Source: Glaciihabitans sp. (GTDB lineage Bacteria > Actinomycetota > Actinomycetes > Actinomycetales > Microbacteriaceae). Taken from it: a stretch of DNA of 64,000 bases. The stretch's first letter is position 1; the number at the start of each line of letters is the position of its first letter. The stretch is taken from the NCBI GenBank assembly GCA_025465535.1, contig JAODMY010000021.1:1-64000 (forward strand). Reading direction: 5' to 3'. Of the stretch, positions 1 to 64,000 are shown one piece after another. The notes below the pieces were generated by a model that worked only from the letters and a program-made list of their open reading frames with translations, did no database searches and had not been told where the DNA came from. The position numbers were made by a program, and so were the translations under genes.

Positions 1-490
1 CGCCGAGCGAACCGAACATCCGGGTCTCCTTCTTCGGAGACTGCACCACGACCTCGCCGCCCGGCCCGTACCGCCACGGCAGACCACCCTCGGCGACCAT
101 CGTGCCAACCCCACTCGGCGTGTAGAAAGCCGGAATACCGGAGCCCCCGGCCCGCATCCGTTCGGCCAACGTCCCCTGCGGCGTCAACTCGACCTCGAGC
201 TCGCCCGCCAGGTAGCGGCGCGCGAATTCGCGATTTTCTCCGACGTAGGACGCGATGATCCGGCGGATTCGTCCAGCTTCGAGCAGCTCGCCGAGACCCC
301 AGCCATCGACACCGCAGTTGTTCGACACGATCTCGAGGCTTGTCGTCCCGCGCGCGAGTAGCGCCCGAATGAGGACGACCGGGACTCCGACGAGACCGAA
401 GCCGCCCACCGCCATCGTTGAGCCGTCCACGATGTCGGCCACGGCATCCGCGGCACTTGCGAAGGTCTTATCCAAAGCGGTGTCCGTCAA
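1..490 (-). CDS. scoA: 3-oxoacid CoA-transferase subunit A (partial, runs off left edge)
   Basis: Alpha subunit of a succinyl-CoA:3-oxoacid CoA-transferase, which moves CoA between succinyl-CoA and an acetoacetate-type acid. About 163 N-terminal residues are present and the rest lies beyond base 1. Family landmarks are visible: the glycine-rich GFGLVGVP segment, SNNCGVDGWGLG, the ASYVGEN stretch and the ELTPQGTLAERMRAGG block. The start is uncertain: TTG at 490 leaves a 15-nt gap after the upstream SDR, while TTG at 475 has a slightly better-placed ACGGA. Same strand as the SDR and amidohydrolase upstream, so probably one operon. The beta subunit would be expected off the left edge. Confidence 0.85.
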   Translation of the reverse strand, partial: MTDTALDKTFASAADAVADIVDGSTMAVGGFGLVGVPVVLIRALLARGTTSLEIVSNNCGVDGWGLGELLEAGRIRRIIASYVGENREFARRYLAGELEVELTPQGTLAERMRAGGSGIPAFYTPSGVGTMVAEGGLPWRYGPGGEVVVQSPKKETRMFGSLG

Positions 491-505
491 ACCTCGAGCC
501 AGCGC

Positions 506-1222
506 TCACATCAAGGTCATTCCGCCGTCGACAACGAGATTCGAACCGTTGATGCCTGCGTTGTCCGTCAGCGCGAAGGTTGCGGCGACCACCTCATCGG
601 GTGTCGGCAGGCGGCGCCCCGGCGTCCTTGCAAGCATGGCTTCGAATGCCGCTCTCCGGACTGGATCCGCCTGGTCGAATGCGTCGGTCCCGCCGATGAC
701 GCCAGGGGTAATCGAGTTCACCCGTACCGGTGCGATCTGCGTGGCGAGCGAATTCATGAGTCCGATCACGCCGGCATTGGCCATCGAGATGGTCATGGAC
801 CCCGGGAACGGGCGCCACATCGAGATGCCGCTGAACATGACCACCGATCCGGTGGGAGAGAACTTGGGCAGTGCGTAGTGAACCGCCGCCGCATAGCCGA
901 CGTTCTTCATGAGGGAGGTCTGGGCAGCGTCGTCCGGGCGAAATTCCGCCACTGTGTTCTGATCGCGGTCCAGCGCGCAGAGGACCAGATGATCGATGGT
1001 GGGAAGGTCGCGGAATGCCTCCTCGATCGACGGCCAGTCGGTGAGATCGCAGGTGGCCGCTCGGCAGGACTCACCAACGGCTTCCGCGGCAGACCTTCCG
1101 GACTCGGCACTTCGGCCGGTTATCGTGACGCTCGCTCCGGCTGCGGCGACTGCTTGAGCCAGCCGGTGGCCGAGTCCTCGTGTGCCGCCGACAATTACGT
1201 AATGCTCACCGGGTCGGGGCAT
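506..1222 (-). CDS. SDR-family protein with degenerate catalytic motif
   Basis: Short-chain dehydrogenase/reductase fold, 238 aa. The nucleotide-binding loop reads VGGTRGLG near residue 11, the C-terminal part has VRVNSITPG, and the chain ends VVDGGMTLM as in classical SDRs. The usual YxxxK is not seen: the matching stretch reads SMTISMANAGVIG, without the catalytic tyrosine and lysine, so normal SDR redox chemistry is doubtful. Start chosen at an ATG preceded by AAAGGAG rather than the longer open frame. It lies between the CoA-transferase and the amidohydrolase on the same strand, so it probably serves the same unknown catabolic route. Confidence 0.8.
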   Translation of the reverse strand: MPRPGEHYVIVGGTRGLGHRLAQAVAAAGASVTITGRSAESGRSAAEAVGESCRAATCDLTDWPSIEEAFRDLPTIDHLVLCALDRDQNTVAEFRPDDAAQTSLMKNVGYAAAVHYALPKFSPTGSVVMFSGISMWRPFPGSMTISMANAGVIGLMNSLATQIAPVRVNSITPGVIGGTDAFDQADPVRRAAFEAMLARTPGRRLPTPDEVVAATFALTDNAGINGSNLVVDGGMTLM

Positions 1223-1275
1223 TGGATTCTCCTTTAAAACAAACTCAGATGGTAGGCGCGGGTTCGTGGCGAGGG

Positions 1276-2742
1276 CTAGCCGATGCGCCCTGCTTCGCTC
1301 TCGCTGAACTCGGTCCACTGGTAGGGGTTGACCGTGATCGGAACCTCGACCTTGGACGGATTGCGGGACGACTCCCAGTCCGCTGCACCGACGGCGGACT
1401 GCAGGTAGTCGACGGTCTCGGCAATTGCGACTCGCGCTTCGGCGACCAGGTCATCCATCAACAATTTTCCGTCGTACTTCAGAACCTTGCCGTTGATGAC
1501 GACCGTGTGGATGTCGCCCTTCCCTGACTGGAAGACGACGTGGCCTTCGGGATTCAGGATCGGGAACATCGTGGGGGAGCCGTCGTTCTTGATGAGAACG
1601 AGGTCGGCCTTGCGGCCCACGGTAATCCTGCCAAGGCTTTCGTCCTTGTGAATCGCCCGCGCTCCGCCCGCTGTGGCGTACCGGATGACGTCGTCTGCGC
1701 GCAGGACGTTGCTGGTGACGGTCTCCTTGTTCTCGTGCGCGATGAGATGCTCGCGGGCCCGATCGGCGTTCAGGGTCGAGCGCATCGCCGAAAACATGTC
1801 CGCGCTCCACCAGACGCTGGTGTCCATCGAGAGGGAGATCGGGATTCCATATTCGCGAAGACGGAAGCTCGGCGGATAGCCCTGCCCCGCGTTCTGCTCG
1901 CTCTCTGTGGCCAGGGACGCCGAGGCACCCGATGCCGCGATGCGATGGTAGGAGTCTGGAGAGAGGCTTCCGACGTGCACGTGAGTCACCTGGTCGGTCA
2001 GGAATCCGTGCTCCGCCATGAGCAGGATGCCGGCGTCGCCGGTTGCTCCCCACGCACCGCTGTGAGTCGAGATGGGAACATCAAGTTCCCTCGCAACCTC
2101 GAACGCGGCGCGCTCCGGGAACTCTGGATCTCCCGGGACGTCGAACGACATTCCGAAGGAGAGCATGTCGGTGGTGTGACCGAGGCGGCGGTTGACGAAG
2201 GCCTTGAATGCGGGATCGGTTGACCAGTCCTGCGGGGCACCGGCAAGGTTGCCGTAAGAAAAGACAAAACGAGCGGGGACTCGCTCGAGGGCATCGAGGG
2301 CGGCCTCGGCGTGGTCTGTCGTCTGGAGTCCGTGTGACCAGTCGAGAGTGGTCGTCACACCGCTGTCAACTGCCTCGATCGCGGCAAGAAGATTGCCGGC
2401 ATAGACATCCTGCGGGCGGAATTTCGATCCGTGGTTCACGTAGTAGAAGTAGAAGTAGTCAGTCAGAGTCCAGTCGGCGCCGAATCCGCGCATGGCGGTC
2501 TGGTACATGTGGCGATGCGTGTCGATCAAGCCCGGAATGAGGATTCCGCCGGAGGCATCTATCTCCAGGGTGCCGCCGGGGACGGTGAGCCGTGGACCGA
2601 CGGCGGCAATGAGCTGGTCGACGACGAGCACATCCGCTCCGGCCAGAGTGCCAATGGTTGGATCAACGCTGATCACTGTTGCGTTGCGAAAGACGAGGGG
2701 GCGGCCTTCGAAATCGGAGGTTGACTGAGCCTGCTGCGCCAT
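1276..2742 (-). CDS. Amidohydrolase of the cytosine deaminase/chlorohydrolase-like group
   Basis: Metal-dependent cytoplasmic hydrolase, 488 aa. It opens with the small beta-sandwich of the superfamily, followed by the metal-binding DTHRHMYQ near residue 80. Further candidate ligands are in STHSG, VHVG and SMDTS, and the C-terminal end has the GRKADLVLI strand that returns to the sandwich. The substrate is not evident; relatives deaminate or dechlorinate heterocycles or open cyclic amides. AAGGAG lies just upstream of the ATG. First gene of the leftward set amidohydrolase-SDR-CoA transferase, and divergent from an exporter, which suggests handling of a xenobiotic or N-heterocycle. Confidence 0.85.
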   Translation of the reverse strand: MAQQAQSTSDFEGRPLVFRNATVISVDPTIGTLAGADVLVVDQLIAAVGPRLTVPGGTLEIDASGGILIPGLIDTHRHMYQTAMRGFGADWTLTDYFYFYYVNHGSKFRPQDVYAGNLLAAIEAVDSGVTTTLDWSHGLQTTDHAEAALDALERVPARFVFSYGNLAGAPQDWSTDPAFKAFVNRRLGHTTDMLSFGMSFDVPGDPEFPERAAFEVARELDVPISTHSGAWGATGDAGILLMAEHGFLTDQVTHVHVGSLSPDSYHRIAASGASASLATESEQNAGQGYPPSFRLREYGIPISLSMDTSVWWSADMFSAMRSTLNADRAREHLIAHENKETVTSNVLRADDVIRYATAGGARAIHKDESLGRITVGRKADLVLIKNDGSPTMFPILNPEGHVVFQSGKGDIHTVVINGKVLKYDGKLLMDDLVAEARVAIAETVDYLQSAVGAADWESSRNPSKVEVPITVNPYQWTEFSESEAGRIG

Positions 2743-2914
2743 ACGATCGCTCCTTTGCGACGTTCACGGAAACTTGTCTTGCTTGACGGTAGTGCACGTC
2801 ATTCGAGATTTCAATATAAATTCGAAATTAAGAAAGGTTGTCGCGATTTGCCGTTCGAAACGAATTCATTTTGGCGGAGGTGCGCGTCCGCACTTCCCGA
2901 CTCATACTTTTGAT

Positions 2915-4378
2915 ATGGCGACAGAGGGTGAAATTAGCGGCGAACACCAATCGGATCCTGCCGAAGGCGGAGCCCTCAGCCGATGGGTGCTTCCTCTAAT
3001 TTGCTCTGCGCAGTTGCTGCTACAACTCGACTTCAGCATCGTGAACGTCGCACTTCCCACGATGCAGGCTGAGCTTGGCTTCACCGCTGCGGGGCTCCAG
3101 TGGGTCGTCACCGGCTATGCACTCGCCTTCGGCTCTCTGCTGCTACTCGGCGGCCGTATCGGTGACATCCTCGGGCACCGTCGGGCGATCATAATTGGCC
3201 TCGCTCTGTTTGCACTATCTTCGCTGTCGGGTGGCCTGGCAGTCAGCCCGGTCATGCTCGTGGTATCCCGAATCGTCCAGGGCGGGAGCGCTGCCCTTGT
3301 CGCACCGTCGGCTTTGGCGATCCTTGTCGGCTCCTACCTCTCGGATAGAAATCGAGCGCGCGCCCTCGGTATCTTCCAGGCCGCGACAGCAGGCGGGGCA
3401 ACCGCTGGCATCGTGCTCGGAGGCGTCCTCGTGCAGTTCATTGGCTGGCGCGCAGTGCTGCTCGTCAACCCTCCCGTCATCGTCATCCTGATTGGGCTGA
3501 TGCTGTGGCGGCTGCCAGCTGTCGCCCCTCGTGCGGGAAACCGGAAACTAGACATTGCCGGCGCCGTACTCGTCACGGGCAGTGTGGCCGCACTGGTCTA
3601 CGGAATGAGTTCGGGGCAGGAGAACGGGTTCGGCTCGCCCATCACCATCGCGGCCCTCGCTCTCACGGTCGTCCTCGCGGTGGCCTTTGTGTTTACCGAA
3701 ATGCGCGTCAAGGCGCCAATGCTGCCTCTCGCGATGTTCCAGGACCGCGCACGTCGCGGTTCGCTGGTCGTCATTGCCCTGGCGGGCATGGTGATCGTGA
3801 GCTACGTGTACTTCACCTCCCTTTATCTGCAAACTGTGTTGAAGTTCGATGCGCTCATCACGGGAATCGCGATGATCCCGGCTACCGCAACTGTCATGAC
3901 AGTGTCGATCCTCGTTAGCCGGCGCCTGTTGCCCCGGCTTGGAGTACGCGGGATGCTCGCGCTCGGGCTTCCGATCATGGCCGTCGGCCAGTTATGGCTC
4001 GCGCAAGTGACCGCCCACGAAAACTACGTGGCCGGCGTGCTGCCCGGTCTCGTACTCACGGCAGCCGGCATGGGAATCGCCATTCCCGCAGCAGCATTTG
4101 GCGCCAACTCGGGAGTGGCGCCTGCACTTCGAGGGGTAGCCGGTGGCCTCTTCGTCATGGCCCAGCAGGTGGGCGCAGCCGTAGGTCTTGCCACGCTGGC
4201 GACAATTGCCGCCGCGAGGACGGCCTCGTCGGGGGCGTCGCTTCTTGATGGATACCGGCTGGCCTATTTGCTACAGGCGGGAATCGCGGTGCTTGCTGCT
4301 CTTTTGGCTCTCGTCATCATCAGGAAGCGGACGCTCGCAAGCACTGCATCCGCCACCATCCCCGTAGTCAATGAATAG
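2915..4378 (+). CDS. MFS multidrug transporter, DHA2 (EmrB/QacA) type
   Basis: Inner-membrane proton-driven exporter, 487 aa, about 14 hydrophobic segments. The TM1 region carries LDFSIVNVALPTM (the motif D1 signature of this group), then LQWVVTGYALAFGSLLLLGG and the motif A-like GRIGDILGHRR. Motif C-type GG repeats follow (ATAGGATAGIVLGG). The open frame extends further upstream, but the extra N-terminus is arginine-rich and non-hydrophobic, so the ATG at 2915 was preferred; no strong Shine-Dalgarno is visible there. It is divergent from the amidohydrolase and ends just before a bidirectional terminator. Substrate unknown. Confidence 0.85.
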   Translation: MATEGEISGEHQSDPAEGGALSRWVLPLICSAQLLLQLDFSIVNVALPTMQAELGFTAAGLQWVVTGYALAFGSLLLLGGRIGDILGHRRAIIIGLALFALSSLSGGLAVSPVMLVVSRIVQGGSAALVAPSALAILVGSYLSDRNRARALGIFQAATAGGATAGIVLGGVLVQFIGWRAVLLVNPPVIVILIGLMLWRLPAVAPRAGNRKLDIAGAVLVTGSVAALVYGMSSGQENGFGSPITIAALALTVVLAVAFVFTEMRVKAPMLPLAMFQDRARRGSLVVIALAGMVIVSYVYFTSLYLQTVLKFDALITGIAMIPATATVMTVSILVSRRLLPRLGVRGMLALGLPIMAVGQLWLAQVTAHENYVAGVLPGLVLTAAGMGIAIPAAAFGANSGVAPALRGVAGGLFVMAQQVGAAVGLATLATIAAARTASSGASLLDGYRLAYLLQAGIAVLAALLALVIIRKRTLASTASATIPVVNE

Positions 4379-4396
4379 GGCGAAGCGCGAGACGAG

Positions 4397-4432
4397 ATCG
4401 GCGTGCCTGGGAACCCCCCCAGGCACGCCGAT
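4397..4432. terminator. Bidirectional terminator hairpin
   Basis: Perfect 15-bp inverted repeat (ATCGGCGTGCCTGGG against its complement) with a 6-nt AACCCC loop. It lies 18 nt after the MFS stop and 10 nt after the FMN reductase stop on the other strand, so it can serve both converging transcripts. No T-tract, as is common in high-GC actinobacteria. Confidence 0.85.
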
Positions 4433-4442
4433 TCAGTGTCCT

Positions 4443-5027
4443 TCAGGGCTGCGCCAGCACCTTTGGTTCCGCTTCAACCGTGTATTGGCGCAGGAGGGGA
4501 AGGAGGTCGGCGACAGCAGTCTGGGTTCGGGCGTAGACCTCGGGGTTGAGGATGAGGGTTCCGTCGAAGTCACCAGCGGTCGCATAGATTCCGACCGGAG
4601 CCACGTGCGCCTGGAGAAACCCAAAGAGGGGTCGGAGGGCGTGTTCGATGACGAGGGCGTGCCGTTCACTTCCACCGGTTGCGACGAGGAACACCGGCTT
4701 ATTGGCGAGAGCGTATGTGTCGAGCAAGTCAAAGAAGTGCTTGAAGAGACCCGAGTACGACCCCTTGAAGACCGGCGATCCGGCGACGATCAGGTCCGCG
4801 TTCTCGACGGCGCGAAAGGCGGCCTGTGCCGTTTCGGTGGCGTCTTCCGGCGTGAGCGCGAGGGCGTAATCGTGGCGGAGGTCCGACAGGTTGAGGACGG
4901 TCGTGACGATGGGGAAGTGGTCGGCGAGAGTCTCGGTGACGAGGTCGATAATGGCACCGGTCTTGGAGGGACTTGAGTAACTGCCATTGATCGTCACGAC
5001 GCGTAAGGGCGTCTGCGTCTGGGTCAT
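4443..5027 (-). CDS. LLM-partnered NADPH-dependent FMN reductase (CE1759-like)
   Basis: Flavodoxin-like reductase, 194 aa, that supplies reduced FMN to a monooxygenase. The FMN phosphate loop is near residue 15 (NGSYSSPSKTG), followed by AGSPVFKGSYSGLFKHFFDLL and the VATGGSERH segment. Length and motifs match the SsuE/MsuE group, in particular the CE1759 set that pairs with CE1758-type luciferase-like proteins. Its ATG overlaps the stop of the upstream monooxygenase by 4 nt (ATGA), so the two are translationally coupled and probably form a two-component flavin monooxygenase. Confidence 0.88.
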   Translation of the reverse strand: MTQTQTPLRVVTINGSYSSPSKTGAIIDLVTETLADHFPIVTTVLNLSDLRHDYALALTPEDATETAQAAFRAVENADLIVAGSPVFKGSYSGLFKHFFDLLDTYALANKPVFLVATGGSERHALVIEHALRPLFGFLQAHVAPVGIYATAGDFDGTLILNPEVYARTQTAVADLLPLLRQYTVEAEPKVLAQP

Positions 5028-6079
5028 GCTGCTGCCCTACCGTCGAGTTCGCGGCGGATGGCGGGAAGGATCTCTGTTCCCATCAATTCGATGGCCTCGA
5101 GGGTCTCCTTCTGGGGGACATTGCCGTAGGCGAGCTGGACGAGGATCCGCTGGTGCTTGTAGGCCTCGTGCTGGCGAAGCACCTTGTCGATGATCTCCTG
5201 CGGACTGCCGACGAACAGGGCGCCAGCGGCGCTCGCGGAGGCGTCATAGGCGCGACGCGGCATCTGGAACCCCTGCCCGCGCTGGTGGAAGTTTTCCATC
5301 ATTCCAGCGGCGAAATATGGATATGAGATGTCGCGAGCGAGTTGACTGGTGCGGGCGACGAATCCGGGGGAGTTCACGCTGACGGCCAGCGAATCCGGGT
5401 TGATATTGTGCGCGGCGCCCGCTTCACGATAGCTCTCGATCAGGGGGGCGAAGCCATCGATTGGGCCGCCAAGAATGCCGAGGGCCATGGGCAGACCCAG
5501 GCGTGCGGCACGAATCGCTGAGGCGGGGGTGCCGCCGACACCGACCCAGATCGGGAGAGGGCCGTTGAATGGGCGCGGCGCGATTTCGGCGTTCCGCAGG
5601 GGAGTGCGGAGGCTACCGGACCAGGTGATCGGATCCTGTTCCTGGATCTGCATCAGGAGCTCGAGTTTTTCGTTGAACAAGTCGCCGTACTCTGCAAGGT
5701 CATACCCGAAGAGCGGAAAGGATTCGGTGTAGGAACCGCGACCCGCAATGATTTCGGCGCGGCCCTCAGAGATCAGGTCAAGGGTATTGAACTGCTCGGC
5801 GATGCGCACAGGGTCATCAGAGCTGATGACCGTCGCCGAGCTCGAGAGCTTGATCTGGGAGGTCCGAGCGGCCATCGCCGCCAAAACCACCGCCGGCGCG
5901 GAGACGACGAAGTCGTGGCGGTGGTGCTCTCCGACGGCGAAGACGCTGAGTCCGGCCTGGTCGGCAACCTCGGCCTGCTCGATGAGTTCTTTGATGCGAT
6001 GGGCGGGCGAGCCCGACTTGCCGGTATGGGGGTTAGCGGTCAGTTCACCGAAGTGATAAATACCGAGTTCGAAACTCAT
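5024..6079 (-). CDS. LLM-class FMN-dependent monooxygenase (CE1758-like)
   Basis: Bacterial-luciferase-like (beta/alpha)8 enzyme, 351 aa. Typical features are GLSVFAVGEHHRHDF near residue 45, SSSATVISSDDPVRIAEQFNTLDLIS and AEIIAGRGSYTESFPLFG. It is expected to use reduced FMN delivered by the overlapping reductase to oxygenate an organic substrate that cannot be read from sequence. The start has AAAAGAG upstream. The gene lies 52 nt downstream of a MarR regulator on the same strand, so regulator, monooxygenase and reductase probably form one operon under the MarR operator. Confidence 0.88.
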   Translation of the reverse strand: MSFELGIYHFGELTANPHTGKSGSPAHRIKELIEQAEVADQAGLSVFAVGEHHRHDFVVSAPAVVLAAMAARTSQIKLSSSATVISSDDPVRIAEQFNTLDLISEGRAEIIAGRGSYTESFPLFGYDLAEYGDLFNEKLELLMQIQEQDPITWSGSLRTPLRNAEIAPRPFNGPLPIWVGVGGTPASAIRAARLGLPMALGILGGPIDGFAPLIESYREAGAAHNINPDSLAVSVNSPGFVARTSQLARDISYPYFAAGMMENFHQRGQGFQMPRRAYDASASAAGALFVGSPQEIIDKVLRQHEAYKHQRILVQLAYGNVPQKETLEAIELMGTEILPAIRRELDGRAAA

Positions 6080-6131
6080 GAAGTGCTCTTTTCTCTGGAT
6101 TGGCGGAACAGGGATTGAAAAATTCGGGGGG

Positions 6132-6635
6132 TCAGGTGGTGGCGGCGTTGAGGCGGGCGAAGGCGGCGGCCAGGACGGGGATCTCCGCGGGCTCGAGGTG
6201 CCGGGTGAACATCCGCTGCACCCCTTCGAGGTGGACGGCGGCCGCAGACTTCAGCATTCCGGCGCCCGCCGCGGTCAGGGTCGCGCTCACTCCGCGGCGA
6301 TCATCCGAGGAACGACCGCGTTCAACCCAGCCAGCCGCTTCCATCCGATCGATCAGGCGGGTCAAACCGCTGGTCGTGAACAACACGGCCTGGGAAAGCT
6401 CACTCATTCGCAACCGGTGTTCGGGTGCCTCGTGCAGATGAAGGAGAACGTCGTACTGCGCGAGGCTCAATCCGGTCCGGGATGAGAGATCCTCTTCCAG
6501 CGCGACGAGTGTCCGACGGTGCGAGGTCAGCATGTCTCGCCACAGCGCCGCGACCGCCGGATCCAACACCGGTACCGCTTTGCCGCTGCCGTTCGTTGCC
6601 TCACCAGTCGCGGGACGACTGCTGGATGTGACCAT
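6132..6635 (-). CDS. MarR-family transcriptional regulator
   Basis: Winged-helix repressor, 167 aa, with a disordered N-terminal extension. The HTH is RMSELSQAVLFTTSGLTRLIDRM and the wing contains RSSDDRRGVSATLTAAG, where the DxR pattern is typical of MarR. GAGGAGG lies 5-6 nt before the ATG. It is the first gene of the leftward unit with the LLM monooxygenase and FMN reductase, and a palindrome directly upstream is a good candidate for its own operator. The ligand may be a substrate of the flavin monooxygenase. Confidence 0.9.
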   Translation of the reverse strand: MVTSSSRPATGEATNGSGKAVPVLDPAVAALWRDMLTSHRRTLVALEEDLSSRTGLSLAQYDVLLHLHEAPEHRLRMSELSQAVLFTTSGLTRLIDRMEAAGWVERGRSSDDRRGVSATLTAAGAGMLKSAAAVHLEGVQRMFTRHLEPAEIPVLAAAFARLNAATT

Positions 6636-6650
6636 GTCACCCTCCTCGTA

Positions 6651-6685
6651 ATAGTTGTTTCTGCAATATCTGTTGCAACAACTAT
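6651..6685. promoter_or_regulatory. Candidate MarR operator
   Basis: Inverted repeat ATAGTTGTT ... AACAACTAT (9-bp arms, 17-bp spacer) 16 nt upstream of the marR-type start codon, in an AT-rich pocket of otherwise GC-rich DNA. Position, symmetry and composition fit autoregulation by the adjacent MarR protein; binding is inferred. Confidence 0.65.
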
Positions 6686-6704
6686 ATCAGGATGTTATTC
6701 CCGG

Positions 6705-7937
6705 TCACCGACCGCGGATTATCGCGATGCCGCCGGCGATCACCACTGCCGTCATGAACACCGCGAACCAAAGAAGCGTGATCGCCAGGGGAACAAACAG
6801 TGTGGCAACCCCGACGCCGAGGACTGGGACCACGAGACCGATGTAGCTGAACAGGAACAATCCGGCGAGTGCTTCACCTCGGAATTGGGGCTCGGCGAGT
6901 CCGGAACCCACCAGGAGTCCGCTCTTGAAGAGCAAACCGGCACCGCCGCCGGCCAGAATGCCTCCGATGATGAAGAGGGCCAGCGACGACGACCACACCC
7001 CAATGGTCAGGCTTGCCAGCCCGAGCCCCATCATGATGATGCCGATCGTTACCTGTGTCCCCAGCTTGGCTGACCGAACGAGGAGTTGTGTTCCGACCGC
7101 CGACGCAAATGTGAGGAAGACGACGAGGCCTCCGATGGCCTTTGAGGTGACCCCGAGATCGCCAGCGACGAAGGCCGGAGCGAGCGAGGTGGCGAGCCCG
7201 AACAGCGAGAATCCACCAAAAGCGATGGCGGCTGCGGCGAAATACCTTCCGCGGGCCGCACGAGGAACCCGGATGCGCTGGGGGCGGTACGGGGCGCGTC
7301 CCGTCGAGGAGGTTACCGTCTCAGGGACGAACGCGATGCCGATTGCCGCAAGAGCCAGCAGCACGATGAACACCACGAAGGGGGTCACAAGGGGCTGGCT
7401 AACATACTGCGCCAGGATGCCGGAAACCACTGCTCCAACAGCGAATCCACCAAGATTTGCTGCCGTCGACACGATGTCTGAACGCGTGCGCCCGTGCTCT
7501 GGACGCGCGTGACTGTGCAATTCGAATATGAACGCGGTCGCGGTTGCGGTGATCATCCCAATCCCGAGCCCCGCGATGACCCTGTCGACGATCAGACCGG
7601 GAAGAGTGTTCCAGACGATGAAGAGAACAGCGGCGAGGACCTCGAGGACGATCGCCGGCAGGAGGATGACGCGCCGACCTACGCGGTCGCTGAGATGCCC
7701 CGCCAGGAAGAGGCTCGCGAGTACTCCCACCGCATATGCTGCGAACGCGACAGTGATGGCGAATGTCGAAAAACTATCGCGCGCCTGATACAGGGTCCAG
7801 AGGGGGGTTGGGACAACCGAGAACGCCATCGCGATGAGGAATGCACCGGCGACGACCCAGAATCCTGAACCGTGCGTAAAGCGGCGTCGTGGTGGGAGTG
7901 CGGCCGGCGTGGCCGCGGAATGCAGGGTGTGTGTCAT
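6705..7937 (-). CDS. MFS transporter (DHA1-like, about 12 TM)
   Basis: Membrane transporter of 410 aa with the motif A loop GHLSDRVGRR near residue 75 and a central loop rich in Arg/Pro (about residues 190-215). The ATG at 7937 was chosen because it gives a short polar N-terminus before TM1; the open frame has an earlier ATG. It is divergent from a LysR regulator with an operator-like box in the 81-nt gap, which makes LysR control likely. The TM2-3 region and the absence of a substrate-specific motif leave efflux of small hydrophobic compounds as the default guess. Confidence 0.82.
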   Translation of the reverse strand: MTHTLHSAATPAALPPRRRFTHGSGFWVVAGAFLIAMAFSVVPTPLWTLYQARDSFSTFAITVAFAAYAVGVLASLFLAGHLSDRVGRRVILLPAIVLEVLAAVLFIVWNTLPGLIVDRVIAGLGIGMITATATAFIFELHSHARPEHGRTRSDIVSTAANLGGFAVGAVVSGILAQYVSQPLVTPFVVFIVLLALAAIGIAFVPETVTSSTGRAPYRPQRIRVPRAARGRYFAAAAIAFGGFSLFGLATSLAPAFVAGDLGVTSKAIGGLVVFLTFASAVGTQLLVRSAKLGTQVTIGIIMMGLGLASLTIGVWSSSLALFIIGGILAGGGAGLLFKSGLLVGSGLAEPQFRGEALAGLFLFSYIGLVVPVLGVGVATLFVPLAITLLWFAVFMTAVVIAGGIAIIRGR

Positions 7938-7994
7938 GACTCCAGTGTGCGAACAGTCAAGGATCGTGTCCAACGGTTTGTTCTGATGAAACCA

Positions 7995-8009
7995 ATCGCT
8001 ATATGCGAT
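7995..8009. promoter_or_regulatory. LysR-type box (T-N11-A)
   Basis: Perfect inverted repeat ATCGC-TATAT-GCGAT between the divergent MFS and lysR starts, matching the T-N11-A rule for LysR-family sites. It lies 9 nt before the chosen lysR ATG and 58 nt before the MFS start, consistent with autoregulation and control of the transporter. Confidence 0.65.
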
Positions 8010-8018
8010 GATTCAAGG

Positions 8019-8909
8019 ATGGAAGTTCGACACCTGGCTGTGTTTCTCGCTGTTGCCGAAGAGCGCAACTTCACGCGCGCATCGATTCGCTTGCACACGA
8101 CTCAATCCGCCGTCTCTGCAACGGTCCAGTCCCTTGAGGCCGAGCTTGGCGCAGAGCTCTTTGATCGATCGGCCAGGCAGATCCAAGTGACCGTGGCAGG
8201 GCTTGCACTTATTCCGAAAGCCCGGGCTGTTCTCGATGCGGTCGTCGAGGCTCGAGACTGCGTGGATGCTGTCACCGGAGGTGTCACAGGCACGGTATCG
8301 GTCGGGTTCATGACTTCTGTCACACTCGTTGACATTCCGCGCCTGTTGGGCGAGTTTGCGGAGGCAAACCCAGAGGTGCGCGTGGTGCTCCGTTCGTCGG
8401 AGCGCGGCTCGAGCGGGCTTGTCGACATGCTCTCCTCGGGTGAAGTCGATATTGCCTTCATCGCCAACCTGGCACAGCCGCCGGCCGATGTTCGTCTGAT
8501 GGAGCTCGACTCGACGCCTTTGCTACTGACGGTCACGAGCGCACACCGGCTTGCCTCACGAAGTTCGATTGGGCTTCGGGAGTTGGCCGGGGAGAGGTTC
8601 ATCGATTTCCCCCTCGGTTATGGGAATCGCTCGATCATCGACCGAGCGTTCGCCGACGCAGGCCTTGACCGAGACGTCCGATTTGAAACCGCGGACATCG
8701 CCCATGCTGCTGCCCTGGTAAAAAACGGGCTCGGCGTGGCCTTCCTGCCAGCATTCCTGGTTGCGTCAGAGCCGAGCCTTCGCACGCTGACGGCGCAAGG
8801 GGAGGACCTGAGACTGACGGTGTCGGTCGCGATCTCCCATTCGCGTCGCCCGTCTCGCGCTGCCCAGTTGTTGTGGGATCTTGCACAGAACGCTCGCACG
8901 CCGAGATAA
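8019..8909 (+). CDS. LysR-family transcriptional regulator
   Basis: DNA-binding regulator, 296 aa. The N-terminal HTH reads EERNFTRASIRLHTTQSAVSA in the usual first 40 residues, followed by the coiled linker helix LEAELGAELFDRSARQIQVT. The effector domain starts near residue 90 (GTVSVGFMTSVT) and contains SGEVDIAFI. The ATG at 8019 gives the standard LysR N-terminus (MEVRHLAVFLAVAEE); an ATG at 7986 is possible. Divergent from an MFS transporter, its probable target. Confidence 0.9.
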   Translation: MEVRHLAVFLAVAEERNFTRASIRLHTTQSAVSATVQSLEAELGAELFDRSARQIQVTVAGLALIPKARAVLDAVVEARDCVDAVTGGVTGTVSVGFMTSVTLVDIPRLLGEFAEANPEVRVVLRSSERGSSGLVDMLSSGEVDIAFIANLAQPPADVRLMELDSTPLLLTVTSAHRLASRSSIGLRELAGERFIDFPLGYGNRSIIDRAFADAGLDRDVRFETADIAHAAALVKNGLGVAFLPAFLVASEPSLRTLTAQGEDLRLTVSVAISHSRRPSRAAQLLWDLAQNARTPR

Positions 8910-8963
8910 CGGATTCCCAATGCGCAGAGTGCATTTGCCGAAGATGACCGCGGGTTTGCGCCC

Positions 8964-9758
8964 CTAAGCAGTTTCTCGCCCTGTGAACCCGAGCTGACGC
9001 GAAACGGCCGCTGCGGTTGCGCGCATCGACTGTGCCATGACATCCAATCGGGGCCCGTGCAGGGTCTCAAGCGCGGCGACTATTGCGACCGTCGCGACGA
9101 TCGAGCCGGTACTTCCAAACACGGCGGCCGCGATCGCTCCGACGCCCGGAACAACGGTGCCGCTGAAGGAGTATCCGCGCTTCCTGGTCTCGTTGATACC
9201 CGCCAGCACCGAGTCGCGCTTGCGGTCGTCTGTACGCAGTGCCCGAGCCGTTGTGGCCTCATCGTCGAGGTAGGTGAGGAAGCAGATCCCCTGGGCGGAG
9301 TCGACGAGAAGCGCGGAGCCGATGCGAACGGTCATGTTGACCGGCCTGCCGGGCGGCTCTTTACAGAGCAGCGCAATCGCGTTCGAGCCCGTCCAGATGC
9401 CGAGCACAGCCGTCTCACCGCTCGCCTCTGCCAGCTGGGAAAGAAACGGTTCGGCGGTCTCGATCAGACGTGTGCTCGAGAGCATGGTCGCACCGAGGCC
9501 AACGAGGAGCGGACCCAGGCGATACGAGCCGTCACCCACCTGATGGAGGAATCCCTCCGCCGCCATCGACTGAAGGTAGCGATGAGCCGAGGTGCGCCCG
9601 ATTCGCAACTCCTCGGCAACGTCGTTGATCCGCAGGTCTGCCTTTTCGGCATCGAACATCCGGAGGATGTGCGCGGTCCGAGCGACCACCTGCAACCTCT
9701 CCCCGTTCTCGGGGCGAAGTGCGGAGTCGGTCATGAGGCTCAGCCTACTTGTCGTCAT
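8964..9758 (-). CDS. IclR-family transcriptional regulator
   Basis: Regulator of 264 aa. The winged helix at residues 20-90 contains INDVAEELRIGRTSAHRYLQSM, and the C-terminal GAF-like effector domain has GIWTGSNAIALLCKEPPG and KRGYSFSGTVVPGVGAIAAAVF. The ATG at 9758 has AAAGGAGG 5 nt upstream, but this signal is inside a hairpin that also overlaps the transporter stop codon (see 9757-9782). Last gene of the cupin-MHS symporter-IclR set and likely controller of that set and of the divergent hydrolase/aldolase genes. Confidence 0.9.
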   Translation of the reverse strand: MTTSRLSLMTDSALRPENGERLQVVARTAHILRMFDAEKADLRINDVAEELRIGRTSAHRYLQSMAAEGFLHQVGDGSYRLGPLLVGLGATMLSSTRLIETAEPFLSQLAEASGETAVLGIWTGSNAIALLCKEPPGRPVNMTVRIGSALLVDSAQGICFLTYLDDEATTARALRTDDRKRDSVLAGINETRKRGYSFSGTVVPGVGAIAAAVFGSTGSIVATVAIVAALETLHGPRLDVMAQSMRATAAAVSRQLGFTGRETA

Positions 9759-9782
9759 GCCGACCTCCTTTGAGGTCGGCAT
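9757..9782 (-). promoter_or_regulatory. Hairpin covering the iclR ribosome binding site
   Basis: Perfect 11-bp inverted repeat (ATGCCGACCTC and its complement, 4-nt loop). In the leftward mRNA the 3' arm contains the GAGG of the Shine-Dalgarno and runs into the AUG of the IclR gene, while the 5' arm begins within the stop codon of the MHS transporter. A ribosome finishing the transporter would open it, so it may make regulator synthesis depend on transporter translation. Confidence 0.6.
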
Positions 9783-11206
9783 CAGGACGACGAGGTGACT
9801 GTGGTTGGCCGTTCGGCCGAGTTCGTTCCGACCGACCTTCCGCCGATGATGTCATCGGCGTCTGCGCCAAGATCCACATCCTTCGTCTCCGGACTCCAGA
9901 GCCCGCCGATGATCAACAGAACCGCACCAATACCTAGCAGCACCGTCGGTGCGTAATTCATCGGCATGATCGCCGAAAGTCCCGCAGTGTAGAACGCGTA
10001 GAACGAGGGAATGATGAGCGCCAGCGAGTATCCGATGCCATATCCGGTTGCGCGAATCGAGATGGGGAAACGCTCCGCCATGTAGGCGCCGATGGCACCG
10101 AAGGCTGGCACGCCCAAAAGCGCGACCGTCGCGATCACAGCGGTGACTGCCCAGAACCCGGTAACCGTACCGGAGGCGAAGAGGAGGTAGAACGGAATTG
10201 CCACGAGGGATCCCACACCACACCAGGCGAAGAATGCTCGGCGCCCGATCCGCTGCGAAAGCATTCCGAACAGGGGATATGCCACGCACACGACCAGAAA
10301 CGCCAGGACTAGAGCGAGCGACGTGTCGACGGCGGACAGGCCCGATGTCGTCGCGATAGTCGATGGCAGGATGACGATCGACGCGTTGGATGAGAACCAC
10401 ACGCCCGTCATCAGGAGGAAGGCCTGCGCCAGCGAGACACGGTGCTTGCCCGTGAGCAGTTCTTTGATCGGGTTGGGCTTTTTCCGCCCGCCACCGACAA
10501 CGGTGATTGCCGCCGTCTTTTGCCACTCGGGCGACTCGTGAACCGTCCGTGAATAGTAAATGGCGAATGCAATGGAGATGATCGAGCCGAAGCCGAAAGC
10601 GATTCGCCACCCCCATTGCGAATACGCCGACAGTGGATCGCCCGCGGGGGCGAACTGCAGCACCAGGAGTGTCAGGAGCGAGATGACAACATACGCGGCG
10701 GGAAAGCCGAATGCGATGAGTCCTGCATTTCGACCACGGTGGGAGCGGGCGGAGTGTTCCATGGCGAGAGGCACCGCGCCGGTGTACTCACCGCCGAGGA
10801 ACACGCCATCGATGAAACGCAAGATAATCAACAGGACGACGGCGAAGACACCCAGCTGTTCATAGCCGGGCAGCAGCGCGATGATGCCAGTGCCGACTCC
10901 GGCTCCACCGACAGCGATGACCGTTGCCTTTTTCCGGCCGATGCGGTCGCCGAGACGACCGAAGATGATTGAACCGATCGGCCTGGCAATGAGTGTGGCC
11001 GCAAAGATCAGGCCGACGAGAATTGCCTTCGTGCCGGGGTCCATCGAATCAGGCATGAAATATGCCAGCGCGGGGGCCAGTGCTATTACCGGCAGGTAGA
11101 TGTCGAACATGTCGATGAAGAAGCCGAGACTCGCACCGAAGACCGAGCGGCGCTCCTCTTTCGACGCCTTTGTGTAGACGACGGCCGCCCCCGTTGAGGC
11201 GCTCAT
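9782..11206 (-). CDS. MFS metabolite:H+ symporter (MHS family)
   Basis: Membrane importer of 474 aa for an organic acid or related solute. TM1 has GFFIDMFDIYLPVIALAPALA, the cytoplasmic loop has the family motif GRLGDRIGRKKATV, and the TM4-5 region has RFIDGVFLGGEYTGAVPLAMEHS, typical for the aromatic-acid/dicarboxylate MHS group. Start ATG overlaps the cupin stop by 4 nt (ATGA), so translation is coupled. A carrier in this setting probably imports the substrate of the divergent DUF6282 hydrolase and aldolase. Confidence 0.88.
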   Translation of the reverse strand: MSASTGAAVVYTKASKEERRSVFGASLGFFIDMFDIYLPVIALAPALAYFMPDSMDPGTKAILVGLIFAATLIARPIGSIIFGRLGDRIGRKKATVIAVGGAGVGTGIIALLPGYEQLGVFAVVLLIILRFIDGVFLGGEYTGAVPLAMEHSARSHRGRNAGLIAFGFPAAYVVISLLTLLVLQFAPAGDPLSAYSQWGWRIAFGFGSIISIAFAIYYSRTVHESPEWQKTAAITVVGGGRKKPNPIKELLTGKHRVSLAQAFLLMTGVWFSSNASIVILPSTIATTSGLSAVDTSLALVLAFLVVCVAYPLFGMLSQRIGRRAFFAWCGVGSLVAIPFYLLFASGTVTGFWAVTAVIATVALLGVPAFGAIGAYMAERFPISIRATGYGIGYSLALIIPSFYAFYTAGLSAIMPMNYAPTVLLGIGAVLLIIGGLWSPETKDVDLGADADDIIGGRSVGTNSAERPTTVTSSS

Positions 11207-11616
11207 GATGCCACGCCGATCGTGAGCGCCTGCCCGCTGACCAGTTGCTCCACCCATGTCGTCAAGTGGGCGTAGTCGCTGCGCGGCGGAACGAAGATAT
11301 CGATGTTGATGCAGGGCCCGCTCGTCACCTCGATGAAGTGCTCGGCGCCGCGGGGGACGAGCATCACATCCCGTGGTTTCATCTTGTGCGGTTCGCCAGC
11401 GACAAAGTAGTCAGCCTCGCCCTCGAGGATGAAGACGAGCTGATCGAAGTCATCGTGCGAGTGCGGACGAACCTCGAGGCCCGACTCGACCGTGTTCCAG
11501 ACGATCATGACCTGGTCGGATGCGTACGCCTTGCGAGTAATGCCGCGCCTGGCGACCTCATCCGGAATGTCGTCGAAACTGACGACCCGTGCGTACAGCT
11601 GCTCGTTGAGCGCCAT
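11203..11616 (-). CDS. Cupin-domain protein
   Basis: Small single-domain cupin, 137 aa. Motif 1 is VRPHSHDDFDQLVFILEGEAD with two histidines and a glutamate-type spacing, and motif 2 is VPRGAEHF, giving a likely metal-binding beta-barrel. Function could be isomerase, dioxygenase or sugar-acid processing; the sequence does not decide. AAGGGAG precedes the ATG at 11616. First gene of the leftward operon and coupled to the MHS symporter. Confidence 0.85.
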   Translation of the reverse strand: MALNEQLYARVVSFDDIPDEVARRGITRKAYASDQVMIVWNTVESGLEVRPHSHDDFDQLVFILEGEADYFVAGEPHKMKPRDVMLVPRGAEHFIEVTSGPCINIDIFVPPRSDYAHLTTWVEQLVSGQALTIGVAS

Positions 11617-11635
11617 TGGATCTCCCTTGATCGAT

Positions 11636-11652
11636 GTTCCGCATAGCGGAAT
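11636..11652. promoter_or_regulatory. IclR-type operator palindrome
   Basis: GTTCCGC-ATA-GCGGAAT, a 7-3-7 inverted repeat (perfect in the inner 6 bp of each arm) in the 125-nt gap between the divergent cupin and DUF6282 genes. The half site GTTCCGC is shared with four boxes in the catabolic block at 19-26 kb. The IclR protein encoded at 8964-9758 is the obvious candidate binder. Confidence 0.7.
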
Positions 11653-11741
11653 GAGTTGTGCGCTATACAGGATGGAGCGTAGCATGACCGACACCATTCA
11701 CGTCAAGCCCGGCGACGACCGGGGCGAGAGGAGCGGCAAGG

Positions 11742-12671
11742 ATGCTGCAGCCCGACAATCATGAGACCGTGACCATCGACGACGCGGAGGTCGCCGACCT
11801 ACTGGTCGGAGCAGTCGACCTCCACGTTCACCCCAGCCCCTCCCCGTTTCCGCGCCGGCTGTCGATCGCCGAGGCGGCCTGGCAGGCGCATGAGGCCGGG
11901 TTCCGTGCCATCCTCACCAAGAGCCACCACCACTCGATGGTCACCGATATTCAGGCCACGTCGGAGTCGCTCGGCGGACTCCCGATTCCCGTGCATTCAG
12001 GGGTAGCGCTCAACAACTATGTGGGCGGGCTCAATCCGTATGCCGCGGAGCTCGCTCTCGCGCAGGGCGGAAAGATGGTGTGGTTCCCCACTATCTCAAG
12101 CCACGCACACATCCATGTGCACGAGGAGGAGGGCGAGAACCTCAAGTTCCCCACCAATAACCTGGGGCTCCGCCACACAACCGAAATCAGCATCCTCGAT
12201 GAGGAAGGAGCGCTCAAGCCCGAGGTGCTCGACATCCTCGAGGTCATCAAGACGCACGACGCGATCATGTCCTGCGGCCACCTCGACCCAGACCAGATCG
12301 ATGTCCTCGTCGCGCAAGCCTCACGCATGGGCGTCCAGCGCATCCTGGTGAATCACCCCAACTTCGTCATCCAGGCCGAGCCGGAACGGGTGAGGCGCTG
12401 GGTCGAGCTTGGTGCTCGAATCGAGCACTCGATTTGCCAGTACGACGACCGCTCTTCCTTCTACCAGTGGGGCCTCGACGTGCTTATGACTTACATCACC
12501 GCGGCGGGCATCGATAACACGCTGCTCGGCAGCGACCTCGGCCAGGCGAACAACCCCTATCCCATCGACGCCTACTCGCGGATCGTGCGCGGATTGCTCG
12601 ACGCCGGGCTCCCTAAGGCTGATGTGCGCAAGCTCATCAACGACAATCCGGCCGAACTGCTGGGCATCTGA
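11742..12671 (+). CDS. DUF6282-family metal-dependent hydrolase
   Basis: Amidohydrolase-like barrel protein, 309 aa, probably cytoplasmic. Metal-binding patterns: DLHVHPSPSPFP near residue 27, LTKSHHHSM near 60, VHSG near 85, HAHIH near 120, SCGHLDPDQ and LVNHP further on, and GSDLGQ near the C-terminus. These fit the DUF6282 group, whose substrate is not established. GAGAGGAG lies upstream of the ATG. Its stop overlaps the aldolase start by 1 nt (TGATG). Context suggests hydrolysis of a cyclic precursor whose product the aldolase cleaves. Confidence 0.82.
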   Translation: MLQPDNHETVTIDDAEVADLLVGAVDLHVHPSPSPFPRRLSIAEAAWQAHEAGFRAILTKSHHHSMVTDIQATSESLGGLPIPVHSGVALNNYVGGLNPYAAELALAQGGKMVWFPTISSHAHIHVHEEEGENLKFPTNNLGLRHTTEISILDEEGALKPEVLDILEVIKTHDAIMSCGHLDPDQIDVLVAQASRMGVQRILVNHPNFVIQAEPERVRRWVELGARIEHSICQYDDRSSFYQWGLDVLMTYITAAGIDNTLLGSDLGQANNPYPIDAYSRIVRGLLDAGLPKADVRKLINDNPAELLGI

Positions 12672-13408
12672 TGAGCCTCCGCGCCCTCATGGCCGAGCGT
12701 GCCGTCACTGGCACATTTCTCAAGATCCCCCGCTTCGAAGTGGTGGACATGTTGGCCCTCAGCGGCTTCGACTTCGTGGTGTGCGACTACGAGCATGCGC
12801 AGATGTCGGTGCACGACGCGTGTGACATCGTGCGGGCCGGAATTAGTCGCGGTATGCCGGTGCTGGTGCGCACGCCGACACTCGACCGCGGCGAGATAAA
12901 CAGGCTTCTGGAGGCCGGTGCGTCCGGAATCCAATTGGCTCGCGGCTCGGGAGATGCGGCCATCGAACTGCGTCAACTCATCTCTTATCCGCCCATCGGA
13001 ACCCGCTCCGTTTCGATGGCGCAAGCCGCGGCAGGCTACGGCGTCGGGGTGACGTTGACCGCGCACCTTGAGAGATCGAACTCGGAGGTGTTGGCGGTCG
13101 GACAGTACGAAACTGCCGACTTCGCTGACAACATCGAGGCGGCCATGGCTTCGCTCGACGTGGCCTTCATCGGGCCCGTCGACCTGTCAGTCGATCTGGG
13201 CACCCCGGGCGATTCCGGTTCCGAGCCGATGCTGCAGGCTGTCGCCGCAATCGAGGCTGCCGCCGGACGACACGATGTGCCGATGGGCATTTTCGCCGGT
13301 TCCGCGGAGAGCGCCGAGACTGCTCGAGCGAAGGGATACCGCTACATCGTCGTCGGCTCAGACCTGACTATGCTCTCTGCGGGTGCGGCAGCCCTGCTCG
13401 GGAGATAA
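12671..13408 (+). CDS. HpcH/HpaI-family aldolase
   Basis: Class II (metal-dependent) aldolase, 245 aa, of the 4-hydroxy-2-oxoheptanedioate/2-oxo-3-deoxysugar-acid type, releasing pyruvate or glyoxylate. Motifs: GFDFVVCDYEHAQMS with the conserved acid-His pair, VLVRTP, EAGASGIQLA, and AFIGPVDLSVDLGTPG with the metal-site region. Start overlaps the DUF6282 stop. Together they form a two-gene rightward operon facing the cupin/MHS/IclR set. Confidence 0.88.
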   Translation: MSLRALMAERAVTGTFLKIPRFEVVDMLALSGFDFVVCDYEHAQMSVHDACDIVRAGISRGMPVLVRTPTLDRGEINRLLEAGASGIQLARGSGDAAIELRQLISYPPIGTRSVSMAQAAAGYGVGVTLTAHLERSNSEVLAVGQYETADFADNIEAAMASLDVAFIGPVDLSVDLGTPGDSGSEPMLQAVAAIEAAAGRHDVPMGIFAGSAESAETARAKGYRYIVVGSDLTMLSAGAAALLGR

Positions 13409-13957
13409 TCGCCGGGTGACGCCTTGGTTGCTTCACGAAAATTCGGACCTGTCGCGTCCTGATCCCGCGTTACAGCAATCGATCGCGAACTGCCGGTCCA
13501 CTTCTACTCGCCTAACTCGATCTCACGCACTGCGAACCCGTTCGTCGATGACCGTCGGGGTGATCATCCCGGACCCCAGCGGTTTGTCGAGTTGGTCATT
13601 GAGCCTCCACTGTCGCGTTCATTAGCAGCGACGACGACTGCTGCTGCGCTGGCATCGGCAACCATTGACAGGAAATAAATGAAGTGACAAAGTAGCGCAA
13701 ACGATTGCAGTAATTCAATGACGAATGGACGGCAGAAGTGGCAGCGACGCTCCCGATAGTTGCAAAGCGCCGGCCCTTTGTCGCCGAAGCACTATCGGGC
13801 GGCGAACCGAAGCAGGTTGAACTTGCCCGCTCGCTCATGCTCGAGCCCGTTCCTCTTGGAGTCAGTCAGATGAACGGGAACAACCGCATGGGCGATCGAA
13901 GAGGCGGTCGGCACCGCGTTCGGTTCGTGGGTGCACTTAGCGAGGGAAGAGAAATGC
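13409..13957. other. Decayed intergenic stretch
   Basis: About 550 bp without a convincing intact gene between the aldolase and the CrtI-like oxidoreductase. One stop-bounded frame at about 13465-13678 ends in a protein-like tail (HFYSPN, PFVDDRRGD, PPLSRSLAAT) that I cannot assign. A second piece at 13738-13863 is an ABC ATPase remnant. It looks like the scarred edge between two blocks. Confidence 0.6.
13738..13863 (+). pseudogene. Remnant of a LivG/LivF-type ABC ATPase
   Basis: The translation contains EALSGGEPKQVELARSLMLE followed by P, the ABC signature plus the helix before Walker B as seen in branched-chain amino acid ATPases (LSGGQQ..LARALMLEP). Walker A and the Walker B LLLDEP are missing: the frame turns to unrelated sequence right after MLEP. 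No start signal fits, so this is a fragment of a former transporter gene. Confidence 0.6.
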
Positions 13958-15502
13958 ATGTCCGAAATTGATGGCGCGGAAAGCGACATTGTTGTTATTG
14001 GCGGGGGGCACAACGCCCTGGTATGTGCCGCATACCTGGCCGAAGCTGGCCTCAGCGTCACTGTGCTTGAGGGGCGCGAAATCCTCGGTGGGAATACGGT
14101 AACTGAAGAGCTCACGCTTCCGGGTTGGCTGCATGATTCGTGCTCCAGTGCCCACGTGGTCATTCAATCGAACCCACTGATTCGCAATGACGAGCTCGGA
14201 TTGATTTCGCGATACGGGCTCAAATACATCGTGACGGATCCCGCAACGGTAATTCCCCTCGATGGGGGAGAGGCCATCGTCATCCACTCGGATTTTGAAG
14301 CTACTTTTAGCGAGTTCGCTCGGTGGTCCGTGCGCGACGCAGATGCTTTGCGTTCCATGTTGCAGGATTGGAATTCGGGACTGAGGCGCGCCCATGCCTT
14401 CTTTTCGGCAGGCCTCGACCTTCCAGACGATCCGGTGTCTGTTCGGTACGAAAGCATGAGACGTGGGACGGCTTGGGACTTCATTATGGAGACCTTTGAA
14501 CACCCCGTTGTGCGCCAGGCGATGATATGGATGGCCTTCGCGACTTTGCAATCGCCATTGCAAGCTGGCACTGGTGCATTGCCCGCAGCGATGATGGCTG
14601 GACGAATTGAGTTCGGGTGGACGACCCCCGTCGGCGGTTCGGGCGCTCTGCCAAAAGCATTAGCGGCCCATATAGAGGACCACGGTGGGAGGATTTTCAC
14701 CAATGCCTGGGTCGATTCGCTGGTCGTTGAAAACGGAAAGTGCGTGGGTGCACGAACGAAAGACGGCCGTACCTTCCGAGCGCGGCGGGCAGTCGCTGCC
14801 TCGAGCCATTTGACCGAGTTGCCCAAACTGCTCGGATTCTCGTCTCCAATGGTTGATGACGCGGCCTCTCGCTGGCGCCCGGGATTGTCGGCGTTTGCCG
14901 TCCACTTCGCGCTCCGTGCAGACGTCCGGTACAGGACACCACTTGGCCCAGTAACCGCAGTTGCTGGGGGGCTCGGAACTCCGGATGGGTTGCGGCGCCA
15001 AGTAGCGGCGGTGCAATCGGGCCACCTTGAATTGGCCTCGCCGTGGCTGCTGATGGTTTCATCAACAGTGGTCGATCCCGAAAGGGCTCCCGGTGGCATT
15101 TTCAAATTTCTCACCGTCGCGCCCGAGCTCCTGGACGGTTCACAGTGGAGCCAAATTGAGGCTGAGAAATATGCGAACCGTTTGCTTGAAATCGCACGGG
15201 AGCACGTCGAGGGCTTGGATCCGGAAGACATTCTCGCAATGAGGGTGGAATCGCCTGCAACGCTTGCGGCGCACAATCTCTCCAATCTTGGAGGATCGTG
15301 CCATGGTGGGGAGTTCGAGCTCGACGACGGCACCGTCACCCGTGGGTGGAGTGAATACCGGACCGATGTGCAGGGCTTGTACCTGACCGGCTCTACCTCT
15401 CATCCCGGAGGGTCGGTGACTGGTCGCCCTGGGCGCAACACAGCGCGGACAATTCTCGACGATCTCGACATCGGCTCAGCGACTGTCATGTCGATGCCCT
15501 GA
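13958..15502 (+). CDS. Phytoene desaturase-like NAD(P)/FAD-dependent oxidoreductase
   Basis: CrtI/amine-oxidase-like flavoprotein, 514 aa. The N-terminal dinucleotide fold reads VVIGGGHNALVCAAYLAEAG, then LEGREILGGNTVTEE; the substrate-side signature TPVGGSGALPKALAAHI is mid-chain; the C-terminal FAD motif is LYLTGSTSHPGGSVTG. Such proteins oxidise, desaturate or isomerise hydrophobic substrates; the real one is unknown, and no carotenoid genes are nearby. The ATG at 13958 has GAGGGAAGAGAA upstream; a GTG at 13931 is an alternative. Convergent with the flavin monooxygenase. Confidence 0.83.
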   Translation: MSEIDGAESDIVVIGGGHNALVCAAYLAEAGLSVTVLEGREILGGNTVTEELTLPGWLHDSCSSAHVVIQSNPLIRNDELGLISRYGLKYIVTDPATVIPLDGGEAIVIHSDFEATFSEFARWSVRDADALRSMLQDWNSGLRRAHAFFSAGLDLPDDPVSVRYESMRRGTAWDFIMETFEHPVVRQAMIWMAFATLQSPLQAGTGALPAAMMAGRIEFGWTTPVGGSGALPKALAAHIEDHGGRIFTNAWVDSLVVENGKCVGARTKDGRTFRARRAVAASSHLTELPKLLGFSSPMVDDAASRWRPGLSAFAVHFALRADVRYRTPLGPVTAVAGGLGTPDGLRRQVAAVQSGHLELASPWLLMVSSTVVDPERAPGGIFKFLTVAPELLDGSQWSQIEAEKYANRLLEIAREHVEGLDPEDILAMRVESPATLAAHNLSNLGGSCHGGEFELDDGTVTRGWSEYRTDVQGLYLTGSTSHPGGSVTGRPGRNTARTILDDLDIGSATVMSMP

Positions 15503-15592
15503 ATCACCTCCCCGCCTACCGCAGAGGGGCCGAGAGCCGAGATCCGAGAGTGAGTGATTACGATGCGACGCCGGATCGGGCAGGTAAGCCGC

Positions 15593-16798
15593 TCAACCGG
15601 TCGCCGACAATCGGGGAAGACGATCGATTCGTGCGACAGTTTCCCGGACGGCGGTCCGTCCGTCCCGGTTTGCGCCGATAGTTGACTGTGATGGCCCGAA
15701 TCCGACCAGGTGCATCCGCGGCTCTTTGGCAACTTCGGTACCGTGCATCGTGATGCCTCCGAGCTCGTTGCGGAGTTCCAGCGGGTCAAGGTGCGCGAGA
15801 GCGGCTTTGAAGCCGGTTGCCCAGAGGATGACGTCCACGGATGTGAAGGAGCCGTCGGCTTCGCGAACACCGTGCGGTTCAATGCGAGTGAACATCGGTC
15901 GACGCACCAGGACCCCGCGCTCCTTTGCCGCCAAGGTATAGGTAGTCCAGGGGAGCCCGGTGTATGAGACAACACTGCCGGACGGGCGTCCAGCTAGAAC
16001 GTCTGCGGCGACTTTCTCCACCACGGCTTTGCCCAGGGTCTCGGGCAGGAAATCCTCCGTTATGAAGACCGGGTCTCGACGCGTGTACCAATAGGTAGTC
16101 GCAAACCGCGAGATCTCTTCAAGCTGCTGCACGGCCGAGATGCCTCCGCCGACCACTGCAACGCGCAAGCCTCGGAACTCGTCGGCGCTTACATACTGCT
16201 GGGTGTGTAGCTGTTTGCCCAGAAATGAATCAGCACCGGGGTACTTCGGAAGGACCGGATTGGTCCAGGTGCCCGTGGCGTTGATGACCACGCGGGTAAG
16301 CCACTGGCCGTGGTCGGTTTCCACGAGCAGGTCGCCATCAGGGTCATCATCCACGCGTCGAACCGCACTCACGTGTACGGGCCGCTCGATAGGGAACTGG
16401 AATTTCTTCTCGAACGCGGCGAAGTAGTTCGGAACCGCTTCGCGACTGGGTTCCCGTTCGTCGATCGGTGGTTTCGGGTAGCCCGGCAGATCAAAAATGC
16501 CGTTCACAGTCGCCATTCGAAGAGACTCCCACCGGTGCTGCCACGCACCGCCAGAGTTTTTCTCCCCGTCAAGCACGACAAAGGTGCGCTGTCCCCACGG
16601 CTCGGCTTCCGCCGACACGTAGCCCTGTCGCGCGAGATGGTACGCAGCGGACAGTCCTGCCTGTCCAGCACCGATAACAATGACGGTCGCGCGCTTCACT
16701 TCCGGATCCACGGTGGAGTTAACGTGGATCCGAGTGATTTCTTCCAGTGCTTTCTGAACTGTCCTGGATCCAGGAACATGCCCCTGCGCGTCGACCAC
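15593..16798 (-). CDS. Flavin-containing monooxygenase-like FAD/NAD(P) oxidoreductase
   Basis: 401 aa with two dinucleotide folds: FAD site VIVIGAGQAGLSAAYHLARQG near residue 40 and NADPH site VAVVGGGISAVQQLEEIS near 210. Between them are INATGTWTNPVLPKYPG and, near the end, VILWATGFKAAL, both typical of FMO/Baeyer-Villiger and TrkA-like monooxygenases. The full BVMO fingerprint is not seen. The start is uncertain: the GTG at 16798 has no clear ribosome site, and the fold only begins 35 residues later, so an internal GTG is possible. Same strand as, and downstream of, the HxlR regulator. Confidence 0.8.
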   Translation of the reverse strand: MVDAQGHVPGSRTVQKALEEITRIHVNSTVDPEVKRATVIVIGAGQAGLSAAYHLARQGYVSAEAEPWGQRTFVVLDGEKNSGGAWQHRWESLRMATVNGIFDLPGYPKPPIDEREPSREAVPNYFAAFEKKFQFPIERPVHVSAVRRVDDDPDGDLLVETDHGQWLTRVVINATGTWTNPVLPKYPGADSFLGKQLHTQQYVSADEFRGLRVAVVGGGISAVQQLEEISRFATTYWYTRRDPVFITEDFLPETLGKAVVEKVAADVLAGRPSGSVVSYTGLPWTTYTLAAKERGVLVRRPMFTRIEPHGVREADGSFTSVDVILWATGFKAALAHLDPLELRNELGGITMHGTEVAKEPRMHLVGFGPSQSTIGANRDGRTAVRETVARIDRLPRLSATG

Positions 16799-16864
16799 AA
16801 TAAGGAACCCGAGCCCACAGCGCCGCCGTGATGTCGAGGTCCCGGGTGACTGGACCTCCCTGAC

Positions 16865-17284
16865 TTATGCGCTGGCTGCATCCTCAGCGCGGGTGTTGCT
16901 GTCATAGCGTTGCCGGGAGGCAAGCACCGAGGCCATGCCCGCCTCAACCTGTGCGATCAGGTCGAGCAGTTTCGTCGACACGACCTGGCCTTCGGGAGTC
17001 AACGTGTACTCGACCCGCAGCGGAAAGACGCTGAGCTGATGCCGGCAGATAAACCCGTCGCGTTCCAGCGCCTGCAGCGTCTGCGCCAAGACTTTTTGGC
17101 TGACGCCGTCGACTCGGCGACGAAGATCGTTGAATCGGACGGGGCCGTCCTCGAGCGCGGCGAGCACGAGACTGCCCCACCTGCCAGTGACGTGTTCGAG
17201 CACGGGTCGCGATGGGCACGACCGTGAAAAAACGTCGTAAGGTGCGACATCCGCAGTACGTTCCGATTCGCTATTCGCTGCCAT
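16865..17284 (-). CDS. HxlR-family transcriptional regulator
   Basis: Winged-helix regulator, 139 aa. Core: LEHVTGRWGSLVLAALEDG, FNDLRRRVDGVSQKVLAQTL and VEYTLTPEGQ. A cysteine near residue 23 (SCPSRPVLEHV) stands where HxlR/YodB/QorR proteins sense electrophiles or quinones. It is divergent from the SnoaL-like gene with an inverted repeat between them, and directly upstream of the flavin monooxygenase on the same strand; both are plausible targets. Confidence 0.88.
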   Translation of the reverse strand: MAANSESERTADVAPYDVFSRSCPSRPVLEHVTGRWGSLVLAALEDGPVRFNDLRRRVDGVSQKVLAQTLQALERDGFICRHQLSVFPLRVEYTLTPEGQVVSTKLLDLIAQVEAGMASVLASRQRYDSNTRAEDAASA

Positions 17285-17304
17285 ACAGTCATGATACTCC
17301 CTGC

Positions 17305-17331
17305 ATACCGGTTACTGGGTGAGTGCGGTAT
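17305..17331. promoter_or_regulatory. Candidate HxlR operator
   Basis: Inverted repeat ATACCG ... CGGTAT (15-bp spacer) in the 104-nt gap between divergent hxlR-type and SnoaL-like genes. Short arms, so only position and symmetry support it. Confidence 0.4.
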
Positions 17332-17388
17332 TGAAAAGAAACTATAAGCTGGGACTCCAGAGTCACCTACCGAAATAAGGAGCCTGCC

Positions 17389-18003
17389 ATGATCGATCGC
17401 CGCGTGATGTTGAAGTACAGCGGTGCCGCTGCCCTTGGAGCGCTTGCGCTGACCGCCGTGTCCTCGGAAACGGATCTCGACTTCGCAAACGCCTCCGCGC
17501 CGCCCCAGCCACTGCTGCCCGATCCGGCCACGACGCTCGTGTCCAACCCGCCCTTTCCGAAGGGGCTCACCCGCGAAGAACGTGCGCATCTCGTGACTTT
17601 CGATGAGCTGGATTTCGACGTCTTCACCCACGAAGAGTGGAACCGGCTTGGTGAGAGCCATGCCGACACCATTCGGGTCCACTGGCCCGACGGCCACTTC
17701 ACCGACGGCATCGACCAGCACATTGCCGACCTCAAGGCGCTATTCGCCTGGGCGCCGGACACTCGCATCCTTCAGCACCCAATCCGCGTCGCGAAAGGCA
17801 ATCTCACGGCGGTGACCGGCGTAATGCGCGGCACGTTCACTCGGCCGATGGCCGATGGCAAAGGCGGCTTCACTCCTCCCACCGGCAAGGCGTACGCGAT
17901 CAACATGGCGACCGTCGGCAACTGGAATCGGTCCGGCGTGATGAGCGAGGAATTCCTTTTCTGGGACAACCTCACCTTCTACCAACAGATCGGCCTGGCG
18001 TAA
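17389..18003 (+). CDS. Exported SnoaL-like (NTF2-fold) protein
   Basis: 204 aa. The first 30 residues (MIDRRVMLKYSGAAALGALA) resemble a Tat or Sec signal with a twin arginine, so the protein is probably exported. The rest has the SnoaL-like/ester-cyclase pattern: HEEWNRLGESHADTIRVHWPDG, followed by GIDQHIADLKALFAWAPDT and, near the end, the EEFLFWDN strand. Proteins of this type bind or cyclise small polyketide or aromatic molecules. AAGGAG stands upstream of the ATG. Divergent from the HxlR gene, so likely induced with it. Confidence 0.78.
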   Translation: MIDRRVMLKYSGAAALGALALTAVSSETDLDFANASAPPQPLLPDPATTLVSNPPFPKGLTREERAHLVTFDELDFDVFTHEEWNRLGESHADTIRVHWPDGHFTDGIDQHIADLKALFAWAPDTRILQHPIRVAKGNLTAVTGVMRGTFTRPMADGKGGFTPPTGKAYAINMATVGNWNRSGVMSEEFLFWDNLTFYQQIGLA

Positions 18004-18022
18004 TCGGACAGCCCTACGTCAG

Positions 18023-18108
18023 ACATGACAGTTTTCAACGCCGTCAATCAGGGGCCGCAGCTTGTTGATCAGCCAGGTTCGGTAGGAACCGGTGGGTGGG
18101 TCAGCCAT
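18023..18108 (-). CDS. Possible 28-residue ORF after the old-yellow enzyme
   Basis: ATG overlaps the 3' end of the OYE gene by 8 nt, giving a short peptide (MADPPTGSYRTWL...) that ends with TGA at 18023-18025. The overlap suggests coupling, or else this is the start of a truncated former gene. No family recognised and no ribosome site of its own is clear. Confidence 0.25.
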
Positions 18109-19219
18109 CGTTAAACGCTGACTGCTTGGCGCCTTCCTTCGGCCAATGCGTCCTTACATACTGGGGAGGCCAGTAGCTGAGCTCGACGCCCAATTCGTGA
18201 GCAGCTCGCAACGCAAAATGCGGATCCCGGCTAAACTCCCTCGCGATCATGACCGCGTCCGCTTGGTCCGCGCGAATGATGCTGTCTGCCTGGATCGGCG
18301 TGGTTATCGCACCCACCGCGCTGACTAATACGTCGGCGCGAGATTTTAGTCTCGTCGCGAGAGGGACCTGATAGCCCGGTCCGACTTGAATCGGCACGCC
18401 GGATGTAATTCCTCCGCTTGAGACATCAATTAGATCTGCGCCCGCAAGTTTCGCCCAGCCTGCGACCGTCGCCGTTTCTTCTTCGTCCCAACCACCGATG
18501 ACCCAATCGGTTGCCGATAAGCGAATGAACAGCGGGACATTCTCGCCGATCGCGGACCGCACGGCAGCAACAATTTGCAGAAGGAAACGCGCCCGGTTTT
18601 CGACCGAACCTCCGTAATCATCCACACGCGAATTCGCCAACGGAGAAAGGAATTGATGAATCAAATATCCGTGAGCTCCGTGTAGTTCAATCACATCGAA
18701 GCCAGCTCGCACCGCGCGCGTTGCCGCTGCCGCAAAGCTTTCGACCAAATCGTGGATTTCAGCGCGGCTCAAGCTCCTGGGCGTTCGGTGATCCGGATAC
18801 GGCAGCTCCGACGGAGCAACGGTCTCCCACCCCCCCTCTTCGTCACTCATCGAGCCGGTCTTGCCGCCGTAGCCCCAGTCGGGCCAGGTGGATGCTTTTC
18901 GACCAGCGTGCGCTAATTGAATTCCAACCTTCGCTCCCTGCGCGTGGAGGAACGCCGTGATCTTTGCCCATGCCGTCGCTTGTGTGTCATTCCAGATGCC
19001 CGTGTCCGCAGGAGAGATTCGCCCGTCCGGCACGATCGCGCTTGCTTCCACAACAATCAGTCCGGCGCCTCCGGCCGCCATAGCGCCAAGATGTACGAAG
19101 TGCCAGTCTCGAGGCACCCCGTCCCATTCCAGAATTGTGTATTGACACATAGGTGCCACCCACAGGCGATTCCGGATTTCCACATCGCGAAGCGTAATGG
19201 GATCGAACAGGGCGGGCAT
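18101..19219 (-). CDS. Old-yellow-enzyme family NADH:flavin oxidoreductase (YqjM-like)
   Basis: FMN-dependent ene-reductase, 372 aa, reducing C=C bonds conjugated to carbonyl or nitro groups. The thermophilic-like/YqjM subclass is indicated by the cysteine in APMCQYT near residue 25, QLAHAGRKAS, the substrate-binding pair in ELHGAHGYLIHQFLSPLAN, and the R in SVENRARFLL. GGAG precedes the ATG by 6 nt. Divergent from an MFS carrier, with two IclR-type boxes in between. It may reduce an enone or cyclohexenone intermediate of the ring-degradation route. Confidence 0.92.
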   Translation of the reverse strand: MPALFDPITLRDVEIRNRLWVAPMCQYTILEWDGVPRDWHFVHLGAMAAGGAGLIVVEASAIVPDGRISPADTGIWNDTQATAWAKITAFLHAQGAKVGIQLAHAGRKASTWPDWGYGGKTGSMSDEEGGWETVAPSELPYPDHRTPRSLSRAEIHDLVESFAAAATRAVRAGFDVIELHGAHGYLIHQFLSPLANSRVDDYGGSVENRARFLLQIVAAVRSAIGENVPLFIRLSATDWVIGGWDEEETATVAGWAKLAGADLIDVSSGGITSGVPIQVGPGYQVPLATRLKSRADVLVSAVGAITTPIQADSIIRADQADAVMIAREFSRDPHFALRAAHELGVELSYWPPQYVRTHWPKEGAKQSAFNDG

Positions 19220-19342
19220 CAGGCTCCAAGGTTTGAAGACAAGTCGGCTCGGGGTAATCCACGTGGCCTGCTTGAGCGATTCGCGCGTGAAATCTCGGCG
19301 CTATGGAGAGCGTAGAACTCGCGTGATCTCGGACAAACGGGT

Positions 19343-19359
19343 CGTTCCGCTGAGTGGGA
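19343..19359 (+). promoter_or_regulatory. IclR-type box 1
   Basis: GTTCCGC-TGA-GTGGGAA: one exact half site and a degenerate second arm. It lies 124 nt upstream of the OYE start. One of four near-identical boxes in the 19-26 kb block. Confidence 0.65.
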
Positions 19360-19368
19360 AGATCGTGC

Positions 19369-19385
19369 TGTTCCGCTGAACGGTA
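19369..19385 (+). promoter_or_regulatory. IclR-type box 2
   Basis: GTTCCGC-TGA-ACGGTAC, 26 nt (start to start) after box 1, so both face the same side of the helix within about half a turn; tandem sites like this are usual for IclR tetramers. Confidence 0.65.
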
Positions 19386-19597
19386 CGAGCCCGTTGACTC
19401 TCGACCTGCTGCCCATATGTTTGTTCCTTCAATGCGCGACGAGCCGTGAGGCACCCCGCGAAGACGACTTGAGGCAGGGTCGCCGGCAAAGTGCGCCTCG
19501 ATACGTTGCCACACGTCCGGTGGCAGGCACTTCGCTTCTCGGTCCGAAATAATTTGCCGCGCCCACCGGCGCAGGCCACTCTGACGCAGAGGTTGGT

Positions 19598-20821
19598 TTG
19601 CCGATCTTGACAGTTGTAATAGCCAGAAGACCATTCCCTACGCATGTACCCGTAGTGATTTTGGGAGCCCTCGTAGGTTTGGGCCCGTTCACGATCGATG
19701 CATATCTTCCGGCGCTACCCGAAATTGGTCGACAGTTCGACGCATCCTCGTCGGCGCTTCAACTGACGCTCTCCACAACGACACTCGGATTCGCGGTGGG
19801 GCAACTCGTAGCGGGTCCTCTCAGCGATCGATTCGGCAGAAAGCTGCCGCTGACTCTCGCGACAGCTCTTCATATTTTGTCGAGCCTGGCTATTCTCGGG
19901 TGCGACAACGTTGTGGAGCTCACTGTCGCGAGAGCCTTTCAAGGCATTGGCGCAGCAGGAGGTGCGGTCATCGCATTGGCGATAGCCCGCGACGTTTACG
20001 ATGGGCCGAGGTTGACGCGGAGCCTTGGGGCTCTGGCTCTGTTTTCCGGCTTGGCGCCGATTGTCGCGCCGATAGTCGGTAGCCAGCTCCTGACAGTGAC
20101 CAGCTGGAAGGGCGTCTTCGTTTTCCTGGCATCGCTCGGTTTCATTATTGTTTTGACAGCCGCGCTTCTGGTGCCCGAAACACATCCAAAAAGGCGTCGC
20201 GAGACGATGATCACGAACAGCTTGCGTTCTCGATACTCCACGTTGTTTCGGGACCGAGCGTATCTGGCCATCGTCTCCGTAAGTGCCCTCCAGTTCGCGG
20301 CGTTTTTCGCCTACCTCTCCGCGTCTTCGCAACTGTTTCAAAAAAATTACGGCTTTGATCCGCAGGCATTCGGACTTTTGTTTGGAATCAACGGTGTCGG
20401 CCTCGCGATTGGAGCACAACTGTCGAGTCGGTTGGCCGGGACGATGCATCCGCGTCAACTGTTGAGCCGTATTCAACCAATCCTGCTAGCCATCTCCATG
20501 GCGACGGTGGTGACTTCGGTGCTGCGGTTTCCTACCGTCTTCGTCTTGATTTCGTTCTTCTTGTTCGCATTTGGATACGGATTCGCGCTACCGTGCGTGC
20601 AATTCCTGGCACTGCAGCGGCATCCTCTCATTGCGGGAACAGCCGCATCCATATTGGGTGCGTCCAACTTCGCCTTAGGCGGCCTGGTCGCAGCGTTGGT
20701 GGGTTTGATCGGTATCTCGGGTGTGGCCGTTGGCAGTACCGAATTCGCCTTATTCTCCTTAGCGACAGCGATCTTCTGGGCTGGCTATGACCGAACTCTT
20801 TCTCGCGCCTCGAAGGGCTGA
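19598..20821 (+). CDS. MFS transporter, Bcr/CflA (DHA1) type
   Basis: 12-TM carrier, 407 aa. Bcr/CflA features: FTIDAYLPALPEIGRQF in TM1, the motif A loop GPLSDRFGRKLPL, and RAFQGIGAAGGAVIALAIARD in TM4-5. Start taken as TTG at 19598, 5 nt after AGAGG; no ATG is available before TM1. Its position across the double IclR box from the OYE suggests movement (uptake or efflux) of a pathway compound. Confidence 0.82.
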   Translation: MPILTVVIARRPFPTHVPVVILGALVGLGPFTIDAYLPALPEIGRQFDASSSALQLTLSTTTLGFAVGQLVAGPLSDRFGRKLPLTLATALHILSSLAILGCDNVVELTVARAFQGIGAAGGAVIALAIARDVYDGPRLTRSLGALALFSGLAPIVAPIVGSQLLTVTSWKGVFVFLASLGFIIVLTAALLVPETHPKRRRETMITNSLRSRYSTLFRDRAYLAIVSVSALQFAAFFAYLSASSQLFQKNYGFDPQAFGLLFGINGVGLAIGAQLSSRLAGTMHPRQLLSRIQPILLAISMATVVTSVLRFPTVFVLISFFLFAFGYGFALPCVQFLALQRHPLIAGTAASILGASNFALGGLVAALVGLIGISGVAVGSTEFALFSLATAIFWAGYDRTLSRASKG

Positions 20822-20877
20822 TTGGCACCAGGGCAGAGGTCCCCATTTGCACGTGGAACAAAGAGTGGAATCGTAGG

Positions 20878-21654
20878 TCACTGGCGAATGCTGCTGAGGG
20901 CGCCGCCGTCGGCAAGAAGAATCGACCCATTTATGTAGGAACTGGCTGGCTCGACGAGAAATCGCACGATTGCTGCAATTTCCTGCGGATCGGCGGCACT
21001 TCCTCGCACGTTGCCCATTCCGAGCTCGTCGATCTTGTCGCCCAGCATTGCTTCAGTTCCAGCGGTGCGGACCGGACCCGGTGCCACGGCGTTGACGCGC
21101 ACTCCACTGGCCCCGAACTCCATCGCCCAGGAGCGGGTTAGCAGATCCACCGCTGCCTTTGACGCGCCGTACGCCGCGCGCTCCGGAGCAGGGGAGGTGC
21201 TTGCTGACGATGAAATGGTCACAATGGCGCCGCGCCCGCGCTTCGCCATTCGCGGTGCGATGGTGGCGACCAGAAGGAATGGTGCTCGAACGTTGATGGC
21301 GAACTGCCGGTCAAAAGACGCAGCTCCCATGCTGGAAGTCGGACCAAACTCCCAAATTCCGGCAGCGCTGACGAGTATGTCGACGTCACGTGAGAGGTCG
21401 GCCAAAGCAATCGCGCCGTCAGCATCAGTAAGGTCCGAAGACACGAAGCGCGCGTCTACACCCGTCTTCTTGAGCTCATCGACCAACGCAGCGCCTCGCG
21501 CTTCGTTGCGGCCATGGACAATCATGTCGGCCCCCGCAAGCGCGAGCTCAAGAGCAACAGCACGGCCAATCCCGGAAGTTGCACCCGTGACCAGCGCGGT
21601 TTGTCCGGAAAGGTTGTGAGCACTTTCGAGGGATGCATAGGGCTGCCGCTTCAT
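20878..21654 (-). CDS. SDR-family oxidoreductase
   Basis: Classical short-chain dehydrogenase, 258 aa: TGATSGIGRAVALELA cofactor loop, SAAGIW in place of NNAG, catalytic SSSAS and YGASK, and VRVNAVAPGPV. NAD(P)H-dependent oxidation or reduction of an alcohol/ketone. ATG at 21654 preceded by GGTAGAGAG; an ATG five codons earlier is possible. Convergent with the MFS gene and 75 nt downstream of the racemase-like gene, on the same strand, so probably co-transcribed from the box-3 promoter. Confidence 0.88.
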   Translation of the reverse strand: MKRQPYASLESAHNLSGQTALVTGATSGIGRAVALELALAGADMIVHGRNEARGAALVDELKKTGVDARFVSSDLTDADGAIALADLSRDVDILVSAAGIWEFGPTSSMGAASFDRQFAINVRAPFLLVATIAPRMAKRGRGAIVTISSSASTSPAPERAAYGASKAAVDLLTRSWAMEFGASGVRVNAVAPGPVRTAGTEAMLGDKIDELGMGNVRGSAADPQEIAAIVRFLVEPASSYINGSILLADGGALSSIRQ

Positions 21655-21729
21655 TCTCTCTACCTTCATCCTGTATTCGAAAATGAACGCACATCAAGGC
21701 GGTGCGCAGTTCAGATCGTCGTGGGAACG

Positions 21730-22461
21730 TCACGTGTTCGATCGGATCGTCTCCGAAGTCGAAGGAGAAAAAGGGATGCGCGCGGCTGCAAAGGCGGCAC
21801 TCAACGAAATGGCAAACACATCGAGGACGGGGCGACCTCGTATCGCTCTGAGCTGCGCGGAGCGGACGACGAGGGCAAGAATTCCCTCGGCCGGAACGAT
21901 TACCTGTTCTAAGTCATCGTCCTGGCAAGCGTCGACAAATGCTGCGCACAGCGGCTCTGGGTCGCGTATTGCATTTGAGATATCTCTTTCATCAGCGAGA
22001 TCGAGTCGCGTGGTTCGAACGGCGCCGTCCGCGAGTCCAAGCTCAGCCAACAATGAACTCGTCATTCCCATCTGATCGGAATTGATGCTTACCAACCGCG
22101 TGCTCTTTCCCATCTGTCGAGCCGAAAGGACGACCAGCTCGGCCATGGAAAGGATTGGTATGTCGAGCTTGGATCGCGCATTGAGCAGTCCGGGTGCCAC
22201 GAACGAACCGATGACGAGAGCACCAAAACCCTCGCGTTGCGCCGTGGCGGCGTTCTCGGCAACCTGCGAAGCAACGTCGTCGTAGCACTGCGGGTCGCGA
22301 AGTGCGCGCACCGGGGGCAAGCCGCCAAATGTACCTTCGCGGAGTCCGATGATCCTGACCTCGCACTGATCCGGGGTTAGCTCGGCAAGCACTCCGCGAA
22401 GAGCTTGATGATAGAGCGGCACCTCACGGAGATCCGTAATCGACTGATACCAAATCTTCAT
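21730..22461 (-). CDS. Asp/Glu/hydantoin racemase-fold protein lacking both catalytic cysteines
   Basis: 243 aa with the layout of the aspartate/glutamate/hydantoin racemase superfamily: KIWYQSITDL start, GALVIGSFVAPGLLNARSKL mid-chain, and VIVPAEGILALVVRS near the end. In active racemases these two places normally read GCF.DPGL and GC.G, each with a cysteine; here they are serine and proline/alanine. It may be a decarboxylase- or isomerase-like relative, or a ligand binder. Chosen ATG gives the conserved N-terminus; the longer open frame crosses the box-3 operator. No strong Shine-Dalgarno. Confidence 0.7.
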   Translation of the reverse strand: MKIWYQSITDLREVPLYHQALRGVLAELTPDQCEVRIIGLREGTFGGLPPVRALRDPQCYDDVASQVAENAATAQREGFGALVIGSFVAPGLLNARSKLDIPILSMAELVVLSARQMGKSTRLVSINSDQMGMTSSLLAELGLADGAVRTTRLDLADERDISNAIRDPEPLCAAFVDACQDDDLEQVIVPAEGILALVVRSAQLRAIRGRPVLDVFAISLSAAFAAARIPFSPSTSETIRSNT

Positions 22462-22503
22462 ACAGCCGAGATTATTGCTACGGCGTGGGCCGATGTCGAC
22501 ATC

Positions 22504-22520
22504 GTTCCGCTGAGCGGTCG
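22504..22520 (+). promoter_or_regulatory. IclR-type box 3
   Basis: GTTCCGC-TGA-GCGGTCG, between the divergent racemase-like gene (43 nt) and the SDR gene (86 nt). Its second arm (GCGG) is closest to a full palindrome among the four boxes. Confidence 0.7.
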
Positions 22521-22605
22521 ACCCCGTTGACTTGTGATCGCAGCCAAGCGGATAGTCGAATCGAGCTTGTCCACAAGCCACAAGCCACAGACCGAAAGGC
22601 AGAAA

Positions 22606-23361
22606 GTGCAACCAAAATCAGTAATCGTAACCGGTGCTGGTGCAGGACTCGGGAAAGGTATCGCCGAGCGACTTGCGGCTGACGGATTCGACGTCGCAGT
22701 CACGGACATTGACGCTCAGGCCGCGGAGGGCGTCGCCGAAGATTTGCGGGCTCGAGGGTTAGGTGCGCGAGCCTACGCACTCGACGTATCGGATCCTGAG
22801 CAGGTCGATTCAGTCGTCGAGCGAGTCATTGCAAGCCAGCCGCAGCTCTACGGTCTGGTTAACAATGCGGGTATCGGTCGGGCCACCGCATTCCTTGACA
22901 TCTCAAAGAAAGATTGGGACCGCATCACGGCGGTGAACACCACAGGGCCGTTTCTCATGAGCCAGGCAGTCATCAAGGAACTGATAAAGCACCACGAAGG
23001 ATCAATCGTCAACTTGTCGTCGATCGCCGGCAAAGATGGGTTCCCCCACTGGGTGCACTATGGCGTTACCAAACACGCCGTCATCGGGCTGACTCGAGGA
23101 CTTGCACGCGAATTCGGCGGGGAGGGAATCCGAGTGAATGCCATTTGCCCCGGTGCCGTCAAGACCGCCATTTGGGGAGCAGAGGCGCAGGGGACCGACG
23201 ATCCTGACGCACTATTCGCGTCTTTGGCTAGTCGCACAGCCCTGGGGCGGGGCCAATCCGTCGAGGATATCGCCGCAGCCACCTCTTTTTTGATCGGAAA
23301 CGAAGCCATTAACATCACCGGTATCTCGCTCAGCGTTGATAGCGGATTGCTTTTTTCGTAG
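22606..23361 (+). CDS. SDR-family oxidoreductase (3-oxoacyl reductase-like)
   Basis: 251 aa, classical SDR: VTGAGAGLGKGIAERLA, NNAGIGRA, catalytic NLSSIAG plus YGVTK, VNAICPGAV. Start GTG at 22606, 7 nt after AAAGG; the frame is open further upstream, but that part overlaps the operator. First of three tightly packed rightward genes (9-nt gap to the VOC gene, then directly abutting the MBL gene). Expected to act on a hydroxyl or keto group of the pathway substrate. Confidence 0.88.
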   Translation: MQPKSVIVTGAGAGLGKGIAERLAADGFDVAVTDIDAQAAEGVAEDLRARGLGARAYALDVSDPEQVDSVVERVIASQPQLYGLVNNAGIGRATAFLDISKKDWDRITAVNTTGPFLMSQAVIKELIKHHEGSIVNLSSIAGKDGFPHWVHYGVTKHAVIGLTRGLAREFGGEGIRVNAICPGAVKTAIWGAEAQGTDDPDALFASLASRTALGRGQSVEDIAAATSFLIGNEAINITGISLSVDSGLLFS

Positions 23362-23370
23362 GAGACATCC

Positions 23371-23838
23371 ATGCCCAGTCTGCAAATCAACCATTTCGGG
23401 ATATCGGTTCGCGATATTGAACGATCGACGGAGTTCTACAAGTTGCTTGGTGCCGAAATCGCAGTCGAAACTGCACTTTTTTCGGGGCCGAAAATGGACA
23501 AGGGTCTTGGCTTGGAGGGCGTCGAACTTAAGGCGTGCATGATTTCCTTTGGCGGTTCGCTTGTGGAGCTGCTTGAGTACGTATCGCCCGTCGGAGACGA
23601 TTACGCGTCCATCAATGCCAATGTCGGTGCGCCCCATCTCGCTTTTCAGGTCGATGACATCCAGTCGCTCTATGACTCACTGTCAGATGCGGGATTCAAC
23701 TTCCTATCCGAGCCGGTCCTCATCGAAGATGGTCCGTTTGTTGGCGGCTATTTCGTGTACTCAGTCGACCCCGACGGGATTTCCGTCGAACTGATCCAGC
23801 CGGGACCCGGATTTGCGAGCGCCATAGCGAGCTTGTAA
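23371..23838 (+). CDS. VOC-superfamily protein (methylmalonyl-CoA epimerase/glyoxalase-like)
   Basis: 155 aa single vicinal-oxygen-chelate unit. Potential metal ligands: H in QINHFGISVRDIERS, E in LVELLEY, H in GAPHLAFQVDD, and E in GISVELIQPGPG near the C-terminus, giving an H-E-H-E set like epimerases and glyoxalases rather than extradiol dioxygenases. Preceded by TAGGAG. Sits between an SDR and an MBL hydrolase, so isomerisation of a keto or CoA-linked intermediate is plausible. Confidence 0.82.
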   Translation: MPSLQINHFGISVRDIERSTEFYKLLGAEIAVETALFSGPKMDKGLGLEGVELKACMISFGGSLVELLEYVSPVGDDYASINANVGAPHLAFQVDDIQSLYDSLSDAGFNFLSEPVLIEDGPFVGGYFVYSVDPDGISVELIQPGPGFASAIASL

Positions 23839-24780
23839 ATGACCGACTCGCTGGATGGGGTACGGCTGGATTACACGGCTGGCGTAATTCCGTCCGGCTA
23901 TCGGGTTTACGGAAGCGTGGCCACTCGGCGGAATTCAATTACCGTCCGCCAACTGTCTCCCCGTGTCCTTTGGGTTGATGTTTTTGGGTATCAGGCGACC
24001 GTCCTAATCGGTGCTAACTCTGCAATGCTTATCGACCCCTTAGACGACCCCCGGGCGCACGCGATCGTCGAATTGATGCGACGCGAATTCTCGGTCGAGA
24101 TCTCCTGCATTGCCTATTCCCATTGGCACGGTGACCACATACGTGGAGCAAACTCGGTTCTCGAGAGCACCCGTTGGCGCGAGCCGCTGTCAATTGTCGC
24201 CACAGAGGTTTGTGCGTCTGAAGTTCGTGTGCGCGGCATTTATCCGCTTCCCACTATCGAACTTCGGGTTGGCGACTCCTTCGATTTCGAGGGCATCGAA
24301 CTGAGGTTTTCGAACGTTGGAGGGCACACGGTCGACTCAACCTTGATCAACGTCGTCGCAGACGGTGTCGCTCATTGCGTTGACCTGGTGCATCCTCTGC
24401 AGGCTGAGTTTTTTTCGTTTGGCGCAGCTCTGGGCTTCGGAGATTACGTTCGTGCCCTGGAAAAATTGTCTGAGCAGAAATGGACGGTGCTGACGGCCGG
24501 TCACGGCGATATCGGTTGGCCATCCGACGTTCAACTCGCCCTCGAGTATTGTGCCGGGCTGAAACGCGTGACAGCGGAAGCCGTGAGGGAAGTCCAGTCT
24601 GCGCCAGAGCGTGCGACGGGCGACTCTCCGATGGCAGCAGCCGCCGACCTGCGCAAGCGGGTGATTGCCAGTGCTGTACCGAAGATCGAACGGGTATGGT
24701 CGGCGCGTCTGCCTGGACTGAAGTTCGCGGTCGAGTCACACGTCCTGTCCGTACTGGATGACATCCTCTACTTCGACTAG
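23839..24780 (+). CDS. MBL-fold metallo-hydrolase
   Basis: 313 aa, cytoplasmic zinc hydrolase. Motif HWHGDH (HxHxDH) near residue 95, GHTVDS near 158 and the metal-bridging Asp in HCVDLVHP, then TAGHGD. The C-terminal 80 residues are helical. Start codon directly follows the VOC stop with no gap, so the two are coupled. It may open a lactone or hydrolyse a thioester in the pathway; substrate not readable. Confidence 0.86.
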   Translation: MTDSLDGVRLDYTAGVIPSGYRVYGSVATRRNSITVRQLSPRVLWVDVFGYQATVLIGANSAMLIDPLDDPRAHAIVELMRREFSVEISCIAYSHWHGDHIRGANSVLESTRWREPLSIVATEVCASEVRVRGIYPLPTIELRVGDSFDFEGIELRFSNVGGHTVDSTLINVVADGVAHCVDLVHPLQAEFFSFGAALGFGDYVRALEKLSEQKWTVLTAGHGDIGWPSDVQLALEYCAGLKRVTAEAVREVQSAPERATGDSPMAAAADLRKRVIASAVPKIERVWSARLPGLKFAVESHVLSVLDDILYFD

Positions 24781-24791
24781 GCAAGCTCGTG

Positions 24792-24833
24792 ATTGGCCTG
24801 CGAAGCTACTCGCTCGCTTCCCTTGCGGCCAAT
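24792..24833. terminator. Possible hairpin between convergent genes
   Basis: ATTGGCC and GGCCAAT arms bracket a 28-nt region with an internal GAAGC/GCTTC pair, between the MBL stop and the TetR stop. No T-run; weak support. Confidence 0.4.
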
Positions 24834-24853
24834 GCGAATTTCGGGCGGGCTGG

Positions 24854-25459
24854 TCAGCTCGCGGTGAGCTCAACGGCACGAGCACATAGCAAGGAGTAGA
24901 AGCTGGACATCAACTCGCTAAATTTCGAGACTCCGAGTAGGTCGGCAATGAAGGCGCCATCGACTGCCGACAACATCGTGTCCGCAAGGTCCAGACCATG
25001 TTCAGCTGCGTTCGGCACTCCCTTGTTGCTGAGCCACGGCGTGATCGCAGAGCTGAGCCGCTCAATCGCCACCGAGCGAACGCGCAACGTTGTCTCGCGT
25101 ACCGAACCCTCTGACTCATCGAGTAGGCACAAGCTGAGATGGAGCCGAAGGAAATCTGGTCGCCGCTCGATCAAGCGTGTATTCGCATCAAACCATTGCC
25201 GGAAGCACTCGTCTGCGTCTCCGGTGAATGAACCAGGATGCGGGAGACCATCGAAAAACCGCTCCGCACCACGAGCCATCACCGCGGCGATCAAGCCGGC
25301 TTTGCTCGAAAAGTGCCAATAAATAGAACCTACCGGCAGTCCCGACGCCCGACATATGTCCGCAATCGATGTCGAGTCAATACCTTTTCGAGCCATCAAC
25401 AGTTCCGCCGCGTCGAGAATATCCTCATGCCCAGGGCTTGGTCGGCGCTTCGTCGACAT
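24854..25459 (-). CDS. TetR-family transcriptional regulator
   Basis: 201 aa. N-terminal HTH: MARKGIDSTSIADICRASGL then PVGSIYWHFSSKAGLIAAVM, classical TetR/AcrR spacing. The ligand domain is unassigned. Its ATG overlaps the stop of the upstream IclR gene by 1 nt (TGATG), so the two regulators are made together, an unusual coupling that suggests layered control of the catabolic block. Confidence 0.9.
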   Translation of the reverse strand: MSTKRRPSPGHEDILDAAELLMARKGIDSTSIADICRASGLPVGSIYWHFSSKAGLIAAVMARGAERFFDGLPHPGSFTGDADECFRQWFDANTRLIERRPDFLRLHLSLCLLDESEGSVRETTLRVRSVAIERLSSAITPWLSNKGVPNAAEHGLDLADTMLSAVDGAFIADLLGVSKFSELMSSFYSLLCARAVELTAS

Positions 25460-26262
25460 CAGACTGCTTTCCGTAGTTGAGGTTGTGCGCTGGAACGGAT
25501 GCGCCGGTTCATGTCGCCGCTTATGCTGGTGCAGGTCTCCCGCAGGGCCGCGATAGCTCGTTTCTCGAGGACAGCAGACCTCGGGAAAGATATGGATACG
25601 GCTGCAATCGCCTCACCCATGAGCAGTATCGGGTGCGCGATGCATCTGACTGCCGTCGCGGCCTCACAGTCATCGAACGCCAAACCGACCTTTCGAACCT
25701 GTTCAAGGCACCGTACGAGTTCGGATGGAGATGTGATTGTTCTCGAAGTGATCGGATCGAGGGGCCCGTCCAGGACGCGTTGAAGATCTGGGATGGGCAA
25801 ATAAGCAAGCATCGCCTTACCCACTCCGGTCGCATGGGCCGAGAATGAACCGCCAACGGTAGTCGGGATGTCAGCACCGTGAATATTGGCGATTTTCTCA
25901 AGGTAGACGACTCGGTCATTTCTCATCGTTGCCAGGTGAAGCGTGTGCCCGGTGTGCCTCTGGAGCTCGATAAGCCTCTGCAAAGCGACGCCCCTGAGCA
26001 CCATCTCGGGGACGACTGACGACAGAACGAACATGTGGATTCCGATTCGGTACATGTCTCCATCGCGCTCGACCGCCCCCAATTCCAACATTTGCTGGAG
26101 CACGCGGTGAACTGTGGTTTTGGGTAATCCTGTGTCACGACTTATTTCAGCCAAGCTCAGCGGCCTACCACTTTCGCCTACCACGTTTAGCACTTGAAAT
26201 GCTCGATTGAGAACGCTGATTGCAGGCCCGGAGTCCGCCTGCGGCGTTTTGATCGTCATCAT
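25459..26262 (-). CDS. IclR-family transcriptional regulator
   Basis: 267 aa. Winged helix: LSLAEISRDTGLPKTTVHRV, then the effector domain with HLATMRNDRVVYLEKI, ATGVGKAMLAYLP and AVRCIAHPI. Divergent from the ABC importer/meta-cleavage operon, and the only IclR gene inside the block that carries the four GTTCCGC boxes, so it is the best candidate for their regulator. AAAGG lies somewhat far (about 12 nt) upstream of the ATG; the next codon is also ATG. Confidence 0.9.
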   Translation of the reverse strand: MMTIKTPQADSGPAISVLNRAFQVLNVVGESGRPLSLAEISRDTGLPKTTVHRVLQQMLELGAVERDGDMYRIGIHMFVLSSVVPEMVLRGVALQRLIELQRHTGHTLHLATMRNDRVVYLEKIANIHGADIPTTVGGSFSAHATGVGKAMLAYLPIPDLQRVLDGPLDPITSRTITSPSELVRCLEQVRKVGLAFDDCEAATAVRCIAHPILLMGEAIAAVSISFPRSAVLEKRAIAALRETCTSISGDMNRRIRSSAQPQLRKAV

Positions 26263-26315
26263 TGACGTCTTTGCCTTTCATTCCATCGCCCGAACGGCAC
26301 CTTGCCTAGAGTGAT

Positions 26316-26327
26316 CGTTCCAGAACG
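26316..26327. promoter_or_regulatory. Palindrome upstream of the iclR gene
   Basis: CGTTC-CA-GAACG, perfect, with a further GAAC directly after it. It stands 54 nt before the IclR start; possible autoregulatory site with a half site (GTTC) like that of the other boxes. Confidence 0.5.
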
Positions 26328-26383
26328 AACACTCTAGCGTTTTTTTGTCATTTATGCACGCTTATGAACTTGACATGCTGGCC

Positions 26384-26400
26384 AATCCACTCAGCGGAAC
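26384..26400 (-). promoter_or_regulatory. IclR-type box 4
   Basis: On the minus strand: GTTCCGC-TGA-GTGGATT. It overlaps the region just after a TTGACA hexamer and lies 209 nt before the binding-protein start, so it may act in activation or repression of the rightward operon. Confidence 0.65.
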
Positions 26401-26608
26401 AGATCGTTTTGCAGAGGGAAAGGCAGTCCTACTATCTGAGCTACGCGGCAACACATAGCCGAGGCAAGAAGGCGATTCGAACAAGAAATTGTTGGTCGCG
26501 GTCCCGACTCATCCACGTCGCTCAAGGAATGCACACAAAAGTCGTCCCGTTCGCGGGCCGCAAAAAATCGCGATAGTCAGTATTCGCAATGAGCAAGGAG
26601 GCTCACTC

Positions 26609-27667
26609 ATGTCACAACTACTGGCCACCAGGACGTCGAAGCGCTTGCGCAGGTACACAACAGTTGGATCGATTGCTTCGGTTATCGCCGTCTCGGTTCT
26701 CCTCGTATCCTGCTCGAGCACGGGCTCCTCTTCAACCAGCACATCTGCGCCGATCAACGACTCAGCAAAAGGGGTTTCGATAGTGGTTGTCGCTGGCACG
26801 TCGAGCGACCCTTTTATGTCGTCGGTGAAGCACGGCGTCGACGCGGCTGCCTTAGCGGTAAAGGCCGCCGGTGGCTCGGTGACCTACCTCACGCTGCAGA
26901 ACTACCAAAACCTTGGCCCGGATACCGCCAAACTCGCGCAGACTGCTCTCAACCTGCATCCGACCGCGATTGTCGTCCCGGATTTTGTTCCTTCCGCGGA
27001 GGATCCCACTCTCAAGAGCATCGTCAAGGCTGGAATAACTCTTGTGCTTTACAACTCAGGAAGTGAAGCCGAAGCGCAGAAATTGGGCGCATTGACTTAT
27101 ATCGCGTCGGACTACGAGGCCAGCGGGGTAGCCGCCGGCAAGGAGCTCCTGGCGGCGGGTGCCAAAGATGTCGTCTTCGTTGACACCATCCCCGGCAATC
27201 CGTCGGCGGACGCGATGAACAACGGGTACAAGAGCGCTGTGACATCTGGCGGAGGGAAATTTCGCGAGCTGACGCTGCCTGCGACCAGTTTTCAAAATAC
27301 AACCGCCGTAACTCAGGCCATCAAGTCCGAGCTGATCAATAGCCCGTCGATTGATGCAATCGCCACCTGGGCAACGCCCGACGACGACAGTGCAGCTGCC
27401 GCGATTAGTCAGAACAATGCAACTGGGAAGGTGAAACTGGTCGGCTTCGGACTTTCCACGAACGCGCTTTCGCGCATCAAGGCGGGAACGCAGCTTGCTG
27501 CGACCGACCAGCAGCCATATGCGCAGGGTTACTACGCGGTTTCGGCAGCGTTCCAGTACGCCGCATACGGTATCGCCCTTCCCACCAAGCTGCTTACCGG
27601 TCCTCTGGTCGTCGACTCAAAGAACGTGGTGCAGGCGATCCATGGAACAAGTTTGGGAGTTCGCTAA
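26609..27667 (+). CDS. Substrate-binding lipoprotein of a ribose-type ABC importer
   Basis: 352 aa. Signal peptide with lipobox (LLVSC, Cys near residue 35) followed by a Ser/Thr-rich linker, then a type-I periplasmic-binding fold: VVAGTSSDPFMSSVKHGVDA, VTYLTLQNYQ, TAIVVPDFVP. Such proteins (peripl_BP_4-like) often bind sugars, but several serve aromatic or other small molecules, and the context here favours a catabolic substrate. AAGGAGG is 6 nt before the ATG. First gene of a nine-gene rightward unit. Confidence 0.86.
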   Translation: MSQLLATRTSKRLRRYTTVGSIASVIAVSVLLVSCSSTGSSSTSTSAPINDSAKGVSIVVVAGTSSDPFMSSVKHGVDAAALAVKAAGGSVTYLTLQNYQNLGPDTAKLAQTALNLHPTAIVVPDFVPSAEDPTLKSIVKAGITLVLYNSGSEAEAQKLGALTYIASDYEASGVAAGKELLAAGAKDVVFVDTIPGNPSADAMNNGYKSAVTSGGGKFRELTLPATSFQNTTAVTQAIKSELINSPSIDAIATWATPDDDSAAAAISQNNATGKVKLVGFGLSTNALSRIKAGTQLAATDQQPYAQGYYAVSAAFQYAAYGIALPTKLLTGPLVVDSKNVVQAIHGTSLGVR

Positions 27668-27745
27668 ATCGAAGGGTCCTGGCCGGGGCGATGTGCTTCG
27701 GCCAGGCGCTTCATTACCGCTTCGCAGTATTACCTGGAGAATCAG

Positions 27746-28867
27746 ATGCAAACAAGACTGAATGTCGCTTCCACCGGTGTTAGGACCAGCCCAAAGTTAG
27801 TGGCGCAGCCTGCAACGGTGCACGAGCCCAGACAGACGTTTCGGCGTCTTTCGCGCAGATCAGAGATGGGCGCCCTCGTCGGCGCAGTAGTCGTTTTCGT
27901 ATTTTTTGCCGTCCTCGGCGGCAGCAAGTTCTTGTCGGTGGGAGGGTTTGCCGGCTGGACTAACGTCGCCGCGGAACTAGGCGTCGTTGCTGTGCCTGTG
28001 GGGCTTTTGATGATCGCGGGCGAACTGGATCTGTCTGTCGGATCTGTCATCGCAGCGAGCTCCATGACGCTCGCCATCGCCTCCGGCTATTGGCAACTGC
28101 CCTACCCGGTCGGCATTTTGTTGGCGCTCGCGGTGGGCGCGATCGTGGGCCTCATCAACGGAATCATCACTACTAGAACCAACGTTCCTTCGTTCGTTGT
28201 CACATTGGGGACACAGTTCGGAATGGCGGGACTGACTCTCGGATTGTCTCGCGCACTCACCGGAAGCACCAACGTTTCCGTGACCCCGGATCCCGTTTCC
28301 AAGTCGATCGTCGGCACCCTAATCGCCGGCCAATTCGAAACCTCCATTCTTTGGTGCATCGGCCTCGCTCTGCTCGTCGGGTGGGTTTTGCACGTCAGTC
28401 CCTGGGGGAACTGGATTTTCGCGATCGGCGGGGATAAGGAAAGCGCGCGAGCAGCGGACATCCCGGTGGCCAGGACCAAGGTCGTCCTGTTCGTATGCAG
28501 TGGTTTGGGCGCGGCGTTGGTCGGAGTTATACAAACCTCCCTGTACAACGGCGCCCAAACTGCGATTGGGCAGTCATTTGTCTTCAACTCGATCATCGCC
28601 GTGGTCATCGGTGGAGTCCTCCTCACCGGCGGATACGGATCTGTGATCGGGGTGATCCTCGGAACGATCACCTTTGCCGTGGTGACACAGGGGATCTATT
28701 ACACAGGGTGGAGTTCGGACTGGGGCAGCCTCATTCTGGGAATCCTCCTTCTTGTGGCTGTACTTCTGAACAACACTTTTCGACGGCTCGCTCTCGCGAC
28801 CAAACGGCAGAGATCGGTCGGCTCTAGGAAGGATCGAAATGGCAACGCCACTACTCGAACTGAGTAA
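27746..28867 (+). CDS. ABC importer permease (RbsC/BPD_transp_2 type)
   Basis: 373 aa, 8-10 hydrophobic segments. Family marks: GLLMIAGELDLSVGSVIAAS and the cytoplasmic-loop region AIGGDKESARAADIPV, as in RbsC/XylH permeases. It is the only permease in the unit, so the pore is probably a homodimer. GGAG lies 7 nt before the ATG. It overlaps the ATPase gene by 29 nt in another frame. Confidence 0.9.
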   Translation: MQTRLNVASTGVRTSPKLVAQPATVHEPRQTFRRLSRRSEMGALVGAVVVFVFFAVLGGSKFLSVGGFAGWTNVAAELGVVAVPVGLLMIAGELDLSVGSVIAASSMTLAIASGYWQLPYPVGILLALAVGAIVGLINGIITTRTNVPSFVVTLGTQFGMAGLTLGLSRALTGSTNVSVTPDPVSKSIVGTLIAGQFETSILWCIGLALLVGWVLHVSPWGNWIFAIGGDKESARAADIPVARTKVVLFVCSGLGAALVGVIQTSLYNGAQTAIGQSFVFNSIIAVVIGGVLLTGGYGSVIGVILGTITFAVVTQGIYYTGWSSDWGSLILGILLLVAVLLNNTFRRLALATKRQRSVGSRKDRNGNATTRTE

Positions 28868-29642
28868 CGTTTCAAAGTCGTTCGCGGGTTCGGATGCTCT
28901 CAAGGACATCTCGTTGGAAGTCGAGCCAGGACAGGTTCTCTGTCTGCTCGGGGACAATGGCGCAGGAAAATCGACCCTGATCAAGATTCTTTCCGGCGTC
29001 CATCGCCCGACCGGCGGGGAAGTGCGAGTCAGCGGAACCCCCGTAAACTTCGGCAGCCCGAAAGATGCCAGTGTGCTTGGCATTGCCACTGTTCATCAAT
29101 TCGGAGGGTCGTTTCCATTGATGACGGTTGAGCGCTCATTTTTCGTTGGTAGAGAGCCAACAAAGGGATGGGGCGTGTTTCGAATATTCGACAAGAAGAC
29201 GGCCGCAGCCATCTCAGTGAGCGCAGTGCAACGGCTGGGAATCACAAGGATCACGCGTGGAGACCAGATCGTGGGCAGTCTCTCAGGAGGCGAACGTCAA
29301 GCCTTGGTAATTGCCAGGGCGGTGCATTTTGGCGCAAAAGTCTTGATTTTGGACGAACCTACGGCGGCCCTCGGCGTAAAAGAGGCCACGCACGTGCTGC
29401 GAATCATCATGCAGGCGCGGGCGGCGGGAGTTGCCGTCGTCTTCGTAACTCACAATGTGTTGCACGCCATGACAGTGGGAGACCGGTTCGCGGTGCTGAT
29501 CCACGGAAGGAAAGTGGACGATTTCCGAAAAGGCGAACGGAGTCGCGCCGAGATTACGGATCTGATGGCCGGTGGCGAAGCGATGGCTGAGCTTGAATCG
29601 GAGCTCGCACAGTACGAGCTTGATGCAGGTGAATCTCGATGA
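28839..29642 (+). CDS. ABC importer ATPase, single-domain
   Basis: 267 aa. Walker A GDNGAGKST near residue 38, signature LSGGERQ near 148, Walker B VLILDEP near 168, switch His in VTHN. Ribose-type ATPases usually carry two tandem domains in about 500 aa; this one has a single domain like FrcA, so it should act as a homodimer. The Q-loop reads VHQFGG. Overlaps the permease end and shares ATGA with the hydratase downstream. Confidence 0.92.
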   Translation: MATPLLELSNVSKSFAGSDALKDISLEVEPGQVLCLLGDNGAGKSTLIKILSGVHRPTGGEVRVSGTPVNFGSPKDASVLGIATVHQFGGSFPLMTVERSFFVGREPTKGWGVFRIFDKKTAAAISVSAVQRLGITRITRGDQIVGSLSGGERQALVIARAVHFGAKVLILDEPTAALGVKEATHVLRIIMQARAAGVAVVFVTHNVLHAMTVGDRFAVLIHGRKVDDFRKGERSRAEITDLMAGGEAMAELESELAQYELDAGESR

Positions 29643-30439
29643 CCGCAACTCAGATCGAAATTTCCGCGGCCGCCGATCGACTTTTTGCGGCTCAGGCTAG
29701 TGCCGTCGCAATTCCGCCCGTGACTCTCGACCTCGGAAACGAATTGTCGACTGCGTACGCCGTGCAGGAGGAGCTCATCAGGCGTCGAGTTCGCGGTGGC
29801 GTTCGACGCATTGGGCGAAAGGTTGGGCTGACTGCTCCAGCGGTTCAGACCCAGCTGGGCGTGGACCAGCCAGACTTCGGCGTGCTGCTGAGCGACATGA
29901 TCCTTACGGAGGACGACTCAATTCCGTGGGACTCGCTCATCTCCCCTCGAATTGAGGCGGAGATCGCCTTTGTCATGAACAGGGACGTGACAGACACCAG
30001 GGGTGACAGCATCCTGGACGCTGTGGCATACGTCACGCCCGCGTTCGAAATCGTAGACAGCCGAATCGTTGATTGGAAGATTGGGATCGTTGACACGATC
30101 GCTGACAACGCGTCGAGCGCGTATTTCGTTCTCGGACAGGAACGAGCGCGACTTCAGGATTATGCGCCAATCGACGCGCGAATGGCTCTCGAAGAGAACG
30201 GTGACGAAGTGTCAAGGGGGTCGGGTGCGGACTGCCTTGGCGATCCGATCAATGCATTGCGGTGGGTCGCCGAGACCGCGGCCGCGCTCGGTCGGCCGCT
30301 GATGGCGGGCGAAGTCGTCCTGTCGGGCGCGCTGGGACCGATGGTGCCACTGAGCCCGGGGTCGAGCTATCACGCTGAGATCAGCGGGTTGGGCTCGGTC
30401 TCCGTGACTTCTTCAGCAAGCGAAAGGAGCGGTGAATGA
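29639..30439 (+). CDS. mhpD: 2-oxopent-4-enoate hydratase
   Basis: 266 aa, FAH-related hydratase adding water to 2-hydroxypenta-2,4-dienoate to give 4-hydroxy-2-oxovalerate. Signatures: [31 protein letters not shown], and the metal-binding [11 protein letters not shown]; the C-terminal part has [16 protein letters not shown]. Start shares ATGA with the ABC ATPase, placing uptake and breakdown in one transcript. The 4-oxalocrotonate decarboxylase relative is less likely because the next genes are the standard aldolase and acetaldehyde dehydrogenase. Confidence 0.88.
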
Positions 30440-31365
30440 AAGCGAAGGTGGCCATCATCGGGTCCGGCAACATCGGCACTGATCTCATGTTCAAGGTAAT
30501 CCGACTTTCCGACGTCCTCGAGATGGGGGTGATGGTAGGGATTGATCCTGAGTCGGACGGCCTGGCGCGAGCGAACCGACTTGGCTTCGCCAGCACGTCG
30601 GAGGGCGTGGAGGGTTTGATTGCCATGCCCGAATTCAAAGACATCGAAGTCATCTTCGATGCGACAAGCGCGGGCGCCCACATCCACAATGCTGGGGTGC
30701 TCTCCCCTTTTGGAAAGCGATTGGTCGACCTCACCCCGGCCGCACTGGGACCGTTCGTCGTTCCCGCGGTGAACATGGACGCCTATCTCGATTCACCGGA
30801 CGTAAACATGGTGACTTGCGGCGGCCAGGCAACGATTCCGATCGTCGCGGCGATCAGTGACGTCATGCCTGTTCACTACGCCGAGATCGTCGCGTCCATC
30901 GCGTCAAAATCGGCGGGACCTGGCACTCGCGCGAACATCGACGAGTTCACCGAGACGACATCTCGGGCGATCGAGGAGGTTGGTCGAGCTGTGCGGGGGA
31001 AAGCGATCATCGTGCTGAACCCCGCGGAGCCACCCATGATCATGCGCGACACGATCTTGGCGTTAATCGACCGTGCTGACGTAGAGACCCGCGCTCGCAT
31101 AGTCGAATCGATTAGTGAACGCGTTGCGACAGTGTCCGAATACGTGCCCGGGTACAGCCTCAAGCAGGATGTCCAGTTCACGGATGAAAACGACTCGGTC
31201 GCATCACTCGCGGGGGCCAGCGGACCGTTCACACGCGTTTCAGTCTTCGTGGAAGTAAAAGGTGCCGCTCACTATCTGCCGGAATACGCCGGCAATCTCG
31301 ACATAATGACCAGCGCTGCGATGCGGGTGGCTGAGCGTCTCGTTTTAGAAAGGACCAGCGCATGA
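30436..31365 (+). CDS. mhpF: Acetaldehyde dehydrogenase (acetylating)
   Basis: 309 aa, NAD- and CoA-dependent, converting acetaldehyde to acetyl-CoA. Nucleotide-binding start [19 protein letters not shown], catalytic cysteine in [12 protein letters not shown] near residue 130, and the [11 protein letters not shown]-like stretch ([18 protein letters not shown]). ATGA overlaps on both sides with the hydratase and aldolase. It forms a channelling complex with the aldolase in known systems (DmpFG, MhpEF). Confidence 0.95.
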
Positions 31366-32408
31366 GCGACAGCCAGACTGAAATCTATCTTCAAGACGTC
31401 ACCCTTCGGGATGGCATGCATGCCCTCCGCCACCAGATGTCTCTCAAAGATGTGATTGCTATTGCCGGTGCGCTCGACTCGGCCGGCGTCGATGCAATTG
31501 AGATTGCGCATGGCGATGGCCTTGGTGGCAGTTCGCTCACTTATGGGCCCGGCAGTCAGTCCGACGACGCGTGGATCGAGGCCGCAGCCTCTGCGGTAAA
31601 GAGTGCGAAGCTCACCACGCTGGTTCTTCCGGGAATTGCGACTCTCCCTGATCTGAAGAGAGCCTACAAATTGGGCGTGCGATCGGTGCGAGTGGCCACC
31701 CACTGCACAGAAGCCGACGTCTCGGCGCAGCACATTTCGGCGGCGCGTGAATTGGGCATGGACGTCTCAGGTTTTCTCATGATGGCGCACCTGGCGGAAC
31801 CAACTGTCCTGGCAGAGCAAGCCAAGCTCATGGAGAGCTACGGGGCGAATTGCGTTTACGTGACAGATTCCGGAGGCCGTCTCACCATGAATGGGGTGCG
31901 CGAGCGCGTCATCGCATATCGCGACACGCTGGATTCCGACACTCAGATCGGCATTCATGCCCACGAAAATCTTTCGCTGTCCGTTGCTAACGCTGTTGCG
32001 GCGGTAGAAGCCGGCGCCTACCGCGTCGATGCGTCTCTCGCTGGCCAGGGCGCTGGCGCCGGCAACACCCCAATCGAGCCATTCGTTGCCGTGGCGAACC
32101 TTCTTGGATGGGCGCATCACGCCGACCTGTTCGCGTTACAGGATGCTGCGGATGATTTGGTTCGGCCGCTGCGGGATCGACCAGTTCAAGTCGACCGAGA
32201 GACGTTGACCCTCGGATTTGCGGGTGTCTACTCCAGCTTCCTGCGCCATGCCGAACGTGCGTCTGCGCTATACGGCATCGACACGCGCGAGATTCTGGTT
32301 GAGGTCGGACGCCGGCAACTCATCGGAGGCCAGGAAGACATGATCGTGGACGTTGCACTTGACCTTGTCCGTATTCGTGAAACAGCCGACAGCCAGCTGT
32401 CGGCGTAG
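31362..32408 (+). CDS. mhpE: 4-hydroxy-2-oxovalerate aldolase
   Basis: 348 aa, class II pyruvate aldolase splitting 4-hydroxy-2-oxovalerate into pyruvate and acetaldehyde. TIM-barrel signature [16 protein letters not shown] near the N-terminus, the metal-binding [20 protein letters not shown], and the [19 protein letters not shown] block. C-terminal communication domain present. Overlaps the acetaldehyde dehydrogenase by ATGA, consistent with a bifunctional complex. Confidence 0.95.
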
Positions 32409-32454
32409 TGCCCAGCGGCCCGCTGCCGATTGACAAAACGTAAGGAGGAGACGC

Positions 32455-33327
32455 ATGGCCATTCACACCTACACCAGCGTTTGGAGCGACCTCGCCCAGG
32501 TCGAGTTCGCTCAGGGATTCATCGAAGCTGGACCTTATCGAACCAGATACCTGCGCTCGGGCGACTCGACCAAGCCCCCGTTGATTCTTCTGCATGGAGT
32601 GACGGGTCACGCCGAGGCCTACGTTCGAAACCTGCGGAGCCACGGCGAACATTTCTCGGTCTGGGCGATCGACCTCATCGGCCATGGATACAGTGCCAAA
32701 CCGAACTTTCCGCTCGAGATCCCGAACTATGTCGACCACGTTATTGCGTTTATGCAGGCGATCGGAGTCGAGAGGGCATCGTTTTCCGGTGAATCTCTCG
32801 GGGGGTGGGTCACCGCCGCACTGGCGCTAGCTCATCCCGAAAAGGTCGATCGGATCGTTTTGAACACGATGGGGGGAACCATGGCGAACCCTGCGGTGAT
32901 GCACCGACTTTATGAACTGTCAATGGCGGCGGCGGAGGATCCGAGCTGGGAGCGAGTGAAAGCTCGCCTCGAGTGGCTAATGGCTGATCCGAGCATGGTC
33001 ACCGACGATCTGATCAAAACTCGGCAGGCGATTTTTCAACAGCCCGACTGGAAGATGGCGTGCGAAATGAATATGGCGCTTCAGAAGATGGACGTTCGAC
33101 TCCGGAACATGCTCACCGACGACGATTTGCGTGCGATTCAGGCGCCGGCAATGGTCCTTTGGACTACGAAGGATCCGTCGGGTCCGGTCGATGAGGGGCG
33201 CCGGATTGCAGGACTACTTCCGAATGGGCGTCTCGTAGTTATGGACAACTGCGGGCATTGGCCGCAGTACGAAGACCCCGAAACATTCAATCGCCATCAG
33301 ATCGACTTTCTACTCGAGCGCGACTGA
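32455..33327 (+). CDS. Alpha/beta hydrolase, probable meta-cleavage C-C hydrolase
   Basis: 290 aa. Nucleophile elbow GESLGGW near residue 115, Asp in DPSGPVDEG, His in CGHWPQYEDP, the layout of HsaD/BphD/MhpC-type C-C bond hydrolases; the oxyanion region is LLHGVTGHAEAYVRN. AAGGAGGAG precedes the ATG. Placed between the aldolase and an extradiol dioxygenase, so it probably hydrolyses the ring-cleavage product to 2-hydroxypentadienoate plus an acid that would reveal the original side chain. Confidence 0.87.
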   Translation: MAIHTYTSVWSDLAQVEFAQGFIEAGPYRTRYLRSGDSTKPPLILLHGVTGHAEAYVRNLRSHGEHFSVWAIDLIGHGYSAKPNFPLEIPNYVDHVIAFMQAIGVERASFSGESLGGWVTAALALAHPEKVDRIVLNTMGGTMANPAVMHRLYELSMAAAEDPSWERVKARLEWLMADPSMVTDDLIKTRQAIFQQPDWKMACEMNMALQKMDVRLRNMLTDDDLRAIQAPAMVLWTTKDPSGPVDEGRRIAGLLPNGRLVVMDNCGHWPQYEDPETFNRHQIDFLLERD

Positions 33328-33354
33328 TACGAGAGCTGAACAAAGGAGAAAAGA

Positions 33355-34371
33355 ATGACGACCGTTTCCGACCGTTATGATCCAGGCCCACAAATTGCGC
33401 AGGTCGGGTCCATAAATATCGGTACAAGGGATATTGAAAAATCGCTCTGGTTCTTCCGGGACCTTCTTGGGATGGAAGAGGTGCAGCGTGACGGCAATGT
33501 TGCGTACCTCCGTTGCTATCAGGAGTTTGGCCATCATTCCCTGGTGCTCACTGAGCAGGACGACGCGATTGTAAACGCGTTCAGTTTCCGAACAAGACGA
33601 CCTGAGGATGTGGAACTCTTCTACAACGATTTGCAAGCGCAGGAAATCGAGGCTGTGGAGATTCCGGCTGGACATGAGGCTGGTCGCGGCACCGCGGTAC
33701 GCTTCCTTCTCCCGGGAGGGGACCATCCTTTCGAGCTGTACTACGACATCGACAAGCCTGAAGCGGATCCCAGCCTTCGATCCAGGCTGCCGAGCAACAG
33801 CTCGCGGCGCCGAGGACTTGGCGTGCGCCGGATTGACCACTTTAATATTCAAACGGCTCCCGGCCGGATCAACCAGGCAGAACAGTGGGTGCGCGACAAT
33901 CTCGGCTTCAAACGCCGTGAGTTCGCGAAGTTCGCTGACTCGAACACGATCATGGCCTCGTGGATGTCGGTGACGGCGCAGATGCATGACCTCGCAATCG
34001 TCGCGAACTTCGAAGAAAAATCGGCGCAGATGCACCACCTCGCGTTCAATCTGGAAAGCTTCTCAGACTCGCTGGCCGCTGCCGACATTCTTCGGGATCT
34101 GGATGTTTCCTATGGCGCCGGCCCGGGGAAACACGGTATCGGACAGGCGATGTATTTGTATGTCCACGACCCAGGATCGGACCACCGCGTCGAGCTCTAT
34201 TCGGGTGGATACCTGATTTTTGACCCGGATTGGGACCCACTCGAGTGGAAGGCAGTCGATTTTCCCGAAGGCCTAACGTGGTATGGAGACCCGATTGATA
34301 CAACGCCCGGGAATCGCGGCAGGGACACCACCGGCTCGGCTCCGCTATACCTCTCACGCCAACTTGCGTGA
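33355..34371 (+). CDS. Type I extradiol (catechol 2,3-dioxygenase-like) dioxygenase
   Basis: 338 aa with two VOC modules. The iron ligands expected in the C-terminal module are present: H in RRIDHFNIQTA, H in AQMHHLAFNLES, and E in HRVELYSGGY. The N-terminal module (SINIGTRDIEKSLWFFRDLL) lacks them, as in all two-domain extradiol enzymes. AAAGGAG precedes the ATG. Last gene of the importer/meta-cleavage unit and followed by a strong hairpin. The substrate catechol is not known; no ring hydroxylase is present in the operon. Confidence 0.88.
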   Translation: MTTVSDRYDPGPQIAQVGSINIGTRDIEKSLWFFRDLLGMEEVQRDGNVAYLRCYQEFGHHSLVLTEQDDAIVNAFSFRTRRPEDVELFYNDLQAQEIEAVEIPAGHEAGRGTAVRFLLPGGDHPFELYYDIDKPEADPSLRSRLPSNSSRRRGLGVRRIDHFNIQTAPGRINQAEQWVRDNLGFKRREFAKFADSNTIMASWMSVTAQMHDLAIVANFEEKSAQMHHLAFNLESFSDSLAAADILRDLDVSYGAGPGKHGIGQAMYLYVHDPGSDHRVELYSGGYLIFDPDWDPLEWKAVDFPEGLTWYGDPIDTTPGNRGRDTTGSAPLYLSRQLA

Positions 34372-34410
34372 GTGGAAAAACGAGTGACCTCACTGGTTGA
34401 GGCGCGTCGG

Positions 34411-34449
34411 TGATGATGGCTCCCTCGTTACGCGAGGGAGCCATCATCA
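34411..34449 (+). terminator. Strong hairpin terminator of the catabolic operon
   Basis: Perfect 17-bp inverted repeat (arm TGATGATGGCTCCCTCG, loop TTACG) 40 nt after the dioxygenase stop. No T-tract but very stable. It marks the right end of the catabolic block. Confidence 0.88.
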
Positions 34450-34562
34450 TTGGCGTTCGGCATTGTTTACCCTTGCGGTTCACCCCCGTTTGGGGGGATG
34501 GTGTATTTGTCTCGAGATTCTGATGAAGGTGGCCCTGCTGCAGGCGGGGTCTATTTTCGGCC

Positions 34563-34588
34563 AATCCGTGAGAGCGCTCTCACGGATT
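34563..34588. promoter_or_regulatory. LacI/CebR-like operator upstream of the cellulase
   Basis: Perfect 26-bp palindrome with core GAGAGCGCTCTC, 36 nt before the GH6 start. The core resembles the actinobacterial CebR site (TGGGAGCGCTCCCA), a cellobiose-responsive LacI-family operator. The regulator gene is not in the window. Confidence 0.75.
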
Positions 34589-34624
34589 TGAAAGAGGCAA
34601 TCGATGTTCTAGCAAAGGAGCAAG

Positions 34625-35935
34625 ATGAATCGGAGTTTTCTTTGTCGAGGCAGTGTTGCCTTGGCGACCGCAGTGACACTCGTGGGCCTGGCCCAGTTCG
34701 GTGCCGTCGCGCCGGCTCTCGCGAGCACCTCAAGTCCGTTACCGCCCGGGACTCACTTTTTCATTCCAGCCCCAGGTTCCGGTGCGCTCAAGCAGATCGC
34801 GCAGTTGCTCGTCAAACACGATGCCAAGGACGCCGGCCTCATCGCTGGTGAAGTTGCAACGCCTCAGGCGGTGTGGTTCACGAAGGGCACTTCGACGCAG
34901 GTGAAGCAGAGCGTCCACACTACTGCGCTCGAATCCAGCCTGTCGAAGACGGTGCCAACGTTGGTCGTCTACAACGTTCCCGGGCGGGATTGCTCGCAGT
35001 ATTCGTCCGGCGGCGCGGGGAGCGACGCGGCGTACCAAGCCTGGGTTTCCGGGTTTGCGGCCGGCCTGATCAAGAATCAGCGGGTGGTCGTGATTGTCGA
35101 GCCGGATGGGCTCGCAAACCTTCCGAGCGACTGTCCGGCGGCCTATCCTGGCCAGGATGTCGCAGCGATCACCGCGGGACGCATCGCCGACATCAAGTAC
35201 GCGGGCCAGGTCATCACGAAGGCCGACCCGATGGCACTTGTCTATCTCGACGCGGGTCACAGTGCGTGGCACTCCGTCGCCGACATGACCACTCGTCTGG
35301 AGGCGGCGGGTGTGGCGAACGTCCAGGGTTTCTCGCTCAACGTGTCCAACTACCAATACACGCAGAACCTCGAGGAGTACGGCAGCTGGATCACTGACTG
35401 CATCGCGTACACCACGAGCGTTGCAGTTGGTGACACGGGAAACTGCGGCGACATGTATTGGAGCGGCGGTCCGGCGAACAATTGGACGGGCGCCGCACTG
35501 AGCCCGAGCGGCCAGTGGAGCACGACGGCGACAGATCCGACGCTCAACACGGCGGGAATCGACTCCCGCTATGCGAGCATCCTCGGTTCGACGCAGCCGA
35601 CGGCGCACTACGTGCTCGACACGAGTCGCAACGGCAAGGGCCCGTGGACGCCCGCGGTTTCTAGCAGCTACCCGGATCCGCAGACCTGGTGCAATCCTCC
35701 GGGGGCCGGTCTCGGTGCGCGACCGCAAGCCGACCCGACGCCGACAACGTACCCGTTGCTCGACGCGTACCTCTGGGTGAAAACCCCCGGGCAGTCGGAT
35801 GGCCAGTGCAACCGTGGCATTGCGGGCAGTACCACTGACCCGGAGTGGGGCGGGACCGTTGACCCGGCGGCGGGGGATTGGTTCCCACAGCAGGCTCTGC
35901 AGCTTGCGCAGAACGCGGTCCCGGCGCTGCACTAA
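34625..35935 (+). CDS. Secreted glycoside hydrolase family 6 cellulase
   Basis: 436 aa, beta-1,4-glucanase or cellobiohydrolase with a signal peptide (about residues 1-33, ending APALAS). GH6 signatures: YNVPGRDCSQYSSGGA near residue 120, the acid-type VVVIVEPDGLANL, VYLDAGHSAWH, GFSLNVSNY, DTSRNGKGPW, and WVKTPGQSDGQC near the C-terminus. The last motif usually reads PGESDG; here the Glu is Gln. Catalytic domain only: no linker or cellulose-binding module. AAAGGAG upstream. Stands alone between two hairpins, under a CebR-like site. Confidence 0.92.
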   Translation: MNRSFLCRGSVALATAVTLVGLAQFGAVAPALASTSSPLPPGTHFFIPAPGSGALKQIAQLLVKHDAKDAGLIAGEVATPQAVWFTKGTSTQVKQSVHTTALESSLSKTVPTLVVYNVPGRDCSQYSSGGAGSDAAYQAWVSGFAAGLIKNQRVVVIVEPDGLANLPSDCPAAYPGQDVAAITAGRIADIKYAGQVITKADPMALVYLDAGHSAWHSVADMTTRLEAAGVANVQGFSLNVSNYQYTQNLEEYGSWITDCIAYTTSVAVGDTGNCGDMYWSGGPANNWTGAALSPSGQWSTTATDPTLNTAGIDSRYASILGSTQPTAHYVLDTSRNGKGPWTPAVSSSYPDPQTWCNPPGAGLGARPQADPTPTTYPLLDAYLWVKTPGQSDGQCNRGIAGSTTDPEWGGTVDPAAGDWFPQQALQLAQNAVPALH

Positions 35936-35943
35936 TCACGATT

Positions 35944-35980
35944 GGATGGGCGCCCGACTCGGTCAGTTGGGCGCCCATTC
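35944..35980 (+). terminator. Terminator of the GH6 gene
   Basis: Inverted repeat with a perfect ATGGGCGCCC core, extended to a 16-bp stem with two G-U pairs and a CGGTC loop, 8 nt after the cellulase stop. Confidence 0.82.
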
Positions 35981-35998
35981 GAGCGCGTGTTCCCACGC

Positions 35999-36103
35999 GA
36001 TGGCGGTCGCGCGCTCAGTCGAGCTTCGGAAGGATTTCGCGGGCGATGTAGTCAAGGTGGTCGAGGTCGCGAAGGTCCACGACCTGCAGGTAGAGGCGGT
36101 CGA
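35999..36103. repeat. Left copy of ~100-bp direct repeat
   Basis: Direct repeat of 50547-50648, same orientation, about 95% identical apart from a 3-bp indel at the left end. It brackets the whole 36.1-50.5 kb glycan locus. Confidence 0.85.
36015..36103 (-). pseudogene. 3' fragment of an LLM oxidoreductase gene
   Basis: Codes for [20 protein letters not shown] and the following REILPKLD with stop, nearly identical to the last residues of the intact LLM protein at 50560-51483 (two conservative changes). At DNA level 36009-36048 is identical to 50554-50593, and the next 55 bp differ at about four positions. Similarity stops at about 36103. It is a truncated copy, not a functional gene. Confidence 0.88.
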
Positions 36104-36219
36104 ACGTTGCGACCGGTCGCCGTCGGTCTCGCCTCGGCACACGCGAATCTGGATGTCCGTGATCGTGCTGGATTCGGTGGTTAACGTATTTCTCTTGGCT
36201 GGCTTGGGACGCGGATCGT

Positions 36220-37128
36220 TCAGGCGCTCGCCGAGAAGCGCTCACGCAGGGTGTCCAGGGCATGCCGGCGGTCTGCGGTCGCCCCGGCCTCGTGGCCGGC
36301 GCCGGGCCATTCGGTCAACGACACGTCCGCCGCGTAGGCATCCGCGGCGGCGCGCGTCGTTTCGGGCGGACAGATTGTGTCTGCGAGTCCGGACGACAGC
36401 CATCCCGGCGCGGTCGCGTGCCTGGCCGAGGTGACGCCGTCGACGTACGACAGAGTGCGCGCAACCCGATCGGCGTGATCGGGATGCTCTGCGAGGTATG
36501 CGCGCAACTCCAGCCAGGGTCCGGTGGCCGCGAGTCCCAGCGCCTCGGGCGCGTCGGTCAAAAACGGTGCCTGGGCGAGCACGGCGCGCAGCCCCGGCAC
36601 GAGCGCGCCGACACCAAGCGCGATGCCTCCGCCCTGGCTGTTGCCGATCATCGCGACTCGGTCAGGGTCGACCTCGTCGAGTTCGCGGGCAACCTGCACG
36701 GCACGCACAGTATCGACGATGACCCCGCGATAGTAAGAATTTTGCGGGTCGGTAATCCCCTCGAGCAGGTGGCCGGTGCTGGCACCGCCCTGCCCGAAGG
36801 TGCCGACGATCAGGTGCGCGTAACCTGCCGACGACCACGTCAGGTCATCGATGGGATCGAGGCGCCCGGCGCCGTACCCGTTGGCGTGGACCACCACCGG
36901 GAGCTCACCCTCCCGGTGGCGTGGCATCCGAAGCCAGGCTCCGACACGCCGCCCGTCGTGACCGGCGAACGACACATCGAACACGTCGATGATCGCAAGT
37001 CCGGCATCGAGCGGGGCGCGCCGCACATCCAACGGATGGCAGGATGCCTCGTCGATGGCCGCATCCCAGAAGCTCCGATAGTCATCGGGGGTCGGGAGCG
37101 GCTCACGGCCGAGCGGCGTCGGATCCAT
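36220..37128 (-). CDS. Acetyl xylan esterase-like (CE7/AXE1) alpha/beta hydrolase
   Basis: 302 aa, cytoplasmic (no signal peptide). Begins with the AXE1-type PTPDDYRSFWDAAIDEA segment, nucleophile elbow GNSQGGG near residue 160, Asp in GLADTICPP and His in GAGHE near the end, giving a full triad. CE7 enzymes remove acetyl groups from short xylo-oligosaccharides and other acetylated sugars. Starts 6 nt after the GH27 stop, so it is coupled to the alpha-galactosidases and probably deacetylates imported oligosaccharides. Confidence 0.87.
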   Translation of the reverse strand: MDPTPLGREPLPTPDDYRSFWDAAIDEASCHPLDVRRAPLDAGLAIIDVFDVSFAGHDGRRVGAWLRMPRHREGELPVVVHANGYGAGRLDPIDDLTWSSAGYAHLIVGTFGQGGASTGHLLEGITDPQNSYYRGVIVDTVRAVQVARELDEVDPDRVAMIGNSQGGGIALGVGALVPGLRAVLAQAPFLTDAPEALGLAATGPWLELRAYLAEHPDHADRVARTLSYVDGVTSARHATAPGWLSSGLADTICPPETTRAAADAYAADVSLTEWPGAGHEAGATADRRHALDTLRERFSASA

Positions 37129-37134
37129 TGCTGC

Positions 37135-39678
37135 CTACACCGTGTAGCGGATCACGTCAGAGCGCAGGATGTCGCCCGACCTCTTCACCGCCTGGAAGGT
37201 GTGCTTGCCGTTTCGCAGTCCCGAAATGGAAAACACCGTCTGCTCCGTGCGCCGCACATCGCTTGCCGTGTCGACCGACTTCACGAACTTGCCGTCGATG
37301 TAGATGTCGACGGAACCCTGGTCTGGGCCCGTCGCGGTAATCCACTTGACGCCCGTGCCGGAGAAGACGTACGAGACGGCATCCCCGTTGTGGGCCGTTA
37401 CGTGCACGTCATCGAGGTAGTCACCTGTGAACTCGAAGGTCAGCGTCGCGGCGCCAACCGGCAGCGTTGCCAGGTAGGTCGAGGTCAACGTGACCGTCGA
37501 GCCCGACAGTGTGTAGTCGGTGCCCTTCACGAGCGTGGTCGAGCCGTCCTGGATGCCCGCGAGTTCGGCAGGATCGCGCAGCAGCTTCACCGCGCCATCT
37601 GCCGGTGCCTTCTTGTCGAACGACACGGATGCCGGGTCGAGAAGGCCCTGCTGCGTCACGTCGATGCGGTCGAGCAGCATGTATCCGCCCGACTTCTTCA
37701 CGACCTTGATGGTGTGACTGCCGTTCGTGAGCCCGGTGGCGGTGTAGACGGCCTGCTGCACGAGTCTCGGTTGCCCGTCAGCCCGCCCGGTGTCGACAGT
37801 CTTCACCAGGTTTCCGTCGATGTAGACGTCGTTCTGCCCCTGCGACGTGTCCTCCTCGGTGACGTACGAGACGCCCGTGCCGGTGAAGGTGTACTGGAAC
37901 GAGTCACCGTCCGTCTGCGTGTAGTGCACGTCGTCGTCGTAATCGCCGAGACCGCGGCCCGTGCTCTGGCTCCATGATCCCGTGTAGACGATTCCGGAGT
38001 CACCGTCATCGACCTTCGTCGTGAGGGTCGACCCTGAGCCGGATGGCGGGGTCGGCGTGCCGGTGTCGGTGACGTTGACGGTGAGCGGCTGGGAGGTCGC
38101 AGCGACTTCGGATCCGCCGTTGCGGGTCCAGTCGCCGGTGTAGCCGACGCGCAGCGCGTCGTCGTTCACCGAGACCTCGTCGCCAGTGCGGGGCGTCACC
38201 TTAAGCAGACGAACGCCGTGGATCGGCACGTCTTTTGCCGTGAACTTGCCGCTGAAGCTGCCCAGGTTCTTGTGCGACCACAGGTCATGAACTGATGCCG
38301 CACCCTTCAGCCCGATGTCGGACCAGTTCGCGGTGACATCCTTCTCCGTCTGGCCGAGGTTGAACAGCGCGACCGTGTAGCTGCCGTCGGAGTTCAGCGA
38401 ATACCAGGTCTGCTGCTGTGTCGAGATCGAGACAGGTCGCGCTGGTGTGCCGGCCTGGTCGACCGCGACGACCTCGGGGTTCGTGAGGAGGCTGAGCCCA
38501 TAGGAGTCGAGCTTGGTGAGGTCGTTTCCGGTGTACATCGGCGCGGCAGAGATCGCCCACAGCGTCGTTGCGGTCTGGCGTTCGTCGCGGGTTAGTCCAT
38601 CCATTTCCCCGTTGCCGACATCCAGCGAGTCGAAGTCGTTCCAGCCACCGTCACCGGCGTTGCGCCACCAGGTGGCCGCATCCGGGAAGAGGCGAGAGAT
38701 GTTGTCCCACTTGGTGAGGGCGTCGTTCGCGCAGTAGCACTCGACATCCCACTCGACTCGCCAGCCGTTCGCTTTCGAGTGCCAGTAGTCGGCGTACTTC
38801 GGGTCGAGTGCCCACGACAGCTCGAACCAGATCTTGTGTGCCTTGAGCGCCTTCGACCATGCGGCGACATCGTCACGCGCATCGAGCGAGAGGTCGCTCA
38901 CACCGGAGCCCGGCGTCACGCTGTCGAACTTGACGAAGTTCACACCCCACTTGGCGAACAGGTCGACGATCGAGTCGATGTACTTCTGCGAGCACGGGTT
39001 CGAGAAGTCGATCTTGTAGCCGATGTGCCAGTAGTCAGATGGCGTGGTCGGCTGGGCGACGATGTCGTGTGTCGTGCACCCCGGTGCCCCGGCGATCGGA
39101 AGTGCAGCCTGGTAGACCGCTGGCGAGATGCCCGGGATCATGTACACCCCGATCTTCTGGCCGTTCGCGTGCACGTGGTCGATGATCGCCTGGAAGCCCT
39201 GCGGATACAGCTTCGCGCTCGGCGTCGGTCGACCGTTCGCGTCGACGCCGTCTGCCCAGCCCGCATCGATGTTGATGTAGTCGTAGCCGTACTTCTGCAG
39301 CTTGGCGTGCATCGCGTCCGACTCCTTGATGATCTGGGAGCCGGTGATCCACTGCGAGTTGCCGCTGTAGACCTGCATGCTGTAGCTCGACCAGCCCATG
39401 TATGGCTGTGTCGCCCACGCGTCAGCGCTCGACGTCGGCAGTGCAGGCGGCGCCGGCGCGGTCGGAGTTGAGGTCGCCGGCGCGGTCGGAGTTGAGGTCG
39501 CGGTCGCGGGCGCGGTTGAGGTCGCGGTCGCGCCCGTGGAGGTGGGCGTTGCTGTGGGTGTTGCGGTGGGCGTGGATGTCGCGCCCGCCGGGAGCACCGC
39601 GCTGATAACCAGGCCGACCACGGCGATTGAGCCCCCGACGACCGCGAGCGCCCTGCGCGCTCGTGCTGATCTGTTCAT
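37135..39678 (-). CDS. Secreted multidomain GH27 alpha-galactosidase
   Basis: 847 aa. Signal peptide (residues 1-33), a Pro/Thr/Ala-rich linker (about 34-85), then the GH27 barrel (about 90-500): PYMGWSSYSM, DYINIDAGWADG, nucleophile in NFVKFDSV, acid/base in WRVEWDVE. The C-terminal part has repeated CBM35-like segments (GDYDDDVHYTQTDGDSFQY; DVYIDGNLVKTVDT; later DIYIDGKFVKSVDT) and an X2-like module (SFDKKAPADGAVKLL ... GTDYTL). Releases alpha-galactosyl residues outside the cell. AGAGGAACAAC precedes the ATG. Lies 101 nt after GH36. Confidence 0.93.
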   Translation of the reverse strand: MNRSARARRALAVVGGSIAVVGLVISAVLPAGATSTPTATPTATPTSTGATATSTAPATATSTPTAPATSTPTAPAPPALPTSSADAWATQPYMGWSSYSMQVYSGNSQWITGSQIIKESDAMHAKLQKYGYDYINIDAGWADGVDANGRPTPSAKLYPQGFQAIIDHVHANGQKIGVYMIPGISPAVYQAALPIAGAPGCTTHDIVAQPTTPSDYWHIGYKIDFSNPCSQKYIDSIVDLFAKWGVNFVKFDSVTPGSGVSDLSLDARDDVAAWSKALKAHKIWFELSWALDPKYADYWHSKANGWRVEWDVECYCANDALTKWDNISRLFPDAATWWRNAGDGGWNDFDSLDVGNGEMDGLTRDERQTATTLWAISAAPMYTGNDLTKLDSYGLSLLTNPEVVAVDQAGTPARPVSISTQQQTWYSLNSDGSYTVALFNLGQTEKDVTANWSDIGLKGAASVHDLWSHKNLGSFSGKFTAKDVPIHGVRLLKVTPRTGDEVSVNDDALRVGYTGDWTRNGGSEVAATSQPLTVNVTDTGTPTPPSGSGSTLTTKVDDGDSGIVYTGSWSQSTGRGLGDYDDDVHYTQTDGDSFQYTFTGTGVSYVTEEDTSQGQNDVYIDGNLVKTVDTGRADGQPRLVQQAVYTATGLTNGSHTIKVVKKSGGYMLLDRIDVTQQGLLDPASVSFDKKAPADGAVKLLRDPAELAGIQDGSTTLVKGTDYTLSGSTVTLTSTYLATLPVGAATLTFEFTGDYLDDVHVTAHNGDAVSYVFSGTGVKWITATGPDQGSVDIYIDGKFVKSVDTASDVRRTEQTVFSISGLRNGKHTFQAVKRSGDILRSDVIRYTV
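39430..39600 (-). repeat. Low-complexity repeat coding the Pro/Thr-rich linker
   Basis: Two direct 24-bp copies of GCCGGCGCGGTCGGAGTTGA-GGTC are followed by degenerate GCGGTCGCG and GTGGGCGTTGC units; they encode the ATPTATPTST-type linker of the GH27 enzyme. Such tracts change length by slippage. Confidence 0.75.
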
Positions 39679-39779
39679 GTTGTTCCTCTCTGCGTTGAGC
39701 CCGTCGCGTCAATGCGAGCGGGCAGATTGCGGTGGGTCGTCATGGGCGATCGGCTAGGGTCCAGTCGCGGACTCGCGGG

Positions 39780-41978
39780 TTATGGCAGCCTGGTCACATC
39801 CAGGAGGATCGCCTGCTGGGGGTCGAGGGTCGGCAGCGGGATGCCGGTGAGCGCGAGCACAGAACCGGGCAGCTCGGCGCCGTCGGCGTCTGCCGCGATC
39901 ATCCAGTGCGGGTCATCCGTCTCACGGCGACTGGCTTCGCCGATCTCATGGCGAACCCTCACGCGGTATCGGGCGTCCGGGTCGAGTCCTGGCAGTCGCA
40001 CTCGACCGGATTGGCCAGCGCCCGAGGCGCCGAGGCGTGCCCACGTGAAGAGCGCGCGTGCGCCATCCTGACCGACGATGCCTGTGAGCATCGTCTCGTC
40101 GTCGGCGAGGTCGGCATTGGCGACCCGGCCGCTGTGGATGAGTTCGCGCAGCTCCCGGTACAGGGCAGACCACGCGGTGATCGCGTCGAGGTCGGTGTCC
40201 GATGCCTGGCCAAGGTCCCACTCGATCCCAGCGTGAGCGGTGAGGGCCACCGCAAGTCGGAACGGGAGATCGGTGCGGCGCGCGGTCGTGTGCGATTTCT
40301 CGGCACCGAGGTGCGATCCGATGAGCTCGGGTGGCACCAGCATCCTGGTCCAGCGCTCGATGCGCAGACGCTCGACGGGATCGTTGCAGTCGGATGCCCA
40401 GAGTCGGTCGGTGCGGTCGAGCACGCCGAGGTCGACCCGCCCGCCGCCGCCGGAGCACGTCTCGACCTCGAGGCCCGGGTGACGGCGACGCAGTTCGTCG
40501 AGCATCCCGTACAGCGCGAGAGTCTGTTCGCGCACGACCGGGCGGTCGCCGCCCGACCGACGCCCGACGGCCTCGAGCAGGTCACGGTTGTGATCCCACT
40601 TGATGTAGTCGATGCCGTATTCGGTGACGAGCGCCGAGACGCGCTCGAGGATGAGCTCATAGGCGTCTGGCCGCGCGATGTCGAGCACGTACTGGCCCCT
40701 CGCGGGGGCGCCGAGGCCCTCTCGCGGGCCCAGGATCCAGTCGGCGTGGGCGCGCGCCAGTTCCGAGTCGAGGTTGACCATCTCGGGCTCGAACCACAGG
40801 CCGAACTGCATGCCGCGCTCGTGCACGAGCTCGACCAGCGGGTGCAGGCCGTTCGGCCAGACGCTGTCGTCGACGAGCCAGTCGCCGAGCCCGGCACTCG
40901 CATCCCGGCGGCCGTTGAACCAGCCGTCGTCGAGCACGAACCGCTCGACACCGACTCGCGCGGCGCGATCGACGAGGTCGGTGAGCCGCTCGAGATCGTG
41001 GTCGAAGTAGACGGCTTCCCAGCTGTTAAGCGTCAGCGGACGCGCACTGGATGGATGCCCGGGCCGGGCACGCAGGCGACGGTGCAGTCGGTCGGCCAGC
41101 CCGTCGAGCCCGCGATCCGACCAGATGAACAACACTGTCGGCGCGTCGTAGCGCTCGCCGTCGCGCAGGATGATCTCGCCGGATTGCAGTGCGCCGCCCG
41201 CCCCCAGCACTCCCGAGAACGCCCCGGCGCCCTCCGGCAGTCGCTCAGCGAGATATTCGCCGTTGCCACTCCAGGCGAGGTGGGTTGCCCACGCCTCACC
41301 GAACTCGAACCCGAACCCCGCCGTGCCGGCGATGAGCAGGAACGGTGAGTCGTGGCCCGGCTTGCCGCGATTCGCGCGGCGCAGGTGGGTGCCGAAGCCG
41401 AACGGAGCTCGCTGCGGTGCGCGCTCGCGACACCACTTGCCCGCGAAATCCAGGAGTTCGCTGGCGCGCTCTGGCAGAGGCATCAGCGCGCGCAAGCCGT
41501 CGAGCGCGTACGGTGGCTGGTTGCCGTCCGCGAGCGAAACGTCGCGGATGACCGCCATGTCGATGGCGAGAACACCATGATTGTCGAGCCGAAGCGTGAG
41601 CTCGGAACGAAGCGCTGTGATGTGGTCGATGAGGTCGAATGCGATCTCGCCGCCGCCGGCAGGATCGACCTCCCATCGCGTCGACACGAGCTCGAGGCGC
41701 GGGGTCGTCGCCGTACCTGCCGCGTTGCCGGACTGCGCGGGCGTGCCGGCCCAGGAGTCGAATTCCGTCGGCCAGAGGGTGAGAGTGCGCGGCGCATCCG
41801 GCGAGTTGTTCAGGACCGCGGGCGTCGCGGTCTGGCGGAGCGCCTCGGCAGCTGACGCATCGAGCGCGCCGAGGTCGGCACCCCAGTGCAACACCCTGGG
41901 CACGCGTGCGGCCGCATCGATCACGATCGAGACTCCTGCTGCTCGCAGGATGAGTACGGCGTCGGTGCCGTCGAGCAT
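39780..41978 (-). CDS. GH36 alpha-galactosidase (cytoplasmic)
   Basis: 732 aa, no signal peptide, the usual size of bacterial GH36. N-terminal beta-sandwich, then the barrel: FVLDDGWFNGRRD, FGLWFEPEMVN, nucleophile in YIKWDHNRD near residue 465, CSGGGGRVD and acid/base in WASDCNDPVERL. Hydrolyses alpha-galactosides taken up as oligosaccharides. AGGAG is 7 nt before the ATG. First gene of the leftward GH36-GH27-esterase operon, divergent from the ABC genes with a palindrome in the gap. Confidence 0.95.
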   Translation of the reverse strand: MLDGTDAVLILRAAGVSIVIDAAARVPRVLHWGADLGALDASAAEALRQTATPAVLNNSPDAPRTLTLWPTEFDSWAGTPAQSGNAAGTATTPRLELVSTRWEVDPAGGGEIAFDLIDHITALRSELTLRLDNHGVLAIDMAVIRDVSLADGNQPPYALDGLRALMPLPERASELLDFAGKWCRERAPQRAPFGFGTHLRRANRGKPGHDSPFLLIAGTAGFGFEFGEAWATHLAWSGNGEYLAERLPEGAGAFSGVLGAGGALQSGEIILRDGERYDAPTVLFIWSDRGLDGLADRLHRRLRARPGHPSSARPLTLNSWEAVYFDHDLERLTDLVDRAARVGVERFVLDDGWFNGRRDASAGLGDWLVDDSVWPNGLHPLVELVHERGMQFGLWFEPEMVNLDSELARAHADWILGPREGLGAPARGQYVLDIARPDAYELILERVSALVTEYGIDYIKWDHNRDLLEAVGRRSGGDRPVVREQTLALYGMLDELRRRHPGLEVETCSGGGGRVDLGVLDRTDRLWASDCNDPVERLRIERWTRMLVPPELIGSHLGAEKSHTTARRTDLPFRLAVALTAHAGIEWDLGQASDTDLDAITAWSALYRELRELIHSGRVANADLADDETMLTGIVGQDGARALFTWARLGASGAGQSGRVRLPGLDPDARYRVRVRHEIGEASRRETDDPHWMIAADADGAELPGSVLALTGIPLPTLDPQQAILLDVTRLP

Positions 41979-42008
41979 TGAGGAACTCCTGAGGTTTTTC
42001 GGTATTAC

Positions 42009-42021
42009 TTGACGTCGTCAA
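42009..42021. promoter_or_regulatory. Candidate operator between glycan operons
   Basis: TTGACG-T-CGTCAA, a perfect inverted repeat in the AT-rich gap between the divergent GH36 and ABC permease genes. TTGACG could also serve as a -35 element in either direction. The ROK regulator encoded at 47912-49078 is a plausible binder. Confidence 0.55.
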
Positions 42022-42132
42022 TAAATCATGTTTACTCTAACCGTGCAACTACCAAATCGAAACGGGCCTCCCGAAGCGGTGATGGTGGAAGCGCATTCCA
42101 GCAAAGTTGCCGGACTCGACAAGGGAAGACCG

Positions 42133-43104
42133 ATGACGTTCTCGAACCCAGCTCCAGCTGCCGTGGATACGGCCGCTGCTCGGCGTCGCCGCAGGGCAGA
42201 CGGCCGCCGCACGCTGAACTCAAACGCTCCTTCGCACCGCGGGGATGCGCGTCTCGCGTGGATCCTCATCGCTCCCGCGGGCATCGGATTCCTGGTGTTC
42301 GCGGTCTATCCGACCATCCGCGGCGTCTACTTCAGCTTCACCGACTACCACCTGCTGAGCGCTCCGCAGTGGATCGGCTTCGCCAACTTCATCGAGATGT
42401 TCCAGGACCAGACTTTCTGGGCGTCCGTGCTCGTGACCGTCTACTTCGTTGTGATTGCTGTCTCGCTGACGCTCATCATCTCGATTCTTACCGCGGCCGT
42501 GCTCCACCGGGTAACGAAGTCGACGGCCGTGCGCGGGCTCATCATCCTGCCGTTCCTGATTTCGGGCGTCGTCGCCGCGACCGTTTGGTCATGGATGCTC
42601 GATGCCCAGCTCGGCATCGTGAACGAGGCGATCCGCGCGCTGGGCGGGCAGGGCATCCAGTTCCTCACGTCGCGCCAGTGGGCGATCCCGTCGCTCGCGT
42701 TCATCCAGGTCTGGAAGAACATGGGCTACACGTCGATCATCATCTTCGCCGGCATGCAGACCATCCCGGCGTCGATCTACGAGGCCGGCCGCATCGACGG
42801 AGCGAACGAGCGGCAGATGTTCTTCCGCCTGACCCTGCCCCTGCTGCGGCCGATCCTCGCGCTCGTTCTGGTGCTGAACGTGATCGGTGCGTTCCAGGTC
42901 TTCGACATCGTCTCGGTGGCGACCAAGAACGGCGGCCCAGCGAACGCCTCCAACGTGCTGCAGATGTACATCTACCAAAAGGGCTTCGGGCAGTTCGACT
43001 TCGGCTACGCGTCGACGATGTCGCTCGCCCTCTTCGTCATCCTCATCATCATCACCTTCTTACAGATGCGGCTGCTGCGCGCCAACGAATCGGACAACGC
43101 CTGA
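42133..43104 (+). CDS. Sugar ABC importer permease (UgpA/MalF-like)
   Basis: 323 aa with six predicted TM segments. The cytoplasmic EAA loop reads YEAGRIDGANERQMFFRLTLP near residue 215. The ATG at 42133 has AAGGGAAG upstream; the frame is open back to 42028, but that part overlaps the promoter region. Its TGA overlaps the next permease ATG (TGATG). No ATPase gene is in the cluster, so a shared MsiK-type ATPase encoded elsewhere is expected. Confidence 0.92.
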   Translation: MTFSNPAPAAVDTAAARRRRRADGRRTLNSNAPSHRGDARLAWILIAPAGIGFLVFAVYPTIRGVYFSFTDYHLLSAPQWIGFANFIEMFQDQTFWASVLVTVYFVVIAVSLTLIISILTAAVLHRVTKSTAVRGLIILPFLISGVVAATVWSWMLDAQLGIVNEAIRALGGQGIQFLTSRQWAIPSLAFIQVWKNMGYTSIIIFAGMQTIPASIYEAGRIDGANERQMFFRLTLPLLRPILALVLVLNVIGAFQVFDIVSVATKNGGPANASNVLQMYIYQKGFGQFDFGYASTMSLALFVILIIITFLQMRLLRANESDNA

Positions 43105-44048
43105 TGACCACCGCCACCGCTACCGCTACCGGAAAACTCGTCCTGCCGGCAGCAACGACGCGCAAGCGCCGCCGCCCTGCCTCACCGGGCCGAGTCATTG
43201 CCTGGGTCTACCTGACCGCGATCATCCTGATTACGTTGTTCCCCTTCTACTGGATGCTGCGGTCGGCGTTCTCCAACAACTACGCGATGATCGCCGACCC
43301 GACCTCGCCGTGGCCGGTGGGCTTCACGCTCGGCCCGTTCGAGCGGGTTCTGGGGCTGGCGACCACCCAGCAGTCCCTCGCGGAGGGCGGCTCCGGCGCA
43401 TCCGTGCCGATCCTGCATTACCTTGGCAACTCCGTCGTTTACGCGTCGCTCTCGACCGCCTGCATGGTGTTCTTCTCGCTCATTGCCGCCTACGCGTTCT
43501 CGCGGTTGCAGTGGCGTGGCCGCGAGTTCGTCTTCTCGCTGTTTCTCGCGGCCCTGATGGTGCCCGCAATCCTGACCCTGCTGCCGAACTTCGTGCTCGT
43601 GAAGGAGCTCGGGCTGCTCAACACATTCGCGGGCATGATCCTGCCGACGGGTCTGTTCTCCGCCTTCAACATCTTCTTCCTGCGGCAGTTCATGCTCGGC
43701 CTGTCGACCGAGATCGAAGAGGCTGCGCTGCTCGACGGCGCCGGTCGGCTGCGAGTGCTTTTCGGGCTCACCATCCCGATGGCAAGTGGGCCGATCATTA
43801 CGCTGTCGATCCTCGGCTTCATCGGGCAGTGGAACGACTACTTCTGGCCGCTGCTCGTGACCTCCGACGCTTCCGTGCAGCCGCTCACGCTCGGGCTCGC
43901 CGTGTTCAAGCAGTCATCTCCGCAGTCGCAACCCGACTGGGCGGGGCTCATGGCCGCGACGATCGTCGCGGCGTTGCCCATGCTCATCCTCTTCATGGTG
44001 TTCGGAAAGCGGATCGTCAACTCGATCGGATTCTCGGGGCTCAAATGA
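43104..44048 (+). CDS. Sugar ABC importer permease (UgpE/MalG-like)
   Basis: 314 aa. FPFYWMLRSAFSNN after TM1 and the EAA loop IEEAALLDGAGRLRVLFGLT near residue 205 are typical for MalG-type subunits. Couples with the preceding permease by a 1-nt overlap, and with the GH95 gene by ATGA. Confidence 0.93.
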   Translation: MTTATATATGKLVLPAATTRKRRRPASPGRVIAWVYLTAIILITLFPFYWMLRSAFSNNYAMIADPTSPWPVGFTLGPFERVLGLATTQQSLAEGGSGASVPILHYLGNSVVYASLSTACMVFFSLIAAYAFSRLQWRGREFVFSLFLAALMVPAILTLLPNFVLVKELGLLNTFAGMILPTGLFSAFNIFFLRQFMLGLSTEIEEAALLDGAGRLRVLFGLTIPMASGPIITLSILGFIGQWNDYFWPLLVTSDASVQPLTLGLAVFKQSSPQSQPDWAGLMAATIVAALPMLILFMVFGKRIVNSIGFSGLK

Positions 44049-46483
44049 CAGGCGACACTCTTCGACTTGCGTGGGCGCGGCCCGCAGAGGACTGGATCGA
44101 GGCGATCCCGATCGGCAACGGTCGCATCGGGGCGATGGTCTTCGGCGGGGAGCGAGCGCGCTACCAGGTCAACGACGCGACAGCGTGGTCTGGCACTCCG
44201 GATGGCCCTGCACATGAGCTTGCGCGCCTGGTCGCCGGCGGCGCAGGCCCCGAGCGTCTGGCCGAGGTGCGGGCGGCGCTGGATGTCGGCGACCTCGATC
44301 GCGCGGAAGCCATGCTCATGACATTCGAGGGTCGCTACACGCAGGAATTCCTGCCGCTGCTCGACCTTGTCGTCGACATCCCCGGCGCGATCCCGGCACC
44401 AGGCCAGCCCGCGCGAGTACTCGATCTCGACACCGCGGTGGTGGAAGAGAAGCTGGTCGTGGGTGAAGCCACGGTCATTCGACGCTCGTGGGTTTCGGCA
44501 CCGGCGCAGGCCATGTTCATCGAACTCGAGGCAGATGTCGCCCTCGCCGCCCTCGAGGTCACGTGGTCGACGCCCCTGCGCGAGATCGGCCGGGCATCAT
44601 CGGCCGATGCGCTGACTCTCGACATCGAACTTCCCGTCGACGGCGTGCCTCTGCACGTGACATCCGTCGAGCCGGCGCTTCGCTACCGAGCGACCGACGA
44701 CGGCTCATATGACCCCTTCGCAGCCGCGGCTGTCGCGTACAGCAGCGACGGAACCGAGACTGTGGAGGAGGGCAGACTCCGCATCAGGGGAGCCAGCCGG
44801 CTGCTGATCGCACTCTCGACCTCGACCCGTGCTGACTTGTGGTGGGCCGATACGGGCGACGAGTGGCGGACCGCCTCCCGTGAGGCGATCCGGGACCGCG
44901 CACGGTCGAACGCACTCGACGCCGTTGGCGCCGACGCGGACGACCGACTCACCGAGCATGGCGCCGACGTGCGCCAGGTTACGGGTGCGCGGTTCGCGAT
45001 CGGCGGCCGACGCAATGGGTGCTGGAATGTCGAGCACGACATCCTTCACGGCGACGACCCGGCACTCCGCGCGACGGTTGCGGCGGAATACGGGCGCTAC
45101 CTGCTCACGGCCGCCTCGCGCACAGGAAATCCTGCCGCAAACCTGCAGGGAATCTGGAACGGGTCGCTGCGCCCGGCCTGGTCGTCGAACTACACGATCA
45201 ACATCAACACGCAGATGAACTACTGGGCAGCGGGCCCCCTTGGCCTTGACGACCAGCTCGAGCCGCTGATCGCGCTCACCGAGCGACTCGCGCGCGCAGG
45301 CACCGACACCGCCCGAGAGCTCTACGGTGCGCGCGGCTGGGTTGCGCACCACAACACCGACCTGTGGGGCTGGAGTCTCCCCGTCGGCATGGGGGTCGGA
45401 GCCCCGAGCTGGGCGATCTGGATGATGGGCGGTGTCTGGCTCTGCCACACCATCTGGGATGCGCTCGAGTTCTCGAACGACGAGACCCTCCTGCGCGAAC
45501 GCGTGTGGCCGTTGATGAAGGGCGCGGTCGAGTTCTGTCTCGACTGGCTGCAGGTTGACGAGAACGGCATCGCGCGAGTGTCGCCGTCGACCTCGCCCGA
45601 GAACATGTACCTGGATGCGACGGGCCGCCCGCGCGCGCTCGGCTTGACCGCGACGTCAGACACCGAGCTCTTCCGCAGCCTCCTCCTTCGCGCTCTCCGT
45701 GCGATCGACCGGGTCGACCCGGCCAGTGCCCTTCGCGGCGAGATCGAGTTGGCGCTGAAATCCATCCCTCTCCCCGGTATCGGCGCGGATGGCGTGCTGC
45801 TCGAGTGGTCGGCGGAGGTGCCGGAGCACGAGCCCGCGCATCGACACCTTTCGCCCGCCATCGGGATCTACCCCCTCGACCTCATCGCGCCTGACACCAC
45901 TCCGGAACTGGCCGTCGCCGCACGTCGCCTGCTCGATCGCCGCGGCCCAGGCGCAATGGGTTGGTCGTGGGCATGGAAGATCGCGCTCCGTGCGCGACTC
46001 CGCGATGCCGACACCGCGTATGAGCTCCTCACGGAGGCCCTCACTCCTTACGAAGGCGATGCGCACCGTCTCGGCCCTGTCGACGGGTCGGAGTGGGGCG
46101 GCCTCCTTCCCAATCTCTTCAGTACGCATCCACCGTTCCAGATCGACGGCAACCTGGGGTTCCCCGCAGCGATCGCCGAGCTGTTGCTGCAGAGCCACGG
46201 GGGAGTCATCCACCTGCTTCCGGCGATTCCGGATGCCTGGCCCGACGGACACGTCGAACGGTTGCGCGCCCGGGGCGGAGTCGCAGTCGACCTGCGCTGG
46301 GCCGACGGCGCGCTCGTCGACGCATCCCTCACAGACCTCACCGGATCCGCACACGAGGTTCACGTGCGCATCGGCGACCACCACTTCGCCATCGTGCTCC
46401 CTGCCGGGGGCACGGTCGTCGTCACAGACCCACCACACCCGACAATCACGACGCCAACGATGGCGTCATCAATACCACAGTGA
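44045..46483 (+). CDS. GH95 alpha-L-fucosidase
   Basis: 812 aa, cytoplasmic (no signal peptide). Family 95 landmarks: WIEAIPIGNGRIGAMVFGG at the start, NLQGIWNGSLRPAW and NININTQMNYW (the two base-activating Asn), SPSTSPENMY with the acid Glu, and PFQIDGNLGFPAAIAE with the conserved Asp. Removes alpha-1,2-L-fucose (some members act on L-galactose) from xyloglucan- or glycan-type oligosaccharides. Start overlaps the permease stop (ATGA), so it is an integral part of the importer operon and its substrate is probably what the importer brings in. Confidence 0.93.
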   Translation: MTGDTLRLAWARPAEDWIEAIPIGNGRIGAMVFGGERARYQVNDATAWSGTPDGPAHELARLVAGGAGPERLAEVRAALDVGDLDRAEAMLMTFEGRYTQEFLPLLDLVVDIPGAIPAPGQPARVLDLDTAVVEEKLVVGEATVIRRSWVSAPAQAMFIELEADVALAALEVTWSTPLREIGRASSADALTLDIELPVDGVPLHVTSVEPALRYRATDDGSYDPFAAAAVAYSSDGTETVEEGRLRIRGASRLLIALSTSTRADLWWADTGDEWRTASREAIRDRARSNALDAVGADADDRLTEHGADVRQVTGARFAIGGRRNGCWNVEHDILHGDDPALRATVAAEYGRYLLTAASRTGNPAANLQGIWNGSLRPAWSSNYTININTQMNYWAAGPLGLDDQLEPLIALTERLARAGTDTARELYGARGWVAHHNTDLWGWSLPVGMGVGAPSWAIWMMGGVWLCHTIWDALEFSNDETLLRERVWPLMKGAVEFCLDWLQVDENGIARVSPSTSPENMYLDATGRPRALGLTATSDTELFRSLLLRALRAIDRVDPASALRGEIELALKSIPLPGIGADGVLLEWSAEVPEHEPAHRHLSPAIGIYPLDLIAPDTTPELAVAARRLLDRRGPGAMGWSWAWKIALRARLRDADTAYELLTEALTPYEGDAHRLGPVDGSEWGGLLPNLFSTHPPFQIDGNLGFPAAIAELLLQSHGGVIHLLPAIPDAWPDGHVERLRARGGVAVDLRWADGALVDASLTDLTGSAHEVHVRIGDHHFAIVLPAGGTVVVTDPPHPTITTPTMASSIPQ

Positions 46484-46490
46484 GGAACTC

Positions 46491-47837
46491 ATGAAAAAGC
46501 TCCGCATCATCGCCAGCATTGCCCTGGTCGGCCTCGTGGCCGCAGGCCTTGCCGCATGTTCAACCAGCGGCACCGCTTCCGGTGGCAAGACCACCGTCAA
46601 CTGGTGGACCTGGGATGACCAGCAGGCCGCGGCATACAAGCTATGCCTCCCCGGCTTCGAGAAGGCCAACCCCAACATCGACGTGAAGATCACGCAATAC
46701 AACGTGAACGACTACTTCACCAAGCTCACCGCCGGCTTCGTCGCGGGCACCGCGCCGGACGCATTCCAGGACAGCGTTCCGCAGCTGGGCATCTACGCGA
46801 GCCAGAAGCAGATCCTGCCGCTTGACGATCTGATCAAGAAGACCAATTACAACCTTGGCCAGTTCGATGTCGGTGTCGCATCATGGAAGTACACGGATGG
46901 CAAGCAGTACGGCATCCCGCTCGACTGGGCTGGCGCCGCGATCTACTTCAACGAAGACATGATCAAGAAGGCCGGCCTGACCGACCAGGACATCAACAAC
47001 CTCACCTGGAATCCGACGGATGGCGGCACGTTCGACAAGGTCGTCGCGCACCTCACGATCGACAAGAACGGCGTTCGCGGTGACCAGCCCGGTTTCGACA
47101 AGAACAACGTGAAGACCTACGGCATCGCGTCTCTCGCCGCGCAGGACTTCAACGGCCAGACATCCTGGAACCCGTTCGTGGCGACGCTCGGCTGGAAGCT
47201 CGGCGGAACCAAAGCCGCCTGGCCGACGGAGATCCCGTACAACGACCCGAACCTCGTTTCGACCCTGAACTACATCAAGAAGCTGGGCGATCGCGGACTC
47301 ATGCCGAAGTACGGGCAGTTCACCGTGTCATCCGCCGACCAGATGGGCGCCGGTAACGTCGCCATGGCGCAGGATGGCACGTGGAACGCGACCTCGCTGA
47401 CCAAGGTTCCCGGGCTCAAGGTCGGCATCGCGCCAACCGTGAAGAGCGCGGACGGAACGCGTGGCATGATCTCCAACTCCAACGCGAACAACATCTTCGC
47501 GGGGTCGAAGCACGTCGACCAGGCCTGGAAGTGGGTCACGTACATGGGTTCGACCGCATGCCAGACCACGGCGGGTAAGACTGCCACCTTCCTGCCGTCG
47601 ATCGCATCGGCGCTGCAGTCGACGGTCGACTACCAGAAGACCCAGGGGGTCGACATCCAGAGCTTCGTGGATGCGGCCAAGAACAACGAGCTGTACCCGG
47701 CGCCGCCGATGGCCAATGGCCAGGAGCTCGCCGACACAATCCAGCCCGAGTTCGAGGCGTTCTTCACGGGTGAGAAGGGCGACAGCATCTTCCAGACGAT
47801 GCAGACCCAGTCGCAACAGATCCTGACGAAGAAGTAG
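46491..47837 (+). CDS. Extracellular sugar-binding lipoprotein (family 1 SBP)
   Basis: 448 aa. Signal peptide with lipobox LAAC (Cys near residue 23), then a MalE/UgpB-like fold: VNWWTWDDQQAAAYK, PNIDVKITQYNVNDYFTKL, GTAPDAFQD, and YGIPLDWAGAAIYFNEDMI. GAGGAACTC precedes the ATG 7 nt after the fucosidase stop. Partner of the two permeases. Confidence 0.93.
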   Translation: MKKLRIIASIALVGLVAAGLAACSTSGTASGGKTTVNWWTWDDQQAAAYKLCLPGFEKANPNIDVKITQYNVNDYFTKLTAGFVAGTAPDAFQDSVPQLGIYASQKQILPLDDLIKKTNYNLGQFDVGVASWKYTDGKQYGIPLDWAGAAIYFNEDMIKKAGLTDQDINNLTWNPTDGGTFDKVVAHLTIDKNGVRGDQPGFDKNNVKTYGIASLAAQDFNGQTSWNPFVATLGWKLGGTKAAWPTEIPYNDPNLVSTLNYIKKLGDRGLMPKYGQFTVSSADQMGAGNVAMAQDGTWNATSLTKVPGLKVGIAPTVKSADGTRGMISNSNANNIFAGSKHVDQAWKWVTYMGSTACQTTAGKTATFLPSIASALQSTVDYQKTQGVDIQSFVDAAKNNELYPAPPMANGQELADTIQPEFEAFFTGEKGDSIFQTMQTQSQQILTKK

Positions 47838-47850
47838 CAACTATTCCGTT

Positions 47851-47883
47851 GGTGCGGGCGGGCGTTCTGCGCCCGCCCGTACT
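47851..47883 (+). terminator. Hairpin between binding protein and ROK gene
   Basis: CGGGCGGGCG and its perfect complement around a TTCTG loop, extended by T-A and G-C beyond one G-U pair, 17 nt after the stop. No T-tract. It could end most transcripts, or lower ROK expression relative to the binding protein. Confidence 0.7.
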
Positions 47884-47911
47884 AACGTGAGCACAAAGTG
47901 AGGAACCAAAC

Positions 47912-49078
47912 GTGAACAACGAAGCAACTGCGCGAACAGCGCTCCTTCGTTCGTCGTCGGATGCGGCATCCCGCGTGTTTGCGACGATTCTCACGCGCAG
48001 TCCGATCAGCCGCATCGATGTCGCCCGGTTCTCCGGCCTGTCGCAGGCGGCCGTCACGAAAGCGGTGACGCCTCTCATCGCTGCCGGCCTCATCGACGGC
48101 AGCCTGGATGGCCCGAAAGACGGACTGCGAGGGAGACCGGCCAACCCGGTAGCAGTTGTGCCGAATGCGCTCATCTCGGTGGGCATCAAGGTCAACCCCG
48201 ACGAACTTGTGGGGGTTGCAACCGACCTGACTACCAAGGTGCTCGCGTCCCGTCGCCCTGAGCTCTCGTCGAGCGGTGCCTCCCGCGTGATGGACCAGAT
48301 CGTCGCACTCGTTCACGAGCTCGAAGTCGACCTCGGCAGCCTCGGTGCCCACATCGCCTGTGTCGGCATCTCTGTCTCAGGTGACGTCGACGTCGAGCGC
48401 GGGTTCGTGCGTGAATCGATCAACATGGGCTGGATCGATGTGGCCCTTGGCGACGAGCTGCGTGAACGCCTCGGGCATCCCGTGATCGTCGAAAACGACG
48501 TGCGAGCTCTCACGATCGGCGAACACTGGTTCGGCGTCGGTCTCGGCACAGCGTCTTTCGCGATAGTTACGATCGGGCGAGGCATCGGCTCTGGCCTCCA
48601 CCTCAACGGCGAAGTCGTCGAGGGCGCGTACGGTGTCGCCGGCGAGATCGGGCACCTGCCCCTCACCTCACCCGACAAGATTTGCGCCTGTGGACGAAGG
48701 GGCTGCGTCGAAGCGGTGGCCGCGACCGCGGCCATCGTAGCCGCCGTATCCGCGGCTCACGGCCGGGCGCTAACAATCGAAGATGCGGTGGGGCTCGCGC
48801 ATGATGGTGATCCGGCGGCGGTCAGCGCATTCAGCGAGGCCGCGACCGTGATCGGTACTGCTATTGCCAGCCTGGTCAACATGGTTGGGCCCGAAGTCGT
48901 GATCATCGGCGGCGAGGCGGTATCGAACTTCGACCTGTTTGAAGACGACCTCATGACATCGTTTCGCGAGCATGCATTCGGTGCTGCGGCGAAGTGCCGC
49001 ATCATCGTGCGGCCACACACCTTCGAGGACTGGGCGCGTGGCGCAGCGGCCGCGGCGATTAGATCCCTGGTCGTCTGA
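47912..49078 (+). CDS. ROK-family transcriptional regulator
   Basis: 388 aa. N-terminal winged helix SRIDVARFSGLSQAAVTKAV, then the ROK sugar-kinase-like domain: CVGISVSGDVD, VIVENDVRALTIGE, the glycine-rich AIVTIGRGIGSG, and the zinc motif CACGRRGCVE near residue 252. GTG start with GAGGAA upstream. Last gene of the ABC/fucosidase operon; likely represses the divergent promoters until a fucose- or galactose-derived sugar is present. Confidence 0.92.
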   Translation: MNNEATARTALLRSSSDAASRVFATILTRSPISRIDVARFSGLSQAAVTKAVTPLIAAGLIDGSLDGPKDGLRGRPANPVAVVPNALISVGIKVNPDELVGVATDLTTKVLASRRPELSSSGASRVMDQIVALVHELEVDLGSLGAHIACVGISVSGDVDVERGFVRESINMGWIDVALGDELRERLGHPVIVENDVRALTIGEHWFGVGLGTASFAIVTIGRGIGSGLHLNGEVVEGAYGVAGEIGHLPLTSPDKICACGRRGCVEAVAATAAIVAAVSAAHGRALTIEDAVGLAHDGDPAAVSAFSEAATVIGTAIASLVNMVGPEVVIIGGEAVSNFDLFEDDLMTSFREHAFGAAAKCRIIVRPHTFEDWARGAAAAAIRSLVV

Positions 49079-49157
49079 CCTGGTTGCGTGGGCGCTAGCG
49101 CCCGGTGTTCGACTACGCAGTGATTGCCGCGATCACGGTCCGTCCGCTTCCCTCCGA

Positions 49158-50471
49158 CTACTCAGCCAGTTCGCGCCGGCCGATCCAGAATGTTCCATTC
49201 GGATAGGCGAATTCCTCGAGCGTTGACTCATGCATGCGAGCGCTGTATCCCGGCATCGACGGCAGAACGTACGCGCCGTTCTGAACGACGCAGGGATCGA
49301 CAAAATGCTCGTGAAGATGATCGACATATTCGGTCACGCGGTTCTCCAGCGATCCTGAAATGGCGACGAAATCAAAAATCGAAAGGTGCTGGACGAGTTC
49401 GCAGAGTCCAACACCGCCAGCGTGTGGACACACGGGCACACCGAACTTCTTCGCCATGAGGTAGACCGCGAGGATCTCGTTGATGCTGGCCAGCCGCGCC
49501 GCATCGAGTTGGCAGAAATCGATGGCTTCGGCCTGGAACATCTGCTTGAACAACACTCGGTTCATTCCGTGCTCGCCGGTCGCAACGCCAATCGGCGCCA
49601 CGGCGCGGCGAATCGCCGCATGGCCGAGTACGTCATCCGGGCTCGTCGGCTCTTCGATCCACATCGGACGGAACTGCGAAAGAGCGTTCACCCACTCGAT
49701 CGCCTCCGGAACGTCCCAGACCTGGTTCGCGTCGATCATCAGGTTTGCGTCCTGACCGATGACTTCTCGCGCGATGCTGCAACGCCTGATGTCATCAGCA
49801 AGGTTGGCGCCCACTTTGAGCTTGATGTGCCGATACCCGGAGTCCACGGCTTCTTGACAAAGCCTGCGAAGTTTTTCATCGGAATACCCGAGCCAACCGG
49901 CGCTCGTCGTGTAACAGGGATACCCGTCATTCTTCAGCTGGGCTATCCGCTCGCCACGTGTCGGCTCCATTGCCGTCAACATCTGCAGCGCCTCTTCTCG
50001 GGTGAGGACGTCGGAGAGGTATTGAAGGTCGGCGACATCGACGAGCTGCGCCGGGGTCATCTCGGCGAGCAGCTGCCAGAGCGGTTTGCCAGCCCGTCGA
50101 GCTGCCATGTCCCACAGCGCGTTCATGACGGCAGCCATCGCGAGGTGTTCGACGCCTTTTTCTGGTCCAAGCCAGCGCAGCTGCGAATCGGACTTCAACT
50201 CCCGATAGGTTGCGCCGAGATCGTCGAGAAGCTCGTCGACATCGCGGCCGATCAGGGGCAACGCCCTCTGCTGCGCGGCCAGCGTGCAGATATCGTTGCC
50301 GCGTCCAATAGTGAAGGTGAAGCCGTATCCGGCGATGTCCTCCGCGTCAGTGTTCAGGATGACGTATGCCGCGGAATAGTCTCCGTCCTTGTTCATGGCG
50401 TCCGAACCATCGGCGGTTAGCGAGGTGGGAAATCGGACATCGACGACCTCGACAGAGGTAATAGTGGGCAT
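49158..50471 (-). CDS. fucD: L-fuconate dehydratase (enolase superfamily)
   Basis: 437 aa, the length of the FucD group, dehydrating L-fuconate to 2-keto-3-deoxy-L-fuconate. Catalytic set in order: HIKLKVGAN (KxK), [31 protein letters not shown] and VCPHAGG, all matching FucD. Convergent with the ROK gene, and downstream of the LLM gene by 88 nt. Presence beside an alpha-L-fucosidase points to oxidative fucose breakdown, but the fucose dehydrogenase, lactonase and later enzymes are not in the window. Ribosome site is weak. Confidence 0.9.
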
Positions 50472-50546
50472 CTTGTCAAGGTACCGCGGTAGTCCCGTGG
50501 AGCGGCGTTCACTCCTCGAGCGTGTCCGCCCGCGCTGGGGACGCCA

Positions 50547-50648
50547 GATGGCCGCGCGCTCAGTCGAGCTTCGGAAGGATTTCGCGGGCGATGAAGTCCA
50601 GGTGGTCGAGGTCGCGGAAATCCACGACCTGCAGGTAGAGGCGGTCGA
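50547..50648. repeat. Right copy of ~100-bp direct repeat
   Basis: The intact LLM gene's last ~90 bp plus a few bases after its stop; repeated at 35999-36103. See that entry. Confidence 0.85.
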
Positions 50649-51483
50649 CGCCCAGTTCCTGGATGGCGGAGATGCGGTCCACTGCCTCGTCGGTCGTGCC
50701 GGCAATCCCGTCGCGGCGGAGGGAGGCGAGATCGGTGTAGCTCGCCTCGGCGCGGCGGGATGCCTCCGCCTCGGTGGCACCGACAGCCACGGTGCGCGGA
50801 ATGCTCATGATGAGGTCGCCGGGATCGCGTCCGATTACGGTGCACGCCGTGCGAACCCGATCCATCGTCGGCGCCAGCCGGTCGAAGGGGACGAAGCCGG
50901 TGTTGTATTCGGTGGCATAGGTGGCGGCGAGTCGCGGGGTTTTCGCCTGCCCTGACCCGCCCACGATCAGTGGCATTCGCTGCTGGACCGGTTTCGGCAG
51001 CGCGGGGGAGTCGACCACGGTGTAGTGCTCGCCCGCGAAGGAGTACTTCTCACCGAGCGGCGTGGCCCACAGGCCGGAGATGATGGCGAGCTGTTCCTCG
51101 AAGATGCCGAAGCGCTTCTCCGGGAACGGGATGCCGTAGGCCTCGTGTTCGCGCGCGTTCCAGCCTGCACCCAGGCCAAGTTCGGCCCGACCGCCAGACA
51201 TGGCATCCACCTGGGCGACCTGGATCGCGAGGACCCCCGGATGCCGGAACGTCACGGAGGAGACCATCGTGCCGAGCGCGATACGCGAGGTCTCGCGGGC
51301 GAGTCCGGCGAGGGTCGTCCACGAGTCGGTCGGCCCCGGCATCCCGTCACCGCCGTGGAAGTTGATGAAGTGGTCGGCTCGAAAAAAGCCGTCGAAGCCG
51401 AGTCGTTCGGTCGCCTGGGCGATAGCCAACTGGTCGTCGTAGCTGGCGCCCACCTGCGGTTCGATAAATATTCTGAAATCCAT
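50560..51483 (-). CDS. LLM-class F420-dependent-type oxidoreductase
   Basis: 307 aa luciferase-like barrel: [19 protein letters not shown] start, [48 protein letters not shown] and [16 protein letters not shown]. This pattern is that of actinobacterial F420-dependent oxidoreductases (Rv1855c-like group); cofactor assignment is inference. GAGGAC-type site before the ATG at 51483; the longer frame upstream is Arg/Pro-rich. Its 3' end is duplicated at 36.0 kb. Downstream of the azoreductase on the same strand. Confidence 0.88.
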
Positions 51484-51576
51484 GCCCTCGTCCTCGTGTC
51501 TCCTCAATCCTGCCGGACGTTTAGGGCACTTCGCGCCGCGCGGTGGCTCTGGTTGCTGACTCACGCCAGCGCGGGC

Positions 51577-52218
51577 CTACGCTCGGCGTTTTGAAGCGAG
51601 GGCGCGGCCGTGCTCGACAGCGAGTTGCTCGGCTGCGGTCTTGATCTCGGCGGCTAGCTCGGTGAACTGGTCGAGAGCGGGATTGACTCCGACGAGGGTG
51701 AACTGGCGCTGCACGACGAGCAGGTCAACGCCCCAGACCTCCTCGAGGACGCGGCGCAACCACGGGGTGGAGTGATCCCACCCCTCCTTGGGCGTCCCGG
51801 GGTTGTAGTTGCCGCCGAGCACGGTGGCGAGTACGGCGGGCTTGTCCTTCAGGGCGCCCCCGCTGATGCGCGGATCCGTGTAGGCGAGGTCGTACCAGGA
51901 CTTCACGTGTGCGGCGACGCCCCAGTTGTAGAGGGGGATCGCGAACAGGAGCGCATCCGCGTTGAGCATCTCGTCGGCGAGTGTTGCCGCCAGGGCTTTG
52001 GCATCACGCTGTTTCGCGCTGAGGTCGGCGTCCTTGACTCCCATGCTCGTGACGATGTCGCGCCATGTTGTCGCCGGCAGCGGTTCCGTACCGAGGTCGC
52101 GGCGGGTGACGACGGAATCGGGGTGCTCAGCCGACCACTCGGCTTCGACCAGATCGGCCAGGGCTCGGCTCTGGGAGGTGGCGGGAATGACACTGGCATC
52201 GAGCCGGAACAACGACAT
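51577..52218 (-). CDS. FMN-dependent NADH-azoreductase-like protein
   Basis: 213 aa flavodoxin-like reductase. SLFRLDASVIPATSQSRALA binds the FMN phosphate; ADALLFAIPLYNWGVAAHVKSWYD and the GGNYNPGTPKEGWDH segment fit AzoR-like quinone/azo reductases. ATG at 52218 preceded by TGGAG; the frame has another ATG four codons earlier, inside the ribosome site. Divergent from an HxlR regulator, the usual arrangement for quinone-inducible azoreductases. Confidence 0.87.
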   Translation of the reverse strand: MSLFRLDASVIPATSQSRALADLVEAEWSAEHPDSVVTRRDLGTEPLPATTWRDIVTSMGVKDADLSAKQRDAKALAATLADEMLNADALLFAIPLYNWGVAAHVKSWYDLAYTDPRISGGALKDKPAVLATVLGGNYNPGTPKEGWDHSTPWLRRVLEEVWGVDLLVVQRQFTLVGVNPALDQFTELAAEIKTAAEQLAVEHGRALASKRRA

Positions 52219-52295
52219 GAGAATCTCCATAGAAAGCTAAGGGACTAAGGAAAACAAAGTGACTGTGGAGACTGTAGCAGATTACGATAGAGCTC

Positions 52296-52631
52296 ATGTC
52301 CGAGCAGGAGTCCGAGGTGCGCGCGTGCGATTCCGCGATCACTCTTGCCTTCTCGGTGCTGGGGAAGCGCTGGAACGGGATGATCGTCGGCGTCCTCGGC
52401 TCGGGTCGGGCATCCTTTGTCTCGCTGCGTAAGGCCGTCAGCGGCATCAGCGACACCGTGCTTTCCGAACGTCTCGTCGAGCTCGTAGAGGCGGGACTCG
52501 TGCGCCGGGACGTGGCGGAGGGTCCACCGGTCACGGTCAGCTACGAGCTAACGGCGGCGGGAACCGAACTCGTGCCGACCATCGAACAGCTGGGTGCGTG
52601 GGCGCAACGGAATTTGCATTCGCAGGGTTGA
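52296..52631 (+). CDS. HxlR-family transcriptional regulator
   Basis: 111 aa winged helix: ITLAFSVLGKRWNGMIVGVL, FVSLRKAVSGISDTVLSERL, VSYELTAAGTEL. One cysteine near residue 11 (RACDSA) occupies the redox/electrophile-sensing place of YodB/CatR-type relatives. The 77-nt gap to the azoreductase contains two CTAAGG units but no clear palindrome. Likely represses the azoreductase. Confidence 0.9.
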   Translation: MSEQESEVRACDSAITLAFSVLGKRWNGMIVGVLGSGRASFVSLRKAVSGISDTVLSERLVELVEAGLVRRDVAEGPPVTVSYELTAAGTELVPTIEQLGAWAQRNLHSQG

Positions 52632-52848
52632 TTCCTGTGCGCTGCTCAGAACCTTCCCAGATCGCCTAGGTATCGTCGTCACATTCCGGCATGTCCCTTG
52701 CGGCATGAAAAACACGACCGCTACCACTGCGTGTGGCGTCCCGAAGTAAGAGTTCCGATTTGATCCCGCCCTGCTGTTACACCGAGACGCAACTCACGCA
52801 CGAAGGCGGCACGAGGCTCGCCGCACTGCATTCCGTTCAGGATTGTGC

Positions 52849-54120
52849 ATGAGCCGGCAGCATTCCGGGTTTGGGACAGACGGATCGGTTTCCATCACCC
52901 GACACGGTCGGTTGAAACGATCCGGCGCGCTGCCCGGTGCCCTGAAATTCCTCGCGGCGGCGATGGCCGTGGTGCTCGTATCGGCGGTGGCGGTCGTGGG
53001 TATCGCGGTGTGGCATCTCACCAGTTCGGTCAAGCCCGGTGTGCACCTGACACCGCTGGCCGGTCAGACGGCGGCACCGCCTCAGGTCGGGCCGATCAGC
53101 GGGGCTGTCAACATGCTGCTCGTTGGCTCGGATACCCGCACCGGGCAGGGCAGTGCATTTTCGGACGCGGCCGACCAGGCGAGCAGTTCCGGGGCGGGCA
53201 ACAACGATGTCACGATCCTGATCCATATCGCCGCGAACCACCAGAGCGCGATGGTGGTGAGCTTTCCACGCGACACGCTGGTTCCGATCCCGTCCTGCCC
53301 GAACCCCAACGGCGGGTCGTACTCTGCCATGTCGCAGCAGATGCTGAACGCGTCCCTCTCCTACGGCGGTCTCGCCTGTCCGGTGCTGACCATCGAGCAG
53401 CTCACCGGCGTCACCGTTCCCTACGGGGCGGAGATCAGCTTCGACGGGGTCGCTGCGATGTCCAACGCGGTCGGTGGAGTCACGGTGTGTGTAGCTACGC
53501 CAATCAATGATCCCGATACCGGACTCCATCTGGGCGTCGGCCAGCACACCATTCAAGGTGCGGAAGCGTTGGCGTTCCTGCGCACTCGTCACGGCATCGC
53601 GGATGGCAGTGACCTCGGGCGCATCAGCAGCCAGGAAGCTTTCCTGTCCTCGCTGGTGAGGAAGGTGAAAGCCGGCGGGGTTCTCAGCAACCCGCTGCAG
53701 TTGTATTCGCTGGCCAGCGCCGCCGTCAAGAACATGCAGCTCTCCGACACCCTCGAAAGCCCCAACACCCTCATCTCCATCGCCACCGCGCTGAAAGGAA
53801 TCCCGCTGGCCAACCTGGTGATGCTCCAATATCCCACCCTGGCCGACCCGACCAACCCCAACCGCCTGATCCCCAACCAGGGCGCCGACGCTGCCGTCAA
53901 TGCCGCCCTGCTATCTGACCAGCCGGTGAAACTCACGGGCACTACCGGGCGAGGCGCAGAATTGGCTCCCAGCACCCCATCCTCGGCGACCCCGGCGCCA
54001 ACATCCACCGCCACCCCGGCGCCGTCATCCGGCGGCGCGAGCCCGATACAACTCCCCTCGAGCATCACCGGGCAAACCGCGGCAGAACAAACCTGTGCGA
54101 AAGGCAACCCAGCCGGCTGA
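52849..54120 (+). CDS. LytR-CpsA-Psr (LCP) family protein
   Basis: 423 aa, membrane anchored: cytoplasmic N-terminus, one TM helix (about residues 32-56), extracellular LCP domain with NMLLVGSDTRTGQG, MVVSFPRDTLVPIP and AFLRTRHGIADGSDLGRISS, holding the conserved Asp/Arg residues that bind the polyprenyl pyrophosphate. These enzymes attach teichoic-acid-like or arabinogalactan-type polymers to the wall. The C-terminal tail is Thr/Pro/Ala/Ser rich. ATG at 52849 with AGGA; a TTG two codons earlier is the alternative. No envelope genes next to it. Confidence 0.92.
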   Translation: MSRQHSGFGTDGSVSITRHGRLKRSGALPGALKFLAAAMAVVLVSAVAVVGIAVWHLTSSVKPGVHLTPLAGQTAAPPQVGPISGAVNMLLVGSDTRTGQGSAFSDAADQASSSGAGNNDVTILIHIAANHQSAMVVSFPRDTLVPIPSCPNPNGGSYSAMSQQMLNASLSYGGLACPVLTIEQLTGVTVPYGAEISFDGVAAMSNAVGGVTVCVATPINDPDTGLHLGVGQHTIQGAEALAFLRTRHGIADGSDLGRISSQEAFLSSLVRKVKAGGVLSNPLQLYSLASAAVKNMQLSDTLESPNTLISIATALKGIPLANLVMLQYPTLADPTNPNRLIPNQGADAAVNAALLSDQPVKLTGTTGRGAELAPSTPSSATPAPTSTATPAPSSGGASPIQLPSSITGQTAAEQTCAKGNPAG

Positions 54121-54175
54121 CAGGGAGTGGTCAGTTGACCGCTCACGTTGACGGCTCAAGGCGAGCGGCGTGGCC

Positions 54176-54985
54176 CTATTTCGCCGCTGGTGTGTCGGCA
54201 CTTTCGTAGGCGCCGCTCTCGAGGAAGGTTTTGAGCCAGGAGAGCACCTTGGGCCAGCCTCCGCTGACGTCGGGTAGCACGACGCTGCCCGGCCCGAACC
54301 CGCTGTGGACGACTGTCAGCTTGGTCTGAGTGCCGCTGGGTTCGAGGTCGAAGCTCACTGTCGAGCGAGGCTCGGCCAGTGCCTTCTCGTAAAAGCCGTC
54401 CGCGAACCCGATGCTCTCGACGAGCTCCTTCGGATATTCCTGCCACGCGTAGGAAAGCCGCGTGTACGGGTCGTAGGCCTTCACAACCATTTCTGCATCG
54501 GTGACGGTGATGCCCCGCTTGTCGTGGACGAACGCGTAGGTTGAGCCGGGTTTCCAATCGGAGAGCAGCTCGACTCCCCAATACCGGCGCGTGAATGCCG
54601 GATCGGTCAACCCGCGCCAGACCAGCTCCGGCGGTGCCTCAATGTAGGTCGTGTAGACGAACTCTTCGTCGTTCATAGTGCGATTCTCCAATGCGTTTTT
54701 CAGGTCGGCCAGCGCGGCGACGCGGCCGCGGTCGTAGTTCTTGATCCAACGATCGGAGATGGCGTTGATGGGCTCTGCGTTCAGGTAGTGGATCTTCTCC
54801 CGACCTCGCCACACGGTGCTGACGAGATTGGCCGCCTCGAGCTGCGCGAGGTGTTTGCTCACCGATTGCCGGGTCATCTCGAATCGCGAAACGAGCTCGT
54901 TGAGCGTCTGCCCGTTCTGGGCGTTGAGACTGTCCAGCAGAAGCCGTCGGCTCGGATCGGCCAGTGCCTTGAATACGTCGTCCAT
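54176..54985 (-). CDS. ArsR-type HTH fused to an AHSA1/SRPBCC domain
   Basis: 269 aa. Residues 1-95 are an ArsR repressor-like winged helix (FKALADPSRRLLLDSLNAQN, MTRQSVSKHLAQLEAANLVS). From about 105 (MNDEEFVYTTYIEAPPELVW) begins an Activator-of-Hsp90-ATPase-like START-fold domain with RRYWGVELLSDWKPGS and FLESG. In many bacteria these are two adjacent genes; here they are one frame. The internal methionine could be a former start. The fused pocket may be the ligand sensor. Convergent with the LCP gene. Confidence 0.88.
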   Translation of the reverse strand: MDDVFKALADPSRRLLLDSLNAQNGQTLNELVSRFEMTRQSVSKHLAQLEAANLVSTVWRGREKIHYLNAEPINAISDRWIKNYDRGRVAALADLKNALENRTMNDEEFVYTTYIEAPPELVWRGLTDPAFTRRYWGVELLSDWKPGSTYAFVHDKRGITVTDAEMVVKAYDPYTRLSYAWQEYPKELVESIGFADGFYEKALAEPRSTVSFDLEPSGTQTKLTVVHSGFGPGSVVLPDVSGGWPKVLSWLKTFLESGAYESADTPAAK

Positions 54986-55123
54986 TCATCCATCTTAAGG
55001 ATCATGCAACCCGGTGGTTGCATGTCACACAATATGCACCCGAATGGCTGCGTGTCAAGCCTTCGCCCGGGGTCGGCTTCGGAAAGTGAGCGAAAAGCTC
55101 ATTGTGAGCCGCAGAATGGACAG

Positions 55124-55624
55124 ATGGATGCCACAGGCGACATCGATCCTTCGGATGGTCGAAACGAGACCGGCGCAGAGCGCTCCGATCGAAACTGGAC
55201 GGACATCCTGCAGGAGTTGCGGGTAACCCAGACCGGGTCCCAGATCATCAGTGGGTTCCTGCTGACGGTCGCGTTCCAGCAGAGGTTCACGTCATTGCCG
55301 CGGTACGAGCTGGTGATCTACGGCGTGCTGGTTGCGCTCGCCGCGGTGAGCACGCTTCTCGGGCTTTCGTCGGTCAGCCTGCACCGGGCGCAGTTCCGGC
55401 GTCACGACAAGTCCCAGGTCGTGAATGTCGCCAGCCGGCTGCTCGCCATCACCGTGTGGGTGGTGGCGGTCCTCGCAGCCGGCGTCGTCCTGTTTATCTT
55501 CGATTTCGTCTTCAACCTGGCCGCCGGCCTGATCGCCGCGGTGCTCGCGCTGGCTGCGATTTTCGTGTTCATTGTGCTCATTCCGCGATCGCCACAAAAG
55601 ACGCGGGCCGAACGGAAGTCCTAG
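55124..55624 (+). CDS. DUF6328-like membrane protein
   Basis: 166 aa. Soluble N-terminus with NWTDILQELRVTQTGSQIIS, which is the DUF6328 signature, and four hydrophobic segments (TVAFQQRF region, then YGVLVALAAVSTLLGL, AITVWVVAVLAAGVVLFIF, and LIAAVLALAAIFVFIVLI). Function unknown. The ATG at 55124 has only a weak GGACAG. Its TAG stop shares the CTAG at 55621-55624 with the stop of the converging SDR. Confidence 0.8.
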   Translation: MDATGDIDPSDGRNETGAERSDRNWTDILQELRVTQTGSQIISGFLLTVAFQQRFTSLPRYELVIYGVLVALAAVSTLLGLSSVSLHRAQFRRHDKSQVVNVASRLLAITVWVVAVLAAGVVLFIFDFVFNLAAGLIAAVLALAAIFVFIVLIPRSPQKTRAERKS

Positions 55625-56517
55625 GGCGTCGGCATGCCGCCATTCACATTGAGCGTCTCGCCAATCACGTAGCTCGACTCGCCAGAGGCCAGGAAGACGT
55701 ACGCCGGGGCGAGTTCGGCCGGTTGGCCGGGACGCCCGAGCGGGGTCTGGTCGCCGAAGCCGGGGAGAGCGTCGGTGGGTTGGCCGCCCGCGACCTGCAG
55801 CGGTGTCCAGATTGGACCCGGCGCCACGGCATTGACTCGAATGCCCCGGGGTGCGAGCTGCCCGGCCAGCGATTTTGTGAACGCGTTGATTGTGGCTTTC
55901 GTGCTGGCATAGTCGACGAGGATCGGCGAGGGGCTGTACGCCTGCACGGATGTCGTATTGATGATGGTCGAGCCGGGTTCGAGGTGGGGCAGCGCAGCCT
56001 GCGAGATCCAGAACATCGCGTAGACGTTGGTCTTGAAGGTCTCGTCGAACTGCTCCGGCTTCAACTCCTCGAATTTTTCGACGGCCTGCTGTTTGCCCGC
56101 GTTGTTGACGAGGATGTCGAGCCCGCCAAGCCCGGCCACGGCATCCGCGACCAGCGACGAGCAATATTCCTCGTCGACGAGGTCGCCCGGAAGCGCAATC
56201 GCCTTCCTGCCCGCGGCCTCGATGAGAGCGACGATTTCCTGCGCATCCTCTTCCTCGTCCGGCAGGTAGGAGATGGCGACATCGGCTCCCTCGCGCGCGA
56301 AGGCGATCGCGACGGCGGCTCCGATCCCGCTGTCTGCACCTGTGACGAGCGCCTTGCGCCCGTCGAGCCTGCCGGTGCCGCGGTAGCTGTCGGCGCCGAT
56401 ATCGGGCTTCGGCGACATCTCTTCTGAGGATCCCGGCCCGCTCTGGTGCTGCGGCTTGGGATCGAGTTTTGGATAGCGCGTGACGGGGTTGGCAAACGTG
56501 TATTGATCGTTGGTCAT
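55621..56517 (-). CDS. SDR-family oxidoreductase (YhdF/GSP39-like)
   Basis: 298 aa. Long N-terminal tail (NPVTRYPKLDPKPQHQSGPG) typical of the YghA/YhdF general-stress SDR group, then VTGADSGIGAAVAIAFAREG, NNAGKQQ, catalytic S in NTTSVQAY and YASTK, and VNAVAPGPIWTPLQ. In relatives the gene belongs to the stationary-phase/general stress response. Divergent from another SDR, with 14-bp tandem repeats in the gap. Confidence 0.92.
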   Translation of the reverse strand: MTNDQYTFANPVTRYPKLDPKPQHQSGPGSSEEMSPKPDIGADSYRGTGRLDGRKALVTGADSGIGAAVAIAFAREGADVAISYLPDEEEDAQEIVALIEAAGRKAIALPGDLVDEEYCSSLVADAVAGLGGLDILVNNAGKQQAVEKFEELKPEQFDETFKTNVYAMFWISQAALPHLEPGSTIINTTSVQAYSPSPILVDYASTKATINAFTKSLAGQLAPRGIRVNAVAPGPIWTPLQVAGGQPTDALPGFGDQTPLGRPGQPAELAPAYVFLASGESSYVIGETLNVNGGMPTP

Positions 56518-56603
56518 GCTTCCAGATTTACCTCCGGCCGAGGTGTCGGGGAAGGTGGTTGCGCTCGACGGCCCGTCGCGTTATGCGCGGGATCCGGGTC
56601 CAC

Positions 56604-56645
56604 GGTCGTACACAGGGGGTCGTACACAGGAGGTCGTACACAACA
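56604..56645 (+). repeat. Three tandem 14-bp repeats
   Basis: GGTCGTACACAGGG, GGTCGTACACAGGA, GGTCGTACACAACA in a row, in the 207-bp gap between two divergent SDR genes, 80 nt before the rightward ATG. Exact spacing suggests protein-binding iterons or recent slippage. Confidence 0.9.
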
Positions 56646-56724
56646 GGCGCACTCGTCGCAAGGGTCTTGTCGCCCGATCCGCACGCCTGTCGACTTGAAG
56701 CGACGAGAGAAACGGAGAACGGCA

Positions 56725-57525
56725 ATGGATCTCGGCATCACCGGGAAGAAGGCTTTGGTCACGGGCGGCGACTCCGGGATCGGCTGGCACACTGCGCGCA
56801 TCCTGCTGGCGGAGGGGGCGACGGTCGTCATCAGTGACCGCGACCAGGCCAGGCTCGATAAGGCCGCGGCCGAGTTCGACGCGCCGAAGGGCAAGCTCTT
56901 CGCCTTTGCCGCCGACGTGACGAGCCTCGTATCACTTGCCGAACTCGAGGCGAATGTGCGCGGCGCGGTTGGTGACATCGACATCCTGGTTCAGGCGGCC
57001 GGCGTCACGGGCGCGCAGGGTCTGTTCCACGAGATCGACGACGAGGGGTGGGTATCGACGATCGAAACCGACCTGCTTGGGCCGGTGCGACTGGTGCGCA
57101 CGTTCCTTCCCTCGCTGCGGAAAGGCGGCTGGGGGCGCATCGTGCTGATCGGCTCAGAGGATGCGTCGCAGCCATACGACGACGAACTCCCGTACTGCGC
57201 CGCGAAGGCGGGAGTACTCGCCTTCGCGAAGGGACTTTCACGCAGCTACGCAGTCGAAGGCCTGCTGGTCAACGCGGTTTCACCCGCCTTCATCCACACT
57301 CCCATGACCGACGCGATGATGACGAAGCGCGCGAAACAGCTCGGCACCACGAAACGGAAAGCGATCGAGAGCTTCCTCGACCAGGAGCGGCCCCACCTTG
57401 AGCTGAAACGACGAGGCGAGCCCGACGAGGTCGCCAACGTGATCGCGTTCCTGTGCTCCGACCTCGCATCATTCGTCGTCGGCTCGAACTACCGCGTCGA
57501 CGGCGGCTCGGTCGCAACGGTGTAG
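56725..57525 (+). CDS. SDR-family oxidoreductase
   Basis: 266 aa: VTGGDSGIGWHTARILLAEG, QAAGVTG in place of NNAG, catalytic Ser in IGSEDAS twelve residues before YCAAK, VNAVSPAFIHTPM. Resembles the 3-oxoacyl-ACP-reductase-like SDRs with a long substrate loop. ATG with ACGGAG upstream; the frame open further left is read-through of the repeat region. Cofactor NAD(P); substrate unknown. Confidence 0.9.
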   Translation: MDLGITGKKALVTGGDSGIGWHTARILLAEGATVVISDRDQARLDKAAAEFDAPKGKLFAFAADVTSLVSLAELEANVRGAVGDIDILVQAAGVTGAQGLFHEIDDEGWVSTIETDLLGPVRLVRTFLPSLRKGGWGRIVLIGSEDASQPYDDELPYCAAKAGVLAFAKGLSRSYAVEGLLVNAVSPAFIHTPMTDAMMTKRAKQLGTTKRKAIESFLDQERPHLELKRRGEPDEVANVIAFLCSDLASFVVGSNYRVDGGSVATV

Positions 57526-57696
57526 GGGAATGGCGCGGACATCGTAAGCGGGCGTTCCTGACAACAGTGGTGCCTTGCGGGCATCTTGCTCCGCAAGCGC
57601 ACGGGATGCAACGGCTTTTCGGCGACAGTCGCCGCGAGTTAGAACTGGAATGCAGGCGCGCGGCACCGGCCGCAGCGACTCGAGTGAGGGGGAGCG

Positions 57697-58152
57697 ATGA
57701 CCGGCAGGACGGCCCGGCGGGCGGCGGAAGCGGTGCTGATCGCGAGGCACGACGTGCGCACCGGACGCTTCGAGCGCAGCCTCTCCGGGCTGACCGCCCT
57801 CGGCGCGATGGTCACGACGGCCGAGATCTTCTTCGAACACGACAGCGCGAGCTTCGGCAACAGGTGGATGTGGGCGCCAATCGCGCTCGGCCCGGCCGCT
57901 GTCATCGCCGGTGTCGCGGGCGTGTTCAGTAAGCGCGCAGCCAAGACGACCCTCCCGCTGGTCTCCGCGGTGATCGTCGCGAACGGCCTGCAGGGCGTGG
58001 TGCTGCACGCACGCGGGATCCACCAGAAGCCGGGAGGCTTCAAGAACTTCCGCTACAACATGGAGATGGGCCCACCGCTCATGGCCCCGCTGCTCGTCAC
58101 CGTGGTTGGTGGCATGGGACTACTCGCCGCGGTGCTGAGGCGCGAGAAGTGA
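57697..58152 (+). CDS. Small membrane protein, unknown function
   Basis: 151 aa with about four hydrophobic segments (SLSGLTALGAMVTTAEIFF, APIALGPAAVIAGVAGV, LPLVSAVIVANGLQGVV, APLLVTVVGGMGLLAAVL) and a conserved-looking loop, HARGIHQKPGGFKNFRYNM. Preceded by GAGGGGGAG. Its stop overlaps the GTG of the next gene (GTGA), so it belongs to the dehydrogenase operon and may anchor or serve it. Confidence 0.8.
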   Translation: MTGRTARRAAEAVLIARHDVRTGRFERSLSGLTALGAMVTTAEIFFEHDSASFGNRWMWAPIALGPAAVIAGVAGVFSKRAAKTTLPLVSAVIVANGLQGVVLHARGIHQKPGGFKNFRYNMEMGPPLMAPLLVTVVGGMGLLAAVLRREK

Positions 58153-58787
58153 CGAGGCTGCCGCTCGACGATGCGCACGGCGGTGACCGGTTTCCCGGGT
58201 TCGATGTGCTCGCCCAGTCCCGTCGCTGGGATGCCGCAACGCGTGCGGTCGTCGAGGCACGCCTGGCGCCGGACACCAGGCTCAGGTTCTTCTCTGCGCT
58301 GGAGGCAGCGACCGCGGGCGCACTGTTCGACCAGCTGCTCGACCAGCACGACGGCGTCAAGGTGCCGGTGCTTGAATTGGTCGACGACCGGCTCGCTCGC
58401 GACGAGACCGACGGCTGGCGCTATTCGACGATGCCGAAGGACCCGGATGCGTGGCGCCGCACCCTCGCCGCACTCGACGCTGACAGCATCGCCCGCGGTG
58501 GGGATAGCTTCGGCGCAACGGGCAGAGACGCGCAAGCGGCAATCATCCAGTCGGTGCAGGACCTGGGCGATGCCGACTGGCACGCCATGAAAGCGAGCCA
58601 GGTCTGGAGCCTCTGGACCCGCTATGCCTGCACGGCGTTCTACTCGCATCCGCTGGCTTGGCAGGAGATGGGGTTCGCGGGCCCTGCCTATCCGCGCGGC
58701 TACAAGAACCTCGGGCTCGACCGGCGCGAGGCGTTCGAGGTTCGCGATCACCGCCCGACTCTCGACCCGCAGCGGGACCAGCCGTGA
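58149..58787 (+). CDS. Gluconate 2-dehydrogenase subunit 3-family protein
   Basis: 212 aa. The central part (RLRFFSALEAATAGALFDQLLDQ) and the C-terminal YACTAFYSHPLAWQEMGFAGPAYPRGY are those of the small subunit that accompanies GMC-type flavin dehydrogenases. No twin-arginine signal is seen, unlike many relatives. GTG start in a 4-nt overlap with the membrane protein; followed by the GMC gene with a 1-nt overlap, as expected for partners. Confidence 0.85.
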   Translation: MTRLPLDDAHGGDRFPGFDVLAQSRRWDAATRAVVEARLAPDTRLRFFSALEAATAGALFDQLLDQHDGVKVPVLELVDDRLARDETDGWRYSTMPKDPDAWRRTLAALDADSIARGGDSFGATGRDAQAAIIQSVQDLGDADWHAMKASQVWSLWTRYACTAFYSHPLAWQEMGFAGPAYPRGYKNLGLDRREAFEVRDHRPTLDPQRDQP

Positions 58788-60466
58788 TGGGAGCCAGCGC
58801 AATCGGCGACCTCATCGATCCGGGGATGGCCGAGGTCAGGGAACGCAACGAGTCCGCGTGGCTGCTGACCCCGCGCGGCGAGGTCGACCGCTCCCTGCAG
58901 GAGAGGATGCGTCGGTACGGCGACAAGGACGAGGTCGATGTGGTCGTCGTCGGCTGCGGCGCGGGTGGCGCGACCATGCTGCAGCGGCTGGCCCGGGGCG
59001 GCTGGAGCACGGTCGGGTTCGACGCCGGACCGTTCTGGGATCCCGAGCTCGACTGGGTGTCGGACGAGGCCGGCTCGCACAAGCTGTACTGGACGGAGCC
59101 ACGGGTACTCGGCGGCAGCGACCCGGTGCCGCTCGGTTCGAACAACTCTGGCCGGGGCGTCGGCGGTTCGATGGTGCACTACGCGGGATTCGTTCCGCGG
59201 TTGCACCCGAGCGACTTCGCGACTCTTACGAACGACGGCGTGGGGGAAGACTGGCCGATCGACTACGACGACCTGAAGCAGTATTACGAGGCGATCGAGG
59301 GCGAGCTTCCCGTCGCCGGCGACGACTGGCCGTGGGGCGACCCGCACCGGTATCGATACCGCCCGCAGCCGGTATCCGGAAATGGCGAGGTGTTCCTCCG
59401 CGGTGCGCTGGCCGCGGGCATCGAGGCTCGCGTTGGGCCGGTGGCGATCGCGAACGGACGTTTTGGGCATCGTCCGCACTGCATTTACCGGGGCTTCTGC
59501 CTTCAGGGCTGCAAGGTGAACGCCAAGGCTTCGCCGCTCATCACCCATGTTCCGGATGCGCTCGCGCACGGCGCCGAGATCCGCGCCGACACCATGGTCA
59601 CCGCCGTCGAGCTGGATGAGCGCACGGGTCGCGCGATCGGAGTGCGGTACCTGCGCGACGGCGTCGAACATCTCCAGCGCGCACGGGTCGTGGTGGTCGC
59701 CGGCTACTCGATCGAGACGCCGCGGCTGTTGCTGAACTCGGTGTCGCGCCGGTTCCCCGCCGGGCTCTGCAACGACTACGACCTGGTCGGCCGTTACCTC
59801 ATGGTGCAGGGGGCGCCGCAGACCGCCGGCCGGTTCGACTCAGAGGTGCGGATGTTCAAGGCTCCGCCGCCCGAGGTCAGCAGCGAGGAGTTCTACGAGA
59901 CCGACGCGACGAAGCCCTACAAGCGCGGGTTCTCGATCCAGACGGTGTCTCCGCTGCCCATCACCTGGGCTGAGCATGTCGCGGCGCAGGGGCACTGGGG
60001 CGCGTCGCTCCGTGCACGGATGAGCGACTACGTGCACTGGTCGTGCCTCGGCGCCCTCTGCGAATTCCTGCCGCAGCCGGAGAACCGGGTCACGCTCGCC
60101 GACGAGACAGACTCGCACGGACTTCGCGTCGCCCGATTCGACTACTCGCAGTGCGACAACGATCGGATGCTCGTGAAGGCCGCGCAGGAAGTTATGGAGC
60201 GCATCCTGAAGGCCGCGGGTGCAGACGACGTGATGACGATCCAGCGCTACGCCCACCTCGTCGGCGGAGCGCGCATGGGCGCGGACGAGACCTCCGGCGT
60301 GGTCGATGGCCACTGCCGCACCTTCGCGGTCCCGAATCTTTACATCGCGGACGGCAGTGTGCTGCCGACCCAGGGGAGCGCCAACCCGGCGCTCACGATC
60401 ATGTCGATCGCGGCGCGCGCGGCCGACCGGATGCTTGCGACAGACCCAACAGGAAAGAGGAAGTAG
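58787..60466 (+). CDS. GMC-family FAD-dependent oxidoreductase
   Basis: 559 aa, large subunit of a sugar/alcohol dehydrogenase. FAD site VVVVGCGAGGATMLQRLARGG near residue 50, then NNSGRGVGGSMVHYAGFVPR, CIYRGFCLQGCKVNAKAS, and the C-terminal catalytic region HLVGGARMG with NLYIADGSVLPTQGSANP. The C-x6-C-x3-C-like pattern (CIYRGFCLQGC) is typical of gluconate-2-dehydrogenase-type GMC enzymes. The ATG overlaps the upstream stop; GTG one codon earlier is equally possible. Substrate likely a polyol or aldonate. Confidence 0.9.
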   Translation: MGASAIGDLIDPGMAEVRERNESAWLLTPRGEVDRSLQERMRRYGDKDEVDVVVVGCGAGGATMLQRLARGGWSTVGFDAGPFWDPELDWVSDEAGSHKLYWTEPRVLGGSDPVPLGSNNSGRGVGGSMVHYAGFVPRLHPSDFATLTNDGVGEDWPIDYDDLKQYYEAIEGELPVAGDDWPWGDPHRYRYRPQPVSGNGEVFLRGALAAGIEARVGPVAIANGRFGHRPHCIYRGFCLQGCKVNAKASPLITHVPDALAHGAEIRADTMVTAVELDERTGRAIGVRYLRDGVEHLQRARVVVVAGYSIETPRLLLNSVSRRFPAGLCNDYDLVGRYLMVQGAPQTAGRFDSEVRMFKAPPPEVSSEEFYETDATKPYKRGFSIQTVSPLPITWAEHVAAQGHWGASLRARMSDYVHWSCLGALCEFLPQPENRVTLADETDSHGLRVARFDYSQCDNDRMLVKAAQEVMERILKAAGADDVMTIQRYAHLVGGARMGADETSGVVDGHCRTFAVPNLYIADGSVLPTQGSANPALTIMSIAARAADRMLATDPTGKRK

Positions 60467-60468
60467 CG

Positions 60469-62316
60469 ATGACCAACGTCAGCGATTTTGTGATCCAGCG
60501 AGTGCGGGAGTGGGGCGTGACTCGCGTGTTCGGTTTCCCGGGGGATGGCATCGGGGAGTTCGACGGCGCGTTGGGCCGCGCGGAGAAGGCGGGCGAGGGT
60601 CTCGAATACATCCGCCCTACGCACGAGGAGATCTGTGCGCTGATGGCGACGGCCCACGCGAAATTCACCGGCGAGGTGGGGGTTTGCATGGCGACATCCA
60701 GTCCGGGCGCGTTCCACATGATCAACGGCCTGTATGACGCGAAGATGGACAACCAGCCCGTCGTCGCGATCGTCGGGCAGCAGGGGCTCAACTCGTTCGG
60801 GACGTTCAACCAACAGGAGAGCAACCTCGAGCGGGCGCTCTCCGATGTCGCCGTCTACGTGCAGACGATAGTGTCCCCGCAGCAGGCGCAGGCGGTGATC
60901 GACACGGCATTCCGCACGGCGATCGTGCGGCTGGGGCCGGCCGTCATCATCCTTCCCCACGATGTCCAGGCCATGAAGATGGAACTGCCCGGTGCCGCCA
61001 TGTGGGTGTCGCGTTCGAGCGCCGTTGCGCCGTCGACGGCGGTTGTGCCACCGGAGGCCGAGATCCTGAGGGCGGCCGAGATCATCAACGCCGGGGGGAA
61101 GGTCACCTTCCTCGTCGGCAACGGCGCAACCGGGGCAACCGACGAGGTGCTGGAGGCGGCTCGTCTCGCGGGCGCGGGCATCATCACGGCGCTCCGCGGC
61201 AAGCAGGTCGTGCCATCGGATGTTCCGCATCACAGCCAGCAGGTTGGGCTGCTCGGCTCACTTCCCAGCCTCCACCAGATGAAGGGATGCGACACCCTTG
61301 TCCTCCTCGGCACCAACTACCCGTACGGTCAGTTCTTGCCGAAAAGCGGCCAGGCGCGAGCGATCCAGGTCGACCTGAAACCGGAACAGATGGGGCTGCG
61401 GTACCCGACCGAGCTGAACCTGTGGGGTGACGTCAGGGCGACACTCGCCGCGCTCATCCCGCACCTCGAGGCGAAGACCGACCTCTCCTGGCAGCAGACG
61501 GTCGCCGATGAGATGGTCGAGTGGGAAGCCGAGATGGCCGCCCAGGCTCACGTCTCGTACGACGACGGGGTCAACCCGCGGCTGGTCTTCCACGAGCTGA
61601 ACCGGCACCTGCCCGAGAACGCGATCGTCACGGCCGATGCCGGCACAACGGCCGACTGGTACGGGCACCACATCCGGCTGCGCCGGGGCATGATGGGCGA
61701 CCTGTCCGGAATGCTCGCGTCAATGCTCGCGTCGATGCCCTACGCGGTGTCGGCGAAGTTCGCGTACTCCGATCGCACGGTCGTGTGCACGATCGGTGAC
61801 GGCGCGTTCCAGATGCTCGGCATGAACGAACTCATCACCATCAAGAAATACCTCGCGCGATGGCAAAACCCGCAGTTCGTCATCGTCGTCCTGCACAACG
61901 ACGACCTCACCCAGGTGTCGTGGGAGATGCGCACGGAAGATGGCAATCCCGTCTGGCGGACCGCCCAGGATGTCGAGTCGGTCGACTACGCGGGATGGGC
62001 GGAGCTACTGGGGTTCAAGGGAATCCGGGTCAAGTCAGATGACGAGGTGCTGCCCGCGGTTGAGGCCGCGTTCGCGCACAAGGGCGTCACCCTCATCGAC
62101 GCGTACACGAGTCGCAACGTTCCGCCGCTGCCGCCACACATCACCCGGGAGTACGCGAAGAACACGGCGGAGTCGTTCCTGAAGGGCGACCCTCTCGGGG
62201 TTACCGCGATCAAGGATTCTGCGCAGGCGTTGATCGCGGAGGGGGTCGAACGGGTGCGGGGAAAGCTGCATCACGACGACGAAGACGAAGACCGTGACCG
62301 TGAGGACGAAAGTTAG
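60469..62316 (+). CDS. Thiamine-pyrophosphate enzyme (pyruvate oxidase/acetolactate synthase-like)
   Basis: 615 aa. N-terminal PYR domain with the activating Glu in YIRPTHEEICALMA near residue 50, middle FAD/UDP-like domain, and the C-terminal PP domain with GDGAFQMLGMNE and HNDDLTQVSWE binding Mg-TPP. Ends with a highly acidic tail (DDEDEDRDREDES). Closest in layout to PoxB-like proteins. The ATG is 2 nt after the GMC stop, with AAAGAGGAAG upstream, so it is tightly linked to the dehydrogenase pair. Confidence 0.9.
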   Translation: MTNVSDFVIQRVREWGVTRVFGFPGDGIGEFDGALGRAEKAGEGLEYIRPTHEEICALMATAHAKFTGEVGVCMATSSPGAFHMINGLYDAKMDNQPVVAIVGQQGLNSFGTFNQQESNLERALSDVAVYVQTIVSPQQAQAVIDTAFRTAIVRLGPAVIILPHDVQAMKMELPGAAMWVSRSSAVAPSTAVVPPEAEILRAAEIINAGGKVTFLVGNGATGATDEVLEAARLAGAGIITALRGKQVVPSDVPHHSQQVGLLGSLPSLHQMKGCDTLVLLGTNYPYGQFLPKSGQARAIQVDLKPEQMGLRYPTELNLWGDVRATLAALIPHLEAKTDLSWQQTVADEMVEWEAEMAAQAHVSYDDGVNPRLVFHELNRHLPENAIVTADAGTTADWYGHHIRLRRGMMGDLSGMLASMLASMPYAVSAKFAYSDRTVVCTIGDGAFQMLGMNELITIKKYLARWQNPQFVIVVLHNDDLTQVSWEMRTEDGNPVWRTAQDVESVDYAGWAELLGFKGIRVKSDDEVLPAVEAAFAHKGVTLIDAYTSRNVPPLPPHITREYAKNTAESFLKGDPLGVTAIKDSAQALIAEGVERVRGKLHHDDEDEDRDREDES

Positions 62317-63444
62317 GTGCCCGGCGACACGGCGGTCTCCTCGGTCGGGTTGGGTGCGTACACCGTTCCCACCACCGGTTTCGGGCGAGTCGAACCCGAG
62401 TCCGACGGCACCGCGAACTGGGACAGCACCGGCGTACTCGTCGTCCAGCTGCGGGCCGGCGACAAGACCGGACTCGGGTACGCGTACACGAGTCCGGCCG
62501 CGCTGGTCGTGGCTCGCGACATCCTGGCACCCCTGGTGCTCGGAGCCGATGCGCTGGATACCTCGCGCGTGTTCTGGGCGATGGCCCGCGCCGTTCGCAA
62601 CCTGGGCTGGGCCGGCATTGCGGCCGGTGCAATCTCGGCCGTCGACCTGGCGCTTCACGATCTCAAGGCCACGCTGCTGGACGTCTCGACAGTGCAGTTG
62701 CTCGGCGGTGCCCGTGATCGCGTGATGGCCTACGGAAGCGGTGGTTTCACCAGCTACAGCGCAGAAGAACTAGCTGGGCAGCTATCGGGCTGGGCGAGCG
62801 GCGGCTTTGCGGCGGTCAAAATGAAAGTGGGCACGAGACCGGAATCGGATGTCGACAGGGTGATGGTTGCCCGCGACGCCGTCGGGCCTGGAGTGCAGCT
62901 CTTCGTCGACGCGAACGGAGCGTACGAGCGAAAGCAGGCGCTGGGCTTCGCCGAGCGGTTCGCGGACCTCGGCGTGACGTGGTTCGAGGAACCCGTCTCG
63001 AGCGACGACCTCAGCGGCCTGCGCCTCATTCGCGACCGCGCACCGGCGGGAATGCAGATCGCGGCGGGGGAGTACGGCTACACGCCCCAGTACTTCGCCG
63101 CAATGCTCGGCGCGGGAGCAGTGGATACGCTCCAGGCGGATGCGACTCGCTGTGGCGGCGCAACCGGATTCCTGCTCGCGGCGGCGCAGGCGCAGTCCGC
63201 CGGCATCCCGCTCAGCGCGCACACGGCGCCGTCCATCCACGCATCCCTCGCCTGCAGCGTGCCAGGGGTCGTGCACGTCGAGTACTTCCACGATCACGCG
63301 GTTATCGAGCGCGAGTTCTTCGATGGTCTTCCGCGGCTCGAGAACGGCGAACTCGTGCCCGATCGGCACCGGCCAGGGTTCGGGCTCGAATTCAGGGCAT
63401 CCGATGCGCGCCGCTATCTCGTCAACGAGTGGACGTCGGCGTAG
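62317..63444 (+). CDS. Mandelate racemase/enolase-superfamily enzyme
   Basis: 375 aa. Catalytic residues: KMKVG (KxK) near residue 168, FVDANG, WFEEPV, AAGEYGY, QADATRCGG and a C-terminal SAHTAPSIH. Such enzymes racemise or dehydrate aldonic acids or muconates. GTG start immediately after the TAG of the TPP enzyme (zero gap), so it is part of the same operon and supports sugar-acid metabolism for the whole unit. Confidence 0.9.
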   Translation: MPGDTAVSSVGLGAYTVPTTGFGRVEPESDGTANWDSTGVLVVQLRAGDKTGLGYAYTSPAALVVARDILAPLVLGADALDTSRVFWAMARAVRNLGWAGIAAGAISAVDLALHDLKATLLDVSTVQLLGGARDRVMAYGSGGFTSYSAEELAGQLSGWASGGFAAVKMKVGTRPESDVDRVMVARDAVGPGVQLFVDANGAYERKQALGFAERFADLGVTWFEEPVSSDDLSGLRLIRDRAPAGMQIAAGEYGYTPQYFAAMLGAGAVDTLQADATRCGGATGFLLAAAQAQSAGIPLSAHTAPSIHASLACSVPGVVHVEYFHDHAVIEREFFDGLPRLENGELVPDRHRPGFGLEFRASDARRYLVNEWTSA

Positions 63445-63468
63445 GGCTGAGGTGCCACCGTCGAGCAA

Positions 63469-63816
63469 CTAGTCGGCGTCTATCTGTTCAAGAAGCTGCT
63501 TTGTCGCCTTCGCGATCTCGGTGTGGTTGTTCTGCGCGGCGCGGCTCTCCAACGAGATGACCCCGCCTCGGCGCACCTTCGAGAAGTCGCCATAGGGAAA
63601 GCTGTAGTGGCCCTTGGTGTCGTCGGGCTTCGAGTCATCCACACCGAGGTGCCACTTCGAATATTCCGCGAATCCGTGCTTCTCAATGAACTTGTTCTCA
63701 TCGTCGGGGGTGGGTGCGGCCTCGCTCCAGTCGTCGCGTTCGTCACGCACGACGTGCCCGTTCCTGATCAGTTGCTTCGCGTGCACAAGGGCCTTGTCGT
63801 TCAATTTCACGGTCAT
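63469..63816 (-). CDS. Conserved small protein of unknown function
   Basis: 115 aa, hydrophilic. Contains HAKQLIRNGHVVRDERDDWS, HGFAEYSKWHLGVDD and YSFPYGDFSKVRRGGVI, a pattern I recognise from small uncharacterised bacterial proteins. No signal or TM segment. Convergent with the enolase-superfamily gene. Function not inferred. Confidence 0.8.
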   Translation of the reverse strand: MTVKLNDKALVHAKQLIRNGHVVRDERDDWSEAAPTPDDENKFIEKHGFAEYSKWHLGVDDSKPDDTKGHYSFPYGDFSKVRRGGVISLESRAAQNNHTEIAKATKQLLEQIDAD

Positions 63817-63945
63817 ATCTCTGGACTACCAACTGCCGCCCGCGCATTCAAGGGGGTGACACGCAGGCGGCGCAAGCCCTTTTCCCTGCCGTGGGATTTC
63901 GGATGCACTGGGAGGAATCACAACGATGAACGGAAGGCGGATCGA

Positions 63946-64000
63946 ATGCGCGCACTCACATACCAGGGGAAGAGGTCGCTGTCGGTCGAGACCGTTCCCG
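63946..64000 (+). CDS. Zinc-dependent alcohol dehydrogenase (partial, runs off right edge)
   Basis: Only 18 codons are present: MRALTYQGKRSLSVETVP, the standard N-terminus of medium-chain zinc alcohol/formaldehyde dehydrogenases. GGAAGG lies upstream of the ATG. The rest is beyond the window. Confidence 0.7.
   Translation, partial: MRALTYQGKRSLSVETVP

Follow-up and report, generated by a model that had tools for sequence, protein, structure and literature searches.

A pair of cysteines is the textbook hallmark of the PF01177 fold. One gene of this fold in the window (the whole 64,000-nucleotide stretch of Glaciihabitans DNA analyzed here) raises the question of what such a protein does when both cysteines have been replaced.

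21730 to 22461, minus strand: P0001, a PF01177 protein of 243 amino acids, Ser86/Glu192 type (ORF, Pfam, AlphaFold model, structure comparison, tree)

The ATG-start open reading frame runs exactly from 22461 to 21730 and its product begins MKIWYQS. The ORF listing also offers an upstream TTG start that gives a 293-amino-acid frame; the ATG is favored because the MKIWYQS N-terminus is conserved, and no clear ribosome-binding site was seen before it. PF01177 was the sole Pfam family matched (42.3 bits against a curated cut-off of 31), and P0001 had no match in NCBIfam or in the phage collection. All 52 members of set A5 match PF01177 at E <= 0.001. An AlphaFold model, built from an input alignment of 52 sequences (P0001 and 51 from the loci of the pattern scan), had a mean pLDDT of 92.9 and a pTM of 0.90 and gave 109 PDB matches at E <= 0.001 in Foldseek. 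Allantoin racemases ranked first in both Foldseek and VIA-align. KpAllR (3QVJ/3QVK, the latter at E 4.6e-11) and Pseudomonas fluorescens AllR (5LFD; Z 23.8, rmsd 2.7 over 224 residues) lie at Z 23.2 to 23.8 and are also the nearest PDB sequences; no PDB sequence closer to the branch of P0001 than KpAllR was found. OpaE followed at Z 21.4. The initial annotation had proposed hydantoin racemase, arylmalonate decarboxylase (AMDase) and maleate isomerase for comparison, and on the predicted model these reached Z 21.0, 16.5 (3ixl) and 16.0 (4fq7), respectively, with allantoin racemase nearer than any of them and aspartate or glutamate racemases at 17.6 and below. By its profile match and its predicted two-lobed racemase fold, P0001 is a member of the Asp/Glu racemase superfamily.

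The catalytic positions were located with two alignments, one of the clan profile to KpAllR and one, by hhalign, of the clan to ten canonical two-cysteine sequences (probability 99.95). Around the first site VIGSFVAPGL of P0001 falls without gaps on VIACFGDPGL of KpAllR, and around the second QVIVPAEGIL falls on DVVVLGCAGM, so that Ser86 (GSF) corresponds to Cys79 and Glu192 (VPAEG) to Cys184 of KpAllR.

22204 to 22206, minus strand: Ser86 codon, aligned with KpAllR Cys79 (clan-profile alignment to KpAllR, hhalign)
21886 to 21888, minus strand: Glu192 codon, aligned with KpAllR Cys184 (clan-profile alignment to KpAllR, ungapped comparison, hhalign)

Both alignments confirm the initial annotation in its claim that the two usual cysteine positions, in GSF and VPAEG, are changed. 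It was right that VPAEG lacks a cysteine there but overlooked that the glutamate of this motif itself occupies the second cysteine position, where it could act as a general base or acid. Each of the two residues comes after a strand in the P0001 model, Ser86 after strand 81-84 and Glu192 after 187-190. We consider it very probable that the substitutions are real and selected.

Cysteines are present in P0001 at positions 33, 59, 172 and 179. Those at 33, 59 and 172 are unique to P0001 among the 95 sequences compared. Column 179 holds cysteine in 33 of the 95 and alanine in 55; within the 22 Ser/Glu sequences the cysteine occurs in two, P0001 and the protein from L051. The L051 protein, encoded in a different metagenome-assembled genome of the Microbacteriaceae, is the nearest relative of P0001, at 48% identity, and shares its Ser/Glu pair. 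In the model Cys179 lies at the end of helix 169-178, apart from the strand ends bearing the catalytic positions, and Cys59 lies at the start of helix 57-76 behind a loop that may be near the pocket in relatives. These cysteines were rejected as stand-ins on conservation. Other cysteines in the active site would have spoken against the initial annotation; going by alignment, conservation and secondary structure, no conserved cysteine of P0001 takes over catalysis. Column 115 is cysteine in 20 of the 22 Ser/Glu sequences and in 75 of all 95 and is arginine in P0001 and L051, which means that findings on these two may not extend to the whole Ser/Glu clade.

Relatives were collected by scanning genome_contigs (one genome per species, 84,980 species) with patterns that include neither catalytic position, which yielded 70 loci. 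The 95 compared sequences consist of 92 of the 95 frames from loci, P0001, and two more frames, one of L125 and one of L126, the last trimmed to 255 residues; relatives from plasmids are included, and the Cys/Asp copy of L118, which is split into two pieces in different frames, and the partial L119 were left out. The second catalytic cysteine is absent from 94 of the 95 sequences of this IW(Y/H)QS branch. At positions 86 and 192 the pairs are Cys/Asp (30), Ser/Glu (22), Thr/Glu (22) and His/Gly (10), and more rarely Cys/Pro (5), Cys/Glu (4), Cys/Cys (1) and Ala/Glu (1). No sequence lacks an ionisable residue at both positions. After thinning to below 88% identity (65 sequences), the residue is non-ionisable at 86 in 26 and at 192 in 13, and at both in none.

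A maximum-likelihood tree of 75 sequences was built from the alignment minus its catalytic columns; on it, each of the six multi-member pair types requires a single change. The Ser/Glu group is defined by the pair itself, and in this tree, which is independent of those columns, it forms one clade (12 of the 75, support 99/96). Thr/Glu has support 90/68, and the grouping of P0001 with L051 has 100/100. Removal of eight long rows gives 98/95 for Ser/Glu, 100/98 for Thr/Glu and 94/81 for Cys/Glu. Each pair type arose perhaps once, and the complementarity of positions 86 and 192, though clear, rests on about seven changes. All 22 Ser/Glu sequences, which come from Actinomycetota, Alpha- and Betaproteobacteria, share Trp4, Gln6, Tyr17, Ser86, Arg96, Glu108, Pro190, Glu192, Gly193 and Asp214. 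Arg96, Glu108 and Asp214 are also usual in the canonical sequences (8, 9 and 8 of the 10), while the canonical N-terminal asparagine (9 of 10) is Ser7 in P0001.

The branch is without a functional NCBIfam name: 2 of 52 members weakly match a "hypothetical protein" model and the others match nothing at E <= 0.001. Where annotated, its genes are mostly called "aspartate/glutamate racemase family protein". Neither a characterized member nor a Cys-to-Glu change at these PF01177 positions was found in the open literature, with subscription journals mostly outside the search, and neither appears in the accessible portions of PMC12661438, PMC4996985, PMC10156859, PMC12838360, PMC8142540 and PMC12393405 (LarA). 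The pairs of the branch (Glu or Asp with Ser, Thr or Cys, and the His/Gly clade) offer a natural series leading from a two-base racemase to a one-base enzyme, and relatives with the Ser/Glu swap probably carry out a different proton-moving reaction from the racemases. We regard it as evenly balanced whether the Ser/Glu members, P0001 included, are carboxylate-based enzymes with a reaction new for this fold. Branch members sit in catabolic clusters with Old-Yellow-Enzyme (OYE), MmgE/PrpD, tricarballylate-dehydrogenase-like or meta-cleavage genes, and testing a few of them would therefore give functions to vaguely named genes.

Several other members of the branch deserve mention. The single Cys/Cys sequence (HCF...PGCG) is from Bacillus timonensis (L113, 7998-8747) and may represent a step on the way from the canonical racemases to the altered dyads. 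Two paralogues, Cys/Asp and Thr/Glu, occur together in L066, L088, L089, L091, L093, L095, L099, L100, L101, L111 and L118. Many of these loci also have tricarballylate-dehydrogenase-like and TctC-like genes, and a two-step use of the same fold is possible. The His/Gly clade, with motifs such as GHFQDP...PAGG and a single histidine at the first site, is found in L019, L022, L024, L102, L104, L105, L106, L108, L116 and L126, with AMP-ligase-like genes nearby in L019, L104 and L126.

The surroundings of P0001, a cluster of genes for degrading aromatic compounds, bear on the pathway in which it may act. The following genes lie around it in the window:

18101 to 19219, minus strand: OYE-family flavoprotein (family also in 17 of the 21 other Ser/Glu loci)
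20878 to 21669, minus strand: SDR oxidoreductase, 60 bp downstream of P0001 on the same strand (ORF listing, Pfam)
22534 to 23361, plus strand: second SDR oxidoreductase, divergent, 72 bp from the P0001 gene, exact start uncertain (ORF listing, Pfam)
23371 to 23838, plus strand: VOC-fold protein, 64% identical to its L051 relative (Pfam, similarity to L051)
23839 to 24780, plus strand: metallo-beta-lactamase-fold hydrolase (Pfam)
25459 to 26262, minus strand: IclR regulator, 64% identical to that of L051 (Pfam, similarity to L051)
29639 to 30439, plus strand: 2-oxopent-4-enoate hydratase-like protein of the FAA_hydrolase family, 57% identical to that of L051 (Pfam, similarity)
30436 to 31365, plus strand: acetaldehyde dehydrogenase (acetylating)-like protein, 71% identical to its L051 relative (similarity to annotated genes)
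31362 to 32408, plus strand: 4-hydroxy-2-oxovalerate aldolase (HMGL and DmpG communication domain), 76% identical to its L051 relative (Pfam, similarity)
32455 to 33327, plus strand: meta-cleavage-product C-C hydrolase-like protein, 77% identical to its L051 relative (family match, similarity)
33355 to 34371, plus strand: extradiol (catechol 2,3-) dioxygenase-like protein, 81% identical to that of L051 (family match, similarity)

The SDR gene at 20878 to 21669 is a possible operon partner of P0001. The gene set shared with L051 is 57 to 81% identical, and its order differs between the two, which speaks for retention as a set; in L051 the VOC gene directly follows the racemase-like one. Core meta-cleavage genes are also present in two alphaproteobacterial plasmid clusters, whose dioxygenases are 79% and 70% identical to that of the window. 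No relative of P0001 was detected in these two clusters by tblastn (best E 0.065 over 52 residues) or with the clan profile (no match at E <= 1, with the positive controls L051 and L125 found), and neither plasmid was among the 18 records retrieved in the search for relatives. A role as a core meta-cleavage step was therefore rejected, and the role of P0001 is probably peripheral to that pathway.

OYE-family genes occur in 18 of the 22 Ser/Glu loci, counting the window, which was given 26 kb where most other loci had 15 to 17 kb. The corresponding counts are 3 of 25 for Cys/Asp, 3 of 19 for Thr/Glu, 0 of 8 for His/Gly, 1 of 5 for Cys/Pro, 1 of 4 for Cys/Glu and 0 of 1 for Cys/Cys. Fifteen of the 18 share one alphaproteobacterial gene set and are thus not independent, and no OYE gene was found in the 15 kb of L051. 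An isomerase bringing a C=C bond into conjugation would suit an ene-reductase, and the frequent OYE neighbors are consistent with a double-bond shift, short of proof. MmgE/PrpD-family genes are likewise found in 18 of the 22 Ser/Glu loci, and some proteins of this family are decarboxylases. None was detected in the stretch of the window from 11 to 37 kb or in L051, and the two copies in the P0001 genome are on other contigs; a conserved MmgE/PrpD partnership for P0001 is thus unsupported.

Judged by its aligned catalytic residues, P0001 is not an allantoin or hydantoin racemase, an AMDase, a maleate isomerase or a one-thiol racemase. The initial annotation's precedent of cysteine-poor decarboxylases and isomerases was imprecise: AMDase retains one cysteine and maleate isomerase both, so that neither enzyme exemplifies a cysteine-free member. 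Although it shares the fold, maleate cis-trans isomerase works by cysteine chemistry (a succinylcysteine intermediate, by the title of 2xed), whereas P0001 has no cysteine at the catalytic positions. AMDase also shares the fold and has a single acid at a catalytic position, but this is its one retained cysteine, Cys188, opposite Gly74 (PMC4996985, as far as accessible). OpaE requires both Cys90 and Cys199, and its Cys-to-Ser variants keep 4.8% activity at the first site and 0.3% or less at the second (accessible part of PMC12661438).

Our tentative reading is that P0001 is a one-base, cofactor-free proton-transfer enzyme acting through Glu192, most likely as an isomerase or tautomerase, and that the catabolic step it performs is a peripheral one. 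The two-lobed fold would be retained and the two-thiol dyad exchanged for Ser86 and Glu192. Glu192 would deprotonate an acidified C-H in a small acid or ketone. Backbone NH groups flanking the two catalytic positions would bind the enolate, in line with descriptions of KpAllR and OpaE; in OpaE the substrate oxygen is bound by main-chain nitrogens of the residues that adjoin the cysteines (PMC12661438, same portion). The same glutamate would then return the proton on the same face to another atom, giving a double-bond shift or keto-enol isomerisation, with Ser86 serving in hydrogen bonding only. P0001 would serve a peripheral branch feeding the adjacent meta-cleavage pathway rather than the core of that pathway. 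The predicted fold, the two replacements with their conservation, and the gene context are what the analysis shows; what Glu192 does, that a single base is used, which class of reaction results and that P0001 acts peripherally are inferences from them. A one-base isomerase or tautomerase is favored since the second site is a carboxylate and carboxylates act as bases elsewhere, as do the two glutamates of methylmalonyl-CoA epimerase on an activated C-H (PMC8142540, accessible part). Against this reading, P0001 has a long branch in the tree (1.28 changes per column) and differs from the branch at 5 of 21 conserved columns.

The same long branch and departures, the loss of both thiols and the occurrence of a single close relative (L051) among 398 family genomes searched could instead point to a non-catalytic binding or regulatory protein, or to a decayed racemase. 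We think this distinctly improbable. The 21 columns are conserved across 90% or more of the remaining 93 sequences; P0001 keeps 16 of them, L051 18 and both 15, while outside them the two proteins are identical at 98 of 220 positions. Five motif stretches are identical at 38 of 44 positions against 75 of 197 elsewhere, but they were chosen after viewing the alignment, and the count over the 21 columns is the one relied on here. The retention of those columns, together with the same pair and the same meta-cleavage gene set in L051, argues against decay, as does the presence of Ser86 and Glu192 in all 22 clade sequences, from Actinomycetota and from Alpha- and Betaproteobacteria. Least probable of all is covalent catalysis, in which P0001 would be a hydrolase or lyase whose nucleophile is Ser86 and whose general base is Glu192. 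To our knowledge covalent serine chemistry is not known in this fold, and sister clades have Thr, His, Ala or Cys at the first position; the covalent intermediate of the maleate isomerase thiol (2xed) is what suggests that serine could act likewise.

A unidirectional epimerase or racemase, in which Glu192 accepts a proton and another is donated on the opposite face by Ser86 or water, is rather unlikely but has more in its favor. Allantoin racemase is the nearest fold, and EcL-DER (Thr83/Cys197) and RacX (Ala79/Cys193) racemise amino acids with one thiol (accessible parts of PMC12661438 and PMC12838360), so that losing one base alone does not forbid epimerisation. The initial annotation had called a two-base racemase mechanism impossible as usually drawn; usual two-thiol chemistry indeed cannot work in P0001, but the statement was too strong. 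These two enzymes resemble P0001 in having the first cysteine replaced and differ in keeping the second, where P0001 has Glu192. The VOC neighbor at 23371 matches methylmalonyl-CoA epimerase weakly, at 37.3 bits, far below the cut-off of 114.95. Against an epimerase stand the low activities of the OpaE serine variants, the inactivity on Asp and Glu of PH1733, which has Ala at the first position (PMC12838360, accessible part), and the expected weakness of a carboxylate as a base for an amino-acid or hydantoin C-H. An AMDase-like decarboxylase, in which loss of CO2 would give an enolate protonated from one side by Glu192, seems unlikely. The single acid of AMDase, its fold score and the MmgE/PrpD genes of the Ser/Glu loci favor it, while the distribution of those genes around P0001 and L051 does not. 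A further point that may count against it concerns the dioxyanion hole of AMDase (Thr75, Ser76, Tyr126, Gly189): by position only, Phe87 and Val88 follow Ser86 instead of Thr-Ser, and Gly193 follows Glu192. The new isomerisation or decarboxylation suggested by the initial annotation is thus a fair guess, between whose two halves the context does not settle, and its interpretation is partly supported overall.

Some further features of these genomes were observed. G+C content in 2-kb steps is 0.565 to 0.597 in the window from 18000 to 34000 against 0.603 to 0.694 in the remainder, which gives the catabolic cluster the look of an acquired island; its end is close to genes for a GH6 glycosidase (34625-35935) and for an acetyl xylan esterase (36220-37128). 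At 11742-13408 a DUF6282 gene adjoins an HpcH/HpaI aldolase gene, and both families are also found in L075, L077 and L081, close to racemase-like genes of the Cys/Glu type; no mention of DUF6282 was found in the open literature. L051 has at 7712-11255 a gene of the luciferase-like monooxygenase type, with weak similarity to window positions 50560-51564 and 5024-6079, and what we take to be an amidase-like gene, which may hint at a nitrogen-containing substrate. The P0001 genome has a second PF01177 gene on contig C24 (L003 1402-2163, also L132), presumably maleate-isomerase/EutA-like. GAS is the apparent reading at its first site, and roughly 3.4 kb separate its match from one to MmgE/PrpD.
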